A stretch of 64,000 bases of DNA from Qipengyuania oceanensis (GTDB taxonomy: Bacteria > Pseudomonadota > Alphaproteobacteria > Sphingomonadales > Sphingomonadaceae). The notes below the pieces were generated by a model that did no database searches, was not told the DNA's origin, and saw only the letters and a list, made by a program, of their open reading frames with translations. The position numbers and the translations under genes were made by a program. This document shows, in pieces, positions 1 to 64,000 of this stretch (positions are counted from its first letter, which is position 1; each line of letters starts with the position of its first letter). The DNA is taken from assembly GCF_009827535.1 (NCBI RefSeq), contig NZ_WTYN01000001.1:1178001-1242000 (forward strand), given 5' to 3'.

Positions 1-344
1 TTGGGCAGCACTTCCATGTCGACCGTCAGGACCGCGTCCTTGCCGTCCTCATAGCCTTCGCCGAGGTCGATCTTGGGCTGCATCGCCGGGCGCAGTTCCT
101 TCGAAGTCATCAGTTCGTCGACCGATTCGCGGATCGTGTCGTTGACTGCCTGCGCGTGGATCTGCTCGCCGTGCATCTTCTTGACGAGGTTGGCCGGAAC
201 CTTGCCGGGCCGGAAGCCGGGCATTTTCACCTGCGGGGCGATCTTCTTGATCTCGCTGTCGACCCGCGCCGCGATCTCGTCGGCGGTGATCGTCAACTGA
301 TAGCCGCGCTTGAGACCTTCGTTGGTGGTTTCCTTGATCTGCAT
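1..344 (-). CDS. tig: Trigger factor, N-terminal part (cut by window edge)
   Basis: Ribosome-associated peptidyl-prolyl isomerase and chaperone that meets nascent chains at the exit tunnel. Only the first 114 residues are in the window; the gene runs off the left edge. The start MQIKETTNEGLKRGYQLTI and the segment PGFRPGKVP near residue 45 are the ribosome-binding signature loop (GFRxGxxP) of the family, so the assignment is firm. The start is the ATG read at 344-342; no earlier in-frame start fits the family. It is transcribed away from the tRNA-Leu gene on the same strand. Confidence 0.95.
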   Translation of the reverse strand, partial: MQIKETTNEGLKRGYQLTITADEIAARVDSEIKKIAPQVKMPGFRPGKVPANLVKKMHGEQIHAQAVNDTIRESVDELMTSKELRPAMQPKIDLGEGYEDGKDAVLTVDMEVLP

Positions 345-407
345 GGTGAAACGTCGTGCCTTTTTTCAAAAATCTCGTCAGTTGTCGATTGGGCTGCGGC
401 GGCGGGC

Positions 408-492
408 TGGTGCGGGCGAAGGGACTCGAACCCCCACATCTTTCGATACTGGTACCTAAAACCAGCGCGTCTACCAGTTCCGCCACGCCCGC
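408..492 (-). tRNA. tRNA-Leu (anticodon UAG)
   Basis: Read on the minus strand it has a 7-bp acceptor stem (GCGGGCG with CGCCCGC), an anticodon stem CTGGT/ACCAG around a loop with anticodon TAG, a long class II variable arm, and a TψC arm with GGTTCGAGTCC. The genome-encoded CCA occupies 410-408. The class II arm and the anticodon together give leucine. It decodes CUN codons. Confidence 0.96.
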
Positions 493-616
493 TAGCCCGA
501 ACGAAGCCGCGCCAAGGCGGGGCCTTCGCGTCAAGGATGCGCCCCTTAAAGACGCCCGCACGAAAGGGCAAGCGCACAGTCTTGCCGCGAGCGGGTTTGC
601 GCTCTAACGGGCGCAC

Positions 617-937
617 ATGAGCGACGAACAGACTTCCGACACCACCGGCGAAACGACCAAGGCGAACGAGCCCTCGGACGTGCCGCCCGACCGTCTGTCG
701 GTGAATTTCAAGAGCGAACATTTCGATTCCGACGTCCTGCAGCGCGGTGTGCGCATCAAGTTCAAGGGAACCGAGCGGACCAATATCGAGGAATATTCGA
801 TCTCCGAAGGCTGGGTGCGCGTGCAGGCCGGCAAGACGATGGACCGCAAGGGCAACCCGCTGACCATCAAACTGAATGGCCCCGTCGAAGCCTGGTACGA
901 CGACCTCGGCGACGACCCGCCGGTCGCCAAAGCCTGA
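617..937 (+). CDS. DUF3297 family small protein
   Basis: Protein of 106 residues matching the DUF3297 family of small proteobacterial proteins, recognised by the core PPDRLSVNFKSEHFD and the stretch RGVRIKFKGTERTNIEEY (family knowledge). The first 25 residues are polar and probably disordered. There is no signal peptide or membrane segment, so it is cytosolic. No biochemical function is known to me. It lies between the divergent tRNA-Leu gene and der, 58 bp before der, and may be cotranscribed with der. Start chosen at the first ATG; the end is acidic and alanine-rich. Confidence 0.85.
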   Translation: MSDEQTSDTTGETTKANEPSDVPPDRLSVNFKSEHFDSDVLQRGVRIKFKGTERTNIEEYSISEGWVRVQAGKTMDRKGNPLTIKLNGPVEAWYDDLGDDPPVAKA

Positions 938-995
938 CCTTACCGACCCACCAGCCTTGCCAAGCGGGCCCGGAGGGGCCACCTCCCGATCCGCA

Positions 996-2420
996 ATGAG
1001 TGCCCAAGTCATCATCATCGGCCGACCCAACGTCGGCAAGTCCACGCTGTTCAACCGGCTGGTCGGCAAGAAGCTTGCGCTGGTCGACGACCAGGGCGGC
1101 GTTACCCGGGACCGGCGGATGGGCGACGCGTTTCTCGCCGGCATGCCGTTCACCGTGATCGACACGGCCGGTTGGGAGGATGACGATCCCGAAACCCTGC
1201 CCGGCCGGATGCGCAAGCAGACCGAGGTCAGCGTCGAAGGTGCCGACGCGGCGCTGTTCGTGATCGATTCGCGTGCCGGGATTACCCCGCTCGACGAGGA
1301 AATCGCCCGCTGGCTGCGCCAGCAGGACGTGCCCGTCGTGATGGTTGCCAATAAGGCAGAGGGCAAGGCCGGGGACGGCGGCATCATGGATGCCTTCGCG
1401 CTCGGCTTCGGCGACCCGGTTCCGCTCAGCGCCGAGCATGGCGAAGGCGTTGCCGACCTGTTCGATGCGCTGTGGCCGATCATCGGCGAGAAGGCGGAAG
1501 GCGGCCAGGACGATGGCGATGGCGATGCCGCTGGCGAGGACGACGAGGACGCGCCGCTCGGTCCGCTCAAGCTGGCGATCGTCGGCCGACCCAATGCGGG
1601 CAAGTCGACGCTGATCAACCAGATGCTGGGCGAAGATCGGTTACTGACCGGCCCGGAAGCCGGGATCACCCGCGATTCGATCGCGGTCGACTGGCAGTGG
1701 ACCAATCCGGCGAACGGGGAGACCCGCGACATCCGGCTGATCGACACGGCCGGCATGCGCAAGAAACGCAACGTGGTCGAAAAACTGGAAAAGCTGTCCG
1801 TCGCCGACGCGCGCCGCGCAGTCGACTTCGCCGAAGTGGTCGTCCTGCTGCTCGATGCGACGCAAGGGCTCGAGCACCAGGATCTCAAGATCGCCAGCAT
1901 GGTCCTGGAAGAAGGCCGTGCGCTGATGGTCGCGATCAACAAGTGGGACATCGCCGAAAATGCCAGCAGCCTGTTCAACGGCATCCGCGAGGCGCTGAAC
2001 GAAGGCTTGGCGCAGGTCCGCGGCGTGCCGCTCTTCGCGGTTTCCGCACGCACCGGCAAGGGCATCGACCAGATGCTTGGCGCTGCCTTCGAATTGCGTG
2101 ACAGCTGGTCGAAGCGCGTACCGACCGCCGCGCTCAATCGGTGGTTCGACGATGCGCTCGAAGCCAACCCGCCGCCCGCGCCCAAGGGCAAGCGGATCAA
2201 GCTGCGATACATCACCCAGGCCGGCACGCGACCACCGCGTTTCGTGGTCTTCGGCACCCGGCTCGACATGCTGCCCAAGAGCTACGAGCGCTATCTGGTC
2301 AACGGCATCCGGCGCGAACTCGGGTTCGATGCGGTACCGGTGCGCGTCGTGCTCAAGAGCCCGAAGAACCCCTATAACGACAACAAGGGCGGCGGCGGCA
2401 ATTACAGCGGATCGTCGTGA
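996..2420 (+). CDS. der: GTPase Der (EngA), double-GTPase ribosome assembly factor
   Basis: Essential GTPase needed for maturation of the 50S ribosomal subunit. It has two tandem G domains: the first P-loop GRPNVGKS at residues 8-15, and the second GRPNAGKS near residue 200, with switch motifs DTAGWE and DTAGMR and the G4 motif NKWD in the second domain. A KH-like C-terminal domain follows and contains RIKLRYITQAGTRPPRF. The linker between the G domains is strongly acidic. Length of 474 residues fits the family. An in-frame ATG lies 120 bp upstream, but MSAQVIIIGRPNVG at 996 is the conserved start. The stop overlaps the next gene. Confidence 0.97.
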   Translation: MSAQVIIIGRPNVGKSTLFNRLVGKKLALVDDQGGVTRDRRMGDAFLAGMPFTVIDTAGWEDDDPETLPGRMRKQTEVSVEGADAALFVIDSRAGITPLDEEIARWLRQQDVPVVMVANKAEGKAGDGGIMDAFALGFGDPVPLSAEHGEGVADLFDALWPIIGEKAEGGQDDGDGDAAGEDDEDAPLGPLKLAIVGRPNAGKSTLINQMLGEDRLLTGPEAGITRDSIAVDWQWTNPANGETRDIRLIDTAGMRKKRNVVEKLEKLSVADARRAVDFAEVVVLLLDATQGLEHQDLKIASMVLEEGRALMVAINKWDIAENASSLFNGIREALNEGLAQVRGVPLFAVSARTGKGIDQMLGAAFELRDSWSKRVPTAALNRWFDDALEANPPPAPKGKRIKLRYITQAGTRPPRFVVFGTRLDMLPKSYERYLVNGIRRELGFDAVPVRVVLKSPKNPYNDNKGGGGNYSGSS

Positions 2421-2923
2421 CGATGATGTTCGAGGCGATGGTTGCGGCGCTTGCGCTGCCCGATCCGGGGGACCTGGTCTCCCGCACCAGCAGTTCCGCG
2501 CGGGTGCAGCATGTCGTCCAGCTGAGCCTTGCGCCCGCGTTCCTGCTGGCAGGCATCGGCGCGGTGATGAACGTGATGACTAACCGGCTCATCTGGGTCG
2601 CCAACCGGATCGAGCGCATCATGCAGCTTGACGAGGAAGACCGGGCCGGCACCCTGGTCGAAGACCTGCCGGCGTTGGAGAAACGGCGCGTGCTGGCCCA
2701 GCGCGCGGTGATGCTGTCGACCGCCTCGGCCGTCTCGATCAGCGTCGTGATCGCCCTGCTTTTCACCAGTGCGTTCGTCCGCCCGCAGATGGGCACGCTG
2801 ATCGCGATCGCATGGATCGTCACCATGCTGTTCCTGATGGCAGGGCTCGTCACCTTCCTGCTCGAAACGCGGACCGCGGCCCGCCGCAATCGCGAGCGCA
2901 TGAAGCGAAGCTTGCGGCGCTAG
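2417..2923 (+). CDS. DUF2721 inner-membrane protein
   Basis: Protein of 168 residues with one hydrophobic segment at about 36-53 and two more at about 92-140, separated by a charged cytosolic stretch (RIERIMQLDEEDRAG). This pattern, with VQLSLAPAFLLAGIGAVMN, matches the DUF2721 family of unknown function. The start is a GTG that overlaps the der stop as GTGA, implying translational coupling; ATG codons at 2423 and 2426 are alternatives. The basic C-terminus (RRNRERMKRSLRR) suggests a cytosolic tail. The stop shares a CTAG with the convergent neighbour. Confidence 0.85.
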   Translation: MTMMFEAMVAALALPDPGDLVSRTSSSARVQHVVQLSLAPAFLLAGIGAVMNVMTNRLIWVANRIERIMQLDEEDRAGTLVEDLPALEKRRVLAQRAVMLSTASAVSISVVIALLFTSAFVRPQMGTLIAIAWIVTMLFLMAGLVTFLLETRTAARRNRERMKRSLRR

Positions 2924-4215
2924 CGGCGGAACGGAAACAGCCGCCAGTAGGTGAGGCAGCGCCATAGCCATTCCAGCGGTCCCTGGGCATGGCGCTCCAG
3001 CCAGGGTTTCGACCATGCGAGCATGGCCGCCCACCCGAGCAGAACGAAGCCCGCCAGTTCCAGCCTGGTGAACGAGCCGAACAGCCCCAGTCCCCAGCCC
3101 TGGAAGATCAGCGCCATGAGCAATGACGTGCCGATGTAATTGGAAAACGCCATGCGCCCGGCGGCGATGATCCGCTGCCCCACCTTGCCGTACGCGAAGC
3201 GCGGCAGATAGGCCAGCAGCAGGAACAGCCATGCCAGCGTCATCGGCAGGCGCTGAAGGGGCATCAGCGCATGGGTGTAATACCCGATCGTCTCGATCGA
3301 CAGGCCTTGTGCCAGTGGCACCCGGGCGAGCGCCAGCGCGGTGGCGATCCCGACTGCAGCCAGCCCCCAGCCCCACAGCTTCAGCCTGCCCGATCCGGCG
3401 CCGCGCGCGAACAGCCCGAGCCGGTAGAGCGCGATGCCGATCAGCATCATCGGGAAACTGTCGAACAGCGCGTCGATCGAGCCGGCCAGGTACCGATAGG
3501 CATGCGCCGCCTGCTTGTGCGCGACGATCTGCGCCAGGCTGCCGTCGCGCATCCGGCTCCGGTCCGTCAACGCCTGCTCGCGCAGATCCGCGTAATCGTA
3601 CGCCCTGCCTGCGAAGGGGGACGCGTTGCCTTCTTCGCCGCTGGCCGCGAGCGCCGGCGGCTCCAGCGCGGCACCGTAGCTCGCCATGTCGAGTGGGACC
3701 ATCGCGAGATAGAGCGTCGCGCCGAGCGACAGCAGCAGTGCCGGTGGCAGCCGCGTCATCATCATCGCGAAGAAGCCCCAGAAGGCATAGGCAGCGAGAA
3801 TGTCACCCCGGAACAGCAGGTAGAAATGCGCGATGCCGAAGGCGAGCAGCCAGCCCAGCCGTCGCACCTGCAAGGCAACGCCGACCCCGCCCTTCGCTTC
3901 CACCCGATCGATAAACAGCGCCAGTCCGGCACCGAACAGGATTGCGAACAGCGAACGCATCTTCCCGTCGACGAAGACGAGATCGAACAGCCATACCGCG
4001 ATCGATCCTTCATCGAGCGGACCGAAAATCGACGGCCAGCCCGATTCCATGCTCGAGAGCGCATAACCGGTGATATTGGCGGCCAGGATGCCGAGTACCG
4101 CGACGCCGCGGATGAAATCGAGCGAGACCAGCCGGTCGGCCGCCGCATCGCCCAGCGGGGCAAAGGTTTGCCCGGCGTCCGCTGTACCTTCCCCATCGAC
4201 CCTGTCCGCGACCAT
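2920..4215 (-). CDS. DUF418 polytopic membrane protein (YeiB-like)
   Basis: Protein of 431 residues with about ten hydrophobic segments. The N-terminal motif LVSLDFIRGVAVLGIL and the segment KMRSLFAILFGAGLALF are typical of the DUF418/DUF405 family, which is distantly related to acyltransferase-3 membrane enzymes. The conserved C-terminal core contains GRMAFSNYIGTSLLMALIF. The family is thought to sit in the inner membrane, and its substrate is unknown to me. The gene stands alone on this strand; its stop overlaps the stop of the DUF2721 gene tail to tail. Function is inferred only at family level. Confidence 0.88.
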   Translation of the reverse strand: MVADRVDGEGTADAGQTFAPLGDAAADRLVSLDFIRGVAVLGILAANITGYALSSMESGWPSIFGPLDEGSIAVWLFDLVFVDGKMRSLFAILFGAGLALFIDRVEAKGGVGVALQVRRLGWLLAFGIAHFYLLFRGDILAAYAFWGFFAMMMTRLPPALLLSLGATLYLAMVPLDMASYGAALEPPALAASGEEGNASPFAGRAYDYADLREQALTDRSRMRDGSLAQIVAHKQAAHAYRYLAGSIDALFDSFPMMLIGIALYRLGLFARGAGSGRLKLWGWGLAAVGIATALALARVPLAQGLSIETIGYYTHALMPLQRLPMTLAWLFLLLAYLPRFAYGKVGQRIIAAGRMAFSNYIGTSLLMALIFQGWGLGLFGSFTRLELAGFVLLGWAAMLAWSKPWLERHAQGPLEWLWRCLTYWRLFPFRR

Positions 4216-4364
4216 CGGGCTCTCATGGCAGACCGTGCGCTGCGGACAAGCACGAAGACGCGAGCGAACCCATTAACCCAAAATTAGGGGTATCCAGCGA
4301 TATCCGGTCTGGAACCGCCGTTTCGGGCGGAGATCACGGGGTTTTTCAGTAGGGGGACCAGGCC

Positions 4365-5081
4365 TTGCGAGTACTGGCTTTGGCATCGCAGAAAGGCGGA
4401 TCGGGCAAGACGACATTGTCTGGCCATCTCGCCGTACAGGCACAACGCGCGGGCGCAGGCCCGGTCGTGCTGATCGACATCGACCCGCAGGGGTCGCTCG
4501 CCGATTGGTGGAACGAGCGCGAGGCAGAGCTGCCCGCCTTCGCCCAGACGACCGTCGCACGGCTCGCCAACGACCTCAACGTCTTGCGTCAGCAGGGCTT
4601 CAAGCTGGCCGTGATCGACACGCCGCCGGCGATCACCATGGCTATCCAGTCGGTGATTTCCGTCGCCGAACTGATCGTCGTACCGACCCGCCCGTCCCCG
4701 CACGATCTGCGCGCCGTCGGCGCAACGGTCGACCTGTGCGAACGCGCCGGCAAGCCGCTGGTTTTCGTGGTCAATGCCGCGACGCCCAAGGCCAAGATCA
4801 CTTCGGAGGCCGCCGTCGCGCTGTCGCAGCACGGCACGGTTGCCCCGATCACCCTCCACCACCGGACCGACTTCGCGGCCTCGATGATCGACGGTCGCAC
4901 GGTGATGGAAGTCGATCCTGAATGTCGCTCGGCTGCCGAAGTCACCGCGCTCTGGAAATACATCTCGGACCGGCTGGAGAAGAACTTCCGCCGCACCATC
5001 TTCGCGGCGCCCAATACCCAGGCGCAGAACCCCGGCGCACATCGCCCGGCCGGCGGTTTCGGCCGTCGCGTAGCGCAGTAA
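4365..5081 (+). CDS. ParA-like partition ATPase
   Basis: Deviant Walker-type ATPase of 238 residues. Walker A is KGGSGKTT at residues 10-17, followed by VLIDIDPQGSL and the Walker B region VIDTPPA. This places it in the ParA/MinD/Mrp group and closer to orphan ParA proteins than to the chromosomal ParA of parABS. The C-terminal 25 residues are polar and low in complexity. The start is a TTG preceded by AGGGGG. The next gene, 18 bp downstream, encodes a ribbon-helix-helix candidate that could be the partner of the ATPase, and a SPOR lipoprotein gene follows. Cargo or position target is unknown. Confidence 0.9.
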   Translation: MRVLALASQKGGSGKTTLSGHLAVQAQRAGAGPVVLIDIDPQGSLADWWNEREAELPAFAQTTVARLANDLNVLRQQGFKLAVIDTPPAITMAIQSVISVAELIVVPTRPSPHDLRAVGATVDLCERAGKPLVFVVNAATPKAKITSEAAVALSQHGTVAPITLHHRTDFAASMIDGRTVMEVDPECRSAAEVTALWKYISDRLEKNFRRTIFAAPNTQAQNPGAHRPAGGFGRRVAQ

Positions 5082-5099
5082 TCGAAAGGGACGGGCCCG

Positions 5100-5555
5100 A
5101 TGTCCGATCTCGGTTTCGCTTCGCTCAACCAGTCGCTGCTCGCTCGCAAGGGTGGCGCAAAGCCGGCGATGCGCTCGCAGCTCGGCAGCGTTTCGACCCT
5201 GCCGCTCGCCGCTAACGCGGTGGATGCGCTGGAGGACCTGGGATGGAACGATCTGGGTGAGGACGAGCCGCATAGCGCCGAGATCGTCGAGCTGACCCCG
5301 CCCCAAGGCAAGCGGGCCGAAATCGCCAAGGCACGGGACGTGGTCACGCAGACCAAGCCGCGCCAGCAGACGAAAGCCAAGGGCAAGCGCGCCGCCTTCA
5401 CGCTGCGGCTCGATGCGGAGCGCCATCTCAAGCTGCGCCTTGCCGCGACGATCCGCGACCGCAGCGCCCAGGAACTCGTGACCGAAGCGCTCGATGCGCT
5501 GCTCGATTCGATGCCGGATGTCGGCGCGCTGGCCTCGCAGGTCGAGACGCGCTGA
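5100..5555 (+). CDS. Probable ribbon-helix-helix partner of the ParA-like ATPase
   Basis: Protein of 151 residues not recognised by name. Residues 1-90 are polar and probably disordered. Residues about 95-140 read as a ribbon-helix-helix fold: a short strand (AAFTLRLDAE) followed by two helices (HLKLRLAATIRDRS and ELVTEALDALLD). ParA ATPases are often paired with small RHH or ParG-like adaptors, and this gene lies between parA and a SPOR lipoprotein gene in one apparent operon, so an adaptor or DNA-binding partner role is inferred. A purely structural role is possible. Confidence 0.7.
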   Translation: MSDLGFASLNQSLLARKGGAKPAMRSQLGSVSTLPLAANAVDALEDLGWNDLGEDEPHSAEIVELTPPQGKRAEIAKARDVVTQTKPRQQTKAKGKRAAFTLRLDAERHLKLRLAATIRDRSAQELVTEALDALLDSMPDVGALASQVETR

Positions 5556-5587
5556 TCGGGCGACAGGTACTTCAGGAGGGAAGAACG

Positions 5588-6877
5588 ATGAAAACCATGC
5601 ACAACAAGCGGCTGCTCGGCCTCGCGCTCTCGACGGCGCTGACGTCGGTGGCGCTCTCGGGCTGCACCACCTCCGATGCTTCCCGTTCGGCCCATTCGGC
5701 AAGCGCGGCGCCGGCGCAGTACAGCCACGGCATCGGATCCGCCGAAGCTGCAATCGCGGCCAGTCCGCGCAACGCGGACTATCGCGCCCTCGCAGCCTCT
5801 GCCTATCTCGAAGCCGGTCGCTTCGCTTCTGCCGAGCAGGCCTATGCCGAAGCGATCGAGCTTGGCGACAATTCCGCTCGCACGGCACTCAGCCACGCGC
5901 TCGCCGCGATCGGTGCGGGCCGGCAGGACGTGGCGCTCGCCACGCTTGCGCGCTGGGACGGAGCGATGGACGCGGGCGATTACGGTCTTGCGCTCGCGCT
6001 GGCCGGCCGCCCGCAGCAGGGCGCACACGTTCTCGGAAACGCGATCCGCCAGGGACAGAACACCGCGAAGGTGCGGCAGAACCTCGCCTATGCGATGGCG
6101 CTGGCAGGTGACTGGCGCGCCGCGCGCGTGATGGCTGCCGAAGACGTGCCCGCAGACCAGCTGGGCGCTCGCCTCGGCGACTGGGCCTCTACCTCGGCGC
6201 CGGAATTCTACCAGGTCCGCGTCGCGAACCTGCTCGGCGTGCCGATCGTCGCCGATGCTGGAATGCCGACTCATCTCGCCCTGGCGAATACGCCTGAATC
6301 GCAGGTCCAGCTCGCTGCGGCCGACGATTTCGACACCGCGTTCGAAGCCGAAGATAGCGACAGCGATGCCGTGGCCCTTGCCGCCTACGAAACGCCGAGC
6401 GATCCGGTCCAGACGGTCGCGCTTGCCAGCGACGGAGTGCGCTACATCTCGAGGGCAGTCATCCAGCAGATCCCCGCTCGCAGCGAGGCGCAGGCCGCGC
6501 CGGTCCGCGTGGCGAAGGCCGAAGCGCGCCCCGCCCAGGTTAGCAGGGCCAAGCCTGCCACAAAGGCTCCGGCCAAGCTGGTTTCGGGCGACCACCGTAT
6601 CCAGCTCGGCTCGTTCCTCGACGAGGCGCAGGCTGAACGTGCCAAAACGGTCTACGCGAAGAAGTATCCGCAGCTCGACAGCGGTTCCTTCCAGGTCGCC
6701 AGGGCGCAGGTAAACGGGAAGACCTACTACCGCGTGTCGGCAGGCGGCATGGCCCGGGCATCGGCCCGGTCGATGTGCTCGACGATCACGGCGAAGGGCG
6801 AAGGCTGCATGGCCTATGCCGGCTCCACCAGTCTCCCGGGCACTTCCAACAAGGATGTTCGGGTCGCCGCGCGGTAA
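5588..6877 (+). CDS. SPOR-domain TPR lipoprotein
   Basis: Protein of 429 residues. The N-terminus has a lipoprotein signal with lipobox ALSGC, so it should be exported and lipidated. Residues 50-200 are helical and alanine-rich with TPR-like repeats (AYLEAGRFASAEQAYAEAIE). The C-terminal part, about residues 333-410, is a SPOR domain (HRIQLGSFLDEAQAERAKT), a fold that binds denuded peptidoglycan glycan strands at division sites. The RBS AGGAGG stands 8 bp before the ATG. Being third in an operon with parA suggests a link between intracellular positioning and the septal envelope; this is inference. Confidence 0.85.
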   Translation: MKTMHNKRLLGLALSTALTSVALSGCTTSDASRSAHSASAAPAQYSHGIGSAEAAIAASPRNADYRALAASAYLEAGRFASAEQAYAEAIELGDNSARTALSHALAAIGAGRQDVALATLARWDGAMDAGDYGLALALAGRPQQGAHVLGNAIRQGQNTAKVRQNLAYAMALAGDWRAARVMAAEDVPADQLGARLGDWASTSAPEFYQVRVANLLGVPIVADAGMPTHLALANTPESQVQLAAADDFDTAFEAEDSDSDAVALAAYETPSDPVQTVALASDGVRYISRAVIQQIPARSEAQAAPVRVAKAEARPAQVSRAKPATKAPAKLVSGDHRIQLGSFLDEAQAERAKTVYAKKYPQLDSGSFQVARAQVNGKTYYRVSAGGMARASARSMCSTITAKGEGCMAYAGSTSLPGTSNKDVRVAAR

Positions 6878-6910
6878 CGTCCGCGCCCGAAAATGCAGTG
6901 AGTGAACCTG

Positions 6911-6940
6911 CCCCTCCCCTGACCGGGAGGGGTTTTCTTT
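6911..6940 (+). terminator. Rho-independent terminator
   Basis: Perfect 8-bp GC stem (CCCCTCCC with GGGAGGGG), 6-nt loop, then TTTTCTTTT. It ends the parA operon. The T-run is on the plus strand, so it acts mainly on that strand, just before the converging pyrC' stop. Confidence 0.88.
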
Positions 6941-6947
6941 TGCCGTC

Positions 6948-8177
6948 CTAGTCGCCGACCGGGATGCCGCCCTTGTAGAGCGCCAGCACGCGGCCCTGCA
7001 TGGGCTGGCCATCGAACGGCGTATTGCCGGCGGTGGCCTCCATCTGACCGCTGTCGACGATCCACGGCTTGTCGGGGTCGATGATCGCGACATCGGCTTC
7101 GAAGCCGCGGGTGAGCGCACCTGCCTCCAACCCGAGCAGTTTCGCAGGGTTGGCGGCCAGCAGCTCGAACGCCTGCTTCAGGTCGATGACCTCGTCGCGC
7201 ACCAGCGTCAGGACTAGCGCGAGCAGCGTTTCCGCCCCCGCCATACCGGGCGCGGCATCGGCGAATGGCAGTCGCTTGTCCTCCGGTCCGCGCGGATCGT
7301 GCCCGGACGAAACAACCGAGATCGTCCCGTCGCCGATCGCCTCGACCACCGCTTGCCGGTCATCTTCGCTGCGCAGCGGCGGCGACAGGCGGGCAAAAGT
7401 GCGGAAGCCGCCCGTGGCGAGATCGGACAGCATGAAGTGCGCCGGGGTAACTCCTGCGCTTACCGAAACCCCGCGCGCCTGAGCCTTGCGCACCAGGGCG
7501 AGCGCAGCGCGCGTCGTCACTTGCCGGAAGTGCAGCCGCGCACCGGTCATTTCGGCGAGCGCGATGTCTCGGGCAACCGCAAGCGATTCGGCTTCGGCAG
7601 GCGCGCTCGGCAGGCCGAGCCGGGTTGCCATTTCGCCCGCAGTAGCCGCGGCCTCTCCGGCCAATCCGCCGTCTTCGGCATGTGCGATGACGACGTGGTC
7701 GAGCATGGCGGCATACTGGAGAACCCGCAGCATGACGCCCGAATCGGCGATCCAGCGCCGTCCCGTCGCGATCGCCCTCGCCCCCGCATCGCGAAGCAGG
7801 GCGATTTCCGCGAGCCGCTCGCCGCCCAGGTCGCGGGTCGCCGCAGCCAGCGGGTGAACCCACAGGTCCGGCTTGCCGCTCAGCGCCACGAACCGCACCC
7901 TCTCCGGGTAATCGAGTGGCGGCGACTGGTCGGGCATCAGCGCAGCGCGGGTGATACCCCCGAAATGGAAGGCCGGCTTGTCGATCGCGAAGACGCCGCA
8001 ATCGACCAGGCCTGGCGCCACGATCTTGCCCTTCGCATCGACGATCGTATCGCCGGGAGCGCCCTCTGCGACGAACTCGTCGATCCGTCCTTCGACGAGC
8101 CGCAGCGCGCCTTCGCGAATACCGTCGGGCGTGACCAGCTGCGCGTTCGTGATGGTGACCGGAGTCGACAGTTTCAT
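6948..8177 (-). CDS. pyrC': Dihydroorotase-like protein lacking catalytic residues (PyrC')
   Basis: Protein of 409 residues with the fold signature of type I dihydroorotases, but the metal-binding DxHxH motif is replaced by VDCGVFAID near residue 60. The usual LH-x-x-HxS motif reads [12 protein letters not shown] and an altered SGHDP motif remain. In Pseudomonas a similar inactive PyrC' is known to be a structural partner that stabilises aspartate carbamoyltransferase dodecamers. The gene overlaps pyrB by ATGA, which supports that role here. The start at 8177 is set by the overlap. A separate active dihydroorotase should be encoded elsewhere. Confidence 0.88.
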
Positions 8178-9199
8178 GCTAGCTCTTCCCAGCCGTCGAT
8201 CCCGCGGGCGCGACGGGTCAGCACGTCGAGGCATGCCATGCGGATCGCAACGCCCATCTCGACCTGCCTCGTGATAATCGAGCGGTCGAGCATGTCGGCC
8301 ACGTCGCTGTCGATCTCGACCCCGCGGTTCATCGGACCGGGATGCATCACCAGCGCGTCGGGTGCGTGGCGCTGCAGCCGGTCCTGCGTCAGCCCGTAGA
8401 GATGATGGTACTCGCGTTCCGAAGGAATGAAGGCACCCTGCATCCGCTCATTCTGCAGCCGCAGCATCATAACGACGTCACTACCCTTCAGCGCCGTATC
8501 GAAATCGTGAAACGGCTGACCGCCCATGGCTTCGACGCCAGCAGGCATCAGTGCCGGCGGGGCGCACAGCCGCACCGAGGCGCCCAGTGCCTGCAGGCAC
8601 AGCAGGTTGGATCGCGCGACCCGGCTGTGCAGGATGTCGCCGCAGATCGTAACGGTCATGCCGGTGAAATCCTCACCGTTGTTGCCCCGCTCGCGCAGGG
8701 CATGGCGCAGCGCGAGCGCGTCGAGCAGGCCTTGCGTGGGATGTTCGTGCTGCCCGTCGCCGGCGTTGAGGACGGGGCAATCGACCTTGCTCGCGATCAG
8801 TTCCACCGCACCGCTCGACCCGTGCCGGATGACGAGCGCGTCCGCGCGCATGGCGTTGAGCGTGATCGCGGTATCGATCAGCGTCTCGCCCTTCTTCACG
8901 CTGGACTGGGCGGCATGCATGTTCACCACGTCCGCGCCCAATCGCTTGCCGGCAATCTCGAAGCTCAGCAGCGTCCGGGTCGAATTCTCGAAGAAGGCAT
9001 TGATGATCGTCAGGCCGGACAGCGCATCGGAATGCTTTGCCTTGCCGCGGTTGAACGACACCCACTGTTCGGCCTCTGCGAGCAGGAACAGGATTTCGTG
9101 CCGCTCGAGCTTGGCGATGCCGAGCAGGTCGCGATGCGGAAACGCAGCCGATCCCGCAGGAAAGCGGTCGCGCTGCATGCTGTGTGTCGCCGATGTCAT
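8174..9199 (-). CDS. pyrB: Aspartate carbamoyltransferase catalytic subunit
   Basis: Catalyses carbamoyl phosphate + L-aspartate to N-carbamoyl-aspartate, the first committed step of UMP synthesis, in the cytosol. Visible motifs are the carbamoyl-phosphate loop ENSTRT, the HGSSGA and [10 protein letters not shown] segments, and the C-terminal [12 protein letters not shown]. Length is 341 residues. Upstream in-frame ATGs exist to 9238, but [11 protein letters not shown] at 9199 gives the usual length. It is the first gene of a pyrB-pyrC' operon with a 4-nt overlap. Divergent promoters with sppA must lie in the 126-bp gap upstream. No regulatory PyrI gene is present. Confidence 0.95.
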
Positions 9200-9325
9200 T
9201 AAAGCGGCCCCCTTAAGCATAGCGGGCCGCTCACTCAAGCCAATTAACCGTGAAAGCTGGCATTCCGGTTAAGGCACCGCTATCCGCACGCCCTGAAAAC
9301 AGGCAAGCACCAGGGAAGCACACCA

Positions 9326-11209
9326 ATGAGTTTTGCAGGCAAGGTCTGGCGACTTCTGGTCGGAATCAAGGACGCGCTGGCGCTCCTCGTCCTGCTGCTG
9401 TTCTTCCTGGCTCTCTATGCGATCCTGTCCGCGCGGCCGAGCCCGGCAGAAGTGCGCGAAGGCGCGCTGCTGCTCCAGCTCGATGGCTTCGTGGTCGAGG
9501 AGGCCGAACGGGTCGATCCGCTGCAGGCGCTGCTGATGGGTGCCGCGCCGGTGCGCCAGTACCAAGCCCGCGATCTCGTCACTGCGATCGATGCGGCGGC
9601 CGACGACGATAGGATCAAGGTCGTGGTGCTCGATCTCGGCGGCTTCATGGGCGGCGGACAGGTCCATCTCCAGGACCTCGGCGCCGCCCTCGATCGGGTT
9701 CGCAAGGCCGGCAAGCCGGTGCTGACGCATTCGCTGTTCTACGGCGACGACGGCATGCTGCTGGCCGCCCACGCGAGCGAGGTCTGGCTCGAACCGATGG
9801 GAACCGCGATGGTCGCCGGTCCGGGGGGCTCCTTCCTGTTCTACAAGCGCCTGATCGACAAGCTGGCGGTCAATCCGCACATCTACCGCGTCGGCACGTT
9901 CAAGTCCGCGGTGGAGCCTTACGAGCGGACCGAGCTGTCGCCCGAAGCGCGCGAGAACCTGGAAAGCCTGTACGGTTCGCTGTGGGCGGAATGGCAAGCC
10001 AACGTGAAGAAATCGCGGCCCAAGGCCGAGCTCGAACGGATCACCTCGGCGCCTGCCGAATGGATCGCCGCCAGCGACGGCGATCTGGCCAAGGCGGCGC
10101 TGGCCGGCGGCCTCGTCGACAAGCTCGGCAGCCGGGTCGCCTTCGGCGAGCGCGTCGCGCAGATCGCGGGCAAGGACGATTGGGACGAAACGCCGGGAAG
10201 TTACGCGTACACCGACCTGGACGCCTGGCTGGCGGATAACGAGCCGGAGTCCGAAGGATCGCCGATCGGCGTCATCACGATCGCGGGCACGATCGTCGAT
10301 GGCGATTCCGGACCGGGGACCGCGGGCGGCGACCGCATCGCCGAACTGCTCGACGAAGCGCTGGCTGACGGCGATCTCAAAGGTCTCGTGGTGCGCGTCG
10401 ATTCGCCCGGCGGAACGACGACGGCGTCCGAAGTCATCCGCGAGGCCATCCTCCGGGTGAAGGGCACGGGTATTCCGGTCGCCGTATCGATGGCCAATGT
10501 CGCGGCGAGCGGCGGCTACTGGGTTTCTACGCCCGGCGATCGCGTATTCGCGGAGCCGGAAACGATCACGGGGTCGATCGGCATCTACGCCGTCATCCCG
10601 AGCTTCGAGGGAACGGCCGAGAAGATCGGTGTCGATCCCGATCCGATTCGCACGACGCCGTTGTCGGGCCAGCCGGATCTCATCGGCGGGATCAGCCCTG
10701 AAATGGACGCGATCCTCCAATCGTCGGTCGAGAGCGGCTATGCCAAGTTCGTCGGGCTGGTCGCGAAATCGCGCTCGATGACGCCCGCTGCGGTCGACCG
10801 GATCGCGCAGGGCCGCGTGTGGGATGGCGGAACCGCCCGCCAGATCGGCCTCGTCGACCAGTATGGCGGGCTCGACGAAGCGCTCGCCTGGGTCGCGCAA
10901 AAGGCCGAACTCGCCGATGGCGACTGGCATCCGCGCTTCCTCGGGGCTGAAGAGCAACCCTACGACACCCTGCTGGGGCAATTGCTGCTGGCCGAGGAAA
11001 GCCAGGCGTCCGGCAGCGACATCTTCGCGGTGGTTGGGCGTCAGCGGCAAGCGCTGGAAGGCAGGATGATGGCCGATGCCGCGCGCTTGTTCGGGCCGGG
11101 CGGCGCGCAGGTCTATTGTCTCGAGTGCCCGGTTCAACTGCCCGGGTCGACCAGCGGTGCGGATCGCAGCGGATGGAAGGCGTGGCTGGCGGCGCTGATC
11201 GCCAGTTGA
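9326..11209 (+). CDS. sppA: Signal peptide peptidase SppA, 67 kDa type
   Basis: Membrane-anchored serine protease that clears cleaved signal peptides. Residues 14-33 form a single N-terminal membrane anchor. Two tandem peptidase S49 domains follow. The general-base lysine is in GTFKSAVEPYERTE (K193), and the nucleophile is the serine of NVAASGGYW (S395), as expected for the Ser/Lys dyad shared between the two halves. Length of 627 residues matches the long SppA form. It is a single gene, followed by tRNA-Val after 72 bp; no clear terminator is seen in that gap. Confidence 0.94.
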   Translation: MSFAGKVWRLLVGIKDALALLVLLLFFLALYAILSARPSPAEVREGALLLQLDGFVVEEAERVDPLQALLMGAAPVRQYQARDLVTAIDAAADDDRIKVVVLDLGGFMGGGQVHLQDLGAALDRVRKAGKPVLTHSLFYGDDGMLLAAHASEVWLEPMGTAMVAGPGGSFLFYKRLIDKLAVNPHIYRVGTFKSAVEPYERTELSPEARENLESLYGSLWAEWQANVKKSRPKAELERITSAPAEWIAASDGDLAKAALAGGLVDKLGSRVAFGERVAQIAGKDDWDETPGSYAYTDLDAWLADNEPESEGSPIGVITIAGTIVDGDSGPGTAGGDRIAELLDEALADGDLKGLVVRVDSPGGTTTASEVIREAILRVKGTGIPVAVSMANVAASGGYWVSTPGDRVFAEPETITGSIGIYAVIPSFEGTAEKIGVDPDPIRTTPLSGQPDLIGGISPEMDAILQSSVESGYAKFVGLVAKSRSMTPAAVDRIAQGRVWDGGTARQIGLVDQYGGLDEALAWVAQKAELADGDWHPRFLGAEEQPYDTLLGQLLLAEESQASGSDIFAVVGRQRQALEGRMMADAARLFGPGGAQVYCLECPVQLPGSTSGADRSGWKAWLAALIAS

Positions 11210-11281
11210 CGCTTCGCGCTTGAAATGGCCCGGGTCGCGTGGCAAAGGCGCGCCGCTGCCGTATAGAGAGGCATCTCCGGC

Positions 11282-11356
11282 GGGCGCGTAGCTCAGTGGT
11301 AGAGCACACCCTTCACACGGGTGGGGTCGCAAGTTCAATCCTTGCCGCGCCCACCA
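11282..11356 (+). tRNA. tRNA-Val (anticodon CAC), integration target
   Basis: Complete cloverleaf: acceptor stem GGGCGCG with CGCGCCC, anticodon stem CACCC/GGGTG with anticodon CAC, TψC arm containing GTTCAATC, and encoded CCA at 11354-11356. The 3' part from 11308 is duplicated at 21504, so the integrated element brought its own copy of the 3' end and kept the tRNA intact. This is the usual strategy of tyrosine-recombinase elements. Confidence 0.96.
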
Positions 11357-11363
11357 TCTTTTC
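11308..11363 (+). repeat. attL: 56-bp direct repeat overlapping tRNA-Val 3' end
   Basis: Identical over 56 bp to 21504-21559. It begins in the anticodon stem (ACCCTTCACACGGG), includes the TψC arm and CCA, and extends 7 bp past the tRNA (TCTTTTC). The bases before and after differ between the two copies, so these are the exact repeat limits. Confidence 0.95.
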
Positions 11364-11406
11364 AGATACTTAGCTGGAAAGATGACCCTGAAAATCCCCG
11401 CCAAAT

Positions 11407-11430
11407 CCCTCCGGGGTACGATAGGGGTAG
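11407..11430 (+). repeat. Putative integrase arm-type site, left end
   Basis: A 24-bp block consisting of CCCTCCGGGGTA, a 4-bp variable core and AGGGGTAG. It matches 21362-21385 at 21 of 24 positions, in the same orientation. Both copies lie inside the element, one near each end, as expected of integrase or excisionase arm sites. Confidence 0.55.
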
Positions 11431-11563
11431 TCTCGGAAAAAAATTCCTGCCCTCCCCTTCGCCACGTCTAATTCACAATTTGGGCGGGGAATGTCCGCGC
11501 TCTCGACTGGCAAATCCGATCTCCGCGAGCTAGCAACACAACTCGGCATTTGGCGGAGTTTTC

Positions 11564-12721
11564 ATGTGGCATTGGGATCAAGGTAGGCTCGACTATTTTC
11601 AGTTCGATGCGCTTCGCAAAATTGCCAAGTTCGCTACGTCTGCCGACATTAAGGCGGCACCAAACGCCGATCTCGTAGCAGCCGTAGGCCTCCCGTTTTC
11701 ACCAAACACCCCCGGCTACGAGCGGCCTTGGCGAAATTACCAGCGCGTGTTCAAGCTCAGCCTGCTGGCGTTCGACGACGGCGGGATAGGACGCCCTACC
11801 GCCTTGGCAAAGCTGCTTGCCGACGACGGTAAAGTCACAAGCGACGAATACTTCCACTTTCTTGCCGAGGCCACGACCGATCCCTCTCCTGCCTTACAGG
11901 GATGGGACGCAACGGCCGAGATGCGCTATCCCCTCTTGTTCAGCCTCAAGTACGTTTTGGCCCGAGCCGCCGTAGGCGAACAATCAACTGCCTTCGGGAA
12001 GATCATCGACGCGTATGCCGGGTCTGGCTTCGTCGGGGACGAGGACCAAACTGCGTTCCTAGGCATCATCGACAAGACTTACCCCGTCATCACGAACAAG
12101 CGACAGGCTATCGAGAGCCTGCGTCGGGTGCTCGCGCAAATATCCTATCTTAGCTCGACGGCGAACACGCTCACCGTCTCCCTCGAGAAAAGCGACGCAC
12201 ACGAGGTTTTCGACCAACTCGATCCGGTCGGAGGGCCGAGGGACCCGGATGGCAACAAAGAGATTGCGCGGCTAGCGGCCCTATTCCCGTCGGCAACCGC
12301 CGATCTACACCTCGACTATAGCAACACCGTCGTCAGCGATGCGGTCGAGGCTGGCTTCGCGGAAGGCAACCGGGTCGAGAGGACGCACCTCAAGATCGAA
12401 CGCAACTCAAAGCTGCGCGATGCCTTCTTCGAAGCCTATCCCTCCGCCGTGTGCGATTTCTGCGAAAAAGACACTTCGGACGAATATCCGTGGGTAGAAC
12501 GTGTGCTAGATATACATCACGTGTTGCCACTTTGTTCCGGAACGCGTACGACTAAAGAGGGGACCGCTCTAGACGACCTCGTGGCCAACTGCCCGACGTG
12601 TCACAGAGCTGTTCACCGATACTACGGGCGATGGCTCAAAGCCCAAGGCAAGAAGGACTTCTCCGATGCGGCAGAAGCCCGGGCGGTCTACGAGGAGGCA
12701 AAAGGGAAATATGTGGGGTAG
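11564..12721 (+). CDS. HNH restriction endonuclease (type II candidate)
   Basis: Protein of 385 residues. The C-terminal third is an HNH nuclease with a zinc-binding frame: CDFC at 297-300, the IHHVLPL histidines at 318-319, then NCPTCHRAVH at 342-351. The first 280 residues have no motif I recognise and probably hold target recognition or dimerisation. The ATG is preceded by GGAG at 8 bp. The methyltransferase gene starts 2 bp after its stop, so the two form a restriction-modification operon in which the nuclease is upstream. Codon use is more AT-rich than in flanking chromosomal genes, in line with transfer. The target sequence cannot be read from the protein. Confidence 0.85.
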   Translation: MWHWDQGRLDYFQFDALRKIAKFATSADIKAAPNADLVAAVGLPFSPNTPGYERPWRNYQRVFKLSLLAFDDGGIGRPTALAKLLADDGKVTSDEYFHFLAEATTDPSPALQGWDATAEMRYPLLFSLKYVLARAAVGEQSTAFGKIIDAYAGSGFVGDEDQTAFLGIIDKTYPVITNKRQAIESLRRVLAQISYLSSTANTLTVSLEKSDAHEVFDQLDPVGGPRDPDGNKEIARLAALFPSATADLHLDYSNTVVSDAVEAGFAEGNRVERTHLKIERNSKLRDAFFEAYPSAVCDFCEKDTSDEYPWVERVLDIHHVLPLCSGTRTTKEGTALDDLVANCPTCHRAVHRYYGRWLKAQGKKDFSDAAEARAVYEEAKGKYVG

Positions 12722-12723
12722 CT

Positions 12724-13932
12724 ATGCTGGCTAGAAAATTCGCTAAGGAGCTCGTCGCTCTGTCATACGCAGAACAGGAGCGCCTCATTGCCAGAGCCCT
12801 CAAGGAGGAGGTCGATCTTTACGATCTACTCGAGGCCGAAGGTCTCAGCCTTGACGATCTCACTTATTCGGACAGTCGCACCCGTACCTGGAGTGGCGGT
12901 GCTCCTGTCGATCTCCGGTCATTCGAGAAGGTCGGCAAGGGCATCCCCGTCGTCAGCTTCTTCACGGGCTGCGGCGGCATGGATTTGGGCCTCGAAGCGC
13001 TGGGCTTCGAGAACGTGGCCGCCTTCGAGCACAACGAGATATTCTGCCGGACGTTGCGCAAGAACCGGCCGCAGTGGAATGTGTTCGGGCCGCCGTTCCA
13101 CGACGGGGACGTTTCGAAGGTCGAGGACGTAATCGCGACGCTCGAGCCGCTCATTCAGAAGCCGTTCGAAGGATTGTTTGTCGGCGGCCCGCCTTGCCAA
13201 CCGTTCTCGATTGCTGCCAATCAGAGGTTCGCGAAATGGGGAGATAACTTCAAGCGGGTGGGGTTCGATCACGCGAAGAACGGCAACCTCCTCTTCGACT
13301 TCGTGGCGCTCATCAAGGAGTTTAGGCCAGCCGCATTCCTCATAGAGAACGTCCCGGGACTTAGGGATATTGACGGCGGGGAACAATTGTCGGTGGCAAT
13401 CAAGCAACTCGAGGATGCTGGTTACGAGGTAGCGGAACCGTCTGTCTTCGAGGCTGCGGACTACGGGGTGCCGCAATATCGGCAACGGATGTTCGTTGTC
13501 GGGTCTCGTACTGGCGGCAAGTTCGTAATCCCCGAAGCCCAAGAGCACGTCGGATGCGGTAGCGTCCTCGATGTTTTGCCCGGCCACAACGTACCGAACC
13601 ACGAAACCCGGAAGCACAAGGCGGGCTCTCTCCAGAGGTATATGGTACTCGGTTACGGACAACGGGACCAGCTCGGCCGGGTCGATAGGCTCGATCCGAC
13701 GCGCCCGTCCAAGACTGTCATCGCTGGGGGCACCAACGGTGGCGGAAGGTCTCACCTCCACCACGAAATTCCACGCACGTTGTCTGTGCGGGAGTGCGCG
13801 CGCTTACAGACCTTCCCGGACGATTATGTCTTTGTTGGCCCAACCGCTCGCCAGTTCACTCAGGTCGGCAACGCCGTTCCTCCGGTCTTGGCAGCGACGG
13901 TAGGGACGGCATTGGTCAAGGCCTTCTTCTAG
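12724..13932 (+). CDS. DNA (cytosine-5) methyltransferase
   Basis: Transfers a methyl group from SAM to C5 of cytosine. Motif I is FFTGCGGMDLGLEALGF near residues 79-95, motif IV with the catalytic cysteine is GGPPCQPFS (C158), motif VI is ENVPG, motif VIII is QYRQRMF, and motif X is QVGNAVPP near the end. Residues 1-70 form an extra N-terminal helical part. A longer in-frame start lies inside the HNH gene, but the ATG at 12724, two bases after the HNH stop, is the sensible start. Length is 402 residues. It should protect the host from the linked nuclease. Its stop overlaps a converging gene within CTAG. Confidence 0.93.
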   Translation: MLARKFAKELVALSYAEQERLIARALKEEVDLYDLLEAEGLSLDDLTYSDSRTRTWSGGAPVDLRSFEKVGKGIPVVSFFTGCGGMDLGLEALGFENVAAFEHNEIFCRTLRKNRPQWNVFGPPFHDGDVSKVEDVIATLEPLIQKPFEGLFVGGPPCQPFSIAANQRFAKWGDNFKRVGFDHAKNGNLLFDFVALIKEFRPAAFLIENVPGLRDIDGGEQLSVAIKQLEDAGYEVAEPSVFEAADYGVPQYRQRMFVVGSRTGGKFVIPEAQEHVGCGSVLDVLPGHNVPNHETRKHKAGSLQRYMVLGYGQRDQLGRVDRLDPTRPSKTVIAGGTNGGGRSHLHHEIPRTLSVRECARLQTFPDDYVFVGPTARQFTQVGNAVPPVLAATVGTALVKAFF

Positions 13933-14111
13933 ACCGCGTAGGGGCTTGCATCGCTCGCTCGATTGCCGCACGGACCGCACAGCCGATTATGCGGCCCCTC
14001 GCTCTCGAAGGGCTTGCGGCATCGGAGGCAAGGCCGGGTCTCGGTCGGCAAGGGCTCGCCATGCACGTCCCGGCGCTTGCGCCCCATATGGGTCAGGCCC
14101 GCGTTGCTCAT
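13929..14111 (-). CDS. Small zinc-ribbon protein of the element
   Basis: Protein of 60 residues with two CxxC pairs (PCLRC and LCGPC) separated by 12 residues and a basic N-terminus (HMGRKRRDVHG). This is the pattern of the tiny zinc-finger proteins common in alphaproteobacterial phages; function unknown. Start chosen at 14111, where its ATG overlaps the TGA of the upstream gene as ATGA. A longer in-frame start at 14240 would overlap that gene by 130 bp and is unlikely. It is the last gene of the minus-strand operon and converges on the methyltransferase gene, sharing CTAG. Confidence 0.7.
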   Translation of the reverse strand: MSNAGLTHMGRKRRDVHGEPLPTETRPCLRCRKPFESEGPHNRLCGPCGNRASDASPYAV

Positions 14112-14437
14112 TCCCGGGCCATCAACATAAAGCCGTAGGCGCGCGATTGCTCCCTCGTCATCAGGCGCTTCGCCTCCTTCGTCCCGGGAGCTCCGCGCAT
14201 CACATCCACCCAAATCTGTCGGTTGCCTTCGATGCGGCACATCTGCCCAAAGAAGGCCCCGAGCTCGGACATGGACACGTCGAAGAGGCGCGCGAAGCGG
14301 CGGATCATCGGCACGGTGGGCCAGCCGGTCGGCTCGGTTGCCCGAGCGTGGACGAGCGTGGCCAGGTGTGCCGCTCGGGTCCGCTCATCGAAGAAGTACG
14401 GGTAGGCGTCCTCGAGCGCTTCGCGCGTCACGTCCAT
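14108..14437 (-). CDS. Hypothetical protein of the element
   Basis: Protein of 109 residues, not recognised. It is mostly helical, with a stretch MIRRFARLFDVSMSELGAFF that could be a helix-turn-helix and a C-terminal part rich in basic residues. No signal peptide or membrane segment. It starts 10 bp before the end of the preceding gene and overlaps the next one by ATGA, so it belongs to the packed six-gene run that starts with the TerS-like gene. A small structural or regulatory satellite protein is possible. Confidence 0.65.
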   Translation of the reverse strand: MDVTREALEDAYPYFFDERTRAAHLATLVHARATEPTGWPTVPMIRRFARLFDVSMSELGAFFGQMCRIEGNRQIWVDVMRGAPGTKEAKRLMTREQSRAYGFMLMARE

Positions 14438-14802
14438 TGGTCGCTTGCCTCATAGACAGCATCGGTGCGGGCCTTGCGGAAAGCGATCTCGGCCGAGCGC
14501 TCGGCACAGGCGAGCTCGATCAGCACCGGGTCAGTGCCGGAGTGGTCGAGGAGGGCCTTGCCGGGGGTGCAGCCCTTCTCGAGGGCGATCTCCCCGGCGC
14601 GCACCATCATCGCGTCCGCGTACTCGGCCGCCTTGTACAGCGGGGCAGCCTCGCCAGCGGCAACCTCGGCTGCGTTCTTGCGGAGCGCGGCAGTGCCACT
14701 CTTCAGGATAACGGCGGTTGCGCCCTTCACGGCGGGCACGTCCACGGTCGAAATCTCGTTCACGGTCATGTCGCGGACGATCATCTTCTTGGGCAGGGTC
14801 AT
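14428..14802 (-). CDS. Small phage-like protein with a protease-prefix-like N-terminus
   Basis: Protein of 124 residues. The first 35 residues, MTVNEISTVDVPAVKGATAV preceded by a basic stretch, recall the xxVxEISxVDxPAxxGA prefix of phage XkdF-like and prohead-protease proteins. The rest is helical and contains TPGKALLDHSGTDP, another pattern seen in small tailed-phage proteins. No protease catalytic residues are present, so it is not an enzyme of that family. It overlaps both neighbours (ATGA upstream). A capsid-related role is a guess from the resemblance. Confidence 0.62.
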   Translation of the reverse strand: MTLPKKMIVRDMTVNEISTVDVPAVKGATAVILKSGTAALRKNAAEVAAGEAAPLYKAAEYADAMMVRAGEIALEKGCTPGKALLDHSGTDPVLIELACAERSAEIAFRKARTDAVYEASDQWT

Positions 14803-15200
14803 TGTGCGGGTTCCTTTTCAGCGGGGAGAGAGGACAGGTCATTATCGACCTGCCGGGCTATCAGGGTGGCGATGGTCTGGGCCTTCGCCCGGGACTGGCG
14901 GGGCTGGTTCAGGTGGCGGAGGAGGTCCGGCGCGGACAACTCGAGCTCGCCCAGCAGCGTACCCCGGAACTGGTGCATCAACCGGGAGGCGGAATGCGCT
15001 TCGGAGCCGTACCGCTCCCGATACGCAGCGAGGAATGCCCGGTCGGCATCGAAGAGGTCATTCATCGCCTCACCGGCGGCCGCGATTGCGGACGAGAAGC
15101 GCTCGGCTGCCTCGACCTTCTCCGCCGCGATCTCGCGCAGGCGGTTGGTGTGTCCGCCGTCCGGCTCCGGCGCGTCAGGCCGCTTGTTCCAAATTCCCAT
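14799..15200 (-). CDS. Hypothetical helical protein of the element
   Basis: Protein of 133 residues, not recognised. It is predicted almost wholly helical, with a charged heptad-like region (RLREIAAEKVEAAERFSSAI) that may form a coiled coil. It has no cysteines and no membrane segment. It overlaps the preceding gene by 26 bp and the following gene by ATGA, typical of phage-style packing. Nothing in it points to an enzyme. Confidence 0.62.
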   Translation of the reverse strand: MGIWNKRPDAPEPDGGHTNRLREIAAEKVEAAERFSSAIAAAGEAMNDLFDADRAFLAAYRERYGSEAHSASRLMHQFRGTLLGELELSAPDLLRHLNQPRQSRAKAQTIATLIARQVDNDLSSLPAEKEPAQ

Positions 15201-15621
15201 TGTCGTCTCCTTCCATTCCGGTGGTGGGGTTGCCCAAGGACGAGCGCAGCGATGCGATCACGTCGCGCGCCTCCTTCGGCTCGAAGCCTGCTTCCTCGAG
15301 CTCGGCCCTTCGGGCGCTCCAGAATTGTTCATCGAATGTGGGCCGCTCGGCCTCGTCCCGGGCCTTCATCAAGACCCAGCGGTCATAGGTGCTGGTGGGC
15401 TCCCGCTCGCCCCGAATCAGCCGGTCCTCATGCCACAGGACGGCCAATTCGGGGGTCGCAGGCGCAGCCTCGCCCATCTCGTACAGGACCGAGATGCGCA
15501 GGGCGCGGCGCTCGGCCGGGGTCATCAGGCGATAGCCCACGGCAAAGGCGAGGTCATCGAGTGCGGTGTCCCGGTCCGCCGGGGCGAGCTCGAGGCGCTT
15601 GCGGGCCTCATCCCGGGTCAT
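15175..15621 (-). CDS. Hypothetical protein downstream of TerS-like gene
   Basis: Protein of 148 residues, not recognised. It is acidic and rich in arginine and glutamate, and probably helical throughout. The start ATG at 15621 lies within the last 14 bp of the TerS-like gene, so the two are translationally linked. Its C-terminus (GMEGDDNGNLEQAA) is probably disordered. A packaging or assembly partner of the TerS-like protein is possible from position only. Confidence 0.62.
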   Translation of the reverse strand: MTRDEARKRLELAPADRDTALDDLAFAVGYRLMTPAERRALRISVLYEMGEAAPATPELAVLWHEDRLIRGEREPTSTYDRWVLMKARDEAERPTFDEQFWSARRAELEEAGFEPKEARDVIASLRSSLGNPTTGMEGDDNGNLEQAA

Positions 15622-16111
15622 GGTCGATCACTCGGGTTGCGGCGGGAAGCTGCGGACGAAGGTTGCTGGCCATCTGCAAGGCGACCTTCGCCACGGCATC
15701 GCCAAGCACTCCCGCATCGAGGCTGTGCGTTACCTGCTTGTTCACAGCGATGGCGTTGGTCTCGCGGTAGTGGGGCAGCATCGCCCGGGCTCGAAGCTCG
15801 AGCAGGCGGTCCGAATACTTGCGGACCGTGCCGACGATCTTTTCCTTGTGGCGGCCGCCGAAGATGGGCTCCTCCCAACCCTCTTGCGCGCGCCGGTAAA
15901 TCTCCGCCTCGATGCTGGCCTCGGCCGCCTCGACCGCTTCCTGCCACTGTGCCGCAAACTCCGGGTCCCGTTCGCGCTCGTCCTTGAAGGTCTGCACCGC
16001 ACCGTACCGGGAAGAGGCGCGCGGGCTGGCGGCCCGGGCAGCGCGCACGAGGATGCCGTGGCGGGACAGCTCGAGGAGGAAGAGGCGCTTGCGGCGGTCG
16101 GTCAGCTTCAT
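15608..16111 (-). CDS. Terminase small subunit-like protein
   Basis: Protein of 167 residues. An N-terminal helix-turn-helix (FLLELSRHGILVRAARAASP) is followed by the pattern of phage small terminases: FKDERERDPEFAAQWQEAVE, then YRRAQEGWEEPIF and GTVRKYSDRLLELRAR. TerS proteins recognise pac or cos DNA and hand it to TerL. No TerL gene is present in the element, so this protein would have to work with a helper phage enzyme, as in SaPI-type satellites. Longer in-frame starts to 16573 run through the GC-rich repeat field and were rejected. It heads the six-gene overlapping run. Confidence 0.8.
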   Translation of the reverse strand: MKLTDRRKRLFLLELSRHGILVRAARAASPRASSRYGAVQTFKDERERDPEFAAQWQEAVEAAEASIEAEIYRRAQEGWEEPIFGGRHKEKIVGTVRKYSDRLLELRARAMLPHYRETNAIAVNKQVTHSLDAGVLGDAVAKVALQMASNLRPQLPAATRVIDHDPG

Positions 16112-16186
16112 GGCGAAACGATAGCTGGCGACCGTTGGCGAGCGAACGGCGGAGCATTGCGCAGAGATGGCTTCGCTACCCCCGGC

Positions 16187-16645
16187 GTACCCCCGCCCCG
16201 CGCTGGTGGCCGGACAGGCACAGGAAACTTGGCGCGGTGGCAATCGAGCTGGCCCTCTAAGAGGGCGGGGTCCGTCCGGCCCCCGGCGATCTCGCGCCCG
16301 CGCGCGCGTGGGGACAACGCAACAAACGGCGGACGGCGGGAGCCCAAGCACGCGCAGCACAAAGGCGTACCCTCCCCGTTCCCCCACCCCGTACCCCCCG
16401 GGGGGAACGCCTTCGCGCCAGCTTTTCCGCCGGTTTCGAGTACCGTACCCCCCGTTCCCCCTCTTTTCGACAAAAGGTAGAAAGAGGGGAGCGGGAGAGG
16501 GCTCCGCCTTGGGCCTGCGTAGGGGGTTATAGGGAAGTGGGGGGTACGCGGGGAACGGGGGGTACGCCTCCACCGAAAGCCCAAGTAAAGCTGGCGAAAT
16601 GCCGTTCCCCCTCTCTCACAGGCGGGCGGGTACGCCGGGGGGAAC
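16187..16645. repeat. GTWCCCC repeat field, candidate replication origin
   Basis: This gene-free stretch of about 540 bp lies between the replication gene and the TerS-like gene. It holds about eleven copies of GTACCCC or GTTCCCC in both orientations, at 16187, 16378, 16391, 16400 (inverted), 16445, 16454, 16539, 16550 and 16557 (inverted), 16604 and 16637 (inverted). 16391-16408 is a near-perfect 18-bp palindrome. A hairpin (CCCCTCTTT at 16458-16466 with AAAGAGGGG at 16481-16489) has a loop containing a smaller inverted repeat CTTTT/AAAAG. Iteron-like repeats beside a primase-helicase gene suggest an origin; this is inference. Confidence 0.6.
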
Positions 16646-16648
16646 GTC

Positions 16649-19033
16649 TCAGTACGGCAGCTCATCGTCGCCATCGTCCAGTTCGGGGCTGGCCGCATCA
16701 TCGACGAAGTACCCAGCGGCCCCGAGCGAGACCTCCAGCGACCTTTCCCGCTGTCGCTTCGAGCCCTTCGCGTATGCTCCGACCGGCTTTCCGCCGAAGC
16801 GTAGCTTGGTCCGCTCCCAGCCCAGCTCTCGCATCGCGTCTCCCACGCGCCCGTTCTGGTCCTGCGTCCGTTGCGAGGGCGGCATCCCGAGGAGGTTCCA
16901 AACATCGGCCGCGCGCAGCTTCCCCGTCCGATCTCCTAACGCGGCGGCCAGTGTCTCGACATGGGGGTCCTCCACCTTCCGCGCTTCCTGTTCTACACCG
17001 GCCGCCGCGTACAGCGATGGATCCAGCCGGATGCTGGCTCCCTCCGCCTCACGCGCGGCGGCCTCGGCCCATATCTGGTCCCGGTCGCGCCGCAGCGCCT
17101 CGAGGTCGAAGCACCCCACGCGGACGGGCCAGAAGCGCCGGTTGCCGGTAAGGTCGCGCAGGTAGCGCTCGCTGTTGGTCGTGCCGATCACAACGAACTG
17201 GCGCGGCACGATCACCGGGAGCCGGGCGTAGGAGAGCCGGGCCGTATCGTCCTGCCGGGAGAGGAAGGCCTTCAGGTGCTCGACCTCGCCCTTGCGCATA
17301 CCCTTCAGCTCGCCAGCTTCGATTATCCACTTGCCGGCGGTCTGCTCGATGGTCTTCTTGCCGTCCGCGTTAAGCGGGAGGTCGTCAGCGAATTGCTCGT
17401 CTCGGCCTGCCAGCACCCGGAGGGCGGAGGACTTATTGGTCCCTTGCTCGCTCTCGAGGATAAGCATCTCGTCGAACTTGCAACCCGGTTGCCGGACGCG
17501 CCGTACGGCAGCGATTAGCGGCAGAGCTCCGACAGCACGGGTATATTCGTTGTCCTCGGCCCCGCCGTAGGTCGAGAGCCATCGGTCGAGCCGGGGCGTT
17601 CCGTCCCACTCCAAACTATCAAGCTCGTCGCAAACCGGATGGAAGGGCGCGTTGCGCGCCGTGTCCATAATCACCTTCGTAAAGAACTCGATTTGCGGCC
17701 GGAAGCGGAAGCGCTCGTCGATCTCGAGCCACAGCCGGGTCAGTGCCGCATCGTCAAGGTGGGGTCCGTGGCCGTCGAGCCCGTCGATCACCGAGCGGTC
17801 CGCGAAGGTATCGTGGCGGAGCTCGACCCCGAGCTTGCGCAGCGCCAACCGGATATTGCCTTGGTGGTTGGCGTAAACCTTGCCGTCCTTGTCGGTGGCG
17901 AAGGTATCAGCAGAGGCGGCGGCCTCCTTCCTCGCCCGTTCGATCTGCCGGGCCGCGTATTCCAGCGACCGCTTTTGCGCCAACGTGTGCGCCGATATGC
18001 CGAAGCCGGGGTCCAGCAGCACGGCCGCTATTGTCTCGTTATCGCAACCGCCCTCGACCATCCCCCGGCAAACGGCGAAGGTGGCCTCGGAACGGGACTT
18101 GTACCTGTCCGGCTCGTCCGGGTCATCGCCTTGCACGATCAACATTCGGATGCGCGGCGTCACTTTCGCCGGGAGCTCGTCTAGGTTGGCGAGAGGGGGC
18201 GGTACGCGGTCGAGCTGTACCTTCGCCTGTCCGGTTGTCGGAGCGGCATCCTTGCGTGGCGCGGCGGTAAACTCGCCCAAGGGATAAACCCTCTTGTCGT
18301 CATACTCGAGAACGGTTGCGAGGCGGGGCTTCCGGCCATCGTCCCGCTTCTTCTTGTTGGGCCAGTTGACGGTGCCCGGAAGGCGCATCAGGCGGCAGCA
18401 ATCGTGGGTTCCATCGACCTTTATCAGCGGACGTGCTTCGGGGTCCTCTTCCCTTTGCCGCTTGAGGTCGTCTTCGATCATCCGGGAGAGGTCCGCTTCG
18501 ATTTGCCGGGTGTAGCATTCTGCCTCCTCGGCAGCGTCCTCGTTGCAGCCGATGTACAGGCCCGGCTCCTCGAGCCGGAAGAAGGCTTGGATGCCACCGC
18601 CGCTGTCGAGGGTTAGCGTGGGCTTGTGCTTGTAGCGCCCGAGAAGGGCGAGCGCTGCCTTTCTGGCTTCGGCCGCGTCCGCTCCATCGGCGGGGTCGAT
18701 ATCAACGTGGAGCCAATCGAGGTTCTCGATGTCTGTCTTCTTGGCCTTCGACGTGATGCGCTCCCGCGTCGGGTTCACGGTCCAGTACAGGTTACGCTCG
18801 GCAGCCGAGTGTTCCTCAAACCAGCCCAGCGCCTCCTCCGCCTCGCCCGGCGCTACCGTCTTGGTGTGCGTCGGTCCGCCGTCCGGTGGAATGGCAGTCA
18901 TCGCCATCAATCCGTTCGGACGAACATCCGCTATAAATTTGAGGGTCTTGTCGAAGAGGGGCTTAAGCAGAGCGGTCTCGTCCTCAACGCTTCGCTCTTC
19001 GCCTCCGGTGGCGGAGACAGTAGGGTCATTCAC
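16649..19033 (-). CDS. AEP primase / VapE-type P-loop replication protein
   Basis: Protein of 794 residues. The N-terminal half is an archaeo-eukaryotic-type primase: acidic motif HVDID at 109-113, SGGG at 144-147, and the RLPGTVNWPN segment at 217-226. The C-terminal half is a VapE helicase-like domain: EWDGTPRLD near 475, Walker A EQGTNKSS at 529-536, Walker B WIIEAGEL at 569-576, then GTTN and GNRRFWPV at 617-637. Such fusions replicate satellites and P4-like elements. The start is a GTG with a GGGAG site upstream. The AlpA-like gene precedes it by 75 bp, and the repeat field follows directly. Confidence 0.9.
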   Translation of the reverse strand: MNDPTVSATGGEERSVEDETALLKPLFDKTLKFIADVRPNGLMAMTAIPPDGGPTHTKTVAPGEAEEALGWFEEHSAAERNLYWTVNPTRERITSKAKKTDIENLDWLHVDIDPADGADAAEARKAALALLGRYKHKPTLTLDSGGGIQAFFRLEEPGLYIGCNEDAAEEAECYTRQIEADLSRMIEDDLKRQREEDPEARPLIKVDGTHDCCRLMRLPGTVNWPNKKKRDDGRKPRLATVLEYDDKRVYPLGEFTAAPRKDAAPTTGQAKVQLDRVPPPLANLDELPAKVTPRIRMLIVQGDDPDEPDRYKSRSEATFAVCRGMVEGGCDNETIAAVLLDPGFGISAHTLAQKRSLEYAARQIERARKEAAASADTFATDKDGKVYANHQGNIRLALRKLGVELRHDTFADRSVIDGLDGHGPHLDDAALTRLWLEIDERFRFRPQIEFFTKVIMDTARNAPFHPVCDELDSLEWDGTPRLDRWLSTYGGAEDNEYTRAVGALPLIAAVRRVRQPGCKFDEMLILESEQGTNKSSALRVLAGRDEQFADDLPLNADGKKTIEQTAGKWIIEAGELKGMRKGEVEHLKAFLSRQDDTARLSYARLPVIVPRQFVVIGTTNSERYLRDLTGNRRFWPVRVGCFDLEALRRDRDQIWAEAAAREAEGASIRLDPSLYAAAGVEQEARKVEDPHVETLAAALGDRTGKLRAADVWNLLGMPPSQRTQDQNGRVGDAMRELGWERTKLRFGGKPVGAYAKGSKRQRERSLEVSLGAAGYFVDDAASPELDDGDDELPY

Positions 19034-19108
19034 GGAAAGTCTCCCTTTCCAAGCCAGGTGATGGTTAGGGCCGTCCGACTTGCGTCTTCAGGCCGGGCGG
19101 CCCGTCAC

Positions 19109-19351
19109 TCAGGCGGCCTCAGCCTCGGCCAGTTTGCCCTCGAGCCAGCCCACGACTTCGGACCGGAGCCACACAACCCTGTTCGGGCCGATGCGCTTCT
19201 GCTTCGGGAACTCGCCCCGCTTCACGAGGTCATAGATCACGGATTGGGAGTAGGTGGTCAGCTCGACCACGCCCTTAATGTCGAGCACGATCTTGTCGGA
19301 GGTCCGACTCACACGCTCGACAGCAGCCTTAAATTCTTCGGTCTGGGCCAT
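19109..19351 (-). CDS. alpA: AlpA-like excisionase/activator
   Basis: Protein of 80 residues. It has a winged helix-turn-helix of the MerR/AlpA type (TYSQSVIYDLVKRGEFPKQ followed by RVVWLRSEVVGWL), which is the signature of AlpA and P4 Vis proteins. These act as excisionases and repressors or activators of integrase in P4-like and PICI elements. The start is the first ATG. The 128-bp gap upstream has no gene and should hold its promoter. The candidate target repeats lie at 21401-21440 in front of the integrase gene; this pairing is inferred. Confidence 0.85.
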   Translation of the reverse strand: MAQTEEFKAAVERVSRTSDKIVLDIKGVVELTTYSQSVIYDLVKRGEFPKQKRIGPNRVVWLRSEVVGWLEGKLAEAEAA

Positions 19352-19479
19352 CGCCTTCGTCCTTCGATTGGGCCGCTTCCGGGCCGGTACGAAGGCTTCC
19401 TAACTGGCGGACACGCAGTGAGTCGGTCGGAACATACTCGGCCAAAAACTGCCGCTCTCGCCCCTACGGCAACGATGGC

Positions 19480-20052
19480 TCAACGGTACTCTGCGGGAAC
19501 GTCTCGCAGCTTGCGCAATTGCGTCTCGACTTGCGTAATCGCCCGGCGAAGGCGCTGCGCCGGGTCCCGCGTCTCGCCCCCGGTCTCGGGGAAAAGGGCG
19601 AGGACGTGCTTCCCGATAAAATCGAGCATCGGGTGCATGGCGCGGCCCTCCTCTTCGGAGCGGTAGGCGTTGCCCCCGGTCTGGTTGCCGCGCGCTTCCC
19701 AAATCCCACGCAACTCCTTCACGGCCTCGTACAGCCCCGGGACCATCGGCGCGCGGCGATAGGCGATTAGCTCAAGCCGTTCGCGGATTGCCTCCTCGAA
19801 GGCACCGTACCGGATCACCTGTGCGTCGAGCTTGTGGCCGACATCGTCGAGGACGGTCTCGCGGACCTCCTCTGGCAGTGCCTCCCAGACGCGCAAGAGC
19901 TTCTCGAGACCCGGGGCAAGCTCCGCCCGGTCGCGTTCCTGCATGGCCGGAATTTCAGCGTCCATCAAAGTGCCGTGCGCGATTGCGGCGCGAACTCGTC
20001 CTGCCTCCTGCTCGGTCAGCGGCTCCGGCGTCAGCTCCACAGCTTGCCCCAC
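19480..20052 (-). CDS. Hypothetical protein coupled to integrase
   Basis: Protein of 190 residues, not recognised. It is helical and acidic in its first half, with several arginine-rich helices later (RRAITQVETQLRKLRD). No transmembrane segment or known motif. The start is a GTG at 20052, giving a 22-bp overlap with the integrase 3' end, so it is probably translated from the same message. An accessory recombination or regulatory protein is possible but unproven. The 128 bp after it, up to the AlpA gene, appear non-coding. Confidence 0.62.
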   Translation of the reverse strand: MGQAVELTPEPLTEQEAGRVRAAIAHGTLMDAEIPAMQERDRAELAPGLEKLLRVWEALPEEVRETVLDDVGHKLDAQVIRYGAFEEAIRERLELIAYRRAPMVPGLYEAVKELRGIWEARGNQTGGNAYRSEEEGRAMHPMLDFIGKHVLALFPETGGETRDPAQRLRRAITQVETQLRKLRDVPAEYR

Positions 20053-21350
20053 TTCTCGAGGGCGGCCCGCTTTTCGGGCAAGTAGCTGTGGTGGTTATAT
20101 ACCCCGGCAATACCGGGTATCTTGTGGCCGAGGACCCGCTCGACGTGCTCCTCCCGAATGCCCAACCCGATCATATGCGTGGTCACCGAATGTCGCAGGT
20201 CGTGGATGCGCCACGGAGCCATAGGCGGGAGCTCCTCTCTCTCGGCCCTCTTGGCAATCTTCTTGTCGAGCGAGGTCTTGGCCTTCGAGAAACCGCTAAT
20301 CGCGGCTCGGCCGCCGGAGCCGGAGAGGAGGAACTCGCCCTCATTCCACCGGGGCAGACCCTCCACAATCTTCCACGCCGGGGCGGAGAGCGGGACTGCG
20401 TGGGCAATACCGTTCTTCGCCTTGTCGGCCGGAAGCACATAGAGGCGATCCTTGTCCGGCCCCAACCAGCCACGCTCTAGCTGGGCAATCTCCGAGCGGC
20501 GCTGCCCAGTCAGGATTAGCAGGCGCACCCAATCACCGAAGGGGTAGCCCAACTCACCGGCGGCGTCCCAGACGCGCCGGAGCTCGTCCATCGACAGGCA
20601 CCGCTTGCTCGCTTCGTACCGGAGGTCCTTGCGCTTTATCCCGGCCGCCGGACTAATATCGACCAAGCCTCGGTCGAGTGCCCAGCTAAACAGGCCCACG
20701 AGGTGCTTGCGGACCTCCCGGGCGATGCTAGTGCCTTTATCCATCACAATATCGTCGAGCAGCTCGACTACCTCTGTGCGGCGGATGCTCTCAATCAGCC
20801 GCCCCCGCCACTTGGGCTCCACGAGGTCTGTCAGCAATCGCTCGGCCGGACAGAGGCCAACCTTGCGCGGCTTCTTCCCCGTCTCCTCTGCCTCCTTCCG
20901 GGCGAGCTCCTCCCGCTCCTTCGCGCGCTGCCCGTCTCGGGTGCTTACCTTCACGTGCAATTCGACGTACCGCTCGAGGACAACCTCGAAGGTGCGCGTC
21001 TGGCGATGGTCAATCTCCTTCGCCCGGACAACCGCCGGGTCGATGCCCTTGTCTGCGGCCTCGAGGGCCTCCCGCGCCCTATCCCGGGCATCGCTCAGGG
21101 ACACGGTCGGATAGACCCCGAGGTTCATCCGCTTCATCTTCCCGCGCGACCCGTCCGCGTGGGCGACACGGTACAGCATCGACCAGCTCTTCTTGCCGCT
21201 CTTGCCCACTCGAACACGAAGCTCCCGGACGAGGGCATCCGCGATCTCGAGGCGGCCGCCGGGCGGCGCGACCAGCTTCTCGAGCCTCTTGTCGGTAAGC
21301 CGTTCGCGGCCCCTCTGCTCCTCGACTTTCTCTTCCATCACCGTCGCCAT
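20031..21350 (-). CDS. int: P4-type tyrosine integrase
   Basis: Site-specific recombinase of 439 residues. The N-terminal DUF4102-type arm-binding domain (LTDKRLEKLVAPPGGRLEI) precedes the core-binding and catalytic domains. Catalytic residues are R284 or R285 in TGQRRSE, HDLRH at 383-387, the GH of VLGHK at 408-409, and the nucleophile Y418 in VYNHH. The ATG at 21350 with GGAGGGAG upstream was preferred over an in-frame start at 21512, which would read through the att repeat. It lies 153 bp inside the right-hand repeat, as expected of an integrase that uses a tRNA 3' end. Confidence 0.95.
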   Translation of the reverse strand: MATVMEEKVEEQRGRERLTDKRLEKLVAPPGGRLEIADALVRELRVRVGKSGKKSWSMLYRVAHADGSRGKMKRMNLGVYPTVSLSDARDRAREALEAADKGIDPAVVRAKEIDHRQTRTFEVVLERYVELHVKVSTRDGQRAKEREELARKEAEETGKKPRKVGLCPAERLLTDLVEPKWRGRLIESIRRTEVVELLDDIVMDKGTSIAREVRKHLVGLFSWALDRGLVDISPAAGIKRKDLRYEASKRCLSMDELRRVWDAAGELGYPFGDWVRLLILTGQRRSEIAQLERGWLGPDKDRLYVLPADKAKNGIAHAVPLSAPAWKIVEGLPRWNEGEFLLSGSGGRAAISGFSKAKTSLDKKIAKRAEREELPPMAPWRIHDLRHSVTTHMIGLGIREEHVERVLGHKIPGIAGVYNHHSYLPEKRAALEKWGKLWS

Positions 21351-21361
21351 ACCACGTTTCT

Positions 21362-21385
21362 CCCTCCGGGGTAGCCTAGGGGTAG
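21362..21385 (+). repeat. Putative integrase arm-type site, right end
   Basis: Second copy of the 24-bp block seen at 11407-11430 (CCCTCCGGGGTA, variable 4 bp, AGGGGTAG), 21 of 24 positions identical. It lies just upstream of the integrase start. A further GGGGTAG stands at 21494-21500, touching attR. Confidence 0.55.
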
Positions 21386-21400
21386 CGAAACACCCCGGCT

Positions 21401-21440
21401 TCGGCAGGTCCCTATCGGACCGCCTCGGAAGGTCGCTATC
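21401..21440 (+). promoter_or_regulatory. Tandem 16-bp repeats upstream of int, candidate AlpA/Xis sites
   Basis: Two copies of TCGGMAGGTCSCTATC at 21401-21416 and 21425-21440, with 14 of 16 bases identical and start-to-start spacing of 24 bp, which places them roughly on one face of the helix. They stand between the arm-type site and attR, where excisionase sites would be expected. Role inferred. Confidence 0.45.
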
Positions 21441-21503
21441 CTCAAGTGCCCGTAAAATCGAGGGTTTTTTCGTGAGACAGTAACCGGCCGGAAGGGGTAG
21501 CTT

Positions 21504-21559
21504 ACCCTTCACACGGGTGGGGTCGCAAGTTCAATCCTTGCCGCGCCCACCATCTTTTC
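21504..21559 (+). repeat. attR: 56-bp direct repeat of tRNA-Val 3' end
   Basis: Perfect copy of 11308-11363. It contains only the anticodon 3' half, TψC arm and CCA, without a 5' acceptor strand, so it is not a functional tRNA gene. It marks the right edge of the element. Confidence 0.95.
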
Positions 21560-21624
21560 GATGACTTGGAAGAGATGGCATGCGCTTCGATCGCCCGGAG
21601 CCCAAGCGCCGGCGTTGCAGCCCG

Positions 21625-22314
21625 TCAGCGAAACACCTTCCAGACATGCGCGAAGATCAACGCCTCGCTCAGCATCTCTCCGCCGTCCTCGATGATGTCG
21701 AAAGCCTGGAAGCACCAATGAAATGCGAACGCTTCGCACACCGGCTCGTGCAGAAAATCGATCCCGACTGCGAATAAGGCCAACATCACAATGAGTGCCG
21801 CGAGGAGGAACAGTGACGGCCACTTCGCAACGGGCGTGAAGATCACGCCGGCGATCCCCCAGGGGAGCAGGAACAGCGCGATCGTTATCCAGATCACCAG
21901 CTCGCCGGCATCCTTGCTCTCCGGCCCCAGCCGCGAGACAAGATCGACCTCACGCGCGACCACCGCGCCGAGGTTTTCATGGATCATGAGGCTGTCGTCG
22001 AGCATCACGGTCGCCAGCACCACCGCGAATGTCAGGCACAGGACCACGCCTTCGCGCCTGTATGCCCGCCACATCATCAGCGCCGCACCCGCCATGAGGA
22101 TATAGCCGAACCATTCGGCGAGGCTGCCATCATGGGCGATGTTCAATGCCGCGGGAATCTTTTCCAGCAGTGCGCCGCTGATCACATGCGCGGCGACGAA
22201 GCCCGCCTCGACTAGCAGGATGATCGCGAGAATCTTCTGATCGAACTGGCGCGGCAACCAGAGTTGCGACCGCCATCGAGCACCGACCCGAACGGCCGAC
22301 GTATCCGCGATCAC
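21625..22314 (-). CDS. Polytopic membrane protein, last gene of glycan operon
   Basis: Protein of 229 residues, not recognised by name. It has about six hydrophobic segments, among them ILAIILLVEAGFVAAHVI near residue 30 and VIWITIALFLLPWGIAGVIF near residue 135. Conserved-looking polar residues (DDSLMIHEN) sit between the third and fourth segments. The start is a GTG overlapping the preceding stop as GTGA, so it is coupled to the adenylation-acyltransferase gene. Its position suggests an inner-membrane accessory to the acyl or glycan transfer reaction; no enzyme motif was seen. It ends 65 bp from attR. Confidence 0.72.
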   Translation of the reverse strand: MIADTSAVRVGARWRSQLWLPRQFDQKILAIILLVEAGFVAAHVISGALLEKIPAALNIAHDGSLAEWFGYILMAGAALMMWRAYRREGVVLCLTFAVVLATVMLDDSLMIHENLGAVVAREVDLVSRLGPESKDAGELVIWITIALFLLPWGIAGVIFTPVAKWPSLFLLAALIVMLALFAVGIDFLHEPVCEAFAFHWCFQAFDIIEDGGEMLSEALIFAHVWKVFR

Positions 22315-24791
22315 CTGACCGACCCCCTCGATACCGGCTCGGCGACCGGGCCGAAGCCGCTGCGTCTCGGCCGGCCTGGAGGCCGCAAGGCCTGCGGCGC
22401 TGCAGATCGCAGGAGACTGGCTCGCCTCATCGCCTCGTAGACCAGCAGGCAGCCGCCGAAGGCGAGAACGAAAGTCAGCAGGCTGAACGACCGCCCGAAC
22501 AGCTTGTCGCTCACCAGCATGACGGACCATGCCAGCACGCCATTGAGGGCGAAGATCGTGAAAGTGGCCGAAGAAACGTACTGCACCGCCGGGCGCAGTA
22601 ATCGCGGGACGCTGATCATCGGCACGAACAGCGTCGCGACGAGGCCCACCCCGATCCAGCCGGTCGTCCGCGAGACACCGCCATCGACCAGCGCGAAAGC
22701 GACTCCCAGGCCGAGCGCGAGCAGCTTGCGCGGCTGCGTGTCGGCGGCGTAGCAACACCAGCCGAGCCACAGAAGCGCGAGATAGCGTTGGGGCACGAGA
22801 TTGCGCAGGTGATCCGTATTCCACGCGATCTGGGCAGCCCACCACACGAGGACTAGTGCAGCCGTGGTGCCGAAGGCGAAAGCCCATGGCGATCGCTTCG
22901 CCCATTGCCGCGCCGCCGGTATCGCGAACAGCAGGCCGGTCAGCACGAGGCACTGGACCAGAACCTGGACGAACCAGAACGGGAAGATCTGCGTCAGCCG
23001 CAACTCGGTGAGATTTGTGTAGAGGAGCAGCGTGTCGAGCTGGAATTCGCCCCTGTAGATCATGAAGACCGCAGCGAGCAGGAAGTATGGGATGACCAGG
23101 GTCCGGGCATAATTGGCCAGCGAGCCGAAGATCCTGCCCTCGCGCAAGGCCGGCGCCTTGAACCGGGCGAGATTGTAGCCGATCAGGAAGAACAGCAGGA
23201 AAGTCCCGCCTCTCACCAGGCTGATCCCCGAATGCGTGGCGACGACACAAGTGATCGCAAGCGCCCGCAAGACGATCCCCGTCTCCATCGTGGCTGGCGC
23301 ACGCGTCGGGCCGTCGGCGAACTCGGCCAGTTTGCCGAGCGGCATGACATCCCAGTTTGCGGGCAGCGAACCGAGGCGGCTCTCGAGCGCAATCGACATC
23401 TCGACGTAGTTGAGGGAGTCGCCGCCGAGATCCTGGAAGCTGGCCTCGTCCGGCACGCTATCGCGGCGAAACGTCTGCGCGAAGAGCGAGCGGATGCCGT
23501 CGTCAGTTCTGGTCTCCCGCTCGCGCGAGTGTTCCTGAGGCGCGTAAAGCTCGCTCAGCTGGCGGCGCTGGACCTTGCCGGTTGCCGTCCTGGGAATCCG
23601 GTCGACGACTTGCAGTTTGAGCGAGGAGCCGGGCGAAATACCGCGGCGTGTCAGCATATCGCGCAACGCATCCTCGACCGCGTCCTGCTCGCCGGCCACT
23701 TCGTGCGACAGGGCCACGAAAATGCCATCGCCGCGCCGGTCGTCGGCGATGCGGGAGATCGCGATCCCGCCGTCCAGGGCGAGCGCCTGCATCACCTGCG
23801 TTTCTAGCAAGGCCGGGTCGAGCTTCACGCCGCCGGTGTTGATGACATCGTCTGCCCGGCCATCGTAAACCAGCATGCCTCGGTGGAAATGACCGTTATC
23901 GTTTGTGGTCAGCCAGCCTTCACCGTCGGTCATCGGTTCGATTTGCCCTGCGCGAAGAACGCCCATGGCCAGATTCGGGCCGCGGATCTGGATGCGGCCC
24001 TGCTCACCGATACGGATTTCCACCGCTCCGTAAGGCTGACCGACCGATTCCAGCGCTTCACCTTCGCAATCGCTGACGACGAGGAAGGTCGAGCGCGAGG
24101 CTTCGGTGAGGCCGTAGTGCTGGACGATGCGGGCATTGGGGAACAGCGCCTTCAACTGCTCCTTCTCGGAGCGGTTCATGTACTGGCTGCCGATTTCCAG
24201 CCAGCGGAGCGAGGCACCGTGACCCTGCAGGACACCGGGCTGCGCAATCAGCAGGCGCAGGAGGCTGGGCACCGCCGACAAGGCGTTGATCGATCCGGCA
24301 GCCAGCATGTCGCGGATTTGCAGCGGGTCGAACCCGTTTTGCGGAATGTAGAACCTGCCGCCTGCTGCAGCGACCGCGCGGCATCGGCCCAGGCCGAAGG
24401 AAAAGCCGACCGGCACGCCGACATATTCGCGGATGGTTTCGTCGACGCGCATGATGGCGTTGAGCCGCTCGACCGTATCGGCCAGCGCGGCATGGGAGAT
24501 CACGATCGGCTTGGGCTCTCCTTCCGTGCCCGAGGTGAATACGATCTGGGCCGGCTCGTCTTCGCTTCGCAGGGCAAGACTGCCTTCGGACCAGCCGGCA
24601 CCTGCTTCGGGCTCCAGGATCGGCCCGCGATTATAACCGGCGATCGAGGGAAGCGCGGCCTCATCGTCCAGCACCGCGAACAGCTGGCCCTTCGAGCAGG
24701 CCTCGAATACGGCGCGTACGAAGGCCGGCGAATTGCACTTGCGGATGCCGATGATGGTCGGGCGGTGCTCGCCGCCATCCGAGCCAGTCAT
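22311..24791 (-). CDS. Fused adenylation enzyme, acyl carrier and membrane acyltransferase
   Basis: Protein of 826 residues in three parts. Residues about 80-410 are an AMP-forming ligase: FTSGTEGEPKP at 85-95, QHYGLTEAS at 224-232, YDGRADDVINTGG at 309-321, and the catalytic lysine in PRTATGKVQRR at 400-410. Residues about 430-495 are a carrier domain with phosphopantetheine site GGDSL at 456-460. Residues about 505-826 are a polytopic acyltransferase-3-like domain (RALAITCVVATHSG). The ligase lacks the usual N-terminal region of about 100 residues. The layout suggests that an acid is activated, loaded on the carrier and transferred across or at the membrane to a glycan, like DltA-DltC-DltB in one chain. 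The start overlaps the previous stop (ATGA). Confidence 0.85.
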   Translation of the reverse strand: MTGSDGGEHRPTIIGIRKCNSPAFVRAVFEACSKGQLFAVLDDEAALPSIAGYNRGPILEPEAGAGWSEGSLALRSEDEPAQIVFTSGTEGEPKPIVISHAALADTVERLNAIMRVDETIREYVGVPVGFSFGLGRCRAVAAAGGRFYIPQNGFDPLQIRDMLAAGSINALSAVPSLLRLLIAQPGVLQGHGASLRWLEIGSQYMNRSEKEQLKALFPNARIVQHYGLTEASRSTFLVVSDCEGEALESVGQPYGAVEIRIGEQGRIQIRGPNLAMGVLRAGQIEPMTDGEGWLTTNDNGHFHRGMLVYDGRADDVINTGGVKLDPALLETQVMQALALDGGIAISRIADDRRGDGIFVALSHEVAGEQDAVEDALRDMLTRRGISPGSSLKLQVVDRIPRTATGKVQRRQLSELYAPQEHSRERETRTDDGIRSLFAQTFRRDSVPDEASFQDLGGDSLNYVEMSIALESRLGSLPANWDVMPLGKLAEFADGPTRAPATMETGIVLRALAITCVVATHSGISLVRGGTFLLFFLIGYNLARFKAPALREGRIFGSLANYARTLVIPYFLLAAVFMIYRGEFQLDTLLLYTNLTELRLTQIFPFWFVQVLVQCLVLTGLLFAIPAARQWAKRSPWAFAFGTTAALVLVWWAAQIAWNTDHLRNLVPQRYLALLWLGWCCYAADTQPRKLLALGLGVAFALVDGGVSRTTGWIGVGLVATLFVPMISVPRLLRPAVQYVSSATFTIFALNGVLAWSVMLVSDKLFGRSFSLLTFVLAFGGCLLVYEAMRRASLLRSAAPQALRPPGRPRRSGFGPVAEPVSRGSVR

Positions 24792-26002
24792 GTCCACCGC
24801 TCCCGCACGTGGAAAAATCGGTGCTTGGCGCTCTTGAGGATCGGCCGGTTCACGACCTGGGAGGGAAATCTGCGGCGCAGGAATGTCTCGAAGGCTCCCA
24901 GCGGGCGATACACGTAGGACTTGCGCAGGATCGTCCGGAGGGCCTCCACGCTTTCCTGCCGATCGTTCGCCAGCGCGTCCTCGAGCAGTTCGTGGAAGAC
25001 CGGAAATTCGTTCGGGTTGTGCAACCGGATGCGCGCGATCGCCCGCGCACTGTATTGCGACCAATCGAAGCTCGGCGCGTCCTCGGGCGCGACCCCGGAA
25101 AGGTCGAGCGCCATCATGGTCCTGAGGCACTTCTTGCAGCGGGAGCAATTGACGCGGCGTCCTTTCACGCCCGGCTCCTGGCCACACACGTCAAGCCCGG
25201 CGAGCAATGCGGGATCGCCGGCAAGATGCTGGATCTTTTCCAGTCGGCTGAACTGCGTTCCGAAATGATGGAATTGCAGCTCGTGCGACGACAGCAGGGG
25301 ATCGGTCAGGGGGTGCGAGCCCCACGGGATCAGCTTGCCGTAAGTCTGCGACGATGAGAACGTGACGTGCTCCAGCCCGCCGGACAGCAGATGCGCGATC
25401 GAGCCGAGTGCCGGCCCGTGCGTGCGATAGGCCCAGGCGTCGGCGAATTCGGGAAAGGCGCGCAGGACATTCGTGCCGACGGGAAGCACTGGCTTGCCGT
25501 GCGCGAATTTCGGCTCATTCGCGAGCTGATCGACCAAATGGGTCTCGTCGTCCCAGTCGAATATCGCCTTGATGAGGATGTCCGTACGCTCGTCTTCGCT
25601 CGAGAGCGTGAAGGTCGAATCCACTCCTCCGGTATAGAACAGGCCCCGGTGCGAAGCGCTTGCATCGTCCTTCCCGCCCGTTTCGTCGAGGACCGGGACG
25701 TCGATCTCGATGCAGCGCGCTCCGGGATACCATTCGGCCCATTGCCGGATGAGGCAATCGAGATTGCGCTTGAGAACACGCGGTGCCGGGATGTCCTGCG
25801 AATAGCTCTCGCCGAAGATCGCTGCCGATGTTGCACCCAGCACCAGCCAGTGGTCGGCGCGATCCGACAACCAGTGCCGGTAGGCATGCGGCACGACGAA
25901 AAGGAAGCGCAGCTCCCGACCGTTCCGGCTCTGGAACCATGCCTGGTGGCGCTCGAACGGCCCGCGATATTCTCGCTCGATTTCGGTCCTAACAAGTCGC
26001 AT
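24788..26002 (-). CDS. PP-loop ATPase (QueC-like fold) in glycan operon
   Basis: Protein of 404 residues. A PP-loop pyrophosphatase motif TGGVDST stands at 124-130, and a CxxCxxC cluster (NCSRCKKCLRT) lies near residue 290, resembling the zinc site of 7-cyano-7-deazaguanine synthases. The family adenylates a carbonyl or carboxylate and replaces the AMP with a nucleophile. The substrate here is unknown. Operon position between a glycosyltransferase and an adenylation/acyltransferase fusion points to making or activating an unusual sugar or acyl group, not to tRNA modification. The start at 26002 lies 14 bp inside the upstream gene. Confidence 0.78.
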   Translation of the reverse strand: MRLVRTEIEREYRGPFERHQAWFQSRNGRELRFLFVVPHAYRHWLSDRADHWLVLGATSAAIFGESYSQDIPAPRVLKRNLDCLIRQWAEWYPGARCIEIDVPVLDETGGKDDASASHRGLFYTGGVDSTFTLSSEDERTDILIKAIFDWDDETHLVDQLANEPKFAHGKPVLPVGTNVLRAFPEFADAWAYRTHGPALGSIAHLLSGGLEHVTFSSSQTYGKLIPWGSHPLTDPLLSSHELQFHHFGTQFSRLEKIQHLAGDPALLAGLDVCGQEPGVKGRRVNCSRCKKCLRTMMALDLSGVAPEDAPSFDWSQYSARAIARIRLHNPNEFPVFHELLEDALANDRQESVEALRTILRKSYVYRPLGAFETFLRRRFPSQVVNRPILKSAKHRFFHVRERWT

Positions 26003-27338
26003 TGCGCACTTCTCTCGCAGTTCGCCGCGCATCGTGCAGCCGCGCCGGCGAGGTTTGCGAACCCTGTTTGCCTCGGCAATCTCGTGCAGGCTCGTCGTAC
26101 AGCGCGACCAGCCGCCGCTTCCCGCCTTCCAGAAGAGCCTGGTAACTTTCGATCAGGCGATCGATCCATGCATCCGCGGTCATCGCGATGCCGCGCGTTC
26201 CCTCGAAGGCATTGATGCTCATTCCCCGGACGAGCGCGTCCTTTTGCGCCCAGATGGAGAGTATCCTTGCGAACTCGTCGATGTCGGTCGGGTCGATCCC
26301 CCTTCCCGCACCGGCAGTTTCGATCTCGTCCAGCAACAGTGCGTTTTCGGAACAGAGCACCGGGAGGCCGCTCCACAGTGCTTCGACCGCCGTCAGGCCG
26401 AAGGGTTCGATCGCTATGCTGGGCATCAGCTGTACGCGCGCGCGCGAAGCATAGTGCCCGATTTCCGATGGGGGCTTCCAACCGACCCAGTCGTGCTCGG
26501 GATAGCTCTCGGCGAGTTCGGCAAGCAGCGATCCGGTCCCGACCGCGATCAACCTTACGCCGGCCTGTCGGCATGCCTCGGCCGCCTGGGCGATCCCCTT
26601 GGTCGGCTCGATGCGACCCACGAACAGGGCGGACGAGTTTTTCTCCGCTTCGACGCGCTCGCTGCAATAGGGCGAGACCGGGTTGGGCAGGACAGCCATG
26701 TCCGCATCCTCGATCCCGCCCATCGCGAGATAGCGGCGCATGCCTTCGTGGATCAGCAGGACAGGCGGAAACCGGTCGAACATCGGGCGCGTGCGGGCGA
26801 GCACCGAGTGACGTGCCACGCGCCAGCCCTTCTGCAGGCGATTGCGCCTGTCGCAGTCGCGCATCAGGCACCGCGTACCGAGCGGCTGGAGTTCGCAGCG
26901 CTGCTGCTGGCGGAAGTCGAACATCGCGCCGTTCGGGCACGTGACGAAGAAATCATGCGCGCTGAGCACCAGGCGGTCGGCTACCTTGCGTAAGGGTACG
27001 AAGATCGACGGCGAGAGAATCTGCGCCCAGCCGTGCAAATGGTAGACCATGCCCTCGTGGTCGTTCTGCGCGATCCAGGCGGCGAGCATGTCCCGCGCCG
27101 CCCGGTTGTACAGACCCCTGAGCACGCTGGACGAAAAGCCGGCCGCCACCAGCCTTTTCTGCTGCAGCGAGACCACTTCGATCCCCGCAGCGCCGAGGAG
27201 ATCGCTGTCCGATCCGCCGGCGATAAAGGTCACCGCATGGCCGCGACGGGCAAAGGCCAGTGCGGATTCCACCGCGAGTTTCGATGCTCCGCCCATCGGC
27301 TCGGCGAGATCGTTGATGACGACAATGTGGGGTTTCAT
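25989..27338 (-). CDS. Glycosyltransferase family 4
   Basis: Retaining GT-B glycosyltransferase of 449 residues. The N-terminal domain begins HIVVINDLAEPMGGASKLAV with the glycine-rich acceptor loop. The C-terminal domain shows ALFVGRIEPTKGI, the nucleotide-sugar binding EPFGLTAVEALWSGLPVL (EX7E motif) and the end helix. A cysteine-rich insert (CELQPLGTRCLMRDC) in the middle is of the kind seen in GT4 enzymes acting on surface polysaccharides. It is cytosolic or membrane-associated. The start is fixed by an ATGA overlap with the pyruvyltransferase gene. Donor and acceptor sugars cannot be read. Confidence 0.88.
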   Translation of the reverse strand: MKPHIVVINDLAEPMGGASKLAVESALAFARRGHAVTFIAGGSDSDLLGAAGIEVVSLQQKRLVAAGFSSSVLRGLYNRAARDMLAAWIAQNDHEGMVYHLHGWAQILSPSIFVPLRKVADRLVLSAHDFFVTCPNGAMFDFRQQQRCELQPLGTRCLMRDCDRRNRLQKGWRVARHSVLARTRPMFDRFPPVLLIHEGMRRYLAMGGIEDADMAVLPNPVSPYCSERVEAEKNSSALFVGRIEPTKGIAQAAEACRQAGVRLIAVGTGSLLAELAESYPEHDWVGWKPPSEIGHYASRARVQLMPSIAIEPFGLTAVEALWSGLPVLCSENALLLDEIETAGAGRGIDPTDIDEFARILSIWAQKDALVRGMSINAFEGTRGIAMTADAWIDRLIESYQALLEGGKRRLVALYDEPARDCRGKQGSQTSPARLHDARRTAREVRNATC

Positions 27339-28663
27339 GCCGGCACCGCATGATCGATCGCAAGCACGGCGAGGTCGGCAATCGAAGCGCGACATTCCGC
27401 CTGCAGCACGTCGAGGTCCTCGCGCTGCGGTGGCTCGTTGATCGCGTTAAGCACGGCCTCGGCGACATCGCCTGGATCGTGCATCGCCGGATCGAGCAGG
27501 TATTGCGCGCGGCCAATGGTGTCGAAGAAACCCTGGAGCTTCGCATCCCAGGCCAGACCGACCGCCGGCAGCCCGTAGGAATGGGCGATGATGCACGCGT
27601 GAAGCCGATGCGCCACGACCGAGCGAAGCGAACCGATGAACCGGGCAAGATCGCGAGGCCTGGTGAAGCGCGGCGCACGCGTGACACCGGCATAAGGCAT
27701 CAGCTGCTGGCAGAGTTCGTCGAGGAAACGCTCGTCCTCCTGGCTGCCGTTGGTGAACAGCACGAGTTCCTGGCCGGCGGCGCTCAGCCTTTCGACGAGC
27801 TGCTCCATCCATACAGCATCGCAACGATCGCTGCCGGGCGCGCCGTGCAGGCGCAGGACTTCGGGCGCGGTTACGCAGATACCGATGCGATCCCTAAAAC
27901 CGCCTGCCACGTGGCGTCCGTAGACTTTTTCCGCGAGCAACCCGGGATCATAGGCAAGCTCGGGGCTGCTCGTGCCTGCCACGCGCGCGAAGGTCGCGTT
28001 CCAGTTGCCGATCGAGAGGCGATCGCGCAGGGTGATGGACAGCGGCTCGGCGTAGCCGATCGCCTCGCGCATCCGCTCGCCGCCGGCATTTGACCAATGC
28101 GCCCCGACACCCAGGCTCGCAAGGGCAACCGGCAGGCTCCGCTCCTTTGCCAGTCCCAGCGCCGCAGCGACCTTGATCGGGAAGTTCTGGTCGCGGTCCG
28201 CGAGCAAATTCCCGCCTCCCAGGATGACCATGCGCGCCGGCACCAGTTGCTCCCGCCATCGAGGCCGCAGCCTTAAACGCACCACTGCCCCCAGCATCAT
28301 TGGCACGAGCAGTCGGCGAAAGGCGGGTGGCAGGGATTCGATCAGGCGGATCAGGCCCCGCCGGTTGCGGCCATTGCCCGCGTGGTGGTCGAGCCGGCCA
28401 GCAAGATCGATGGAATAGGGACGCAGTCGGGGATCGGCCTCGATCAGCGCGTGTTCGAGGCAGTCGGCGATGACCCCATCGCCGAGATTCGGACTGAACT
28501 TGACGTTGAAGACGGCCACGGGAATTTCTTCTGTCGCGGCATCGGGAGATGCTTCTCCCCCCTGCTCGTCGATGTCCCACCCGGTTTCGCTTGTGAAAGA
28601 GTGATCTATCACGCGATCCAATCTCTGGTCCCCTTCCTCGGCACGTCCGATTTGCACCGCCAT
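27335..28663 (-). CDS. Polysaccharide pyruvyl transferase family protein
   Basis: Protein of 442 residues of the PS_pyruv_trans family (CsaB/WcaK type), which adds ketal-linked pyruvate from PEP to sugars. Family features are KFSPNLGDGVIADCLEHAL near residue 55, LGGGNLLADRDQNFP in the middle and the C-terminal SVVAHRLHACIIAHSYGLP (RLHxxI/VxxxxxGxP). The first 45 residues are polar and probably disordered. It is the first gene of the five-gene operon, and the next gene overlaps it by 4 bp. Whether it transfers pyruvate or a related group is not known. Confidence 0.85.
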   Translation of the reverse strand: MAVQIGRAEEGDQRLDRVIDHSFTSETGWDIDEQGGEASPDAATEEIPVAVFNVKFSPNLGDGVIADCLEHALIEADPRLRPYSIDLAGRLDHHAGNGRNRRGLIRLIESLPPAFRRLLVPMMLGAVVRLRLRPRWREQLVPARMVILGGGNLLADRDQNFPIKVAAALGLAKERSLPVALASLGVGAHWSNAGGERMREAIGYAEPLSITLRDRLSIGNWNATFARVAGTSSPELAYDPGLLAEKVYGRHVAGGFRDRIGICVTAPEVLRLHGAPGSDRCDAVWMEQLVERLSAAGQELVLFTNGSQEDERFLDELCQQLMPYAGVTRAPRFTRPRDLARFIGSLRSVVAHRLHACIIAHSYGLPAVGLAWDAKLQGFFDTIGRAQYLLDPAMHDPGDVAEAVLNAINEPPQREDLDVLQAECRASIADLAVLAIDHAVPA

Positions 28664-28971
28664 GGCTCCCGGCTGGCCGGTGCCACGACAAGTTCCACCC
28701 TTCTCGGCGCGCTGACTGGCGGTTTTAGAAAGGCGGCGTCCATCGCGGGACTTTGCACCGGGCCCGACCCTGCGCGCGAGTGGACATACGGGTTAGTCGG
28801 TAGACCATCGGGTGTAGGAAGACGCGGCAGGGAAACCGAGCCTGTTCCGGATCTTCGGGTGAGCGGTCGTCACGGCGTGGCTGCGGGCTAGTCCATAAGG
28901 ATGAGCGTAAAGGGGCCGGCGCACCAATCCGGTCAATTGCGGCGACCCGCCACCGTGCGTAGCTAGGCGCG
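28664..28971. other. Divergent intergenic region
   Basis: 308 bp between the minus-strand glycan operon and the plus-strand GH16 gene. It must hold both promoters. I see no convincing -35/-10 pair, RNA gene or repeat. Minus-strand reading frames here have poor codon use and are not believed. Confidence 0.6.
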
Positions 28972-29844
28972 ATGAAAGCCGTCTTTCTGGTCGCCACCAT
29001 GATGCTGGCCTCGAGCGCGCCGGAGCTGCCGACGCAAGGCGAGCAGATCGATATGCGCGCCTTCGATCTCGTATTCGCGGACGAGTTCGACGACCTGAGC
29101 GTCAATCCCTGGCTGCTGGAGAACAAGCGCTGGATCGCCCACACGCCGTGGAACGGCGATTTCGGCGATGCCCGGTTTCTAAATCCCGGTCCCGACGGCC
29201 CGTTCGCGATCGAGAACGGGAAGCTGGCGATCACCGCGCGCAAGACACGGCCGGACCGCTGGGGCTCCGGCCTGCTCGCAGCGGGCGACAAGACCGGAGC
29301 CGGCACGGGCGAGCGGTTCGGCTATTTCGAAGCCCGCATGAAGATGCCGCCCGGACCCGGTCTCTGGCCCGCATTCTGGCTCGTCAGCCTCAGGCCGACA
29401 TCCGTCAAGTCACCCAAGATCGAGATCGACGTGGTGGAATATTACGGCCACCGCACGCACACCTACAGCCTCGCGATGCACGTTTGGAAGCTGCGCGAAG
29501 AAGACGGCAGCAACCGTTCGACAGGCGATCGCATCCCCGTGTCACCGGGCAGCCTGACGCAGAGATTCCACACCTACGGCGTCGAAGTGGACCCGAAATG
29601 GGTGACCTATTACCTCGACCGGCGCGAGGTAGCCCGCTTCCCGACCCCGGCGGAGCATCACGACCCGCTCCACCCGATCGTCAACCTGGCGATGGGCCCG
29701 GGATACCCGATCGACCGGACTCCGGACCCCTCGACACTCTATGTCGATTACGTCCGCATCTACTCCCGCGTAGCCCCGGCCGGCGACAGGGAGTGCGGGA
29801 CACCGCAATCGAGCGAGCGGATGGAGATTGATGCAAAGGATTAG
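28972..29844 (+). CDS. Glycoside hydrolase family 16 (secreted)
   Basis: Protein of 290 residues with an N-terminal signal-like segment (MKAVFLVATMMLASSAPE). The GH16 active site EIDVVE lies at 151-156; its two glutamates are nucleophile and acid/base. The fold signatures FADEFDD, FGYFEARMKMPPGPGLWPAFWL and the YYLDRREV strand fit the family. Family members hydrolyse beta-1,3 or beta-1,4 glucans and galactans, and in exopolysaccharide loci they trim the polymer. It precedes the SleB gene by 12 bp and stands at the edge of the EPS locus, so a depolymerase or length-control role is inferred. Confidence 0.92.
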   Translation: MKAVFLVATMMLASSAPELPTQGEQIDMRAFDLVFADEFDDLSVNPWLLENKRWIAHTPWNGDFGDARFLNPGPDGPFAIENGKLAITARKTRPDRWGSGLLAAGDKTGAGTGERFGYFEARMKMPPGPGLWPAFWLVSLRPTSVKSPKIEIDVVEYYGHRTHTYSLAMHVWKLREEDGSNRSTGDRIPVSPGSLTQRFHTYGVEVDPKWVTYYLDRREVARFPTPAEHHDPLHPIVNLAMGPGYPIDRTPDPSTLYVDYVRIYSRVAPAGDRECGTPQSSERMEIDAKD

Positions 29845-29856
29845 TCCTTCTGCCCA

Positions 29857-31128
29857 ATGGCACACGCGTCTCGAGCCGTTCACCCTGCGGGCATGGATCA
29901 GGATCAGGCCGACTCGACGATCAGGCAGAAATTGCCCGCCTCGCTCCGCGCCGAGTTCCGACGCCTGAAGCACGACGGCTCGACGAGCATCGGAGCTTGG
30001 GGCCTGATAGTCGTCGCAGCATCGCTGATGGCGCTGGTCTGGACCTATGCGCGGGCCGAAGGCCACACCGCCGCGTCGGCCCGCGGCGATGGTTCCGCGG
30101 CCTTGAACGGCCAGCCATTCGCATTGCTGCCAGGCCATGCACGCCGAATGGCCAGCACGGGCGGCATCGACATTTCGCAAATCGCCTTCGTCGCACCTGC
30201 GGCAGCCGTCCCCCTGTTCTACAAAGGCCGCGGCGAGGACCGCGAGCGCGCGCTCGATTGCCTGAGCATGGCCGGATGGTACGAAGCCGGCAACGACCGG
30301 CCCGGCCAACGCGCCGTGATGCAGGTCGTGCTGAACCGTCTGCGCCATCCGGCATTCCCGAAAACGGTCTGCGGGGTGGTGTTCCAGGGTTCGCACCTCA
30401 GGACGGGCTGCCAGTTCACCTTTACCTGCGACGGATCGCGCGTCCGCCGCCAACCGTCCCGCCATGCGCTCGCCGAAGCGCGCAAGATCGCCGAAAAGGC
30501 GCTCGACGGTGGCATCGATGCCGCGGTCGGCGCGGCTACGCATTACCATGCCGATTTCGTGGTCCCGTGGTGGAGCCACAAGCTGCAACCCGTCAGCAAG
30601 GTCGGTGCACATATCTTCTATTCGTGGAAAGGCGCTTTTGGCCGCCTGCCCCAGGGCGTTCCTGTAACCTCGGGCGAGCCAAATATACCGGACTTCGACC
30701 CGTCGCGGCTGGCCGTGGCATCGACTGCCGAGGCGGCCATACCGGAAATATCCGGACGCGTGGCACTCGAAGCGAAAACGCTCACGCCCAACGTCGCGAC
30801 AGCCAATGCGCCTGCAACATCGCTACCCAATTTCCTGATCGTCGACCCTTCAGGCGCAACCGGTCGATGGGCGGTCGAAGCGCTGGGGCGCTGCGGATCA
30901 TCGCGCAATTGCCTGGTCGTCGCCTACGGTAATGGTCAACAGGCCGCCGGCTACACGTCCGATCAGCCTTCGCGCTCTCCCAGGCCCCTGTTCGTCTTCG
31001 TTCGGGATGCCAACTCGGGGATGGACCTGGCGCTATGGGATTGCGAGCGGTTCTCTCGCTTGAACACGGACCAGTGCCTGCCTCGCAATGCCGGGTCGCT
31101 GGACCGGCTGATGCGCCCCCGCAGCTGA
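29857..31128 (+). CDS. SleB-type cell wall hydrolase
   Basis: Protein of 423 residues. One membrane segment near residues 46-62 (WGLIVVAASLMALVWTYA) anchors it, so the bulk is periplasmic. Residues about 130-270 are a Hydrolase_2/SleB domain: CLSMAGWYEAGNDRPGQRAV with the catalytic glutamate, VVLNRLRHPAFPKTVCGVVF, and CQFTFTCDG. This domain cleaves peptidoglycan. The C-terminal 150 residues are of unknown fold. ATG codons at 29857 and 29893 are both possible; neither has a strong RBS. Probably cotranscribed with the GH16 gene, 12 bp upstream. Confidence 0.85.
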   Translation: MAHASRAVHPAGMDQDQADSTIRQKLPASLRAEFRRLKHDGSTSIGAWGLIVVAASLMALVWTYARAEGHTAASARGDGSAALNGQPFALLPGHARRMASTGGIDISQIAFVAPAAAVPLFYKGRGEDRERALDCLSMAGWYEAGNDRPGQRAVMQVVLNRLRHPAFPKTVCGVVFQGSHLRTGCQFTFTCDGSRVRRQPSRHALAEARKIAEKALDGGIDAAVGAATHYHADFVVPWWSHKLQPVSKVGAHIFYSWKGAFGRLPQGVPVTSGEPNIPDFDPSRLAVASTAEAAIPEISGRVALEAKTLTPNVATANAPATSLPNFLIVDPSGATGRWAVEALGRCGSSRNCLVVAYGNGQQAAGYTSDQPSRSPRPLFVFVRDANSGMDLALWDCERFSRLNTDQCLPRNAGSLDRLMRPRS

Positions 31129-31179
31129 GCCGGCTTCCTTCGAGCGGACGCAACGACGACGCGCCCGGCGCCACCGCTA

Positions 31180-31890
31180 TCAGCCGGCGCGGGCGACCAG
31201 CGGCTGCGCAGAGGTGTCAGACTGGGAGGACTGGATCGGGTAGTAGCCACCGATGGTGCTGTGCGAATTGGCCCAGATGGCTGCCTGCGTCCGGTTGTTG
31301 ACGTTGAGCTTGCGCAGGATTGCCTTCACATGGACCTTGACGGTCGCTTCGCAGACATCGAGCTCGCGCGCGATGACCTTGTTCGAATAGCCGGCCATGA
31401 GGCAGCACAGCACGTCGTTCTCGCGCGGCGACAGGTTGGCATCGTCCAGTTCGGTGGCGATTTCCGGGAGCGCCGGGATCGGCTTTGCCTGGTTCTCGAA
31501 GATCTCGAGAACGTCCTGCGGGAGAACCCGCTGCCCCGATATTGCAAGCCTGATCGCGGCGATCATCGGTGCCGCCTTCAGCGACTTGATGACGTAACCG
31601 CGCGCGCCTGCCCGGAAGCATTTGAGCATCGATGCGAGATCGAAGTCCGCCGACAGCAACACGACGACAGCCGACTCGAATTCGGCCTTTACGGTCTCCA
31701 CCAGCCGCGCGTGTTCCGCGCTGTCGGGATCATCGAGCAGGAAGATGCTGTTCTTCGAGAGATTCTCGTACCGGACCTCCGCGATGCTGTCGAAACAGCC
31801 GCGCACGGTGAAGCCTTCGGAACTGAGGATGCGTGCGAAACCCTCGCGGGTAAATTCGCACGGACTGACGAGATTGATTTCCGGAACCAT
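31180..31890 (-). CDS. LuxR/NarL-type regulator with atypical receiver domain
   Basis: Protein of 236 residues. The N-terminal domain has the receiver fold, but the first strand reads INLVSPCEFTREGF, so the acidic pair that binds magnesium is absent. LLDD, a serine (VVLLSAD) and the lysine of GYVIKS remain. The C-terminal LuxR DNA-binding helix-turn-helix is intact (LSPRENDVLCCLMAGYSNK, then ATVKVHVKAILRKL). It may act without classical phosphorylation. It stands between the hydrolase genes and the Wza-like gene, so it is a good candidate regulator of the EPS locus. Start 31890 was chosen for the GGGGGGTCC site upstream. Confidence 0.88.
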   Translation of the reverse strand: MVPEINLVSPCEFTREGFARILSSEGFTVRGCFDSIAEVRYENLSKNSIFLLDDPDSAEHARLVETVKAEFESAVVVLLSADFDLASMLKCFRAGARGYVIKSLKAAPMIAAIRLAISGQRVLPQDVLEIFENQAKPIPALPEIATELDDANLSPRENDVLCCLMAGYSNKVIARELDVCEATVKVHVKAILRKLNVNNRTQAAIWANSHSTIGGYYPIQSSQSDTSAQPLVARAG

Positions 31891-32086
31891 AGGACCCCCC
31901 ACCGGTGCTGCAAGTATCGTCGTAGGCCGCATCCGGAGAAACCAGATACAGGAAACCTACAAGGATCAGTGCGACTCCGAATCCCTCTTCCGCTGTTAAG
32001 GATGCGTAATAACCAACATTGAATCAACAGCTATCTTTGACCATGTCTTGCTTTTGAGATTATCGTTGAGAGTCAATGGGATTCAA

Positions 32087-32692
32087 TCAGAAGAACGATT
32101 CAAGTATGGTTACCGTATCGCCCGGTGCGATCTTTAGCGTGGACTCGCTGACCTTGACCTTTTTCGCGCCGGCCCAGTCGTGCCGTTGCAGTTCCACGGT
32201 GTTCTTGTTTGCCCTGGCGGTATAGCCGCCGGCCTTGGCCACCGCCTGCTGCAGGGTGAGATCGCCGTTGTAGGGGTATTCGCCCGGCTGGCTCACTTCG
32301 CCCAGGATGTAGAACGGGCGATATTCCATCACCTCGATCGACACGCGCGGATCGAGCACATAGCCGCCGGCCGACAGCTCCTGGGTGATCAGCCCCGCCA
32401 ACTGGCCGGTCGACTTGCCGCTTGCCGGCACCGAGCCGATCAACGGCAAGGCAAGTTCGCCGCTTTCGCCGATCTCGAACTCGCCTGAGAGCGAGGCCTC
32501 GTCGAACACGACCACCTTAAGCCTGTCGCCCGAGCCGATCCGGTATCCCTCGACGATGTCGGAGTTCAGGCTGGCAACGCTGGCGACCGGCGCATCCGAT
32601 CCGCCGCACGAGGCCAGCGACAATGCGACCGGCACGACAAGCGCCGCTAGAGCAAACTTCGCGCCGCTTCGGCTCAGGTGGTGGGCATGCAT
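32087..32692 (-). CDS. Wza-like polysaccharide export lipoprotein
   Basis: Protein of 201 residues. Lipobox LASCGG near residue 29 implies an outer-membrane lipoprotein. Residues 45-125 are a poly-export domain (GYRIGSGDRLKVVVFDE, then SGELALPLIGSVPASGKS), followed by an SLBB-like part (YILGEVSQPGEYPYNGDLTL). It forms the periplasmic/outer-membrane channel for Wzy-type exopolysaccharide. It is shorter than E. coli Wza and lacks the C-terminal outer-membrane helix, as is common in alphaproteobacterial export proteins. ATG at 32692 was chosen; a longer frame to 32815 has no signal peptide. Confidence 0.9.
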   Translation of the reverse strand: MHAHHLSRSGAKFALAALVVPVALSLASCGGSDAPVASVASLNSDIVEGYRIGSGDRLKVVVFDEASLSGEFEIGESGELALPLIGSVPASGKSTGQLAGLITQELSAGGYVLDPRVSIEVMEYRPFYILGEVSQPGEYPYNGDLTLQQAVAKAGGYTARANKNTVELQRHDWAGAKKVKVSESTLKIAPGDTVTILESFF

Positions 32693-33012
32693 GTCACGAT
32701 CCTTTCGAACGGTTGCCTGTGCATCGCCGTACCCCACGCGGTCGAGACGGCGCTGCGAAGTGGCGCGCGGCATCGCTACGCCAAACGCCATCATGGTAAA
32801 CGACTGGCCGATCATGGAAAATCACCAAATGGGAGCAGAGCGCGCCCCTTAAGCTAGTATCGCGGTAACCACTTAGACTCAGGCCCACCTACATCGCATG
32901 CCCGGTTGTGATCCCGGCCGATTCGGGAAAGTCTTGCTGCTCGACGGACGGCGTCCATTTCTTGCGAAAACGCCGATTCCTTTCAGTTTTTCAGCAGTGA
33001 ACCCCGGGAACG
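32693..33012. other. Divergent intergenic region of EPS locus
   Basis: 320 bp between the Wza-like gene (minus) and the sugar transferase gene (plus). More AT-rich around 32800-32870. It must carry promoters for both directions; no clear RNA gene, terminator or long repeat was seen. Confidence 0.55.
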
Positions 33013-33798
33013 ATGGCGGCCACCAACCTCGATAATGCGACGAACGACAACCCGCCGGTCCTGCCGCCGGCGCCTTTGGTCGCGAGCGCATTGTCCGCGC
33101 CGGAGGAAATGGTGCTGATCACGCCTGGCCATGTGGACGCGGGGTCATTCGTCTCCGTTGCTTCCGCCCCTGCAGTGATCAGCCAGCGCTTTTCACGAAC
33201 CAGCCGCGTCATCGACATCGTCGGCGCCACTGCACTGCTATTATTCCTGCTGCCCTTCATGCTTGTGCTGGCCGTGGCGACATTCCTTTCGACCGCTGCC
33301 TCACCGATCTTCGCGCATACTCGCGTCGGCCGGAACGGACGCCCATTCGGATGCTACAAGTTCCGGACCATGTACCCGGACGCCGAGGAGCGTTTGCGCG
33401 ATCTTCTCGCGAGCGACTCCCGCCTGCGGCGCGAATGGGAAGCCGAACACAAGCTGCGGAACGATCCGCGGGTGACGCGGCTCGGCCGGATCATGCGGGT
33501 GACAAGCCTCGACGAACTGCCGCAGCTGCTGAACGTCATCAAGGGGGAGATGAGCCTGGTCGGACCCCGGCCGATCGTGACCGAGGAACTGCCGCGTTAC
33601 GGCAGGTATCGCACGAGCTACCTCGCGCTGAGACCGGGCCTTACTGGCCTGTGGCAGGTATCGGGGCGAAGCGGCACGACATACCGCCGCCGCGTTGCGA
33701 CCGACCATGTCTATGCGCTCAACAAGTGCCTCACGCTCGACTTGCGGATCATTTTCGCGACCATCCCGGCCGTCCTCCGGCAGAGGGGCGCTTGCTGA
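33013..33798 (+). CDS. Undecaprenyl-phosphate sugar-1-phosphate transferase (ExoY/WbaP-like)
   Basis: Starts repeat-unit assembly by moving a sugar-1-phosphate to undecaprenyl phosphate at the inner membrane. Of 261 residues, the first 60 are a variable leader; one membrane segment follows at about 67-92 (VIDIVGATALLLFLLPFML), then the catalytic domain with GRNGRPFGCYKFRTMYPDA, LGRIMRVTSLDELPQLLNV and SLVGPRPI, all hallmarks of the bacterial sugar transferase family. It lacks the four extra membrane helices of WbaP, so it is of the short ExoY type. Confidence 0.93.
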   Translation: MAATNLDNATNDNPPVLPPAPLVASALSAPEEMVLITPGHVDAGSFVSVASAPAVISQRFSRTSRVIDIVGATALLLFLLPFMLVLAVATFLSTAASPIFAHTRVGRNGRPFGCYKFRTMYPDAEERLRDLLASDSRLRREWEAEHKLRNDPRVTRLGRIMRVTSLDELPQLLNVIKGEMSLVGPRPIVTEELPRYGRYRTSYLALRPGLTGLWQVSGRSGTTYRRRVATDHVYALNKCLTLDLRIIFATIPAVLRQRGAC

Positions 33799-33820
33799 TG
33801 GTCTTGCCCGAACAGCTGTC

Positions 33821-33985
33821 TCAGACCAGCCAGAGGATCAGCACCCACAGTAGGATGGCGGCCGGAATCGCGAACACGAGCCCGCGCCCGAAACTGCGGA
33901 CCGTTCTGCGAGGTTCGCGCCGGCCTGCCTTCGAGCGACCTTCACGATCCAGATTCATCGCCATGGAGCAATCACTATTGGCCAT
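33821..33985 (-). CDS. Small single-pass membrane protein (54 residues)
   Basis: A short reading frame on the minus strand between two plus-strand EPS genes. It encodes a basic N-terminal part (REGRSKAGRREPRRTVRSF) followed by one hydrophobic helix (LVFAIPAAILLWVLILWLV) ending at the stop. The positive-inside rule gives a cytosolic N-terminus. In-frame ATGs lie at 33985, 33964 and 33958; which is used is unclear. No homology is known to me. The clean basic-then-hydrophobic layout in a 220-bp gap makes it credible, but a chance frame cannot be excluded. Confidence 0.45.
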   Translation of the reverse strand: MANSDCSMAMNLDREGRSKAGRREPRRTVRSFGRGLVFAIPAAILLWVLILWLV

Positions 33986-34021
33986 ACGCCTTCTACTTTC
34001 GAGTGAGGATCCATACTCGAT

Positions 34022-35473
34022 ATGAGTAGCCTCCGCAATTCGGCCATCCGGGGCGGCAAGTCCAGCGCACCGCTCGCCAAGGGGGCGTGCGGCGCGCTGT
34101 CATCGAGTGCGCAGGCCGGGTGGACCGACCTCGGCGACTTGCTTGCGGTGATCCGCTATGCCCTGTTCAGCGAGGAAGAAGCCGGGCGCAGGCTGTCCGA
34201 AGTCATTCACCTGCCGGGCCCCGTTTCCGATCGGCCGGCGAAGTCGCGCCGGATGCGCCGCCTGGTCATCTTCCTTGCCATGCTCTCTTTCTCGCGCGTG
34301 GCGATGGCGCAGGAAGAACCGGTCACGACCCCGACGGACCTGTTCGACGAAGCCGAAGGACAGGGCGCACGCATCGCCCCCGGATTGCTTCTCAATGGCA
34401 TTCTCGAGGCCGATCTGGTCCATGACAGCAACATCTACAATCGTCCGGACCCGGCGGTCGGCGACAATCTGGCAATCCTGTCCCCCTCGCTGATCCTGCG
34501 GACCGACCTGGCCCGGCACGCTGCAAGCCTGACCACGGGAGCAGAGATCCGCCGGCATTTCGACGAGACCCGCGAAGACTCCGAGCAGTACTGGCTGGAT
34601 GGCCGCGCGCGGCTCGACCTCGGCAACCGGCTCGCCTTCACCTCGCGCGCAGTCCTTGCCGAGAGGATCGAGCGGCGCGGAACCGCCGGCGATGCCCTGC
34701 GGACGGATGAGCCGGTGGAATATCTCGAGAAACGCGCCAGCTTCGAACTCGCCCGCACGGGCGGCACGCTGGAATTGTCCGGCGGCGTCGAACTCGCCCG
34801 ACGCGATTACGACGATGCGACACTCAACGGGAACCCGATCGACCAGTCCTATCGCGACGCCACCGTCGAAAGCGTGAGAATTCGCGCCAACTACCGCGTG
34901 AGCGAGAAAACGCAGATCTTCGGCCAGGTGCGTGCAAACCGCGTCGACTACGATGTCGACCCGGGCATCTCGCGCGATTCGGACGGCTACGGTGTGCTCG
35001 GCGGGGTCCGCTTCGCTCCCAGCGCCCTCACCGAAATCGAGGCGGGCGTCGGCTTCATCAGGCAATCCTACGATGCGAGCAATGTCAGTTCGAAATCGGG
35101 CGTGAACTACTACGTTCGAGCCAACTGGAGTCCTACGCCGCGCTTGCGCGTGATCGCCAATGGCGAGCGCACCTTCGATCCGAGCCCGCTGATCGGCGTG
35201 CCGGCCATCCTGCGCAGCGACTTCGACCTGCGGGTCCAGCGCTCGCTCGGCGATCGCCTGCTGGTCGAGGCGAACGCTCAATACGTGCAGGAGGACTTCG
35301 AGGGCATCGATCGCCAGGACGATCGCTTCGCCTTGCGCTTAGGCGTGCGGGCGCGCGTCGCACAGCACATCGGTGCCTCGGCCTTCGCCGGCTACCGCAA
35401 ACGCAGCAGCAACCGTTCCGACCTCAGCTACGACGGTTTCACCGTCGGCCTCGGAGTGAGGTTCCTGCTGTGA
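34022..35473 (+). CDS. Outer-membrane beta-barrel protein of EPS locus
   Basis: Protein of 483 residues. From about residue 100 it is a series of alternating amphipathic strands ending in GLGVRFLL with a terminal hydrophobic residue, typical of outer-membrane barrels of the VpsM/BBP2 kind found in exopolysaccharide loci. A signal peptide (MRRLVIFLAMLSFSRVAMAQ) starts at residue 78, so translation may really begin at 34253. However, the 77 codons before it use normal host codons. It should help the polymer pass the outer membrane together with the Wza-like lipoprotein. The next gene starts 54 bp downstream. Confidence 0.82.
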   Translation: MSSLRNSAIRGGKSSAPLAKGACGALSSSAQAGWTDLGDLLAVIRYALFSEEEAGRRLSEVIHLPGPVSDRPAKSRRMRRLVIFLAMLSFSRVAMAQEEPVTTPTDLFDEAEGQGARIAPGLLLNGILEADLVHDSNIYNRPDPAVGDNLAILSPSLILRTDLARHAASLTTGAEIRRHFDETREDSEQYWLDGRARLDLGNRLAFTSRAVLAERIERRGTAGDALRTDEPVEYLEKRASFELARTGGTLELSGGVELARRDYDDATLNGNPIDQSYRDATVESVRIRANYRVSEKTQIFGQVRANRVDYDVDPGISRDSDGYGVLGGVRFAPSALTEIEAGVGFIRQSYDASNVSSKSGVNYYVRANWSPTPRLRVIANGERTFDPSPLIGVPAILRSDFDLRVQRSLGDRLLVEANAQYVQEDFEGIDRQDDRFALRLGVRARVAQHIGASAFAGYRKRSSNRSDLSYDGFTVGLGVRFLL

Positions 35474-35527
35474 CCACGATACCCCAACCACTCGCGGCAA
35501 CGCGCCAATCATCATCGGAGTAGTCGA

Positions 35528-37660
35528 ATGAGTTCGCGCCAACTAATCCTGCCGGGAGGATCCTCCGCAACGCCCGCCTTGATGGGCGGTCGCGCGCTCG
35601 CGCCGTCCGATCGGCTGGACCTGAGCGAAAGTCTCGGGTTCTTCCGCCGTCGCTACAAGACGATCCTGGCTTGCGTTCTCCTGTGCCTGGCCCTTGCGGC
35701 AGCCTATTCGATGCTGGCGCCCAAGACATACAACGCCCGCTCGACTGTCATGCTGACGCCGCAAACCAGCCTGCTGGTCGACGGTAGCGGCGCGCAGGCC
35801 CAGCCGACCATGATGAGCGGAGAACTGGTCGATACCCAGATCGAGATCATCGGATCGCGGGACATGTCCGAAAAGGTCGCCCGATCGCTCGGCCTCGACG
35901 CGGGCATGGCTTCGGAAGAGAAGCGCGAACTGATCGACCGCCTGCGCGAAAATGTCGCTGCAGAACGCACAGGCGAAAGCTACGCGATCACGATCAGCGT
36001 CGATGCCGGGGATCCGCAGCAGGCAGCGATGCTGGCCAACGAGTACGCCCGCCAGTTCACCGGCTGGGAGGAAATGAGCGTGCGCGATCGCCACGATCAG
36101 GAACGCGAGGACGTCCGGCAGCGCCTCGCCGAACTGCGCGAGCAGGCCCAGGCGGACACCCAGGCGCTGCAGCAGTACCGGATCGCCAACAACCTCCTGA
36201 CCACGACCGGCACGTCGCTGACCGAGCAGGAAATCTCCAACTACAATTTCGAAGTGACGAAGGCCCGCGCGGAAGCCGCCGAAGATCAGGCCCGCCTCAA
36301 CACCGCGCTCGGCCAGCTACGCTCCGGTTCGGCCGGCGACGACGTGGGCGAAGCGCTCGAGTCCTCGGTCGTGGCATCGCTCAGGACACAGGAGGCCGAG
36401 GTCGCTCGCCAGGTCGCCAACATGTCGGGGCGCTATGGTGCGAACCACCCCGAACTCAGGCGAGCCCAGAACGAGCTGACCCAGATCCGCAGCCAGATCC
36501 AGGCGGAAATCGGGCGCGTGATTTCCAACCTGCGCGCCAAGCAGGCGGTATCCTCGCAGCGCCTCGCCTCGCTCAACTCCAGCCTCTCGTCGGCGCGGGG
36601 CAAGCTTTCGGAGAACAACGCGGCCATGGTCGGCCTGAGCGAACTCGAACGGTCTGCCGTCGCGTCGCAGGAAATCTACGAGACATACCTCAACCGGTTC
36701 AAGGCGCTCGTCGCGGCCGAAGGCACCGAAAAGCCCAATGCGCAAATCCTGACATTCGCGCAGGCCCCGCTCTCCCCCCGCTCGCCGGACCTCCAGCTGA
36801 ACCTGGCGCTGGCACTGGTGATCGGCCTCGGCCTCGGCATCATCGTTGCCTACGCTCGCGAAGCGCTCTTCCAGGGGATCAACAGCGCGCATGACGTCGA
36901 AACGAAGCTGAACGAGAACTTCCTGGCCTCCATCCCCCTGCTCCAGTCGGTCGACCCCGGCAATCCGCATGCCGTCGCAGCGGTCAGGGACGATCCCAAG
37001 TCGATCTTCACGGAAAGTTTCCGCGCGCTCCATACCTCGATCTCGCAGGCGACACGGGGCAAGTCGCAGGTCATCGCGATCACCTCGGCCCTGCCCGGCG
37101 AAGGCAAAACGATCACCGCCTGCTGTCTCGCCCACGTCCTGGCCACGAGCGGTCGCCGCACGGTACTGATCGACTGCGACCTGCGTCGACGCGGTATCAG
37201 CCGACTGCTCGACCTGCGGGCTGAACAGAAAGGTCTGATCGAGATCCTGAGCGGCGAATCCCCGCTCGATGTCGAGCAATTGGTCGGTGACCGGGTGTTC
37301 TGCGTCATCCCGCTGAAAGGCAGCGACGACGAGCCGGAGCAATTGCTGACCGGGGACGCGTTCGTCCGGCTGCTCGACACGCTGCGCGAGCATTTCGACA
37401 ATATCATTCTCGATCTGCCGCCGGTCCTGCCGATGGCGAGTACCCGCGTCCTGGCGAGCCGCGCAGATGCCGTCGTGCTGACCGCCCAGTGGCACAAGAC
37501 GTCCTCTTTCGCGATCAAGGCTGCCCGCAAGCGCCTCCCGGACGACCAGGTCAACGTGGTCGGCGTGGCCCTGAACCAGGTCGATCTGCGCAAGAAGAAC
37601 TTCTTCGATCGTACCGATTCGACCTATTACTACCGGCAATACGAAGAATATTACTCGTGA
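35528..37660 (+). CDS. Wzc-like BY-kinase / polysaccharide copolymerase
   Basis: Protein of 710 residues. The N-terminal Wzz-like part has a membrane segment near residue 48 (ILACVLLCLALAAAYSML) and a long periplasmic coiled-coil region (about 190-390). A second membrane segment lies near 430-445. The cytosolic tyrosine kinase has Walker A LPGEGKT near 521-527, Walker A' VLIDCDLRR, Walker B IILDLPPV and a C-terminal tyrosine cluster (DSTYYYRQYEEYYS). It controls chain length and export by cycles of autophosphorylation. A GTG of the next gene overlaps its stop. Confidence 0.94.
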   Translation: MSSRQLILPGGSSATPALMGGRALAPSDRLDLSESLGFFRRRYKTILACVLLCLALAAAYSMLAPKTYNARSTVMLTPQTSLLVDGSGAQAQPTMMSGELVDTQIEIIGSRDMSEKVARSLGLDAGMASEEKRELIDRLRENVAAERTGESYAITISVDAGDPQQAAMLANEYARQFTGWEEMSVRDRHDQEREDVRQRLAELREQAQADTQALQQYRIANNLLTTTGTSLTEQEISNYNFEVTKARAEAAEDQARLNTALGQLRSGSAGDDVGEALESSVVASLRTQEAEVARQVANMSGRYGANHPELRRAQNELTQIRSQIQAEIGRVISNLRAKQAVSSQRLASLNSSLSSARGKLSENNAAMVGLSELERSAVASQEIYETYLNRFKALVAAEGTEKPNAQILTFAQAPLSPRSPDLQLNLALALVIGLGLGIIVAYAREALFQGINSAHDVETKLNENFLASIPLLQSVDPGNPHAVAAVRDDPKSIFTESFRALHTSISQATRGKSQVIAITSALPGEGKTITACCLAHVLATSGRRTVLIDCDLRRRGISRLLDLRAEQKGLIEILSGESPLDVEQLVGDRVFCVIPLKGSDDEPEQLLTGDAFVRLLDTLREHFDNIILDLPPVLPMASTRVLASRADAVVLTAQWHKTSSFAIKAARKRLPDDQVNVVGVALNQVDLRKKNFFDRTDSTYYYRQYEEYYS

Positions 37661-38799
37661 CGGGAAAGGAGATCCCTCGCTCGGCGAGCGTGATCCGCAA
37701 CTTGCGTCCGTTCTCCAGCCCGCGCACCGCGCTGGTGCATTACTGGCTGGTCTCGATGCGCGGTGGCGAACGGGTTCTCGAGCGCCTGCTCAAGCTCTAC
37801 CCGGACGCCGACATCTTCACCCATGTGTGCGACCGCGAGAAGCTGTCGGCGGAACTGCGCGAGGCGCGGATCCGGACCACGTTCATCGCGAAGCTGCCCT
37901 TCGCGCAGCGCTTCTACCAGTATTACCTGCCGCTCATGCCGCTGGCGCTCGAAGAACTCGACCTGACGGGCTACGACCTCGTCATCAGCAGCGAATCCGG
38001 GCCGGCCAAGGGCGTCATCACCAGCCCGGATGCTAGCCACGTCTGCTACTGCCACTCCCCGATGCGGTACCTGTGGGACCACTATCACCACTATCGCTCG
38101 CGCGCGTCCGCGCCGGTGCGCGCGGTCATGTCGGCGACCTACCCCCGGCTGCGCCGCTGGGACCTCGCATCGAGCGCCCGGGTCGACAGGTTCGTCGCCA
38201 ATTCCAGCTTCGTGCAGAGGCGCATCCGCAAGGTCTGGCGGCGCGAGGCGGACGTCATCCATCCTCCCGTGGAGGTCGATCTTTTCGCTCCCAGCGACGA
38301 TCTGGCCGACTACTACCTGTGGGCGGGGCAGATGGTCCCGTACAAACGCCCCGATCTCGCCGTCGATGCCTTCACCGCCAACGGCAAGCCGTTGCTAATG
38401 GTCGGCACGGGATCGATGCTGGCCGACCTCAAGCGACGGGCCGGCCCCAATGTCCGTTTCGTCGACCGCCTGTCCTTCGCGGAATTGCGCAAGGCCTATG
38501 CAAGGGCGCGCGCTTTCCTGATGACGGCCGAAGAAGACTTCGGGATCACGCCGGTCGAAGCGATGGCGTCAGGCCGCCCGGTCGTCGCCTATGGCAGGGG
38601 CGGCGTGCTCGACAGCGTGATCGACGGCCAGACCGGCATATTGTTCGATCGGCAGGATGCCGACACGCTTGTCCAGGCAGTCGAGGCGCTCGAGCGCTTC
38701 CTGCCGGAATTCGATCCGGCCGCAAGCGTCAGGCGATCGCGGGATTTCTCACCGGAAATCTTCGATCGCAAGATGCGCGAAGCGGTCGCAGCAGGGTGA
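37657..38799 (+). CDS. Glycosyltransferase family 4 (mannosyl/rhamnosyl type)
   Basis: GT-B enzyme of 380 residues. The N-terminal domain has ALVHYWLVSMRGGERVLERLL and CYCHSPMRYLWDHYHHY, motifs typical of the WcaI/MtfB-like GT4 group. The C-terminal domain has WAGQMVPYKRPDLAV and TAEEDFGITPVEAMASGRPVVAYG with the EX7E glutamates. The start is a GTG overlapping the kinase stop (GTGA). An AGGAG a few bases later is too far from any other start codon. It is predicted to extend the lipid-linked repeat unit in the cytosol. Sugar specificity is not readable. Confidence 0.88.
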   Translation: MTGKEIPRSASVIRNLRPFSSPRTALVHYWLVSMRGGERVLERLLKLYPDADIFTHVCDREKLSAELREARIRTTFIAKLPFAQRFYQYYLPLMPLALEELDLTGYDLVISSESGPAKGVITSPDASHVCYCHSPMRYLWDHYHHYRSRASAPVRAVMSATYPRLRRWDLASSARVDRFVANSSFVQRRIRKVWRREADVIHPPVEVDLFAPSDDLADYYLWAGQMVPYKRPDLAVDAFTANGKPLLMVGTGSMLADLKRRAGPNVRFVDRLSFAELRKAYARARAFLMTAEEDFGITPVEAMASGRPVVAYGRGGVLDSVIDGQTGILFDRQDADTLVQAVEALERFLPEFDPAASVRRSRDFSPEIFDRKMREAVAAG

Positions 38800-38809
38800 G
38801 CGAAGGGCG

Positions 38810-40258
38810 ATGGAAATCACCATCATCGGCTTTATCGAGCTGGCGCTCGGAATAGCGATTCTCTTTTTCGGCGGGATGCGCAGCACCCTGGCCCTGCTGC
38901 TCGGTTCCCTGCTTCTGGGCGGTTCGGCAGCGCTCAAGCTGCCTTCGCTCGGAGGATCCTCGATCCCGCCAGCGCAGCTGGCCTTGCTGTTCGTCTACCT
39001 GCGCCTGTTGATGCCGGGCGGCGGCTATCTGTGGACCATCGCGGAATCCGTGCGCAACAATATCTGGCTGGTGTTCTTCGCGCTGTTCGCAATCGCGAGC
39101 TCCTATATCGCGCCGCGCATCTTTGCCGGGACGATGGACGTGTTCCCGATGAGCTACGGAGATGCGCGAAACCTGTTCGATACAGTACCGCTCGAGCCGA
39201 CGTCGCAGAACGTGACCGCGGCGCTCTACATCGTCGGCAGTGCCCTCGCCGCGATCGCGACTTACAGCATCTGCCGCTTCGGCCAGGGATACCAGACGCT
39301 GGTAAGCGCGGGCATCGTGATGGCGTGGATCCATGTCACGCTCGGCTGGGCCGCCATTCCGGCCCGGGGAACGTCGGCCGACGCTGTCTTCGAATTTTTC
39401 CGCAACGGCCAGTACGCACAGATGGACAATGCGCTCGGCTCCTTCGTGCGCATCCGCGGCACCTTCCCCGAAGCCGCCGCCTATACCAAGCTGGCTTTCG
39501 CCCTGTTCGTCCTCAATGCCGAGCTCTGGTACCGTTCGATCCGCTCGCGCGCGACGGGCATGGCCGCGTGCGCACTGGCCGCGACGATGTTTTTCAGCAC
39601 GTCTTCGACCGCTTATGTTGGGCTGTCGGTCTATTTCGTCGCCTGGTGGCTTCGCCTCATGCTGTTCCCGTTCGATGGAGCGGGCAGGAAGCTCAAGGCC
39701 ATGCTCAATCTGTGCGGCACGCTCGCCGTCCTCGCGGCAGTGATGCTCGCCGTGGTCCCGGGCCTCGCCCAGCAGACCTACGACATGCTCGTCCACATGA
39801 CCGTCGCCAAATCATCGTCGAGTTCGGGCCAGCAGCGGCTTTTCTGGGCGCTCCAGGGATGGGAGGCCTTCAAGCATTCCTACGGCCTCGGGGTGGGGCC
39901 GGGCAGCTTCCGCTCGTCGAGCAGCGCAACGGCCATGCTGGGTTCGGTCGGCATTATCGGCACCGCGGCCTTCCTCGCCTACGTCTACAGCTTCTTCCAG
40001 CCGCGGCGCCGCTCCAGCTACATGGAAACCGACGATCTGACCCATGACCTTGGCGGTGCATTCGCGAGCGCAGCGGTGCTTTCGCTGATCACCTCGATCG
40101 TGTCCTCTCCCCATGTCGACCCGGGGATGCATTTCGCGATCTTCGCCGGCGCCGCACTGGCCATGCGACCGCGCACACTCGCCAGTTACAGCGACGAGGC
40201 GGCGAGTTCCGCGCCAGTCATGACGCGCCCGTCATCGGGAATCGAAAAGCTCGCCTGA
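38810..40258 (+). CDS. Wzy-like O-antigen/EPS polymerase
   Basis: Polytopic inner-membrane protein of 482 residues with about eleven hydrophobic segments and one large periplasmic loop around residues 240-340. The segment RLFWALQGWEAFKHSYGLGVGPGSFRSSSS matches the conserved region of the O-antigen ligase/polymerase superfamily (Wzy_C-like). It should join repeat units on the periplasmic side. ATG at 38810 is preceded by a GCGAAGGG site, and a longer frame starting inside the glycosyltransferase gene was rejected. It lies 10 bp after that gene. Confidence 0.87.
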   Translation: MEITIIGFIELALGIAILFFGGMRSTLALLLGSLLLGGSAALKLPSLGGSSIPPAQLALLFVYLRLLMPGGGYLWTIAESVRNNIWLVFFALFAIASSYIAPRIFAGTMDVFPMSYGDARNLFDTVPLEPTSQNVTAALYIVGSALAAIATYSICRFGQGYQTLVSAGIVMAWIHVTLGWAAIPARGTSADAVFEFFRNGQYAQMDNALGSFVRIRGTFPEAAAYTKLAFALFVLNAELWYRSIRSRATGMAACALAATMFFSTSSTAYVGLSVYFVAWWLRLMLFPFDGAGRKLKAMLNLCGTLAVLAAVMLAVVPGLAQQTYDMLVHMTVAKSSSSSGQQRLFWALQGWEAFKHSYGLGVGPGSFRSSSSATAMLGSVGIIGTAAFLAYVYSFFQPRRRSSYMETDDLTHDLGGAFASAAVLSLITSIVSSPHVDPGMHFAIFAGAALAMRPRTLASYSDEAASSAPVMTRPSSGIEKLA

Positions 40259-40270
40259 CCAAGTTGGGGT

Positions 40271-40288
40271 CCCGCGCCACTTCGCGGG
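40271..40288. terminator. Hairpin between convergent wzy and wzx genes
   Basis: CCCGCG/CGCGGG 6-bp stem with a 6-nt loop in the 42-bp gap between two converging genes. No T-run on either side, so a factor-independent role is uncertain; position supports a two-way terminator. Confidence 0.4.
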
Positions 40289-40300
40289 TGCTCGTGCCGT

Positions 40301-41779
40301 TCAGCCAGCGGGTCGGAAACGCGCAGGCGAGAACTGGCTGGCAATCTCGATCAGTTCTCGCACCGCCCCGGCCTTGCGACCCTGTGCGATCCAGATCGCG
40401 AGACTGGTACCGACATAGGCAATCGCGCCGATAGTCGTCAGCGACACGAAACGCAGCAGGTCTGCCGAGAAAGTCGAGTAGACAAGCGGTGTGAGCGACA
40501 GGACCGCGCCCGCCATGACCCCGAGCGCAAGCAGCGTCGGCAGATGCATCCGCAGTTGGTCGCGGACCGGCAGGCCGAGCAGCCTGCGGACATAGCCGAC
40601 CGAGATCGTACCAAGGATGAGCTCGCACACCAGACCTGCGCAGGCCGCGCCCCACAGGCCGTAGAAATGCAATCCCGCGAGCACGAGCGGGATGCGCGCA
40701 ATCAGCGTCCAGAACTGCTGCAGGAAGACGATACGGGTCGCGCCGAGGGCCATGGCGACCGGAGCGGTGCAGGACACGAACGAGCCGATCCCGGAGGTGA
40801 TCGCGAATATCTGGACGAACCTCGGCGCATCGACCCATTGGTGGCCGAGCATGACCATCACCGCGGAATCGGCGACCAGCGCAAGGCCCAGCGCCAGCGG
40901 CGCGGAAATGGCAGCCATGGTCGATTGGGCCCTGACGAAAGCGCGCAACAATCTCGGCAAGTCGTCGGTCAGATTGGCGAGCCCGGGAAACAGGATTTCA
41001 CGCAGGGGCTGGATCGTCTCGCGCGTCGGTATGATCGCGAGACTGTAGCTGATCGCGTAAAGGCCCATCTGCGCCTTGGGAACGAGAACGCTGATGACCA
41101 GCTGGTCGAACCGCCAGTTGGTCGTCTCGCACAACTGGTTGAGGAACATCCAGCCCGAGAATCCCCACAGATCGCGGAACCGCGAAAGCGTGACGCGCGG
41201 CCGGTAGGGGATGATGATGTAGCTGACGATCGATGCCAGGGCGACGCCGACGAGGTTGCCGATGATGATGGCCCAGAAGCTGCGGAAAATCAGCGCGAGC
41301 ACCACGACGGTGACGAGGCCGGCACACTTGCACAGGTGATACACGGCCATCGGCGTGAACCGCATACCCTTTTGCGCCAGGACGATGTGCGGATTGTACA
41401 GGCCCATGACGGCGCCCGTGATGCCGATCACAACGAAGACCCGGTGCATCGACCAGTCGTCGTAAAGATAGGCGAGCGGCCATGCTGCGACCACGAAGAA
41501 GGTCGCGATGGCGAGACTGCGCAGCAACGCGATCGTCCAGGCGGTATCGATGTGTTCCTGGTCCACCGTCGGTCGCTGGACCAGCGCCTGGTAGATCGAG
41601 AACTGGGTCAGGGAGACGATGAAATAAAGGACCGCAGAAGCGATCGCGGCAATACCGAAATCGTGCGGCGTCAGCAGGCGGGCGAGCACCAGCAGGGCCC
41701 CGGCGTTGAAGGCGCTGGTAACCGCGCGGGCCCCACCGATCGACAGGGCACCACGCACGAGGCCGTGTCGCATGCTCAT
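40301..41779 (-). CDS. Wzx-like polysaccharide flippase (MOP superfamily)
   Basis: Protein of 492 residues with about 13 membrane helices, matching lipopolysaccharide/EPS flippases of the MOP group: ARLLTPHDFGIAAIASAVLYF near the N-terminus, then SGWMFLNQLCETTNWRFDQLVI, and FPGLANLTDDLPRLLRAF later. It moves undecaprenyl-linked repeat units to the periplasmic face. It converges on the polymerase gene and stands downstream of a GT2 gene on the same strand with a 79-bp gap. The first ATG was used; M3 is an alternative. Confidence 0.9.
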   Translation of the reverse strand: MSMRHGLVRGALSIGGARAVTSAFNAGALLVLARLLTPHDFGIAAIASAVLYFIVSLTQFSIYQALVQRPTVDQEHIDTAWTIALLRSLAIATFFVVAAWPLAYLYDDWSMHRVFVVIGITGAVMGLYNPHIVLAQKGMRFTPMAVYHLCKCAGLVTVVVLALIFRSFWAIIIGNLVGVALASIVSYIIIPYRPRVTLSRFRDLWGFSGWMFLNQLCETTNWRFDQLVISVLVPKAQMGLYAISYSLAIIPTRETIQPLREILFPGLANLTDDLPRLLRAFVRAQSTMAAISAPLALGLALVADSAVMVMLGHQWVDAPRFVQIFAITSGIGSFVSCTAPVAMALGATRIVFLQQFWTLIARIPLVLAGLHFYGLWGAACAGLVCELILGTISVGYVRRLLGLPVRDQLRMHLPTLLALGVMAGAVLSLTPLVYSTFSADLLRFVSLTTIGAIAYVGTSLAIWIAQGRKAGAVRELIEIASQFSPARFRPAG

Positions 41780-41858
41780 CGATCAGTGCCGCCCGACGGC
41801 GCAGTCGCGTTGAGACATCGGACCCGTCCGACCCGGCCAAGCACCCGCCACTTCGGGA

Positions 41859-42731
41859 TCACATCGTGATGATCCGCCGCGGGTCGATCCGGCCACGCAG
41901 CAGGTCGAGGAAAGCTATGGCATTCCCGCGCAGCCGCCCGCGCCGGTCGATCTCGGGTTCCGGGCGGAAGCTGCGAATGATGTTGGCGGCGAGGTTGCCG
42001 AGCAAGAGGCGCCAACCCTGGTAAAGCCGCATCGTGCCCTTGCGCTGCAGGTAGAGGACGTTCGCCACCTGCGAATATCCCAGCCGCAACCCGGATGTCC
42101 GGCCGCGGCGCGTGCCGAGATGGATTCCGGTCAGCGAGGCAGAGCGCAGCAGTTTGCCTTTCGCCATCAGCTGGGCGGAGAAATCGACGTCTTCCTGCCA
42201 GCCGTAGAAAGGGAGATTCGTATCGAAGCGAAGCTGTGCGCAGGCCGAGGCCCTGAAACCCATGTTGCAGCCATAAAGCCAAGTGCATGCCCGGTCGTCC
42301 TGCGTCTCTCGCGTCTGGTGGGAGAGCAGCGCCGCCCGCGCATCAGGCGCTGCGATCGCCCCGGTCTGGGCTCCGTCGGCGAGGAGCACTCCCGTAACGC
42401 CGACCAGGTCGTCGTCGCTTTCGAAGAGCCGCTCCATGTTGGCCAAATAAGTCTCTTCGGCGAAGAAATCGTCGTCGAAGAACATGATCGCGCCCGCCTT
42501 CTCGCAGGCGAAGTCGAGGCCGGCGTTACGCTGGTTGCACAGGCCCTTCGCCGCGATCATCTCCACGACCGGAAAGGGCACCGACAGGCCCGTAGGCAGA
42601 TCGGCCTCTGCCGCACCCACGATGATTACGCGATCGGGCAGGCGCTTTTGATGGCGCAACCAATCGACCGTCTCGCCGACGATCTCGGCACGATCGGTTG
42701 TCGCTATGATGACGTCGATATGCATGCGCAT
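41859..42731 (-). CDS. Glycosyltransferase family 2
   Basis: Inverting GT-A enzyme of 290 residues. The N-terminus VIIATTDRAEIVGETVDWL, the metal-binding MFFDDDFF near residue 84 and the acceptor-side WQEDVDFSAQLMAKG (ED motif) are typical. No C-terminal membrane helix is seen. It adds a sugar during repeat-unit assembly, probably of the same EPS. It is followed by wzx and preceded by 173 bp of non-coding DNA that carries an inverted repeat. Start at the first ATG (MRMHIDVII); M3 is an alternative. Confidence 0.87.
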   Translation of the reverse strand: MRMHIDVIIATTDRAEIVGETVDWLRHQKRLPDRVIIVGAAEADLPTGLSVPFPVVEMIAAKGLCNQRNAGLDFACEKAGAIMFFDDDFFAEETYLANMERLFESDDDLVGVTGVLLADGAQTGAIAAPDARAALLSHQTRETQDDRACTWLYGCNMGFRASACAQLRFDTNLPFYGWQEDVDFSAQLMAKGKLLRSASLTGIHLGTRRGRTSGLRLGYSQVANVLYLQRKGTMRLYQGWRLLLGNLAANIIRSFRPEPEIDRRGRLRGNAIAFLDLLRGRIDPRRIITM

Positions 42732-42837
42732 GACCCGTTAGCTGCAGAGAATAAGTCGAACCGGGCCGGCCACCTGCGAAATGCGGCCAATCCCTTGAAA
42801 TGAAGCTAGTTTGAGGGCCGCTTGCTGCAAAGCGGCA

Positions 42838-42854
42838 TTAGGGGTCAGTCCTAA
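42838..42854 (+). promoter_or_regulatory. Dyad TTAGG-N7-CCTAA upstream of GT2-wzx
   Basis: A 17-bp interrupted palindrome about 107 bp before the GT2 start, next to a second GGGGTAG element and just after a stem-loop (GCCGCTT/AAGCGGC, 42817-42836). Its size fits a LuxR-type dimer site. The regulator encoded at 31180 is one candidate. Inference only. Confidence 0.35.
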
Positions 42855-42904
42855 AGGGGTAGATGAACGGCGCCCGGGAGCCGGAACGCTGGCTCGACGT
42901 GCCT

Positions 42905-43210
42905 CTAGTGCAGGTTCCGGTTCTGATCGAGCGAGTCGGCCAGCTCGCGCAGCAGGTCGGGCAATTGCCGGTGCGCTCCGAACATCGAATACATGTTCAG
43001 GGTCGCCCCCAGCATGGCGAGCGCGATCGTCTGCCCCGCGAGCCCGTCTTTTCGCAAGTCCCCGTACTCGCGCAGGAACCGGTCGGATATCCTGGAAAAC
43101 GAACGGTAATCGATGCCCGACGTATTGTCGGCCATCAATGCCTGGATACTCTCCCACAAGGCTTTCCTGATATCGCTTGGATCATCCATCGGATGAAGCA
43201 CCCCTTCCAC
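42905..43210 (-). CDS. Hypothetical helical protein
   Basis: Protein of 101 residues, not recognised. It is soluble and helical, with GIDYRSFSRISDRFLREYGDL in the middle and LPDLLRELADSLDQ near the end. Codon use is normal for this genome, so it is probably a real gene. MDDPSDIRK at 43189 is an alternative start. It is a single gene between the GT2 gene and the PilZ gene, all on the minus strand, with 170-bp gaps on both sides. A link to EPS control is possible by position only. Confidence 0.6.
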   Translation of the reverse strand: MEGVLHPMDDPSDIRKALWESIQALMADNTSGIDYRSFSRISDRFLREYGDLRKDGLAGQTIALAMLGATLNMYSMFGAHRQLPDLLRELADSLDQNRNLH

Positions 43211-43386
43211 CGCGGCACTTTTCGCGCACGTGATACGACGGTCGGAAAAGGTCTTATCCGGTTCGGAGCCGGTGCATAGCCTGCTAGCCCGAGGTTTCCG
43301 CCCGGACGCAATAATGGGAATGCCAGCTAGCGTAATGAATTAGACCGGATGGGAAAAACACCCCATCGGATACTCGTGTCGAGAGA

Positions 43387-43884
43387 TCAGTTTCGCTCGG
43401 TGATGATCGCCACGACATCCTGGTTTTCGTCGACGCGGAACCCTGAGATCCGGCGCCCGAACCCCTCGGCATCGAACTCGCTCACCCAGCGACCGATCTC
43501 GGCCGCATCCTGTCCGAGCACGATCTCGGTATGCTCGTATGCGCCGACCGTCTCGCCATCGAACCGCGGAGAGCGAAGGATGAACGCGCTCATCGCACCT
43601 TTCGACAGGGGCGCGTCGAACTGGCAGCCGAATTCCAGACCGTTCTGCCACTTCACCCGGGCACCGATGGGATCCTGGCCCGGAATTTCGATACGGATGT
43701 GGCTGTCCACCGGGCAAGGCATCGCAGAATGAAGCCGCAGTCCCGATCGCGACAGATCGAGAACTATCACCGGCGTGCCGCTGCTGTCGCCGCCGATCGA
43801 CAGGATCGCGCCGCTTTGCCCGCGCGAATGGCCACGGCGATCAGCCGCGCTTCCAGCCTCGCGCATGTGAGCCAGTAGGATCAT
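43387..43884 (-). CDS. PilZ-domain protein (c-di-GMP receptor candidate)
   Basis: Protein of 165 residues. The PilZ domain has the two binding elements RGHSR (RxxxR) near residues 17-21 and DLSRSGLRL (DxSxxG) near 43-51, so c-di-GMP binding is expected from family knowledge. The barrel continues with SHIRIEIPGQDPIGARVKW and LEFGCQFDAPL. The C-terminal 60 residues are an extra domain of unknown role. No membrane segment. Placed next to the EPS locus, it may tie polymer production to c-di-GMP. First ATG used; M7 is an alternative. Confidence 0.85.
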   Translation of the reverse strand: MILLAHMREAGSAADRRGHSRGQSGAILSIGGDSSGTPVIVLDLSRSGLRLHSAMPCPVDSHIRIEIPGQDPIGARVKWQNGLEFGCQFDAPLSKGAMSAFILRSPRFDGETVGAYEHTEIVLGQDAAEIGRWVSEFDAEGFGRRISGFRVDENQDVVAIITERN

Positions 43885-44253
43885 CCCGCCTCCGCCAATC
43901 GTGTTGCGAGGATACTCTCGATGATCGGACTGGAGGAATCGTTAACGCCGCCGCTCACCCGACCCGGAACACTGTCCGGCGCAAAACTGGCCGAACGGCC
44001 GGGAGAGCCGAAGCCGATCGAGCGATGATCTGCCCTGACACAGGTTTCGGACCTGTTCCGAAAATCGCCGTTGCACCGCATGCGATCCCCGCCCCTGCAT
44101 GACCGATCCATCCTGGCGGGATAGCTGCGCAGCCGCGCAACGGTAATCGGTACGATCCCGTAATCCGGGGCGTACCCCGTTCGAGTAGTGGCCTTACGCC
44201 TTAAAGCGAATTGCTGTCGCTCGCCTGACAGGTAACACCCGTTCGCCAGACAC
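43885..44253. other. Divergent intergenic region with hairpins
   Basis: About 370 bp between the PilZ gene (minus) and the PAS-like gene (plus). Two hairpins stand out: ACAGGT/ACCTGT around TTCGG at 44040-44056, and CGGGG/CCCCG around CGTA near 44166. They may be operators or RNA stems. No gene is supported here; a minus-strand frame across it is rich in Arg, Ser and Cys and looks non-coding. Confidence 0.5.
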
Positions 44254-45363
44254 ATGCCGTCCGCTGGATCGCAGAGCTGGCAGCCAAGCAAGCGAGTGCG
44301 CCGGATAATGAACCGTGTTTCAAGCGACAGCAGGGCCCAATGGGTCAACAGCGATCCCCTGATCTGGATCGCAGTCGACAGTTTTCGTCACGAGACGACG
44401 CTCCCACGCACGAGGCGCAGTTCCGGCAGGACGCTCGCCGGTCAGAGCGCGCGCTTCGGAAAGGCCGACCAGGCATCGCCATCGGTAATCGTCGACAAGT
44501 GGCACGCGCTTGCCGGTGACCGGGCCATGCCGGCGCCCGAGCAGATCACCGATGCCTTCCTCGCCGACCTGTGGGACCGCAGCATAACCTTCGACCTCGT
44601 TTCGTGCGCCGACAGCGACGAACGCAAGCTCGAGGTGCGTTTCATCGGCAGGATCATCGCCCAGATGACCGGGCTCGACCAGGTCGACATCGATCGCGGC
44701 GAGGCGGCGGCGCTGCCGCTTCTCGTCGGATTGCAGACCAATTTTTCCGAGGTCTTCGAGCGCTGCGAACCAGCGAGTTTCGAAATCCAGAACAGGGAGA
44801 CGACCGACACAGCAGAAACCTACCAATGCATCGTAATGCCTTTCGGGGAAAAACAGATAACAAGCATCGTCGCCGTCATCGCAGAGCCGGGGCGAAAGCC
44901 GGAAAAACTTGGAGAAGACGTCTTGGATCTCGACGCAAGCGCGATTGTCGCCAATCCGCCGATGGCGGATGACGCCGACATTTTGGAACTCGAACATTCT
45001 GCGATCAACAGATCGGCCAGGGAAGAAAAACCCCGTGCCGCAAAACCCGCTGCGGTGAATTCATCGCCCACGAACAGCAGCTCTTTGTCCTCGTTGCTGG
45101 ACGAGGCCCGCAAATCGGCCAGTCTCGCACGCGAGGCCGAAGAGCAGAGCCGGCGCGCCGAACGCCAGGCCCTTTCCCGGACCTACGACATCGTGCTCGC
45201 TCTCATGGAATCTCCCGAGGAATTCGCTGCGCAATTGCTTTGCGGCGAGAGCGGCGAACCGTTCCTGTCGCCCGCAGCGCTCGACCTTCTGAGGCAGGCC
45301 CGAAAGGCGTCGGTCAGGCGGGAGGATCTCGGCAGGTTTCTCGAAGACCGCCAGACGGCCTGA
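44254..45363 (+). CDS. PAS-like sensory protein, function unknown
   Basis: Protein of 369 residues (315 to 351 if a later start such as 44308 is used). Residues about 95-210 look like a PAS-type domain: FLADLWDRSITFDLVSC, ERKLEVRFIGRIIAQMTG, then ETYQCIVMPFGEKQITSIVAVI. This matches small PAS proteins that accompany c-di-GMP or motility genes in alphaproteobacteria. Residues 255-330 are charged and likely coiled coil (LAREAEEQSRRAERQALS). There is no output enzyme, helix-turn-helix or membrane segment. The gene converges on galE with a 3-bp gap. Confidence 0.65.
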   Translation: MPSAGSQSWQPSKRVRRIMNRVSSDSRAQWVNSDPLIWIAVDSFRHETTLPRTRRSSGRTLAGQSARFGKADQASPSVIVDKWHALAGDRAMPAPEQITDAFLADLWDRSITFDLVSCADSDERKLEVRFIGRIIAQMTGLDQVDIDRGEAAALPLLVGLQTNFSEVFERCEPASFEIQNRETTDTAETYQCIVMPFGEKQITSIVAVIAEPGRKPEKLGEDVLDLDASAIVANPPMADDADILELEHSAINRSAREEKPRAAKPAAVNSSPTNSSSLSSLLDEARKSASLAREAEEQSRRAERQALSRTYDIVLALMESPEEFAAQLLCGESGEPFLSPAALDLLRQARKASVRREDLGRFLEDRQTA

Positions 45364-45366
45364 CGG

Positions 45367-46422
45367 CTAGGCTGGCTGTTCGTATTCCAGCTGTGCGGAG
45401 TCACCCGGCTCCGCGCGCCTGGTCTTCAGTTTCTCTTCCCACGCGAGCGCATCGGCCACGATCCTCTCCAGATCGTCGTGCCGCGGCTGCCAATCGGTCG
45501 TGCCGCGAATGCGCGAAGGGTCGGACACGAGCGAGGCGACATCGCCCGGACGCCGAGGCTCCTGCTGGCGCGGCAGGCTGCGGCCGACGACGCGGTCGAC
45601 GGCGTCGAGCACTTCGAGCACCGAGAAGCCGCGCCCGTAACCCACGTTCATCGTCAGGCTGCGATCGGGCTCGGCCATCAGCGCGTCGAGCGCGGCCAGG
45701 TGCGCTGCCGCCAGATCGCTGACGTGGATGTAATCGCGCATCCCGGTCCCGTCGGGCGTCGGGTAATCATTGCCGAACACCGCGACATGATCGCGCTTGC
45801 CGGTAGCGCATTCGACCGCGACCTTGATGAGATGGGTCGCCCCCTCGCCCGACTGCCCGCTGCGTCCCTGCGGATCGGCTCCGGCGACGTTGAAATAGCG
45901 CAGGACCGCGTGGTTGATCGGATGGGCGGCGCTGGTGTCGGCCAGGATCCGCTCGGTCATCGCCTTGCTCATGCCATAGGGGTTGACCGGCTGCACCGGA
46001 TCGTCCTCGGAAAGCGGCCGCACCTCGGGCTCGCCGTAAACCGTCGCCGTGCTGGAGAAGATGAAATGCGGCACGCCCGCCCCGACCGCGGCGGCGATCA
46101 GCCCGCGGCTCTTGGACGTGTTGTTGTCGTAATATTTGAGCGGGTCGGAAACCGATTCCGGCACGATGATCGATCCGGCGAAATGCATGATCGCACCGCG
46201 CCCCGCGCCCATCCCGCGCTCGGCGAATATCTTCGCGAGCAATCCGGCGTCCGCGACATCGCCCTGGTAGAAAGGCACATCGTCGGGGACGAGCCAGCGA
46301 AACCCGGTCGACAGATTGTCCAGCACGGCGACATCGCGCCCCGCATCGCGCAGGGCCAGCACGGCATGACTGCCGATATAGCCGGCACCGCCGGTGACGA
46401 GGACGCTCTGTTCTTGTTTCAC
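45367..46422 (-). CDS. galE: UDP-glucose 4-epimerase
   Basis: Interconverts UDP-glucose and UDP-galactose with bound NAD, feeding the EPS genes nearby. The Rossmann motif TGGAGYIGSH is at 10-19, the catalytic serine/tyrosine set is FSSTATVYGEP and YGMSK (YxxxK), and the substrate loop is RYFNVAGADPQGR. The C-terminal KTRRAEPGDSAQLEYEQPA is a short extra tail. Length of 351 residues is normal. Its upstream gap to the monooxygenase gene is 275 bp and holds both promoters. Confidence 0.94.
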   Translation of the reverse strand: MKQEQSVLVTGGAGYIGSHAVLALRDAGRDVAVLDNLSTGFRWLVPDDVPFYQGDVADAGLLAKIFAERGMGAGRGAIMHFAGSIIVPESVSDPLKYYDNNTSKSRGLIAAAVGAGVPHFIFSSTATVYGEPEVRPLSEDDPVQPVNPYGMSKAMTERILADTSAAHPINHAVLRYFNVAGADPQGRSGQSGEGATHLIKVAVECATGKRDHVAVFGNDYPTPDGTGMRDYIHVSDLAAAHLAALDALMAEPDRSLTMNVGYGRGFSVLEVLDAVDRVVGRSLPRQQEPRRPGDVASLVSDPSRIRGTTDWQPRHDDLERIVADALAWEEKLKTRRAEPGDSAQLEYEQPA

Positions 46423-46697
46423 GCTTTCATCTTTCTTCCGGCTTGTAGCTGGAACAGGATCGGCTTGTCGATCAGCCGCCCACCGGTCCGATGGGCAAGG
46501 GGTTCGCCAACCGGGGTCGGCGAATTCGTGTCGCGTCCGAAAGTCTACTCATCGAGCTTTCGTCAGGTGAAGACTTCAATCGGATTAATACCTTATCTGC
46601 AACCGGCGCGCTCGATCCACCGGTAAGCGCGGTGCGGTAAGGCGCATCCCTTTTTGCACGCTGGACTTGCGTTGCGATCCGCAACATATTTCTTCGC

Positions 46698-48080
46698 ATG
46701 GAGAGAGACATCAGCGCCACTACCCTTCCTCGTGTCTGCATCATCGGTGCAGGTTGTTCGGGCTTCACCACCGCCAAGCGGCTGAAGGATCATGGCATCC
46801 CGTTCGACGTGTTCGAAGGCTCGGACGATATCGGCGGCAACTGGTATTACGGCAATCCCAACGGTCTGTCGTCCTGCTACCAGTCGCTTCACATCGACAC
46901 TTCGAAATGGCGGCTCGCCTTCGAGGATTACCCCGTGCCTGCCGACTGGCCGGATTATCCGCATCACAGCCAGCTGCTGCAGTACTTCCACGATTACGTG
47001 GATCATTTCGGCTTGCGCGAGCACATCACCTTCAACACCCGCGTGGACAAGGCGCGGAGGCGCGAGGAAGGCGGCTGGGACGTCACCCTCTCGACCGGCG
47101 AAACCCGGCACTACGACGCGCTGTGCGTCGCCAACGGCCACCACTGGGACGCCCGCATCCCGGACTACCCGGGAGAATTTTCCGGCGAGCAGATCCACAG
47201 CCACCATTACCGCACGCCGTTCGAGCCGATCGACTGCGTCGGCAAGCGGGTCCTGGTGGTCGGAATGGGCAATTCGGCGATGGATATAGCGAGCGAACTT
47301 TCACAGCGTCCGATCGCGGAAAAGCTGTTCGTCTCGACCCGGCGCGGTGTCTGGGTCCTGCCGAAATACTACAACGGCGCGCCGCTCGACAAGAACCCGG
47401 CCCCCGCCTGGATGCCAAAAACGCTGCGGCAGAAACTGGGCGAGCGCTTCATCAAGAAGCTGGTCGGCAAGATGAGCGATTACGGCCTGCCAGATCCCGA
47501 GATCGGCCCGTTCGACAGCCACGCGACCGTTTCGGGCGAATTCCTGCTGCGTGCCGGATCGGGCGATATCACGATGAAGCCGGCGATCGAGCGGCTGGAT
47601 GGCGACGGGGTCGTCTTTACCGATGGCAGCCGGGAGCAGCTCGACGCGATCGTCTGGGCGACCGGCTACGACATTTCCTTCCCCTTCTTCGACGAGCCGT
47701 CGTTCAAGGCCGATGCCGACAATTGCCCGCCGCCGCTCTACAAGCGGATGCTCAAGCCGGACGTGCCGGACCTGTTCTACATGGGGCTGGGTCAGCCCTT
47801 GCCGACGCTGGTCAATTTCGCCGAGCAGCAGTCCAAGCTGGTCGCGGCCTATCTTGCAGGCAAATATCTTCCGCCCGACGAGCAGACGATGCACGAGACG
47901 ATCGTCGCCGACGAGAAGTACCACACCGGCCAGTTCTACGAGAGCCGCCGGCACACGATCCAGCTCGATTTCGATGCCTATGTGCGTGACCTGTTGAAGG
48001 AAATCGAGGCGGGAAGGAAACGCGCGGACAAGGCGGGCAATCCGCGCCCGGTTCCCGCGCGCCGGATGGAGGAAGCCTGA
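46698..48080 (+). CDS. Flavin-containing monooxygenase (FMO/BVMO-like)
   Basis: FAD- and NADPH-dependent monooxygenase of 460 residues. The FAD site is IIGAGCSG at 14-21, the FMO fingerprint FSGEQIHSHHY (FxGxxxHxxxY) lies near 161-171, the NADPH site is VVGMGNSAMD near 181-190, and the ATG-motif WATGYD near 320. Members oxygenate nitrogen or sulfur centres or ketones. The gene is followed after 3 bp by a P450 gene, so the two probably act on one substrate class. It is a strong candidate for hydrocarbon or terpenoid oxidation; substrate unproven. Confidence 0.9.
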   Translation: MERDISATTLPRVCIIGAGCSGFTTAKRLKDHGIPFDVFEGSDDIGGNWYYGNPNGLSSCYQSLHIDTSKWRLAFEDYPVPADWPDYPHHSQLLQYFHDYVDHFGLREHITFNTRVDKARRREEGGWDVTLSTGETRHYDALCVANGHHWDARIPDYPGEFSGEQIHSHHYRTPFEPIDCVGKRVLVVGMGNSAMDIASELSQRPIAEKLFVSTRRGVWVLPKYYNGAPLDKNPAPAWMPKTLRQKLGERFIKKLVGKMSDYGLPDPEIGPFDSHATVSGEFLLRAGSGDITMKPAIERLDGDGVVFTDGSREQLDAIVWATGYDISFPFFDEPSFKADADNCPPPLYKRMLKPDVPDLFYMGLGQPLPTLVNFAEQQSKLVAAYLAGKYLPPDEQTMHETIVADEKYHTGQFYESRRHTIQLDFDAYVRDLLKEIEAGRKRADKAGNPRPVPARRMEEA

Positions 48081-48083
48081 ACC

Positions 48084-49328
48084 ATGGCCACGATAGCAGC
48101 ACCGGATATCGCCGAGCGCCCAATCACTCCGGTCGATGTCAGCGCCAACGCGCTTTACACCGAGAACCGCTGGCACGATCCCTTTGCCGAGCTACGCCGC
48201 ACGATGCCATTGAGCTACCGGCCCGACAGCCCGTTCGGCGGTTACTGGTCGGCGGTCACCTACGACCTCGTCCAGCAGATCGAGATCGACCACGCGACAT
48301 TCTCGTCGGCCTGGGACCGCGGCAATATCACCATTGCCGATGGCGTGGGGGAGGTCGAGTTTCCGAACTTCATCGCGCAGGACCCGCCGATCCACACCGC
48401 GCAGCGCAAGGTCATCGCGCCCGCATTCTCGCCGAGCCAGATGGGCGCGCGCGAGAAGCAGGTTGTCGAGCGCTGCCGAATGCTGCTCGACGCGCTGCCT
48501 CAGGGCGAAACCTTCGACTGGGTCGAACAGGTGTCGATCCCGATGACCATCGGAATGCTGCTGATCCTGTTCGACATGCCCTATGACGAATGGCGCGATA
48601 TCAAGCGCTGGTCCGACTGGGCGAGCGGCGTTTCGGCGGACAACCTGACCGATGAATATCGCGCCGAGTTCATGGTGCAGATGGGCGCGATGCTAGCCCG
48701 GTTCGACCGCGAACTTGAAGACCGCCGCGCCAAGGAGCCGACCGACGATCTGCTCAGCCGGATGATCCATTCCGAGGCCATGGGCAACATGAGCCCGATG
48801 GAGCGGATCGCCAATATCGCGCTCCTGATCGTGGGCGGAAACGACACGACCCGCAATTCGATGAGCGGCATGGTCGAGGCGCTCGACAGGTTTCCCGACC
48901 AGCTCGACGTTCTGCATGGCGACCGTTCGCTGGTGCCCAATGCAGCGCAGGAGATCATCCGCTGGCAATCGCCGGTCACGCACATGCGGCGCACCGCAAC
49001 CTGCGACACCGAGCTTGCCGGCCAGCGGATCCGCGAAGGCGAGAAGATCGTCATGTGGTACATCTCGGCCAACCGCGACGAAAATGTGTTCGAGGATGCC
49101 GACCGGTTCGACGTGACGCGCAAGAACGCGCGGCGGCACCTGGGCTTCGGCGCGGGCATCCATCGCTGCGTCGGAGCGCGGCTGGCCGAAATTCAGATCG
49201 GGACGCTCATCACCGAGATCGTCGAGCGCAACTGGCGGATCGTGCCGCAGGCTGAACCGACGCGGCTCGCCAGCCCGTTCCTCCACGGATTCACGCAGAT
49301 GCCCGTGCGTATCGAAACCCGCGGCTAG
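48084..49328 (+). CDS. Cytochrome P450, CYP153-like
   Basis: Soluble bacterial P450 of 414 residues. The I-helix is ALLIVGGNDTTRNSMSG, the ExxR region is AAQEIIRWQSPVTHMRRTA, and the heme loop is LGFGAGIHRCVGARLAE with the cysteine near residue 361. The GGNDTTRNS helix and the sequence MWYISANRDENVF recall CYP153 alkane terminal hydroxylases; related families cannot be excluded. It needs a ferredoxin and ferredoxin reductase, which are not encoded in the window. It shares an operon with the monooxygenase gene, 3 bp apart. Confidence 0.92.
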   Translation: MATIAAPDIAERPITPVDVSANALYTENRWHDPFAELRRTMPLSYRPDSPFGGYWSAVTYDLVQQIEIDHATFSSAWDRGNITIADGVGEVEFPNFIAQDPPIHTAQRKVIAPAFSPSQMGAREKQVVERCRMLLDALPQGETFDWVEQVSIPMTIGMLLILFDMPYDEWRDIKRWSDWASGVSADNLTDEYRAEFMVQMGAMLARFDRELEDRRAKEPTDDLLSRMIHSEAMGNMSPMERIANIALLIVGGNDTTRNSMSGMVEALDRFPDQLDVLHGDRSLVPNAAQEIIRWQSPVTHMRRTATCDTELAGQRIREGEKIVMWYISANRDENVFEDADRFDVTRKNARRHLGFGAGIHRCVGARLAEIQIGTLITEIVERNWRIVPQAEPTRLASPFLHGFTQMPVRIETRG

Positions 49329-49334
49329 CCCTCC

Positions 49335-49820
49335 CTAGCGGACCAAGCCTGCCGCCTGCATCTCGACGGGCGTGACGACGCCGTCGCGATCGGTGTCGAT
49401 GCGGTCGAAATTCGCCTGCGTCGCGATGCGATACTCGACCAGGGTGATCGAACCGTCCTTGTCGGTGTCGAACTGCTGCATCAGCGGATCGGCGCTGACA
49501 GCGATCGCGTCGGGATTGGCAAGCGCGGCGAATTCCTGCGGGCTCAAGGCGCCGTTGCCGTCCTTGTCGAGCCCGACGAACACCACCTGGTTCTGGCGGA
49601 TCGCTTCGGCTTGCGCGACTTCGCGCTGCGTCGCGACGATCTCCGCCGGAAGCACGACGCCGCTGCCGTCGCGATCGAGGCGCCGGAACTCGGCATCCAT
49701 CTGGGCGACGAAATCCGCCCTGCCGATCGGCTGCTGGGCCGGTGCCTGGCCCGGTTGCTGCGCGAGAGCGGGGCTGGCGCTCGCCAATGCGGCGAACCCG
49801 AAAGCGAGGTGTTTCAGCAT
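49335..49820 (-). CDS. Secreted EF-hand protein
   Basis: Protein of 161 residues with a signal peptide (MLKHLAFGFAALASASPALA). Four EF-hand calcium loops follow: DRDGSG near 50, DKDGNG near 90, DTDKDGS near 120 and DTDRDGV near 142. It should therefore be a periplasmic calcium-binding protein, a kind common in sphingomonads. A longer in-frame start at 50252 would lie inside the DUF885 gene and lacks a signal, so it was rejected. Downstream of DUF885 on the same strand with a 62-bp gap. Confidence 0.9.
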   Translation of the reverse strand: MLKHLAFGFAALASASPALAQQPGQAPAQQPIGRADFVAQMDAEFRRLDRDGSGVVLPAEIVATQREVAQAEAIRQNQVVFVGLDKDGNGALSPQEFAALANPDAIAVSADPLMQQFDTDKDGSITLVEYRIATQANFDRIDTDRDGVVTPVEMQAAGLVR

Positions 49821-49882
49821 GACGTCGGGACCCTCCTTACGCGCAATTGCTGGCATGGGCGCGCTCGTCTGACAAGACGCGC

Positions 49883-51706
49883 CTACGACCCGCCGCCGCC
49901 ACCCGCGATCCAGGTGTCGATTTTCTTCTCGAGGACCGTCAGCGGCAGCCCTCCGGTTCCCAGGACCTGCTCGTGGAAATCGCGGATGTCGAACCTGTCG
50001 CCGAGAGCCTGCTCGGCGCGCTTGCGCAGTTCCTGGATCTTGAGCGCGCCGATCTTGTACGCCAACGCCTGACCCGGCCATGCGATATAGCGATCGACCT
50101 CGTTCTCGACTTCGGTGCGGCTCATTTCGCTGTTGGCGAGCATGTAGTCGATCGCCTGCTGCCGGCTCCACCCCTTCGAATGGATCCCGGTGTCGACAAC
50201 CAGCCGCATCGAACGGAAGTTCTCCGCGCTGAGCGTGCCGTAACGGTCCCACGGATCGTCGTAGAGGCCCATCTCGTAACCCAGCGTTTCGGCATAGAGC
50301 GCCCAGCCCTCGCTGAAGGCCGTGTAACCGCCGAACCGCAGGAAATCGGGCAATTCCGCGTTTTCGCGCTGCAGGCTGATCGCGAAGTGATGGCCGGGCA
50401 CCGCCTCGTGCAGATAGAGCGTGACCTGGTCGGGCGTCCGCCGGCTCGGCAGGTCGTAGGCGTTGTAATAGAAGATGCCCGGGCGCGAGGCATCGGGCGC
50501 GCCGGCCTGGTACGATGCACCGGCCTGGTAGCGCTCGCGATATGGCTCGTAGGGACGGATCTCGAGCGGGGTCGCGGGCTGCTCGGCGAACAGGCGGCCG
50601 ACCCGCGTATCGACGATCTTGCCGATCTCGCGGTAGCGATCGCCCAGCCCCTCGCGGCTGGTCGGCGCGAACCTTGGGTCGGTGCGGACGTATTCGAAGA
50701 ACTCCTTGAGGGTGCCCTTGAAGCCGACCTCGGTCATGATGTCGCGCATCGCCGTGTGGATGCGCGCGACTTCCGACAGACCGAGGGCGTGCACGTCGGC
50801 GGGCTCGAGCGGCAGCGTGGTGCGCTCTTCGACTTCCTTGCGATAAAGCGCCGCGCCGCCCTTCATTCCCGAAAGCCCGTCCTGCTTGCGCGCTCTGGGT
50901 AGGTACTCGTCGCGCAGGAAAGTCAGCAGTCGGCGGTTGGCCGCGTAGATTTCGCTCTCGATAACGGCGGTGGTCTCGGCCGTCAGCCGCTGGCGGTCCG
51001 CCGCGCCGATCGAAGCGGGCATTTCGGAAAGCGGTGCGTAGAAAGGGGAATCCTCGACCGGGATCGCCAGCTGCGTTTCCAGCTGCGCGATCATGTTGGA
51101 AACGGTCAGCCGGCTTTCGACCACCCCGCTCGCCATTCCTTCGCGAAAGGCCGCGATGGCGCGGTCGATGTAGCGCGCATAATCGGCGTGCCTCTTGTTC
51201 GCGTTCTCGTAGTCCTCGACCGTCTTGAACGGGGTCGGACCCTGCAGGCCGGCGAAATTCGGATAGCTGCTGTGCAGTCCCAGGAAATGGTTGAGCGGCC
51301 GTACGCGGGTGAGCGCCAGCCAGCGCGTGTCGAGAGCTTCCAAAGCCTCTTCGCGATTGTACTTGAAGACGTCGTAGGCGATCTGGTCCGTCGCGCTGAG
51401 CTGCGCATAATCGATCGCGGCAAGCCGGGCGAGATCGTCGCGGGCGTTCGCCCGAAGCGCGTCGTAATATCCCGGCGTCAGGCTGTAGGTCAGCTTGTCC
51501 GCCTGCCGGAAGTCGCCCCGATAAATCGCCCCCATCGGCGAGAGCTGCAGCTCGGCTTCGTTTGAGTCGGCGAACAGCTGGTGCAGGCGGGTATGCGCGG
51601 TGGAATCCCGGCGTCCGACCTGTTCGGTTTCAGGCGGCGCGACAGCCGTCGTCGCGCAAGCGGAAAGTGCGATCGCCGACGTGGCGATCAGGAACGATTT
51701 GAACAT
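49883..51706 (-). CDS. DUF885 lipoprotein metallopeptidase
   Basis: Protein of 607 residues with lipobox LSAC near residue 20, so it is exported and lipidated. The DUF885 domain fills the rest. The zinc motif LHEAVPGHH (HExxxGH) is near residue 432, followed by TAFSEGWALYAETLG with the third ligand glutamate. The family is related to M32-like carboxypeptidases and is abundant in sphingomonads. The C-terminus ends in a run of glycines. It lies next to an S9 peptidase gene transcribed divergently, which suggests a joint role in peptide scavenging. Confidence 0.9.
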   Translation of the reverse strand: MFKSFLIATSAIALSACATTAVAPPETEQVGRRDSTAHTRLHQLFADSNEAELQLSPMGAIYRGDFRQADKLTYSLTPGYYDALRANARDDLARLAAIDYAQLSATDQIAYDVFKYNREEALEALDTRWLALTRVRPLNHFLGLHSSYPNFAGLQGPTPFKTVEDYENANKRHADYARYIDRAIAAFREGMASGVVESRLTVSNMIAQLETQLAIPVEDSPFYAPLSEMPASIGAADRQRLTAETTAVIESEIYAANRRLLTFLRDEYLPRARKQDGLSGMKGGAALYRKEVEERTTLPLEPADVHALGLSEVARIHTAMRDIMTEVGFKGTLKEFFEYVRTDPRFAPTSREGLGDRYREIGKIVDTRVGRLFAEQPATPLEIRPYEPYRERYQAGASYQAGAPDASRPGIFYYNAYDLPSRRTPDQVTLYLHEAVPGHHFAISLQRENAELPDFLRFGGYTAFSEGWALYAETLGYEMGLYDDPWDRYGTLSAENFRSMRLVVDTGIHSKGWSRQQAIDYMLANSEMSRTEVENEVDRYIAWPGQALAYKIGALKIQELRKRAEQALGDRFDIRDFHEQVLGTGGLPLTVLEKKIDTWIAGGGGGS

Positions 51707-51870
51707 GTTAGCGACCCTCGGAAGTTGTCCCGGTTGTCGCCCCCTTAGACCAACCGGCGACGAAAAACCAAGGGCTGCGTCCGCGTTGCCTGCGCCTTCC
51801 TGCCGCGGCCTTGCAGGAACCGCTTCAACCGTTATGGGGTTGCCGAACCGGTTTCAATTGGGAGTATTCG

Positions 51871-53910
51871 ATGTATCGTTTGATGGCTTCGGCCGCTGTT
51901 CTTGCCACCATTACCGCGACGCCCGCCCTCGCCCGGCCGATGACGCCGGAAGACGTCGCCAAGATCGAAACCGTCGGCGGTATCGCCATCTCGCCCGACG
52001 GCAAACGGATCGCCTACACCACGGTTTCGCGGCCCGATGTCACGGCAGGCGAGGAAGATGGCGGGGCCCGCCAGCAGCTCAAGCTCGCGTGGGGCGCCAA
52101 CCAGGCCCGCGATTTCCTGCCCGACGACATGAATGTCTCCGGCGTCCAGTTCTCGCCCGACGGCCGGACGATCTCGTTCCTGTACACCGCGGAAGACGAG
52201 AAGCGCGCCGTTTGGGGCATTCCCGTCGATGGCGGTGCCGAGCGCAAGCTCGCCCAGGTCGAGGACGCGAGCGTCGCCAGCTACGCCTGGTCCGCTGATG
52301 GCAGCAAGCTGTACCTGCTGGCCGCATCCGCGCCGGACGATACGCGCGACGCGGAAAGTGACGCCGGGTTCGACGCGATCGTCTACGAGGAAGAGCCGCG
52401 CCTCAACCGCATGTTCGTCGCACGCGTCGGTGCCGAGGTCGATGCCGCACCGGTTGCGGTCGCGATCCCCGGCTATGTCGACGAATTCAAGGTCACGCCC
52501 GACGGCCGGACCGCCATCGTCGGCAGTTCGCCGACCCCGCAGGTCGACGATACCTATACCAAGAAGCAGTTCCAGCTGGTCGACCTCGCTTCGGGCAAGG
52601 TCAGCCGCGTGATCGGCACGACCGGCAAGGTCGGCGATGCCGAGATCTCGCCCGACAGCAAGACGATGTCGCTCATCGCCGGCGTGGACCAGAACGATCC
52701 GGCGGCTACGACGCTGTACCTCGTCGATCTCGCGACCGGAAACTTGCGCGCACTCAACGAAGGTGCGGCAGAAGCGGCGAGTGACGCGGAATGGATGGCC
52801 GATGGCCGGCTGGCCGTTGCGGTGGACGTCGGCGCGCAGACGCGCCTGCGTATCTACAATCCCGACGGCAGCGTGGCGCAGGAAGTCGATCCGGGCGACC
52901 TGATCATCGCCGGGATCGAGGCCGCGGGCGGCACGCTTGCCGCGCGCGCCAGCTCGCCGTCGCACCCGCTCGAGCTGTTCACCTTCGACGGCACCGGCTT
53001 CACCCGCTGGACCAGCCACAATCCGTGGCTGTCGGAGATCGATTTCGGCAAGCAGCGCACCTACCGCTACACCGCCCGCGACGGGCAGGAAGTGGAAGGC
53101 GTGCTGATCGAGCCGGTCGGGGGTGCGAAGCGCGGCGGCGCGCCGTTGATCCTCGACGTGCATGGCGGCCCCGAAGCGCATGAATCGAACGGCTGGGTGA
53201 CGAGCTACAGCAACCCCGGCCAGGTCGCCGCGGGCCAGGGCTACGCAGTGTTCCTGCCGAACTACCGCGGCTCGACCGGGTACGGCACGGCTTTCTCCAA
53301 GCAGCACCAGGGTCGCTACACCGATCCCGAATTCACCGACCTGGTCGATGCCAAGCGCGCCCTTGTGAACGACGGTATCGCTGACCCCAAGCGCACCGGC
53401 ATCACCGGGGGCTCCTATGGCGGCTACGCCACCGGCTGGGCCGCGACCGCGCTGAGCGACGAATTTGCCGCGGGCGTGATGTTCGTCGGAATTTCCAACC
53501 AGATCAGCAAGTTCGGCACGACCGATATTCCGTGGGAGATGTACAATGTGCACTCGCGCGCATGGCCGTGGGACGACTGGCAGAAGATGCTCGAAGTCAG
53601 CCCGATCTACCACGTCGACAAGGCGGAAACCCCACTGCTGATCATGCACGGGGCGGAGGACACGCGCGTCTCGCCGAGCCAGAGCTACGAGCTTTATCGC
53701 AACATCAAGGTCAGGAAGCCCGAAACGCCGGTCCGGCTGGTGCTCTATCCGGGAGAAGGCCACGGCAACGCCGGTGCTGCTTCCCGCTACGACTATAACC
53801 TGCGGATGATGCGCTGGTTCGACACCTACCTCAAGACCGGTAATGCAAAGGCGCCGCTGCCCGCGTCCCGCCCGAAGCTGCCTGCCGCGGTTTCCGGCAA
53901 GGAGGACTGA
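51871..53910 (+). CDS. S9 family (prolyl oligopeptidase-type) peptidase
   Basis: Protein of 679 residues with a signal peptide (MYRLMASAAVLATITATPALA). The first 400 residues form a WD-like beta-propeller (ISPDGKRIAYTTV, FSPDGRTISFLY, KVTPDGRTAIVG). The C-terminal alpha/beta hydrolase has the nucleophile in GGSYGG (S515), an aspartate in HGAEDTRVSP and the histidine in GEGHGN. It is an aminopeptidase or dipeptidyl-peptidase of the S9C/S9B type, periplasmic by its signal. ATG 51871 with GGGAG upstream was preferred to 51811. Confidence 0.93.
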   Translation: MYRLMASAAVLATITATPALARPMTPEDVAKIETVGGIAISPDGKRIAYTTVSRPDVTAGEEDGGARQQLKLAWGANQARDFLPDDMNVSGVQFSPDGRTISFLYTAEDEKRAVWGIPVDGGAERKLAQVEDASVASYAWSADGSKLYLLAASAPDDTRDAESDAGFDAIVYEEEPRLNRMFVARVGAEVDAAPVAVAIPGYVDEFKVTPDGRTAIVGSSPTPQVDDTYTKKQFQLVDLASGKVSRVIGTTGKVGDAEISPDSKTMSLIAGVDQNDPAATTLYLVDLATGNLRALNEGAAEAASDAEWMADGRLAVAVDVGAQTRLRIYNPDGSVAQEVDPGDLIIAGIEAAGGTLAARASSPSHPLELFTFDGTGFTRWTSHNPWLSEIDFGKQRTYRYTARDGQEVEGVLIEPVGGAKRGGAPLILDVHGGPEAHESNGWVTSYSNPGQVAAGQGYAVFLPNYRGSTGYGTAFSKQHQGRYTDPEFTDLVDAKRALVNDGIADPKRTGITGGSYGGYATGWAATALSDEFAAGVMFVGISNQISKFGTTDIPWEMYNVHSRAWPWDDWQKMLEVSPIYHVDKAETPLLIMHGAEDTRVSPSQSYELYRNIKVRKPETPVRLVLYPGEGHGNAGAASRYDYNLRMMRWFDTYLKTGNAKAPLPASRPKLPAAVSGKED

Positions 53911-53940
53911 CGGCTCGATAGGCCTCGGCGGCAAGACAGG

Positions 53941-53970
53941 ACGGGGTCGGCATCGCGCCGGCCCCGTTCC
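53941..53970. terminator. Hairpin terminator between convergent genes
   Basis: An 11-bp stem with one G-T pair (ACGGGGTCGGC with GCCGGCCCCGT), 5-nt loop, followed by TCCTTT. It stands between the converging S9 peptidase and MipA genes, with the T-rich side favouring the plus strand. Confidence 0.7.
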
Positions 53971-53979
53971 TTTATCGGC

Positions 53980-54861
53980 CTAGAAAACGTAGCCGATGCC
54001 GGTCGCGATCTTGAACTGGTTGCGGCTGCCGCGCAGATCCGTGAACGGCGTTTTCGCGCCGTCTCCCAACATCCGCGAATAGCCGACCTGCGTCCCGAGA
54101 ATGAAACCGCGACGTTCCAGGTCGCCATTGAGCGCGTAACCGAACGACAGCTTCGCGCTCGCCTTGAACCAGCCGCCATCCGCCTCGTATTCCGGCAGAC
54201 CGCTCGCCGCGCTCTGCTCCGGGTTGACCGAGTAGTAATAGCGGGTGAAGTCGCCGTCGCCGTAGAAGGCGCGCACCGCGAGCGAGGCGACCGTCCCGCG
54301 GCTGAGCGGCGTGCGATAGGAAATGCCCGGCGTCACCACCATGCCGCCGTGCGCGCCGGCCACGTCCTTGCGGACGTCCGCACCGATGCTGATCCGGTCA
54401 TAGGCGTGAAAGACCTCCTTCACGACGAGCCGTGCGCCCGCTCCGAGTTCGACCGCCTTGTCGAGCTCGCCTGCGGCCTCGACCACCTCGTCGCCGACCT
54501 TCCCGGTGCGATCGCTGCGAAACTTGATCACCGGCCCGCCGTTGAGTTCCAGCCGGTCGCTGAGGTCGACTTCCAGCAGGTCGACCGAGAAGCCCGACGA
54601 GCGCGGCGATATCCGGATGCCCCCGATCTCGCCCGCGATCATCGGCAGAGGCTTGAGTTCGTAATCGTTGGATCCGTCGTAGGTGGCCTCGTAGATCGCG
54701 CCGATCCCGAGCGCCAGCCAGTTGTCGTCGAATACCGACTTCTCGGGCTCGGCCGACAGCGGGAGGCTCGCCACCGATATGACCTCCGCTTCCTGGGCGA
54801 AAGCAGGCGAGGCGCAGGCTGCGACCCACCCCGCTGCCAACGCGGTAAGATATCTTGTCAT
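53980..54861 (-). CDS. MipA/OmpV family outer-membrane protein
   Basis: Protein of 293 residues with a signal peptide ending AFAQ near residue 23. Alternating strands and the end GIGYVF with a terminal phenylalanine mark an outer-membrane barrel. The N-terminal motif LALGIGAIYEATYDGSNDYELKPLP is characteristic of MipA/OmpV proteins. Family members have been linked to murein scaffold assembly and to outer-membrane transport; the exact role here is not known. The gene faces away from crtY, and the 136-bp gap must hold both promoters. Confidence 0.92.
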   Translation of the reverse strand: MTRYLTALAAGWVAACASPAFAQEAEVISVASLPLSAEPEKSVFDDNWLALGIGAIYEATYDGSNDYELKPLPMIAGEIGGIRISPRSSGFSVDLLEVDLSDRLELNGGPVIKFRSDRTGKVGDEVVEAAGELDKAVELGAGARLVVKEVFHAYDRISIGADVRKDVAGAHGGMVVTPGISYRTPLSRGTVASLAVRAFYGDGDFTRYYYSVNPEQSAASGLPEYEADGGWFKASAKLSFGYALNGDLERRGFILGTQVGYSRMLGDGAKTPFTDLRGSRNQFKIATGIGYVF

Positions 54862-54997
54862 TATTGCTTTTCCCTAGGGAGGTTCCTGCCTCAACGTCGC
54901 TTCGGCGGCTGCGTTCCGCAGGCGCGGGCAAGGCGCATGTCGCGACCGGTCCGGTTGCGATTGCTCCGCGCGGCCCCGTCCCCTAGGGCAGCAGGCG

Positions 54998-56176
54998 ATG
55001 AACGGGCGTGTTATCGATATTGCCATTGTCGGCGGCGGCCTTGCCGGCGGCCTCACCGCTCTCGCGGTCCATCGCGCCCGGCCCGATCTGCGGATCGCAC
55101 TGGTCGAAAGCGGCGACATGCTGGGCGGCAACCACCGGTGGAGCTGGTTTTCCTCCGACATGAGCGACGAGGGTGCTGCGCTCCTCGCCGAATTCCCGAG
55201 TGCGGCATGGGACGGCTACGATGTGCGGTTTCCCGGCTACGAGCGGACGCTCGAGACGGGCTATAATTCGCTTTCTTCGGTCGATTTCGACAAGCGCCTG
55301 CGCGAACTTCTGCCCGAGGGATCCATCCTCGCCGGCCGGAAGGTCGCATCGCTCGGCGCACACGGCATCGTACTTGCCGATGGCGAACCGGTCGAGGCGC
55401 GCGCGGTCATCGATGCGCGCGGGATCACCCGGGCCGACGATCTGGAAGGCGGGTGGCAGGTGTTCATGGGCAGGCATATCCGGACAGTGCGCCCCCACGG
55501 GATCGATCGGCCTATCATCATGGATGCGACGGTCGAACAGCACGACGCCTATCGCTTCGTCTACACCCTGCCGCTCGGCCCCGACGAACTGTTCGTCGAA
55601 GACACCTATTACGCCGACAGCCCTCTGCTCGACCGCGCGGTTCTCTCGGCACGGATCGACGCCTATTGTGCCGAGCATGGCTGGACGGGCGATGAGATCG
55701 GCAGCGAGACGGGCGTCTTGCCGGTCATCACCGGCGGCGACTTCGACCGGTTTCGCGCCAGCCAGGCCATTCCCGGCGTCGCCACCATCGGCGCGCGCGG
55801 CGGCCTGACCCATCCGCTGACCAGCTACACATTGTCCTTCGCGGTCGAGACCGCCCTTGCCATCGCCGGCGATGCCGACCTGTCCGGGGACGAACTGGCC
55901 GCCACAATCGACCAGCGCGCCCGGACCCATTGGCGAGGTACGCAGTTTTATCGCAAACTCGGCCGCATGCTCTTCGGCGCGGCCAAACCCAAGGAACGAT
56001 ACAAGGTGTTTGCACGCTTCTACCGCATGCCCGAACCGCTCATCGAACGGTTCTATGCCGGGCGATCCAATACCCTCGACGAAGCCATGGTCCTGTCGGG
56101 CAAACCGCCCGTTCCGGTGCTCGCCGCGATGCGGGCCCTCGCCACGCGCGGCAATCCGCTGGTGATGCCGTCATGA
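54998..56176 (+). CDS. crtY: Lycopene beta-cyclase
   Basis: Converts lycopene to beta-carotene by closing both beta-ionone rings. The FAD-type Rossmann motif IVGGGLAGG is at 10-18. GNHRWSWF and RHIRTVRPHGIDRPIIMDAT are typical of the CrtY/CrtL bacterial branch, with PLTSYTLSFAVETA near residue 275. Length of 392 residues is normal. It is first in a crtY-crtI-LOG-crtB run, and its stop overlaps crtI as ATGA. Membrane-associated by family knowledge. Confidence 0.95.
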   Translation: MNGRVIDIAIVGGGLAGGLTALAVHRARPDLRIALVESGDMLGGNHRWSWFSSDMSDEGAALLAEFPSAAWDGYDVRFPGYERTLETGYNSLSSVDFDKRLRELLPEGSILAGRKVASLGAHGIVLADGEPVEARAVIDARGITRADDLEGGWQVFMGRHIRTVRPHGIDRPIIMDATVEQHDAYRFVYTLPLGPDELFVEDTYYADSPLLDRAVLSARIDAYCAEHGWTGDEIGSETGVLPVITGGDFDRFRASQAIPGVATIGARGGLTHPLTSYTLSFAVETALAIAGDADLSGDELAATIDQRARTHWRGTQFYRKLGRMLFGAAKPKERYKVFARFYRMPEPLIERFYAGRSNTLDEAMVLSGKPPVPVLAAMRALATRGNPLVMPS

Positions 56177-57666
56177 GCGCCGAAGGCAGGAGCGCCTGCG
56201 TCATCGGCTCGGGCTTCGGCGGTCTGGCGCTTGCCATCCGCCTGCAATCGGCAGGCGTATCGACGACCATCGTCGAGGGCCGCGACAAGCCCGGCGGCCG
56301 TGCATATTACTGGGATCGCGAAGGCTTCACCTTCGATGCCGGGCCGACCGTGATCACCGATCCGCCCTGCCTCGAAGAGCTCTGGGCGATCAGCGGGCAC
56401 GACATGGCCAAGGACGTCGAGCTGATGCCGGTCAGCCCGTTCTACCGGCTCAACTGGCCCGACGGTACCAATTTCGATTACTCGAACGACGAGGCGCACC
56501 TCCTGTCCGAGATCAACCGGGTCGCCCCCGGCGATGTCGGCGGATACAATGAATTTCTCGAGTATTCCGAGGGCGTGTGGCGCGAGGGCTATCTCAAGCT
56601 CGGCACCGTGCCGTTCCTCGATTTCGCCAGCATGGTGAAGGCCGCCCCCGCGCTCGCGAAGTACCAGGCGTGGCGCAGCGTCTATTCGATCGTCAGCAAA
56701 TACGTGAAATCGGAAAAGCTGCGCGAGGCGCTGAGCTTCCACACGCTGCTGGTCGGCGGCAACCCGATGAAGACCAGCGCGATCTACGCCCTGATCCACA
56801 AGCTGGAAAAGGACGGCGGCGTATGGTGGGCGCGTGGCGGGACCAATCGCCTCGTCGCCGGCATGATCCGCCATTTCGAGCGGCTGGGCGGCACGCTCCG
56901 CCTCGCCGATCCGGTGGTGAAGGTTCACACTGTCGGTACCCGCGCGAGCGAGGTCGAGACCGCCAGCGGCTGGAAGCAGCGTTTCGATGCGGTCGCTTCC
57001 AATGCCGACATCGTGCACAGCTACAAGGACCTGCTGGCAGGCACCAAGCGGGGCACCAAGAACGCGGCGAGCCTTGCGAAGAAGAGCTTCAGCCCGTCGC
57101 TGTTCGTGGTCCATTTCGGGCTCGAGGGGAGCTGGCCCGGCATCCCGCACCACATGATCCTGTTCGGCCCGCGCTATAAGGGCCTGCTCGAGGACATCTA
57201 CGACACGGGCGTGCTGCCGGCCGATTTCTCGATCTACCTGCACCATCCCACGGTCACCGACCCGAGCATGGCGCCCGCGGGCAAGAGCACGTTCTACGCG
57301 CTCGTGCCGGTCGCCCACATGGGGAAGCTGGCGGTCGACTGGGACCAGGTCGGCCCGATGCTGGAAAAGCGCATCCTCGACGAGATCGGGCGGCGGCTGA
57401 TTCCGGACATCCACGACCGCATCGTCACCAAGTTCCATTACGCGCCGAGCGACTTCGCGACCGATCTCAATGCCCACATGGGCAGCGCTTTCAGTCTCGA
57501 GCCGGTGTTAACCCAGTCGGCATATTTCCGTGGCCATAACCGGGACGACGTGATCGAGAATTTCTACCTCGTGGGCGCGGGCACGCATCCGGGCGCCGGG
57601 ATTCCCGGCGTGGTCGGCAGTGCCAAGGCTACAGCGGGGTTGATGCTGCAGGACCTGTCGGCGTGA
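56173..57666 (+). CDS. crtI: Phytoene desaturase
   Basis: Carries phytoene to lycopene by four desaturations with FAD. It begins ACVIGSGFGGLALAIRLQSAG, then GRDKPGGRAYYWDREGFTFDAGPTVI, both conserved in CrtI. The C-terminal end GAGTHPGAGIPGVVGSAKATA is the second FAD signature. Length of 497 residues is normal. The ATG at 56173 overlaps the crtY stop; a longer frame inside crtY was rejected. Its stop overlaps the next gene as GTGA. Confidence 0.96.
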   Translation: MSAEGRSACVIGSGFGGLALAIRLQSAGVSTTIVEGRDKPGGRAYYWDREGFTFDAGPTVITDPPCLEELWAISGHDMAKDVELMPVSPFYRLNWPDGTNFDYSNDEAHLLSEINRVAPGDVGGYNEFLEYSEGVWREGYLKLGTVPFLDFASMVKAAPALAKYQAWRSVYSIVSKYVKSEKLREALSFHTLLVGGNPMKTSAIYALIHKLEKDGGVWWARGGTNRLVAGMIRHFERLGGTLRLADPVVKVHTVGTRASEVETASGWKQRFDAVASNADIVHSYKDLLAGTKRGTKNAASLAKKSFSPSLFVVHFGLEGSWPGIPHHMILFGPRYKGLLEDIYDTGVLPADFSIYLHHPTVTDPSMAPAGKSTFYALVPVAHMGKLAVDWDQVGPMLEKRILDEIGRRLIPDIHDRIVTKFHYAPSDFATDLNAHMGSAFSLEPVLTQSAYFRGHNRDDVIENFYLVGAGTHPGAGIPGVVGSAKATAGLMLQDLSA

Positions 57667-58244
57667 AGCGCCTCGCGGTCTATTGCGGTTCCGCCACTCC
57701 GGCGGACGAGCGCTATATCAAGCTGGCCCGGCAGGTCGGCATGACGCTGGCCGCGCGCGGGATCGGCGTCGTGTATGGCGGCGGCAGGCTCGGGCTGATG
57801 GGTGCGGTCGCATCGGGCGCGCTGGAAGCGGGCGGCGAGGTCATCGGCGTCATTCCCGAAGCGCTCGCCAATTCCGAAGTCGCCAATACCGACTGCACCG
57901 AGCTGCGCACGGTGTCGGGCATGCACGAGCGCAAGCAGGCCTTCACCGACCTGTCCGACGGGTTCGTCACCATTCCCGGCGGGGTCGGAACGATGGACGA
58001 GCTGTGGGAAGCGGTGAGCTGGGCCCAGCTCGGATACCACACCAAGCCGGTCGGCCTGCTCAACGCTTTCGGCTTCTACGACGACCTGATCGCGTTCAAC
58101 GCCAAGATGGCCGAGGTCGGCTTCGTGCGGCCCGCGCACCAAGGCATCATCATCGCCCGCGATCACCTGGCCGACCTGCTCGCGGCGATGGCGGATTACC
58201 AGCCGCATACGCCGATCTTCCGGATGAAAGCCGAGGATCTTTGA
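57663..58244 (+). CDS. LOG-family nucleotide phosphoribohydrolase (TIGR00730)
   Basis: Protein of 193 residues of the LOG/lysine-decarboxylase-like family: YCGSATPADERYI near the start, GVVYGGGRLGLMGAVA, then PGGVGTMDELWE (the PGGxGTxxE catalytic motif). In plants and bacteria these enzymes release the base from nucleoside 5'-monophosphates such as cytokinin ribotides; other family members are general nucleotide hydrolases. The start is a GTG overlapping the crtI stop. Its place inside a carotenoid operon has no biochemical reason that I know of. Confidence 0.92.
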   Translation: MKRLAVYCGSATPADERYIKLARQVGMTLAARGIGVVYGGGRLGLMGAVASGALEAGGEVIGVIPEALANSEVANTDCTELRTVSGMHERKQAFTDLSDGFVTIPGGVGTMDELWEAVSWAQLGYHTKPVGLLNAFGFYDDLIAFNAKMAEVGFVRPAHQGIIIARDHLADLLAAMADYQPHTPIFRMKAEDL

Positions 58245-58309
58245 GCCCGCCCCGCGTCTTCGGGAAGGCCCGGCGGCCACGCCAGAAGCGCCTGAAGCGC
58301 GGCGAAAGG

Positions 58310-59344
58310 ATGCTCGCCCCGTCGCGCATCATGCGCCCGACGATGGCAGTCGCGGGCGGAGGCCGGATGCGCGCGCCGCTGGTCGCCAAGGCGCGGGACA
58401 TGATCGCCAGGGGCTCGACCAGTTTCACCGCGGCGAGCATGCTGTTCGCCCGCGGCACGCGCGAGCGGACCTGGCTGCTCTATGCCTGGTGCCGCCGTTG
58501 CGACGACATAGCCGACGGGCAGGAACTGGGCGGCGAGCTCAAGCCGCAGGCCAATACCGAGGATCTCGTCACCGGCATCCGCGTGCTCACCAGGCGGGCG
58601 CTGGAAGGCCAGCCCACGGCCGATATCGGCTTCGATTCCTTCGGGCAGGTCGCGAGCGAGGCAGGCCTGACGATGGAAGAGGCCGAAGAGGTCATCAAGG
58701 GCTTCGAACTCGACGGCGACGGGTGGCGGCCGCGCACCGAAAAGGACCTCATCCGCTATTGCTACCACGTGGCAGGCGCGGTCGGCGTGCTAATGGCGCG
58801 GGTGATGGGCGTGCCGCGCGATGCGGACGAAGTGCTCGACCGGGCATGCGACCTCGGCATCGCCTTCCAGCTCGCGAACATCGCGCGCGACCTCGACGAA
58901 GACGATGCGGGCGGGCGCTGCTACCTGCCGCAGGAGTGGCTGGCCGAGATCGACGTGCCGCCCGGCCAGCACATGAAGCCACCCTATCGCTTCGCCACTT
59001 CGGCACTTGCCGCAAGGCTGGTGCAGCGGATGGAGCAATACGAGGCGGCGGCCAAGCTGGGCGCCGCGCATCTCCATTTCCGGCAGCGCTGGGCAGTCCT
59101 TTCTGCCGCGCGCATCTACGGCGCGATCGGGCGCAAGGTGCGCGATCGGGGTCAGCTTGCGTGGAACAGCCGCGTGCATACGACCACGCCCGAAAAGATC
59201 TGGCACGTCGCCGCCGCCATGTGGGAAGCGGCGGTCAACAGGCCGATCATCCCGGAGCAGATGCCGCGCTATGGCCGCGCCGATTTCCTGACGCCGCCCG
59301 CGCCCCCGCTCGCCCCGCTGGACGAGGGCATCGCGGAACGCTAG
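58310..59344 (+). CDS. crtB: Phytoene synthase
   Basis: Condenses two geranylgeranyl diphosphates to phytoene. The first aspartate-rich motif is CRRCDDIADG; the second is NIARDLDEDDAGGRCYLP, with RTWLLYAWCRRCD before the first. The length is about 344 residues from 58310. Other in-frame ATGs lie at 58331, 58343 and 58367, and none has a clear RBS, so the start is uncertain. It is 65 bp after the LOG gene and 10 bp before the carboxylase gene, so the operon may go on. crtE and crtZ are not in the window. Confidence 0.94.
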   Translation: MLAPSRIMRPTMAVAGGGRMRAPLVAKARDMIARGSTSFTAASMLFARGTRERTWLLYAWCRRCDDIADGQELGGELKPQANTEDLVTGIRVLTRRALEGQPTADIGFDSFGQVASEAGLTMEEAEEVIKGFELDGDGWRPRTEKDLIRYCYHVAGAVGVLMARVMGVPRDADEVLDRACDLGIAFQLANIARDLDEDDAGGRCYLPQEWLAEIDVPPGQHMKPPYRFATSALAARLVQRMEQYEAAAKLGAAHLHFRQRWAVLSAARIYGAIGRKVRDRGQLAWNSRVHTTTPEKIWHVAAAMWEAAVNRPIIPEQMPRYGRADFLTPPAPPLAPLDEGIAER

Positions 59345-59354
59345 CTCCGCCGGC

Positions 59355-61262
59355 ATGATTTCCAAGCTCCTGATCGCCAATCGCGGCGAGATCGCCTGCC
59401 GCATCATCCGCACCGCGCGCCGCATGGGGATCGCCACCGTGGCGGTCTATTCCGATGCCGATGCCAAGGCGCTGCATGTGCGCCAGGCCGACGAGGCGGT
59501 GCATATCGGACCATCGCCGGCGGCCGAGAGCTACCTTGTGGGCGAGAAGATCATTGCAGCGGCGAAGCAGACCGGTGCCGATGCGATCCATCCGGGTTAC
59601 GGCTTCCTTTCGGAGAACGCCGGGTTCGCGCAGGCCGTGATCGATGCGGGCCTCATTTGGGTTGGCCCAAAGCCTGCCAGCATCGAGGCCATGGGCCTGA
59701 AGGACGCCGCCAAGAAGCTGATGCGCGCGGCGGGCGTGCCGGTGACGCCGGGCTACGAGGGCGAGGACCAGTCGGTCGAGCGCCTGAAGCAGGAAGCCGA
59801 CGCCATCGGCTACCCCGTATTGATCAAGGCGGTCGCGGGCGGCGGCGGCAAGGGGATGCGCAAGGTCGACGCGCCGGAGGACTTCGAGGCCGCGCTGGAA
59901 TCCTGCCGGCGCGAGGCCAAGGCGAGCTTCTCCAATGACGAGGTCTTGCTCGAAAAGTGGATCACCTCGCCACGCCATATTGAGGTGCAGGTCTTTGGCG
60001 ACAGCCACGGCAATGTCGTCCACCTCTTCGAACGCGACTGCTCGCTCCAGCGCCGCCACCAGAAGGTGATCGAGGAAGCCCCCGCACCCGGCATGGACGA
60101 GGCGACGCGGCAGGAAATCTGCGCCGCCGCCGTCCGCGCGGCAAAAGCGGTCGACTACGAAGGCGCGGGCACGATCGAATTCATCGCTGATGCCAGCGAA
60201 GGCCTGCGCGCCGACCGCATCTTCTTCATGGAGATGAATACGCGTTTGCAGGTCGAGCACCCGGTGACCGAGGAAATCACCGGGGTCGATCTGGTCGAGT
60301 GGCAGCTGCGCGTGGCGAGCGGGGAGCCGATCCCGCTGAAGCAGGAGGAGTTGTCGATCAACGGCCACGCGATCGAAGCGCGGCTCTATGCGGAAGACCC
60401 GGCGAAGGGGTTCTTGCCGAGCACGGGACGGCTTGACGAATTTTACATTCCGACGCTTCACGCGCGCGTCGAGACCGGTGTCGAAGAGGGCAGCTCCGTA
60501 TCGCCATTTTACGACCCGATGATTGCGAAGGTCGTTGTTCACGCACCCTCGAGAAGGAGAGCCATTGCTGCCCTCCAAGAAGAACTCGATGGCACTCTAG
60601 TTCACCCGGTCAAGACAAACGCAGGCTTCCTTTGGCTCTGCTTGTCGGACAGCGCATTCCAAGACGCCGATCTCGACACGGGCCTGATCGAACGACGAGG
60701 CGAAGCGCTGATGCCGCCAGCCGATCCGTCCCTTGCGAACCTAGATGTAGCTGCGGCAGCCGAGGCTTTGAGTTGGGAATGGAGGGAGGATACAATCCCA
60801 GGGCACAAGGCGCGCGAACTTACTGGGCTTCGGTTGAACGGACCTGCTCGCCGTGACGTCCATTTTATCTTGCCCTCGGGTGAGTCAGCCTCAGGGCAAA
60901 TCACTCGTAGAGCGCAAGAAGACGACCAATTCGAGGTGTGGACCCGCGACACGGGCGAGGGAATACTGATTGTCGAGCAGGGCCAAACCTATTTTCTCAG
61001 ACGAAGGGTTGACGGCACCGGCCACGCCTCCGCCGCCGACGGAGCGATCCTCGCGCCGATGCCGGGCAAGGTCATCGCGGTCGATGTCGCCGAGGGCCAG
61101 GCGGTCACCGCCGGGCAGCGGCTCATGGTGCTCGAGGCGATGAAGATGGAGCACGCGCTCACGGCACCCTTCGACGGGACTGTGACCGAACTCAACGCCA
61201 GCGAAGGCGGGCAGGTGCAGGTCGAAGCCGTGCTGGCGGTTGTCGAGCCGAAAGAAGAATAG
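59355..61262 (+). CDS. Acyl-CoA carboxylase alpha subunit (biotin carboxylase + BCCP)
   Basis: Protein of 635 residues. Biotin carboxylase domain: KLLIANRGEIACRIIRTARRMG, PGYGFLSENAGFAQ, the ATP-grasp loop AVAGGGGKGMRKV, and EMNTRLQVEHPVTEE. The biotin carrier domain at the end has LEAMKMEH with the biotinylated lysine K597. Such alpha subunits belong to 3-methylcrotonyl-, propionyl- or geranyl-CoA carboxylases; the exact acyl-CoA cannot be read. The transferase partner follows after 56 bp. Codons from about 60,430 to 61,010 are markedly more AT-ending (AGA, AGG, CTA, TTG, GTA) than on both sides. Confidence 0.92.
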   Translation: MISKLLIANRGEIACRIIRTARRMGIATVAVYSDADAKALHVRQADEAVHIGPSPAAESYLVGEKIIAAAKQTGADAIHPGYGFLSENAGFAQAVIDAGLIWVGPKPASIEAMGLKDAAKKLMRAAGVPVTPGYEGEDQSVERLKQEADAIGYPVLIKAVAGGGGKGMRKVDAPEDFEAALESCRREAKASFSNDEVLLEKWITSPRHIEVQVFGDSHGNVVHLFERDCSLQRRHQKVIEEAPAPGMDEATRQEICAAAVRAAKAVDYEGAGTIEFIADASEGLRADRIFFMEMNTRLQVEHPVTEEITGVDLVEWQLRVASGEPIPLKQEELSINGHAIEARLYAEDPAKGFLPSTGRLDEFYIPTLHARVETGVEEGSSVSPFYDPMIAKVVVHAPSRRRAIAALQEELDGTLVHPVKTNAGFLWLCLSDSAFQDADLDTGLIERRGEALMPPADPSLANLDVAAAAEALSWEWREDTIPGHKARELTGLRLNGPARRDVHFILPSGESASGQITRRAQEDDQFEVWTRDTGEGILIVEQGQTYFLRRRVDGTGHASAADGAILAPMPGKVIAVDVAEGQAVTAGQRLMVLEAMKMEHALTAPFDGTVTELNASEGGQVQVEAVLAVVEPKEE

Positions 61263-61318
61263 GGCTTCCCTTTCGCCGTATCCCTTGCGAGCGTGCCCGA
61301 CGAGGAGAGAGGGCGCTC

Positions 61319-62872
61319 ATGAGCTGGGAAAAGGAACTCGATGAACTCCGCCACCGCGAGGCGCTGGCCGAGCAGATGGGCGGGCCGGACAAGGTCGCGC
61401 GCCAGCACGGGCGCGGCAAGATGGATGCGCGCGCACGGCTCGCCGCGCTGGTCGATCCCGGCAGCTTCCGCGAGATCGGCAAGATCGCCGGCAAGGGCTC
61501 CTACGACGAGAACGGCGAACTGACCGGCGTCCTGCCCGCACCCTTCCTGTTCGGCAAGGCGACCATCAACGGGCGGCCGGTGGTCGCCACCGCGGACGAC
61601 TTCACCATTCGCGGCGGCGCGGCGGATGCGGGGATCGGCCGCAAGATGGAGCAGGCCGAGAAGATGGCGCACGAGCTGCGCCTGCCCATCATCCGCATGA
61701 TCGACGGCACGGGCGGCGGCGGCTCGGTCAAGACGCTGGAGATGATCGGCGCAACCTATATCCCGGCGGTCCACATGTGGGGCGAAGTGGTCGAAAATCT
61801 CGACCGCGTGCCCGTGGTGGCCCTGGCGCTCGGCCCGACAGCCGGGCTCGGCGCGGCACGGATCGTCGCCAGCCATTATTCGATCATGGTCAAGGGCCTC
61901 AGCCAGATCTTCGCCGCCGGTCCCGCGGTGGTCGACGGGCTGGGCGATGCGTGGAAGGACGGCGCGGCAAGCCACGAGGAAGCCAAGGAGAACCTGGGCG
62001 GAAGCGGCATACATACTCGCAACGGCGTGGTCGATGACGAGGTCGCTAGCGAGGCAGAGGCCTTTGCCCGTGCCCGCCATTTCCTCAGCTTCATGCCCGA
62101 GCACGTCGGCCAGTTGGCGCGGCGCGTCGAAACCGGCGACCCGGCCGATCGCCGCGAAGAAGCGCTTCTCGATCTCGTCCCGCGCGAAGACAAGCAGGTC
62201 TATTCGATGCGGCGCGCGATGGAGATGGTGTTCGACCGTGGAACGGTGTTTGAAATCGGCCGCATGTGGGGCCGCGCCTCCATCACTGCCCTCGCCCGTC
62301 TCGACGGCTGGCCGGTGATGGTGCTGGCCAACGACCCCTCCTACCTCGGCGGATCATGGGACGCGAAGACGAGCGAGAAGGTCGAACGCTTTGTCAAACT
62401 GGCAGACCTGTTTCGCCTGCCCATCGTCCACCTGGTCGACAATCCAGGTTTCATGATCGGGCGCGAGGCGGAGATGGCGGGCACTATCCGTTACGGCGTG
62501 CAGGCGATGAACGCGGTCTACAAGGCGACCGTCCCGCTTGCCTCGATCGTCATGCGGCGTGCCTACGGCATCGCGGGCAGCGCGATGAGCAACGCCGATA
62601 CCTACCAGTACCGCTATTGCTGGCCGAGCGGCGACTGGGGCAGCCTGCCGATCGCGGGCGGGCTGGAGGTCGCCTACAAGTCCGAGATCGAGGCGGCCGA
62701 CGATCCGGCGGCGGAACTGCAAGCGATCCGCGAGCGGCTGGACAAGGTGACCAGCCCGTTCCGCAGCGCCGAGCGCTTCAACGTCGAGGATATCATCGAC
62801 CCGCGCGACACGAGGCCCTTGCTGTGCGAGTTCGCGGGTCTTGCCTGGCGAAGGCTGGCCGCCGGGGCTTAA
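61319..62872 (+). CDS. Acyl-CoA carboxylase beta subunit (carboxyltransferase)
   Basis: Protein of 517 residues with two crotonase-like halves. The first has MIDGTGGGGSVKTLE and LGPTAGLGAARIVASHY; the second has LANDPSYLGGSWDAKTSEKVERF and VDNPGFMIGREAE, then IVMRRAYGIAGSAM where the oxyanion-hole glycines lie. That last motif differs from the methylcrotonyl type (GSYGAGNYGM) and from the propionyl type (RKAYGGAY), so substrate class is open. It transfers CO2 from biotin to the acyl-CoA. Its stop shares TTAA with the converging MFS gene. Confidence 0.92.
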   Translation: MSWEKELDELRHREALAEQMGGPDKVARQHGRGKMDARARLAALVDPGSFREIGKIAGKGSYDENGELTGVLPAPFLFGKATINGRPVVATADDFTIRGGAADAGIGRKMEQAEKMAHELRLPIIRMIDGTGGGGSVKTLEMIGATYIPAVHMWGEVVENLDRVPVVALALGPTAGLGAARIVASHYSIMVKGLSQIFAAGPAVVDGLGDAWKDGAASHEEAKENLGGSGIHTRNGVVDDEVASEAEAFARARHFLSFMPEHVGQLARRVETGDPADRREEALLDLVPREDKQVYSMRRAMEMVFDRGTVFEIGRMWGRASITALARLDGWPVMVLANDPSYLGGSWDAKTSEKVERFVKLADLFRLPIVHLVDNPGFMIGREAEMAGTIRYGVQAMNAVYKATVPLASIVMRRAYGIAGSAMSNADTYQYRYCWPSGDWGSLPIAGGLEVAYKSEIEAADDPAAELQAIRERLDKVTSPFRSAERFNVEDIIDPRDTRPLLCEFAGLAWRRLAAGA

Positions 62873-64000
62873 AGCCCTTCGTGCATGGCGAGGTAGCGGC
62901 GCGCCTGCCCCGGTCGGCGGAACAGCTTGCCCCGCTCGCTGAACAGCACCAGCAGCAGACAGGCGAGGCTGCAGCCGAACAGCGCGAAGGCGATCGGCTT
63001 GGCCGTCCCGTCGTAGATCTGGCCGATGCCGATGCCGATCAGCGCGGCTCCGCCCATGCGGATGAAGCCCTGCGCCGAGCTGGCCGAGCCGGCAGTATGC
63101 TCGAACGGCTGCATCGCGATCGAGCCGAAGTTCGCGCCCATGAAGCCGAGCAGGCACAGATTGCCCGCCATCAGCGGCACAAACCAGGCGAGCGATCCGG
63201 GCTGGAACAGCGCCGCATAGACTTGCATCCCGGCGATCGCGATGAAGGTGCAAAGCGCCGTGTGGCTCACTCGCCGGGCGCCGAAGCGTTCGACGATGCG
63301 CGAATTCGCAAAGCTCGACACGGCGAGCGTCGATGCCGTCATGCCGAAGATCAGCGGGAAGTATTCGTCGGCATCGAAGTGCTCGCCGATCAGCTGCTGC
63401 GCGGAATTGATGTAGCCGAACAGCGCGCCGAAAGTGAGCGAGGATCCGATGACATAGCCCGATGCGGTGCGCGTGGTCAGCGTCAGCGGCAGGTTGTGGA
63501 ACACGGTCTTGAGGTCGATCGGCTGCCGATCCATCGGGTCGAGCGTTTCGGGAAGCCGGCGGAAAGCCCACACCCAGACGACACTGGCGATGGCCGCCAT
63601 GGCGATGAAGACCCAGGGCCAGGTCGCGAAGCCCAGCACCGCCTGCCCGAGGCTGGGCGCGAGCACCGGCACGACCATGAAAACGATGAAGATCGTGCTC
63701 ATCAACCGGGCCATCGCATCGCCTTCGAACCGATCGCGGATGATCGCGGCGGGCAGCACGCCCAGCCCGGCGGTGGCGAATCCCTGCAGCGCGCGCAGCA
63801 CCAGGAGCATGTCGAAACTGGGCGCGAAGGCACAGGCGATGGAGAAGCCGACATAGGCCGCGAAGCTGACCCACAACACGCGCCTGCGGCCGAAGCGGTC
63901 GGCGAAGCTGCCCGGAACGAGGCACCCGACGCCGGTCGCGAGCAGGTAGATGCCGACGACCAGCTGGCGCCGGTTGGGGTCGGTCACCCCGTAGCTTCCG
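62869..64000 (-). CDS. MFS efflux transporter, Bcr/CflA type (5' end outside window)
   Basis: The reading frame stays open to the right edge, so the start is missing. About 377 residues are visible with ten or more membrane helices. PGSFADRFGRRRVLWVS is the loop 2-3 motif of the major facilitator superfamily, and LRALQGFATAGLGVLPAAIIRD is typical of the Bcr/CflA drug-resistance subfamily. It is predicted to be an inner-membrane proton antiporter; the substrate is unknown. A GTG at 63987 is probably internal, since the first helix is expected further upstream. The stop overlaps the carboxylase stop tail to tail. Confidence 0.88.
   Translation of the reverse strand, partial: GSYGVTDPNRRQLVVGIYLLATGVGCLVPGSFADRFGRRRVLWVSFAAYVGFSIACAFAPSFDMLLVLRALQGFATAGLGVLPAAIIRDRFEGDAMARLMSTIFIVFMVVPVLAPSLGQAVLGFATWPWVFIAMAAIASVVWVWAFRRLPETLDPMDRQPIDLKTVFHNLPLTLTTRTASGYVIGSSLTFGALFGYINSAQQLIGEHFDADEYFPLIFGMTASTLAVSSFANSRIVERFGARRVSHTALCTFIAIAGMQVYAALFQPGSLAWFVPLMAGNLCLLGFMGANFGSIAMQPFEHTAGSASSAQGFIRMGGAALIGIGIGQIYDGTAKPIAFALFGCSLACLLLVLFSERGKLFRRPGQARRYLAMHEGL

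What the first reader, a model, noticed from the sequence alone, without database searches (positions are those of the whole stretch)
22311..24791. Adenylation, carrier and membrane acyltransferase domains in one 826-residue protein
Seen: intact AMP-ligase motifs with the catalytic lysine, a GGDSL carrier site and a polytopic acyltransferase-3-like end. Known: Dlt systems use separate DltA, DltC and DltB to put D-alanine on wall polymers. Inferred: a single-chain analogue that activates an acid and moves it to an extracellular glycan. The ligase also lacks about 100 N-terminal residues usual in the family.
Basis: partly seen in the sequence, partly recalled or inferred. Interest (0 to 1): 0.7.

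Follow-up and report, generated by a model that had tools for sequence, protein, structure and literature searches.

The report
Self-loading membrane acyltransferase (three-domain protein)
One bacterial protein appears to activate a small acid, hold it on a built-in swinging arm and pass it through its own membrane domain, probably to decorate the bacterium's sugar coat; related membrane enzymes are thought to take such groups from coenzyme A instead, so this may be a different way of feeding that reaction.

Summary
On the minus strand, 22311-24791, one 826-residue frame carries an adenylation domain (Lys406), a carrier domain (GGDSL, Ser459) and a predicted ten-helix acyltransferase-3 (AT3/TmAT) domain. 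It is not a chance fusion: 46 aligned relatives in Pseudomonadota and Cyanobacteriota share the layout, and 23 more share the adenylation-carrier part with another, mostly AT3-like, end. The short N-terminus is a trait of the family. The membrane domain keeps the R-X10-H motif (47 of 47) and its model matches human HGSNAT (Z 14.7). It lacks the in-register TMH3 RxxR motif (0 of 47; 15 of 17 distinct control AT3s have it) that simulations place on the 3'-phosphate of CoA. Best reading: the acyl group reaches the membrane domain on the fused phosphopantetheine arm, not on CoA, for transfer to an exopolysaccharide. The substrate is probably not an alpha-amino acid, so it works like a one-chain Dlt pathway but is not Dlt. 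Substrate, acceptor and activity are unproven. My searches of the held papers found no description of this layout. New variant of a known kind.

The parts
22311..24791 (-). A-T-AT3 fusion gene, 826 aa
23538..24764 (-). shortened adenylation (ANL) domain, about residues 10-418; motif A3 84-95, A5 223-233, Lys406
   Evidence: Pfam; VIA-align Z about 28 to ANL enzymes; invariant residues
23316..23498 (-). carrier (PP-binding) domain, about residues 432-492; GGDSL with Ser459
22395..23309 (-). AT3/TmAT membrane domain, residues 495-799 as modelled; ten long helices predicted, Arg509-X10-His520
24788..26032 (-). upstream gene, 414 aa, PP-loop-like by eye (GGVDST, CxxCxxC); 4-nt overlap with the fusion gene
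   Evidence: no Pfam, NCBIfam, PADLOC or PDB sequence match
25989..27395 (-). glycosyltransferase group 1, overlapping the upstream gene
27335..28663 (-). polysaccharide pyruvyl transferase, upstream-most gene of the overlapping minus-strand set
21625..22320 (-). downstream membrane-protein frame (by eye), no family match (start uncertain)

Best explanation
A self-loading membrane acyltransferase. (1) The cytosolic adenylation domain activates a small carboxylic acid, probably not an alpha-amino acid, as acyl-AMP (inferred from intact motifs and fold). (2) The acyl group moves to the phosphopantetheine arm on Ser459 of the fused carrier (inferred; the one PPTase match in the genome is of AcpS size). 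(3) The arm enters the pore of the AT3/TmAT domain from the cytosol and places the thioester near His520, in place of acyl-CoA (inferred from the retained R-X10-H and the loss of the RxxR motif assigned to CoA's 3'-phosphate). (4) The acyl group is passed to an extracytoplasmic acceptor, most likely the exopolysaccharide of this locus (inferred from context). Shown here: the domains, motifs, predicted fold, family-wide conservation and locus. Not shown: substrate, acceptor, any activity. The confidence given is for steps 1-3; step 4 is judged in the second rival.
For: Three domains in one frame. 46 relatives with the same layout; Pfam AMP-binding 47/47, PP-binding 47/47, Acyl_transf_3 46/47. 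AF2 models: whole chain pLDDT 87.9; AT3 part pLDDT 92.9, pTM 0.91, ten long helices. A domain matches ANL enzymes at Z about 28. AT3 part matches HGSNAT at Z 14.7 over 271 of 305 residues and GWT1 at Z 10.7 and 9.6; the next row is 4.7. R-X10-H 47/47; RxxR..P 0/47 against 17 of 19 control AT3 rows (15 of 17 distinct frames) from related genomes; also 0 of 6 type 3 rows tested and none in the 21 type 2 rows the script could anchor. [quoted passage not shown] Exopolysaccharide locus around the gene. PPTase-family gene next to or one gene from type 2 genes in 5 of 29 loci (two members checked, L076 and L086). An A-T frame overlapping an AT3 frame in L154, among glycosyltransferase-like frames by eye.
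Against: No biochemistry exists here. The AT3 review says acyl-CoA rather than ACP is the donor of characterised AT3s (PMC9558356, passages). The role of RxxR comes from simulation, and invariant Arg543 could take over CoA binding; a looser search for any [RK]xx[RK] in the TMH3 region finds one in 13 of 47 rows, the window among them (REGR), though none in register before the conserved Pro. The window's AT3 alone scores just under Pfam's cut-off, Foldseek E-values for HGSNAT are weak (0.27 or worse), and the tool warns that helical models can reach Z about 14 by arrangement alone. The window has Thr and Phe where the family consensus has the TMH9 SxxxY. Several relatives of the window's type are not in obvious glycan loci. 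Whether the AcpS-type enzyme modifies this carrier is unknown.
Confidence: 0.68

Rival explanations
1. The A-T part makes acyl-CoA or an acyl-carrier for general use, and the AT3 domain still takes ordinary acyl-CoA; the fusion only brings them together.
For: The best PDB sequence matches of the A domain are acyl-CoA ligases. Characterised AT3s use acyl-CoA (PMC9558356, passages). Arg543 is invariant and could replace RxxR; a loose [RK]xx[RK] occurs in 13 of 47 rows.
Against: A carrier is present and its Ser invariant in 70 of 70 rows. RxxR before the Pro is absent in 47 of 47 and present in 15 of 17 distinct control AT3s, and not found in the other fusion types.
Confidence: 0.15
2. The acceptor is not a polysaccharide but a lipid, a small metabolite or a peptide, and the locus position is incidental. 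This concerns step 4 only and does not exclude steps 1-3.
For: Several relatives of the window's type stand outside glycan loci. The nearest, Solirhodobacter L025, has FemAB-like genes and an autoinducer-synthase-like gene close by, and a PKS-like frame (by eye) lies near the Hydrogenophaga gene in L053. Known AT3s also acylate macrolides (PMC9558356, passages).
Against: In the window the gene sits in an overlapping minus-strand set with a glycosyltransferase and a pyruvyl transferase. Glycosyltransferases are the commonest neighbours of the sister genes. L053, L059, L034 and L070 have EPS-type neighbours, by eye and by NCBIfam matches under the curated cut-offs.
Confidence: 0.25
3. A one-chain Dlt-type system that puts D-alanine or another amino acid on a wall or EPS polymer.
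For: Same order of chemistry (adenylation, carrier, membrane transfer); DltA is among the structure matches (3e7w, Z 27.7).
Against: The A4 motif is SFG with no Asp in 70 of 70 rows, so the usual alpha-amino contact (recalled) is missing. DltA NCBIfam model 66.7 bits against cut-off 476. The membrane part is TmAT-like, not MBOAT.
Confidence: 0.08
4. A non-functional chance fusion or decayed gene.
For: The Pfam AT3 score of the window alone is marginal.
Against: Frame open over 826 codons, catalytic residues kept, 46 aligned relatives with the same layout in two phyla.
Confidence: 0.01

Closest known systems
AT3 / TmAT membrane acyltransferases (PF01757; OafB, OatA, ExoH; fold relatives HGSNAT, GWT1)
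   Same: predicted ten-helix fold, R-X10-H in TMH1, broken helix 9, Pfam match in 46 of 47 rows
   Different: fused behind an adenylation and a carrier domain; no in-register TMH3 RxxR; the held papers name SGNH, racemase and NRF-type fusions, and unspecified ones in eukaryotes (passages)
Dlt pathway (DltA, DltC, DltB)
   Same: acid activated by an adenylating enzyme, held on a carrier, moved across the membrane to a surface polymer (recalled for Dlt; inferred here)
   Different: one chain; different membrane family (AT3 not MBOAT); A domain lacks amino-acid features
AlmE/AlmF/AlmG glycine system of Vibrio cholerae (recalled, no call)
   Same: adenylation, carrier, envelope transferase logic
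   Different: separate proteins, glycine on lipid A, different transferase family
Exosortase-associated acyl-CoA ligase TIGR03098
   Same: ANL enzyme named for exosortase A systems; matches P0001 at 95.1 bits
   Different: cut-off 592.35 not reached; that model describes a ligase only

Membership tests
AT3 / TmAT superfamily (PF01757 clan) | ten-helix TmAT fold | tested here: met
   predicted: ten long helices, pLDDT 92.9; HGSNAT Z 14.7, rmsd 4.5, 271 aligned; GWT1 Z 10.7; next row 4.7. Foldseek E 0.27 at best
AT3 / TmAT superfamily (PF01757 clan) | R-X10-H in TMH1 | tested here: met
   47 of 47 rows
AT3 / TmAT superfamily (PF01757 clan) | TMH3 RXXR (highly but not universally conserved in AT3) | tested here: not met
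   0 of 47 before the Pro, against 17 of 19 control rows, 15 of 17 distinct; loose out-of-register matches in 13 of 47. Filed therefore as a divergent TmAT branch, not a typical AT3
AT3 / TmAT superfamily (PF01757 clan) | Pfam gathering score | tested here: inconclusive
   28.2 against 31 alone; 31.8 with neighbours in the frame; 46 of 47 rows match at E 0.1 or better, best 3.1e-28
ANL adenylating enzymes | A3 TSG-T-G loop, A5 YGLTE, GRxDD, C-terminal Lys | tested here: met
NRPS amino-acid adenylation domain | Asp of motif A4 that binds the alpha-amino group (recalled) | tested here: not met
   S-F-G in 70 of 70 rows, no Asp at or next to the site
Carrier (PP-binding) domain | Ser in GGDSL, Pfam score | tested here: met
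   24.1 bits over 20.8; Ser in 70 of 70
Carrier (PP-binding) domain | actual phosphopantetheinylation | not testable with these tools
   one PF01648 match, in a 145-aa frame, in the genome
Dlt system | DltA ligase model | tested here: not met
   66.7 bits, cut-off 476
Dlt system | MBOAT DltB | tested here: not met
   Pfam gives Acyl_transf_3 and no MBOAT at E 0.1; the clear fold matches are HGSNAT and GWT1

The most novel reading that the evidence does not exclude
A widespread class of transmembrane acyltransferases uses a carrier-tethered phosphopantetheine arm, not acyl-CoA, as the donor threaded through the membrane pore. One adenylation module with an invariant pocket (one common, non-amino-acid substrate) has been joined repeatedly to different TmAT-like domains, so that the same acyl group is put on different surface glycans in several phyla; a substrate without a ready CoA pool, such as glycerate, would fit.
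Probability: 0.4. Interest if true: 0.8.

Novelty: new variant of a known kind. Interest (0 to 1): 0.62.

Why it matters
The held AT3 review takes acyl-CoA as the donor and says so against ACP (PMC9558356, passages). A carrier fused in cis, with loss of the motif assigned to CoA's 3'-phosphate, makes the opposite case directly testable with two point mutants (S459A, H520A). It also points to a dedicated acid, perhaps not drawn from the CoA pool, on surface polymers of bacteria as far apart as Novosphingobium, cyanobacteria, Methylophaga and Chlorobium, and offers a single-gene handle on polysaccharide properties.

Tried and rejected
Dlt membership: rejected. A truncated gene as the cause of the short N-terminus: rejected; even from the first possible start no type 1 row has more than 149 residues before A3. 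The A3 positions printed were measured on ranges that I had trimmed to the window's start, so I do not use them. Whole-model search of PDB: the A domain filled the list, so the AT3 part was modelled alone. The viral fold library gave one match of note, an unnamed 637-aa viral protein (E 0.014, probability 1.00), not followed. The upstream PP-loop-like gene as a conserved partner: found in 3 of 59 genomes, the window's own included; among 155 fetched loci tblastn finds it only in the window, its own-genome copies and those two others, whose surroundings are unrelated by eye. The protein blast gave no line, not even the window's copy, probably because my frame caller had dropped that frame; one search replaces it. 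A GDSL lipase hit in one type 2 row was not followed; it may be the carrier's own GDSL letters. Glycerate: the paper search gave 0 papers, so it is only a guess. The oxalyl-CoA synthetase search gave no pocket paper; pocket roles (Ser202 facing Ser289, Arg233 facing His319 of the plant enzyme, by the alignment) rest on recall. The promoter scan found none. PADLOC: no match.

The type 1/type 2 labels come from how far the window's protein aligns, so L101, labelled type 2, carries a strong Pfam AT3. Four of six type 3 rows were skipped in the tree, and L110 was not tested. Control AT3s: 20 of 30 loci gave a frame, 19 with R-X10-H, three of them the same frame; the profile that picked them was built from 13 of these loci. 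Two type 2 rows (L077, L097) had no anchor, L095 was anchored wrongly and L002 has Lys for Arg. The neighbour censuses used 111 of 132 chosen frames for type 1 (25 loci) and 105 of 111 for type 2 (20 loci).
Full report
What is there. The gene runs on the minus strand from ATG at 24791 to a stop at 22311 and encodes 826 residues. Its start overlaps the stop of the upstream gene by 4 nt; that gene overlaps a glycosyltransferase, which overlaps a polysaccharide pyruvyl transferase (starts as listed): a tightly packed minus-strand set. Around it lie a GH16 hydrolase, a cell-wall hydrolase, a GT2 and a Wzx-like flippase by Pfam, and frames that by eye are a Wza-like export protein, a sugar-phosphate transferase, a Wzc-like kinase and another glycosyltransferase. 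This is an exopolysaccharide locus.

Domains. Pfam finds AMP-binding (73-277), PP-binding (432-475) and, just under its own cut-off, Acyl_transf_3 (507-785); the genome search puts the last just over the cut-off, at 31.8 bits with its neighbours in the frame. The AlphaFold2 model of the whole chain has mean pLDDT 87.9. Its adenylation part aligns with ANL enzymes at Z about 28: McbA, malonyl-CoA synthetases, MenE, 4-coumarate and oxalyl-CoA ligases, DltA. The membrane part, modelled alone, has pLDDT 92.9 and pTM 0.91 with ten long helices, the ninth broken. It aligns with human HGSNAT at Z 14.7 over 271 of 305 residues and with GWT1 at 10.7 and 9.6, while the next row is 4.7. The tool warns that mostly helical models can reach about 14 by arrangement alone; I rely on the gap, the coverage and the agreement with Pfam. 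Foldseek itself puts four HGSNAT entries first, at weak E-values of 0.27 to 0.98. HGSNAT, GWT1 and AT3 have been united in one superfamily, TmAT (PMC12423673, abstract and passages).

The short N-terminus. Motif A3 sits at residues 84-95; in oxalyl-CoA ligase it is near 166. Model residues 5-11 align with chain residues about 41-57 in most single-enzyme structures listed, so roughly 40-45 residues are missing at the front and the rest is internal. If each relative's frame is read from its first possible start, the residues before A3 number 100 or fewer in 33 of 46 type 1 rows, 125 or fewer in 42, and 149 at most; in type 2, 100 or fewer in 19 of the 22 rows with the motif, of 23. The fold is otherwise complete, so this is a compact ANL variant and not damage.

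Relatives. Among 98 genomes (own, family and order) the close whole-length match is found only in the window's own. Among the matches listed, four more genomes hold related fusions: G003 and G051 (alike in the A-T part), G030 and G049 (weaker, over A, T and AT3; the G030 copy has two in-frame TAG). One scan of GTDB genomes found 148 relatives, of which 80 were kept. Pfam at E 0.1: A4 47/47 AMP-binding, 47/47 PP-binding, 46/47 Acyl_transf_3; A5 23/23, 23/23 and 7/23. Type 1 rows come from Pseudomonadota and Cyanobacteriota; type 2 rows also from Chlorobiota, Planctomycetota, Myxococcota and Thermodesulfobacteriota. A third kind (type 3), with other adenylation domains before a similar carrier-AT3 unit, was found in 5 genomes besides the window's among 385 of the class (one of these at only 1.7e-7) and in G030 and G049.

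One module, several membrane ends. In the adenylation-domain tree the short A domains of types 1 and 2 form one group (100/100) apart from the two type 3 rows used. The type 1 label needs 7 changes on the tree, 5 of them forced by well supported branches (type 2: 6 and 4). The same A-T module thus seems to have been paired several times with different membrane ends. Some of these changes may be divergence beyond what BLAST could see rather than true exchange, since the labels rest on alignment reach. In L154 (G029) an A-T frame of 610 residues and an AT3 frame of 391 residues overlap as two genes among glycosyltransferase-like frames; this may be a split system or a recent frame break.

Catalytic residues. 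Invariant in 47 of 47: Lys406 (A10), Ser459 (carrier), Arg509 and His520 (R-X10-H), Arg543. [quoted passage not shown] I looked for R-x-x-[RK] followed within 1-3 residues by Pro in the TMH3 region: 0 of 47 type 1 rows, against 17 of 19 control AT3 rows from related genomes (15 of 17 distinct frames); 0 of 6 type 3 rows tested, and none in the 21 type 2 rows the script could anchor, one of them anchored wrongly. A looser [RK]xx[RK] anywhere in that region occurs in 13 of 47 type 1 rows, the window's REGR among them, but not in register. Carrier-fused AT3 domains thus keep the catalytic part and lack the part assigned to the nucleotide end of CoA; a phosphopantetheine arm on a carrier has no such end. 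This is my main ground for saying that the donor is the fused carrier. It is an inference: Arg543 may do the work of RxxR, and the window departs from the TMH9 SxxxY consensus (Thr and Phe).

Substrate. The A4 motif is SFG-x-[GA]-R, with no Asp in 70 of 70 rows, so the usual contact for an alpha-amino group (recalled) is missing. Ser202 and Arg233 are invariant and stand where, in the alignment, oxalyl-CoA ligase has Ser289 and His319, which I recall as oxalate contacts. With Arg136 they suggest a small acid with a second polar or negative group. That the 70 rows share these residues suggests one common substrate. Glycerate, known on gellan (recalled), would fit because it has no ready CoA pool, but I could not test it and one paper search gave nothing. 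Type 3 row L005 has an HDP motif, as in amino-acid A domains, so other fusions may use amino acids.

Loading. The genome has one PPTase match, in a 145-residue frame of AcpS size, and four PP-binding matches including this one. AcpS modifies DltC (recalled), so loading is plausible. In 5 of 29 type 2 loci a PPTase-family gene lies next to or one gene from the fusion, four of them Chlorobiaceae (members confirmed in L076, and L086).

Context in relatives. Among 105 neighbour proteins of 20 type 2 loci the commonest families are glycosyltransferases (GT2 in 13, GT1 in 12), and examples lie in exosortase clusters (XrtD in L082; a PrsT-like protein just under its cut-off in L088). Among 111 neighbours of 25 type 1 loci the commonest are Wzy_C (6) and Acyl_transf_3 (5), but the rest is mixed and several genes look solitary by eye. 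L053, L059, L034 and L070 have EPS-type neighbours, by eye and by NCBIfam matches that stay under the curated cut-offs. So a glycan acceptor is likely for the window and for type 2, less sure for type 1 at large.

Known or new. The AT3 papers list stand-alone, SGNH, racemase and NRF-type forms (PMC9833829, PMC9558356, PMC12423673; passages only), and PMC9558356 argues for acyl-CoA and against ACP as donor. Full-text searches for the layout listed no paper that describes it by title or abstract start. Of the two listed papers holding all three Pfam names, both seen in passages, neither describes the fusion there. Most subscription journals and all bioRxiv preprints are outside the library, and such proteins are in databases, named for instance 'AMP-binding protein' on a Paracoccus plasmid. 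I rate it a new variant of a known kind: known domains, in an arrangement and with a likely donor route that I could not find described.

Noticed in passing
window 24788-26032 (-): 414-aa protein with a PP-loop-like GGVDST motif and a CxxCxxC cluster, reminiscent of QueC by eye; no Pfam, NCBIfam, PADLOC or PDB match; relatives of 32-34% identity in two genomes of the order.
   Followed up: partly
window about 11564-21512: By eye an integrated element next to the EPS locus: integrase-like frame 20031-21512 (-), primase/helicase-like frame 16649-19033 (-), DNA cytosine methyltransferase-like frame 12598-13932 (+), near a tRNA-Val at 11282-11356.
   Followed up: no
window 21625-22320 (-): Membrane-protein frame (by eye) directly downstream of the fusion gene with no family match.
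   Followed up: no
L154 7917-10740 (-): A-T and AT3 on two overlapping frames among glycosyltransferase-like frames: a split counterpart or a recent frame break.
   Followed up: partly
L002 484-4284 (+): TauD-family dioxygenase gene just before an A-T-T fusion with an AT3-like end; it might hydroxylate the carried acyl group (SyrP-like role recalled).
   Followed up: partly
L098 9986-13189 (+): Type 2 fusion of 1068 aa with three PP-binding stretches.
   Followed up: no
L031 1157-6495 (+): Parabeggiatoa contig with what by eye looks like two fusion genes in tandem (864 and 815 aa).
   Followed up: no
L005 1459-4287 (-): Type 3 fusion with a full-length NRPS-like A domain (HDP at motif A4) beside a CrtI-like frame (by eye): may load an amino acid.
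   Followed up: partly
L053 1924-6654 (-): PKS-like frame of 1576 aa (by eye) near the type 1 gene in a Hydrogenophaga locus with XrtA-type neighbours.
   Followed up: no
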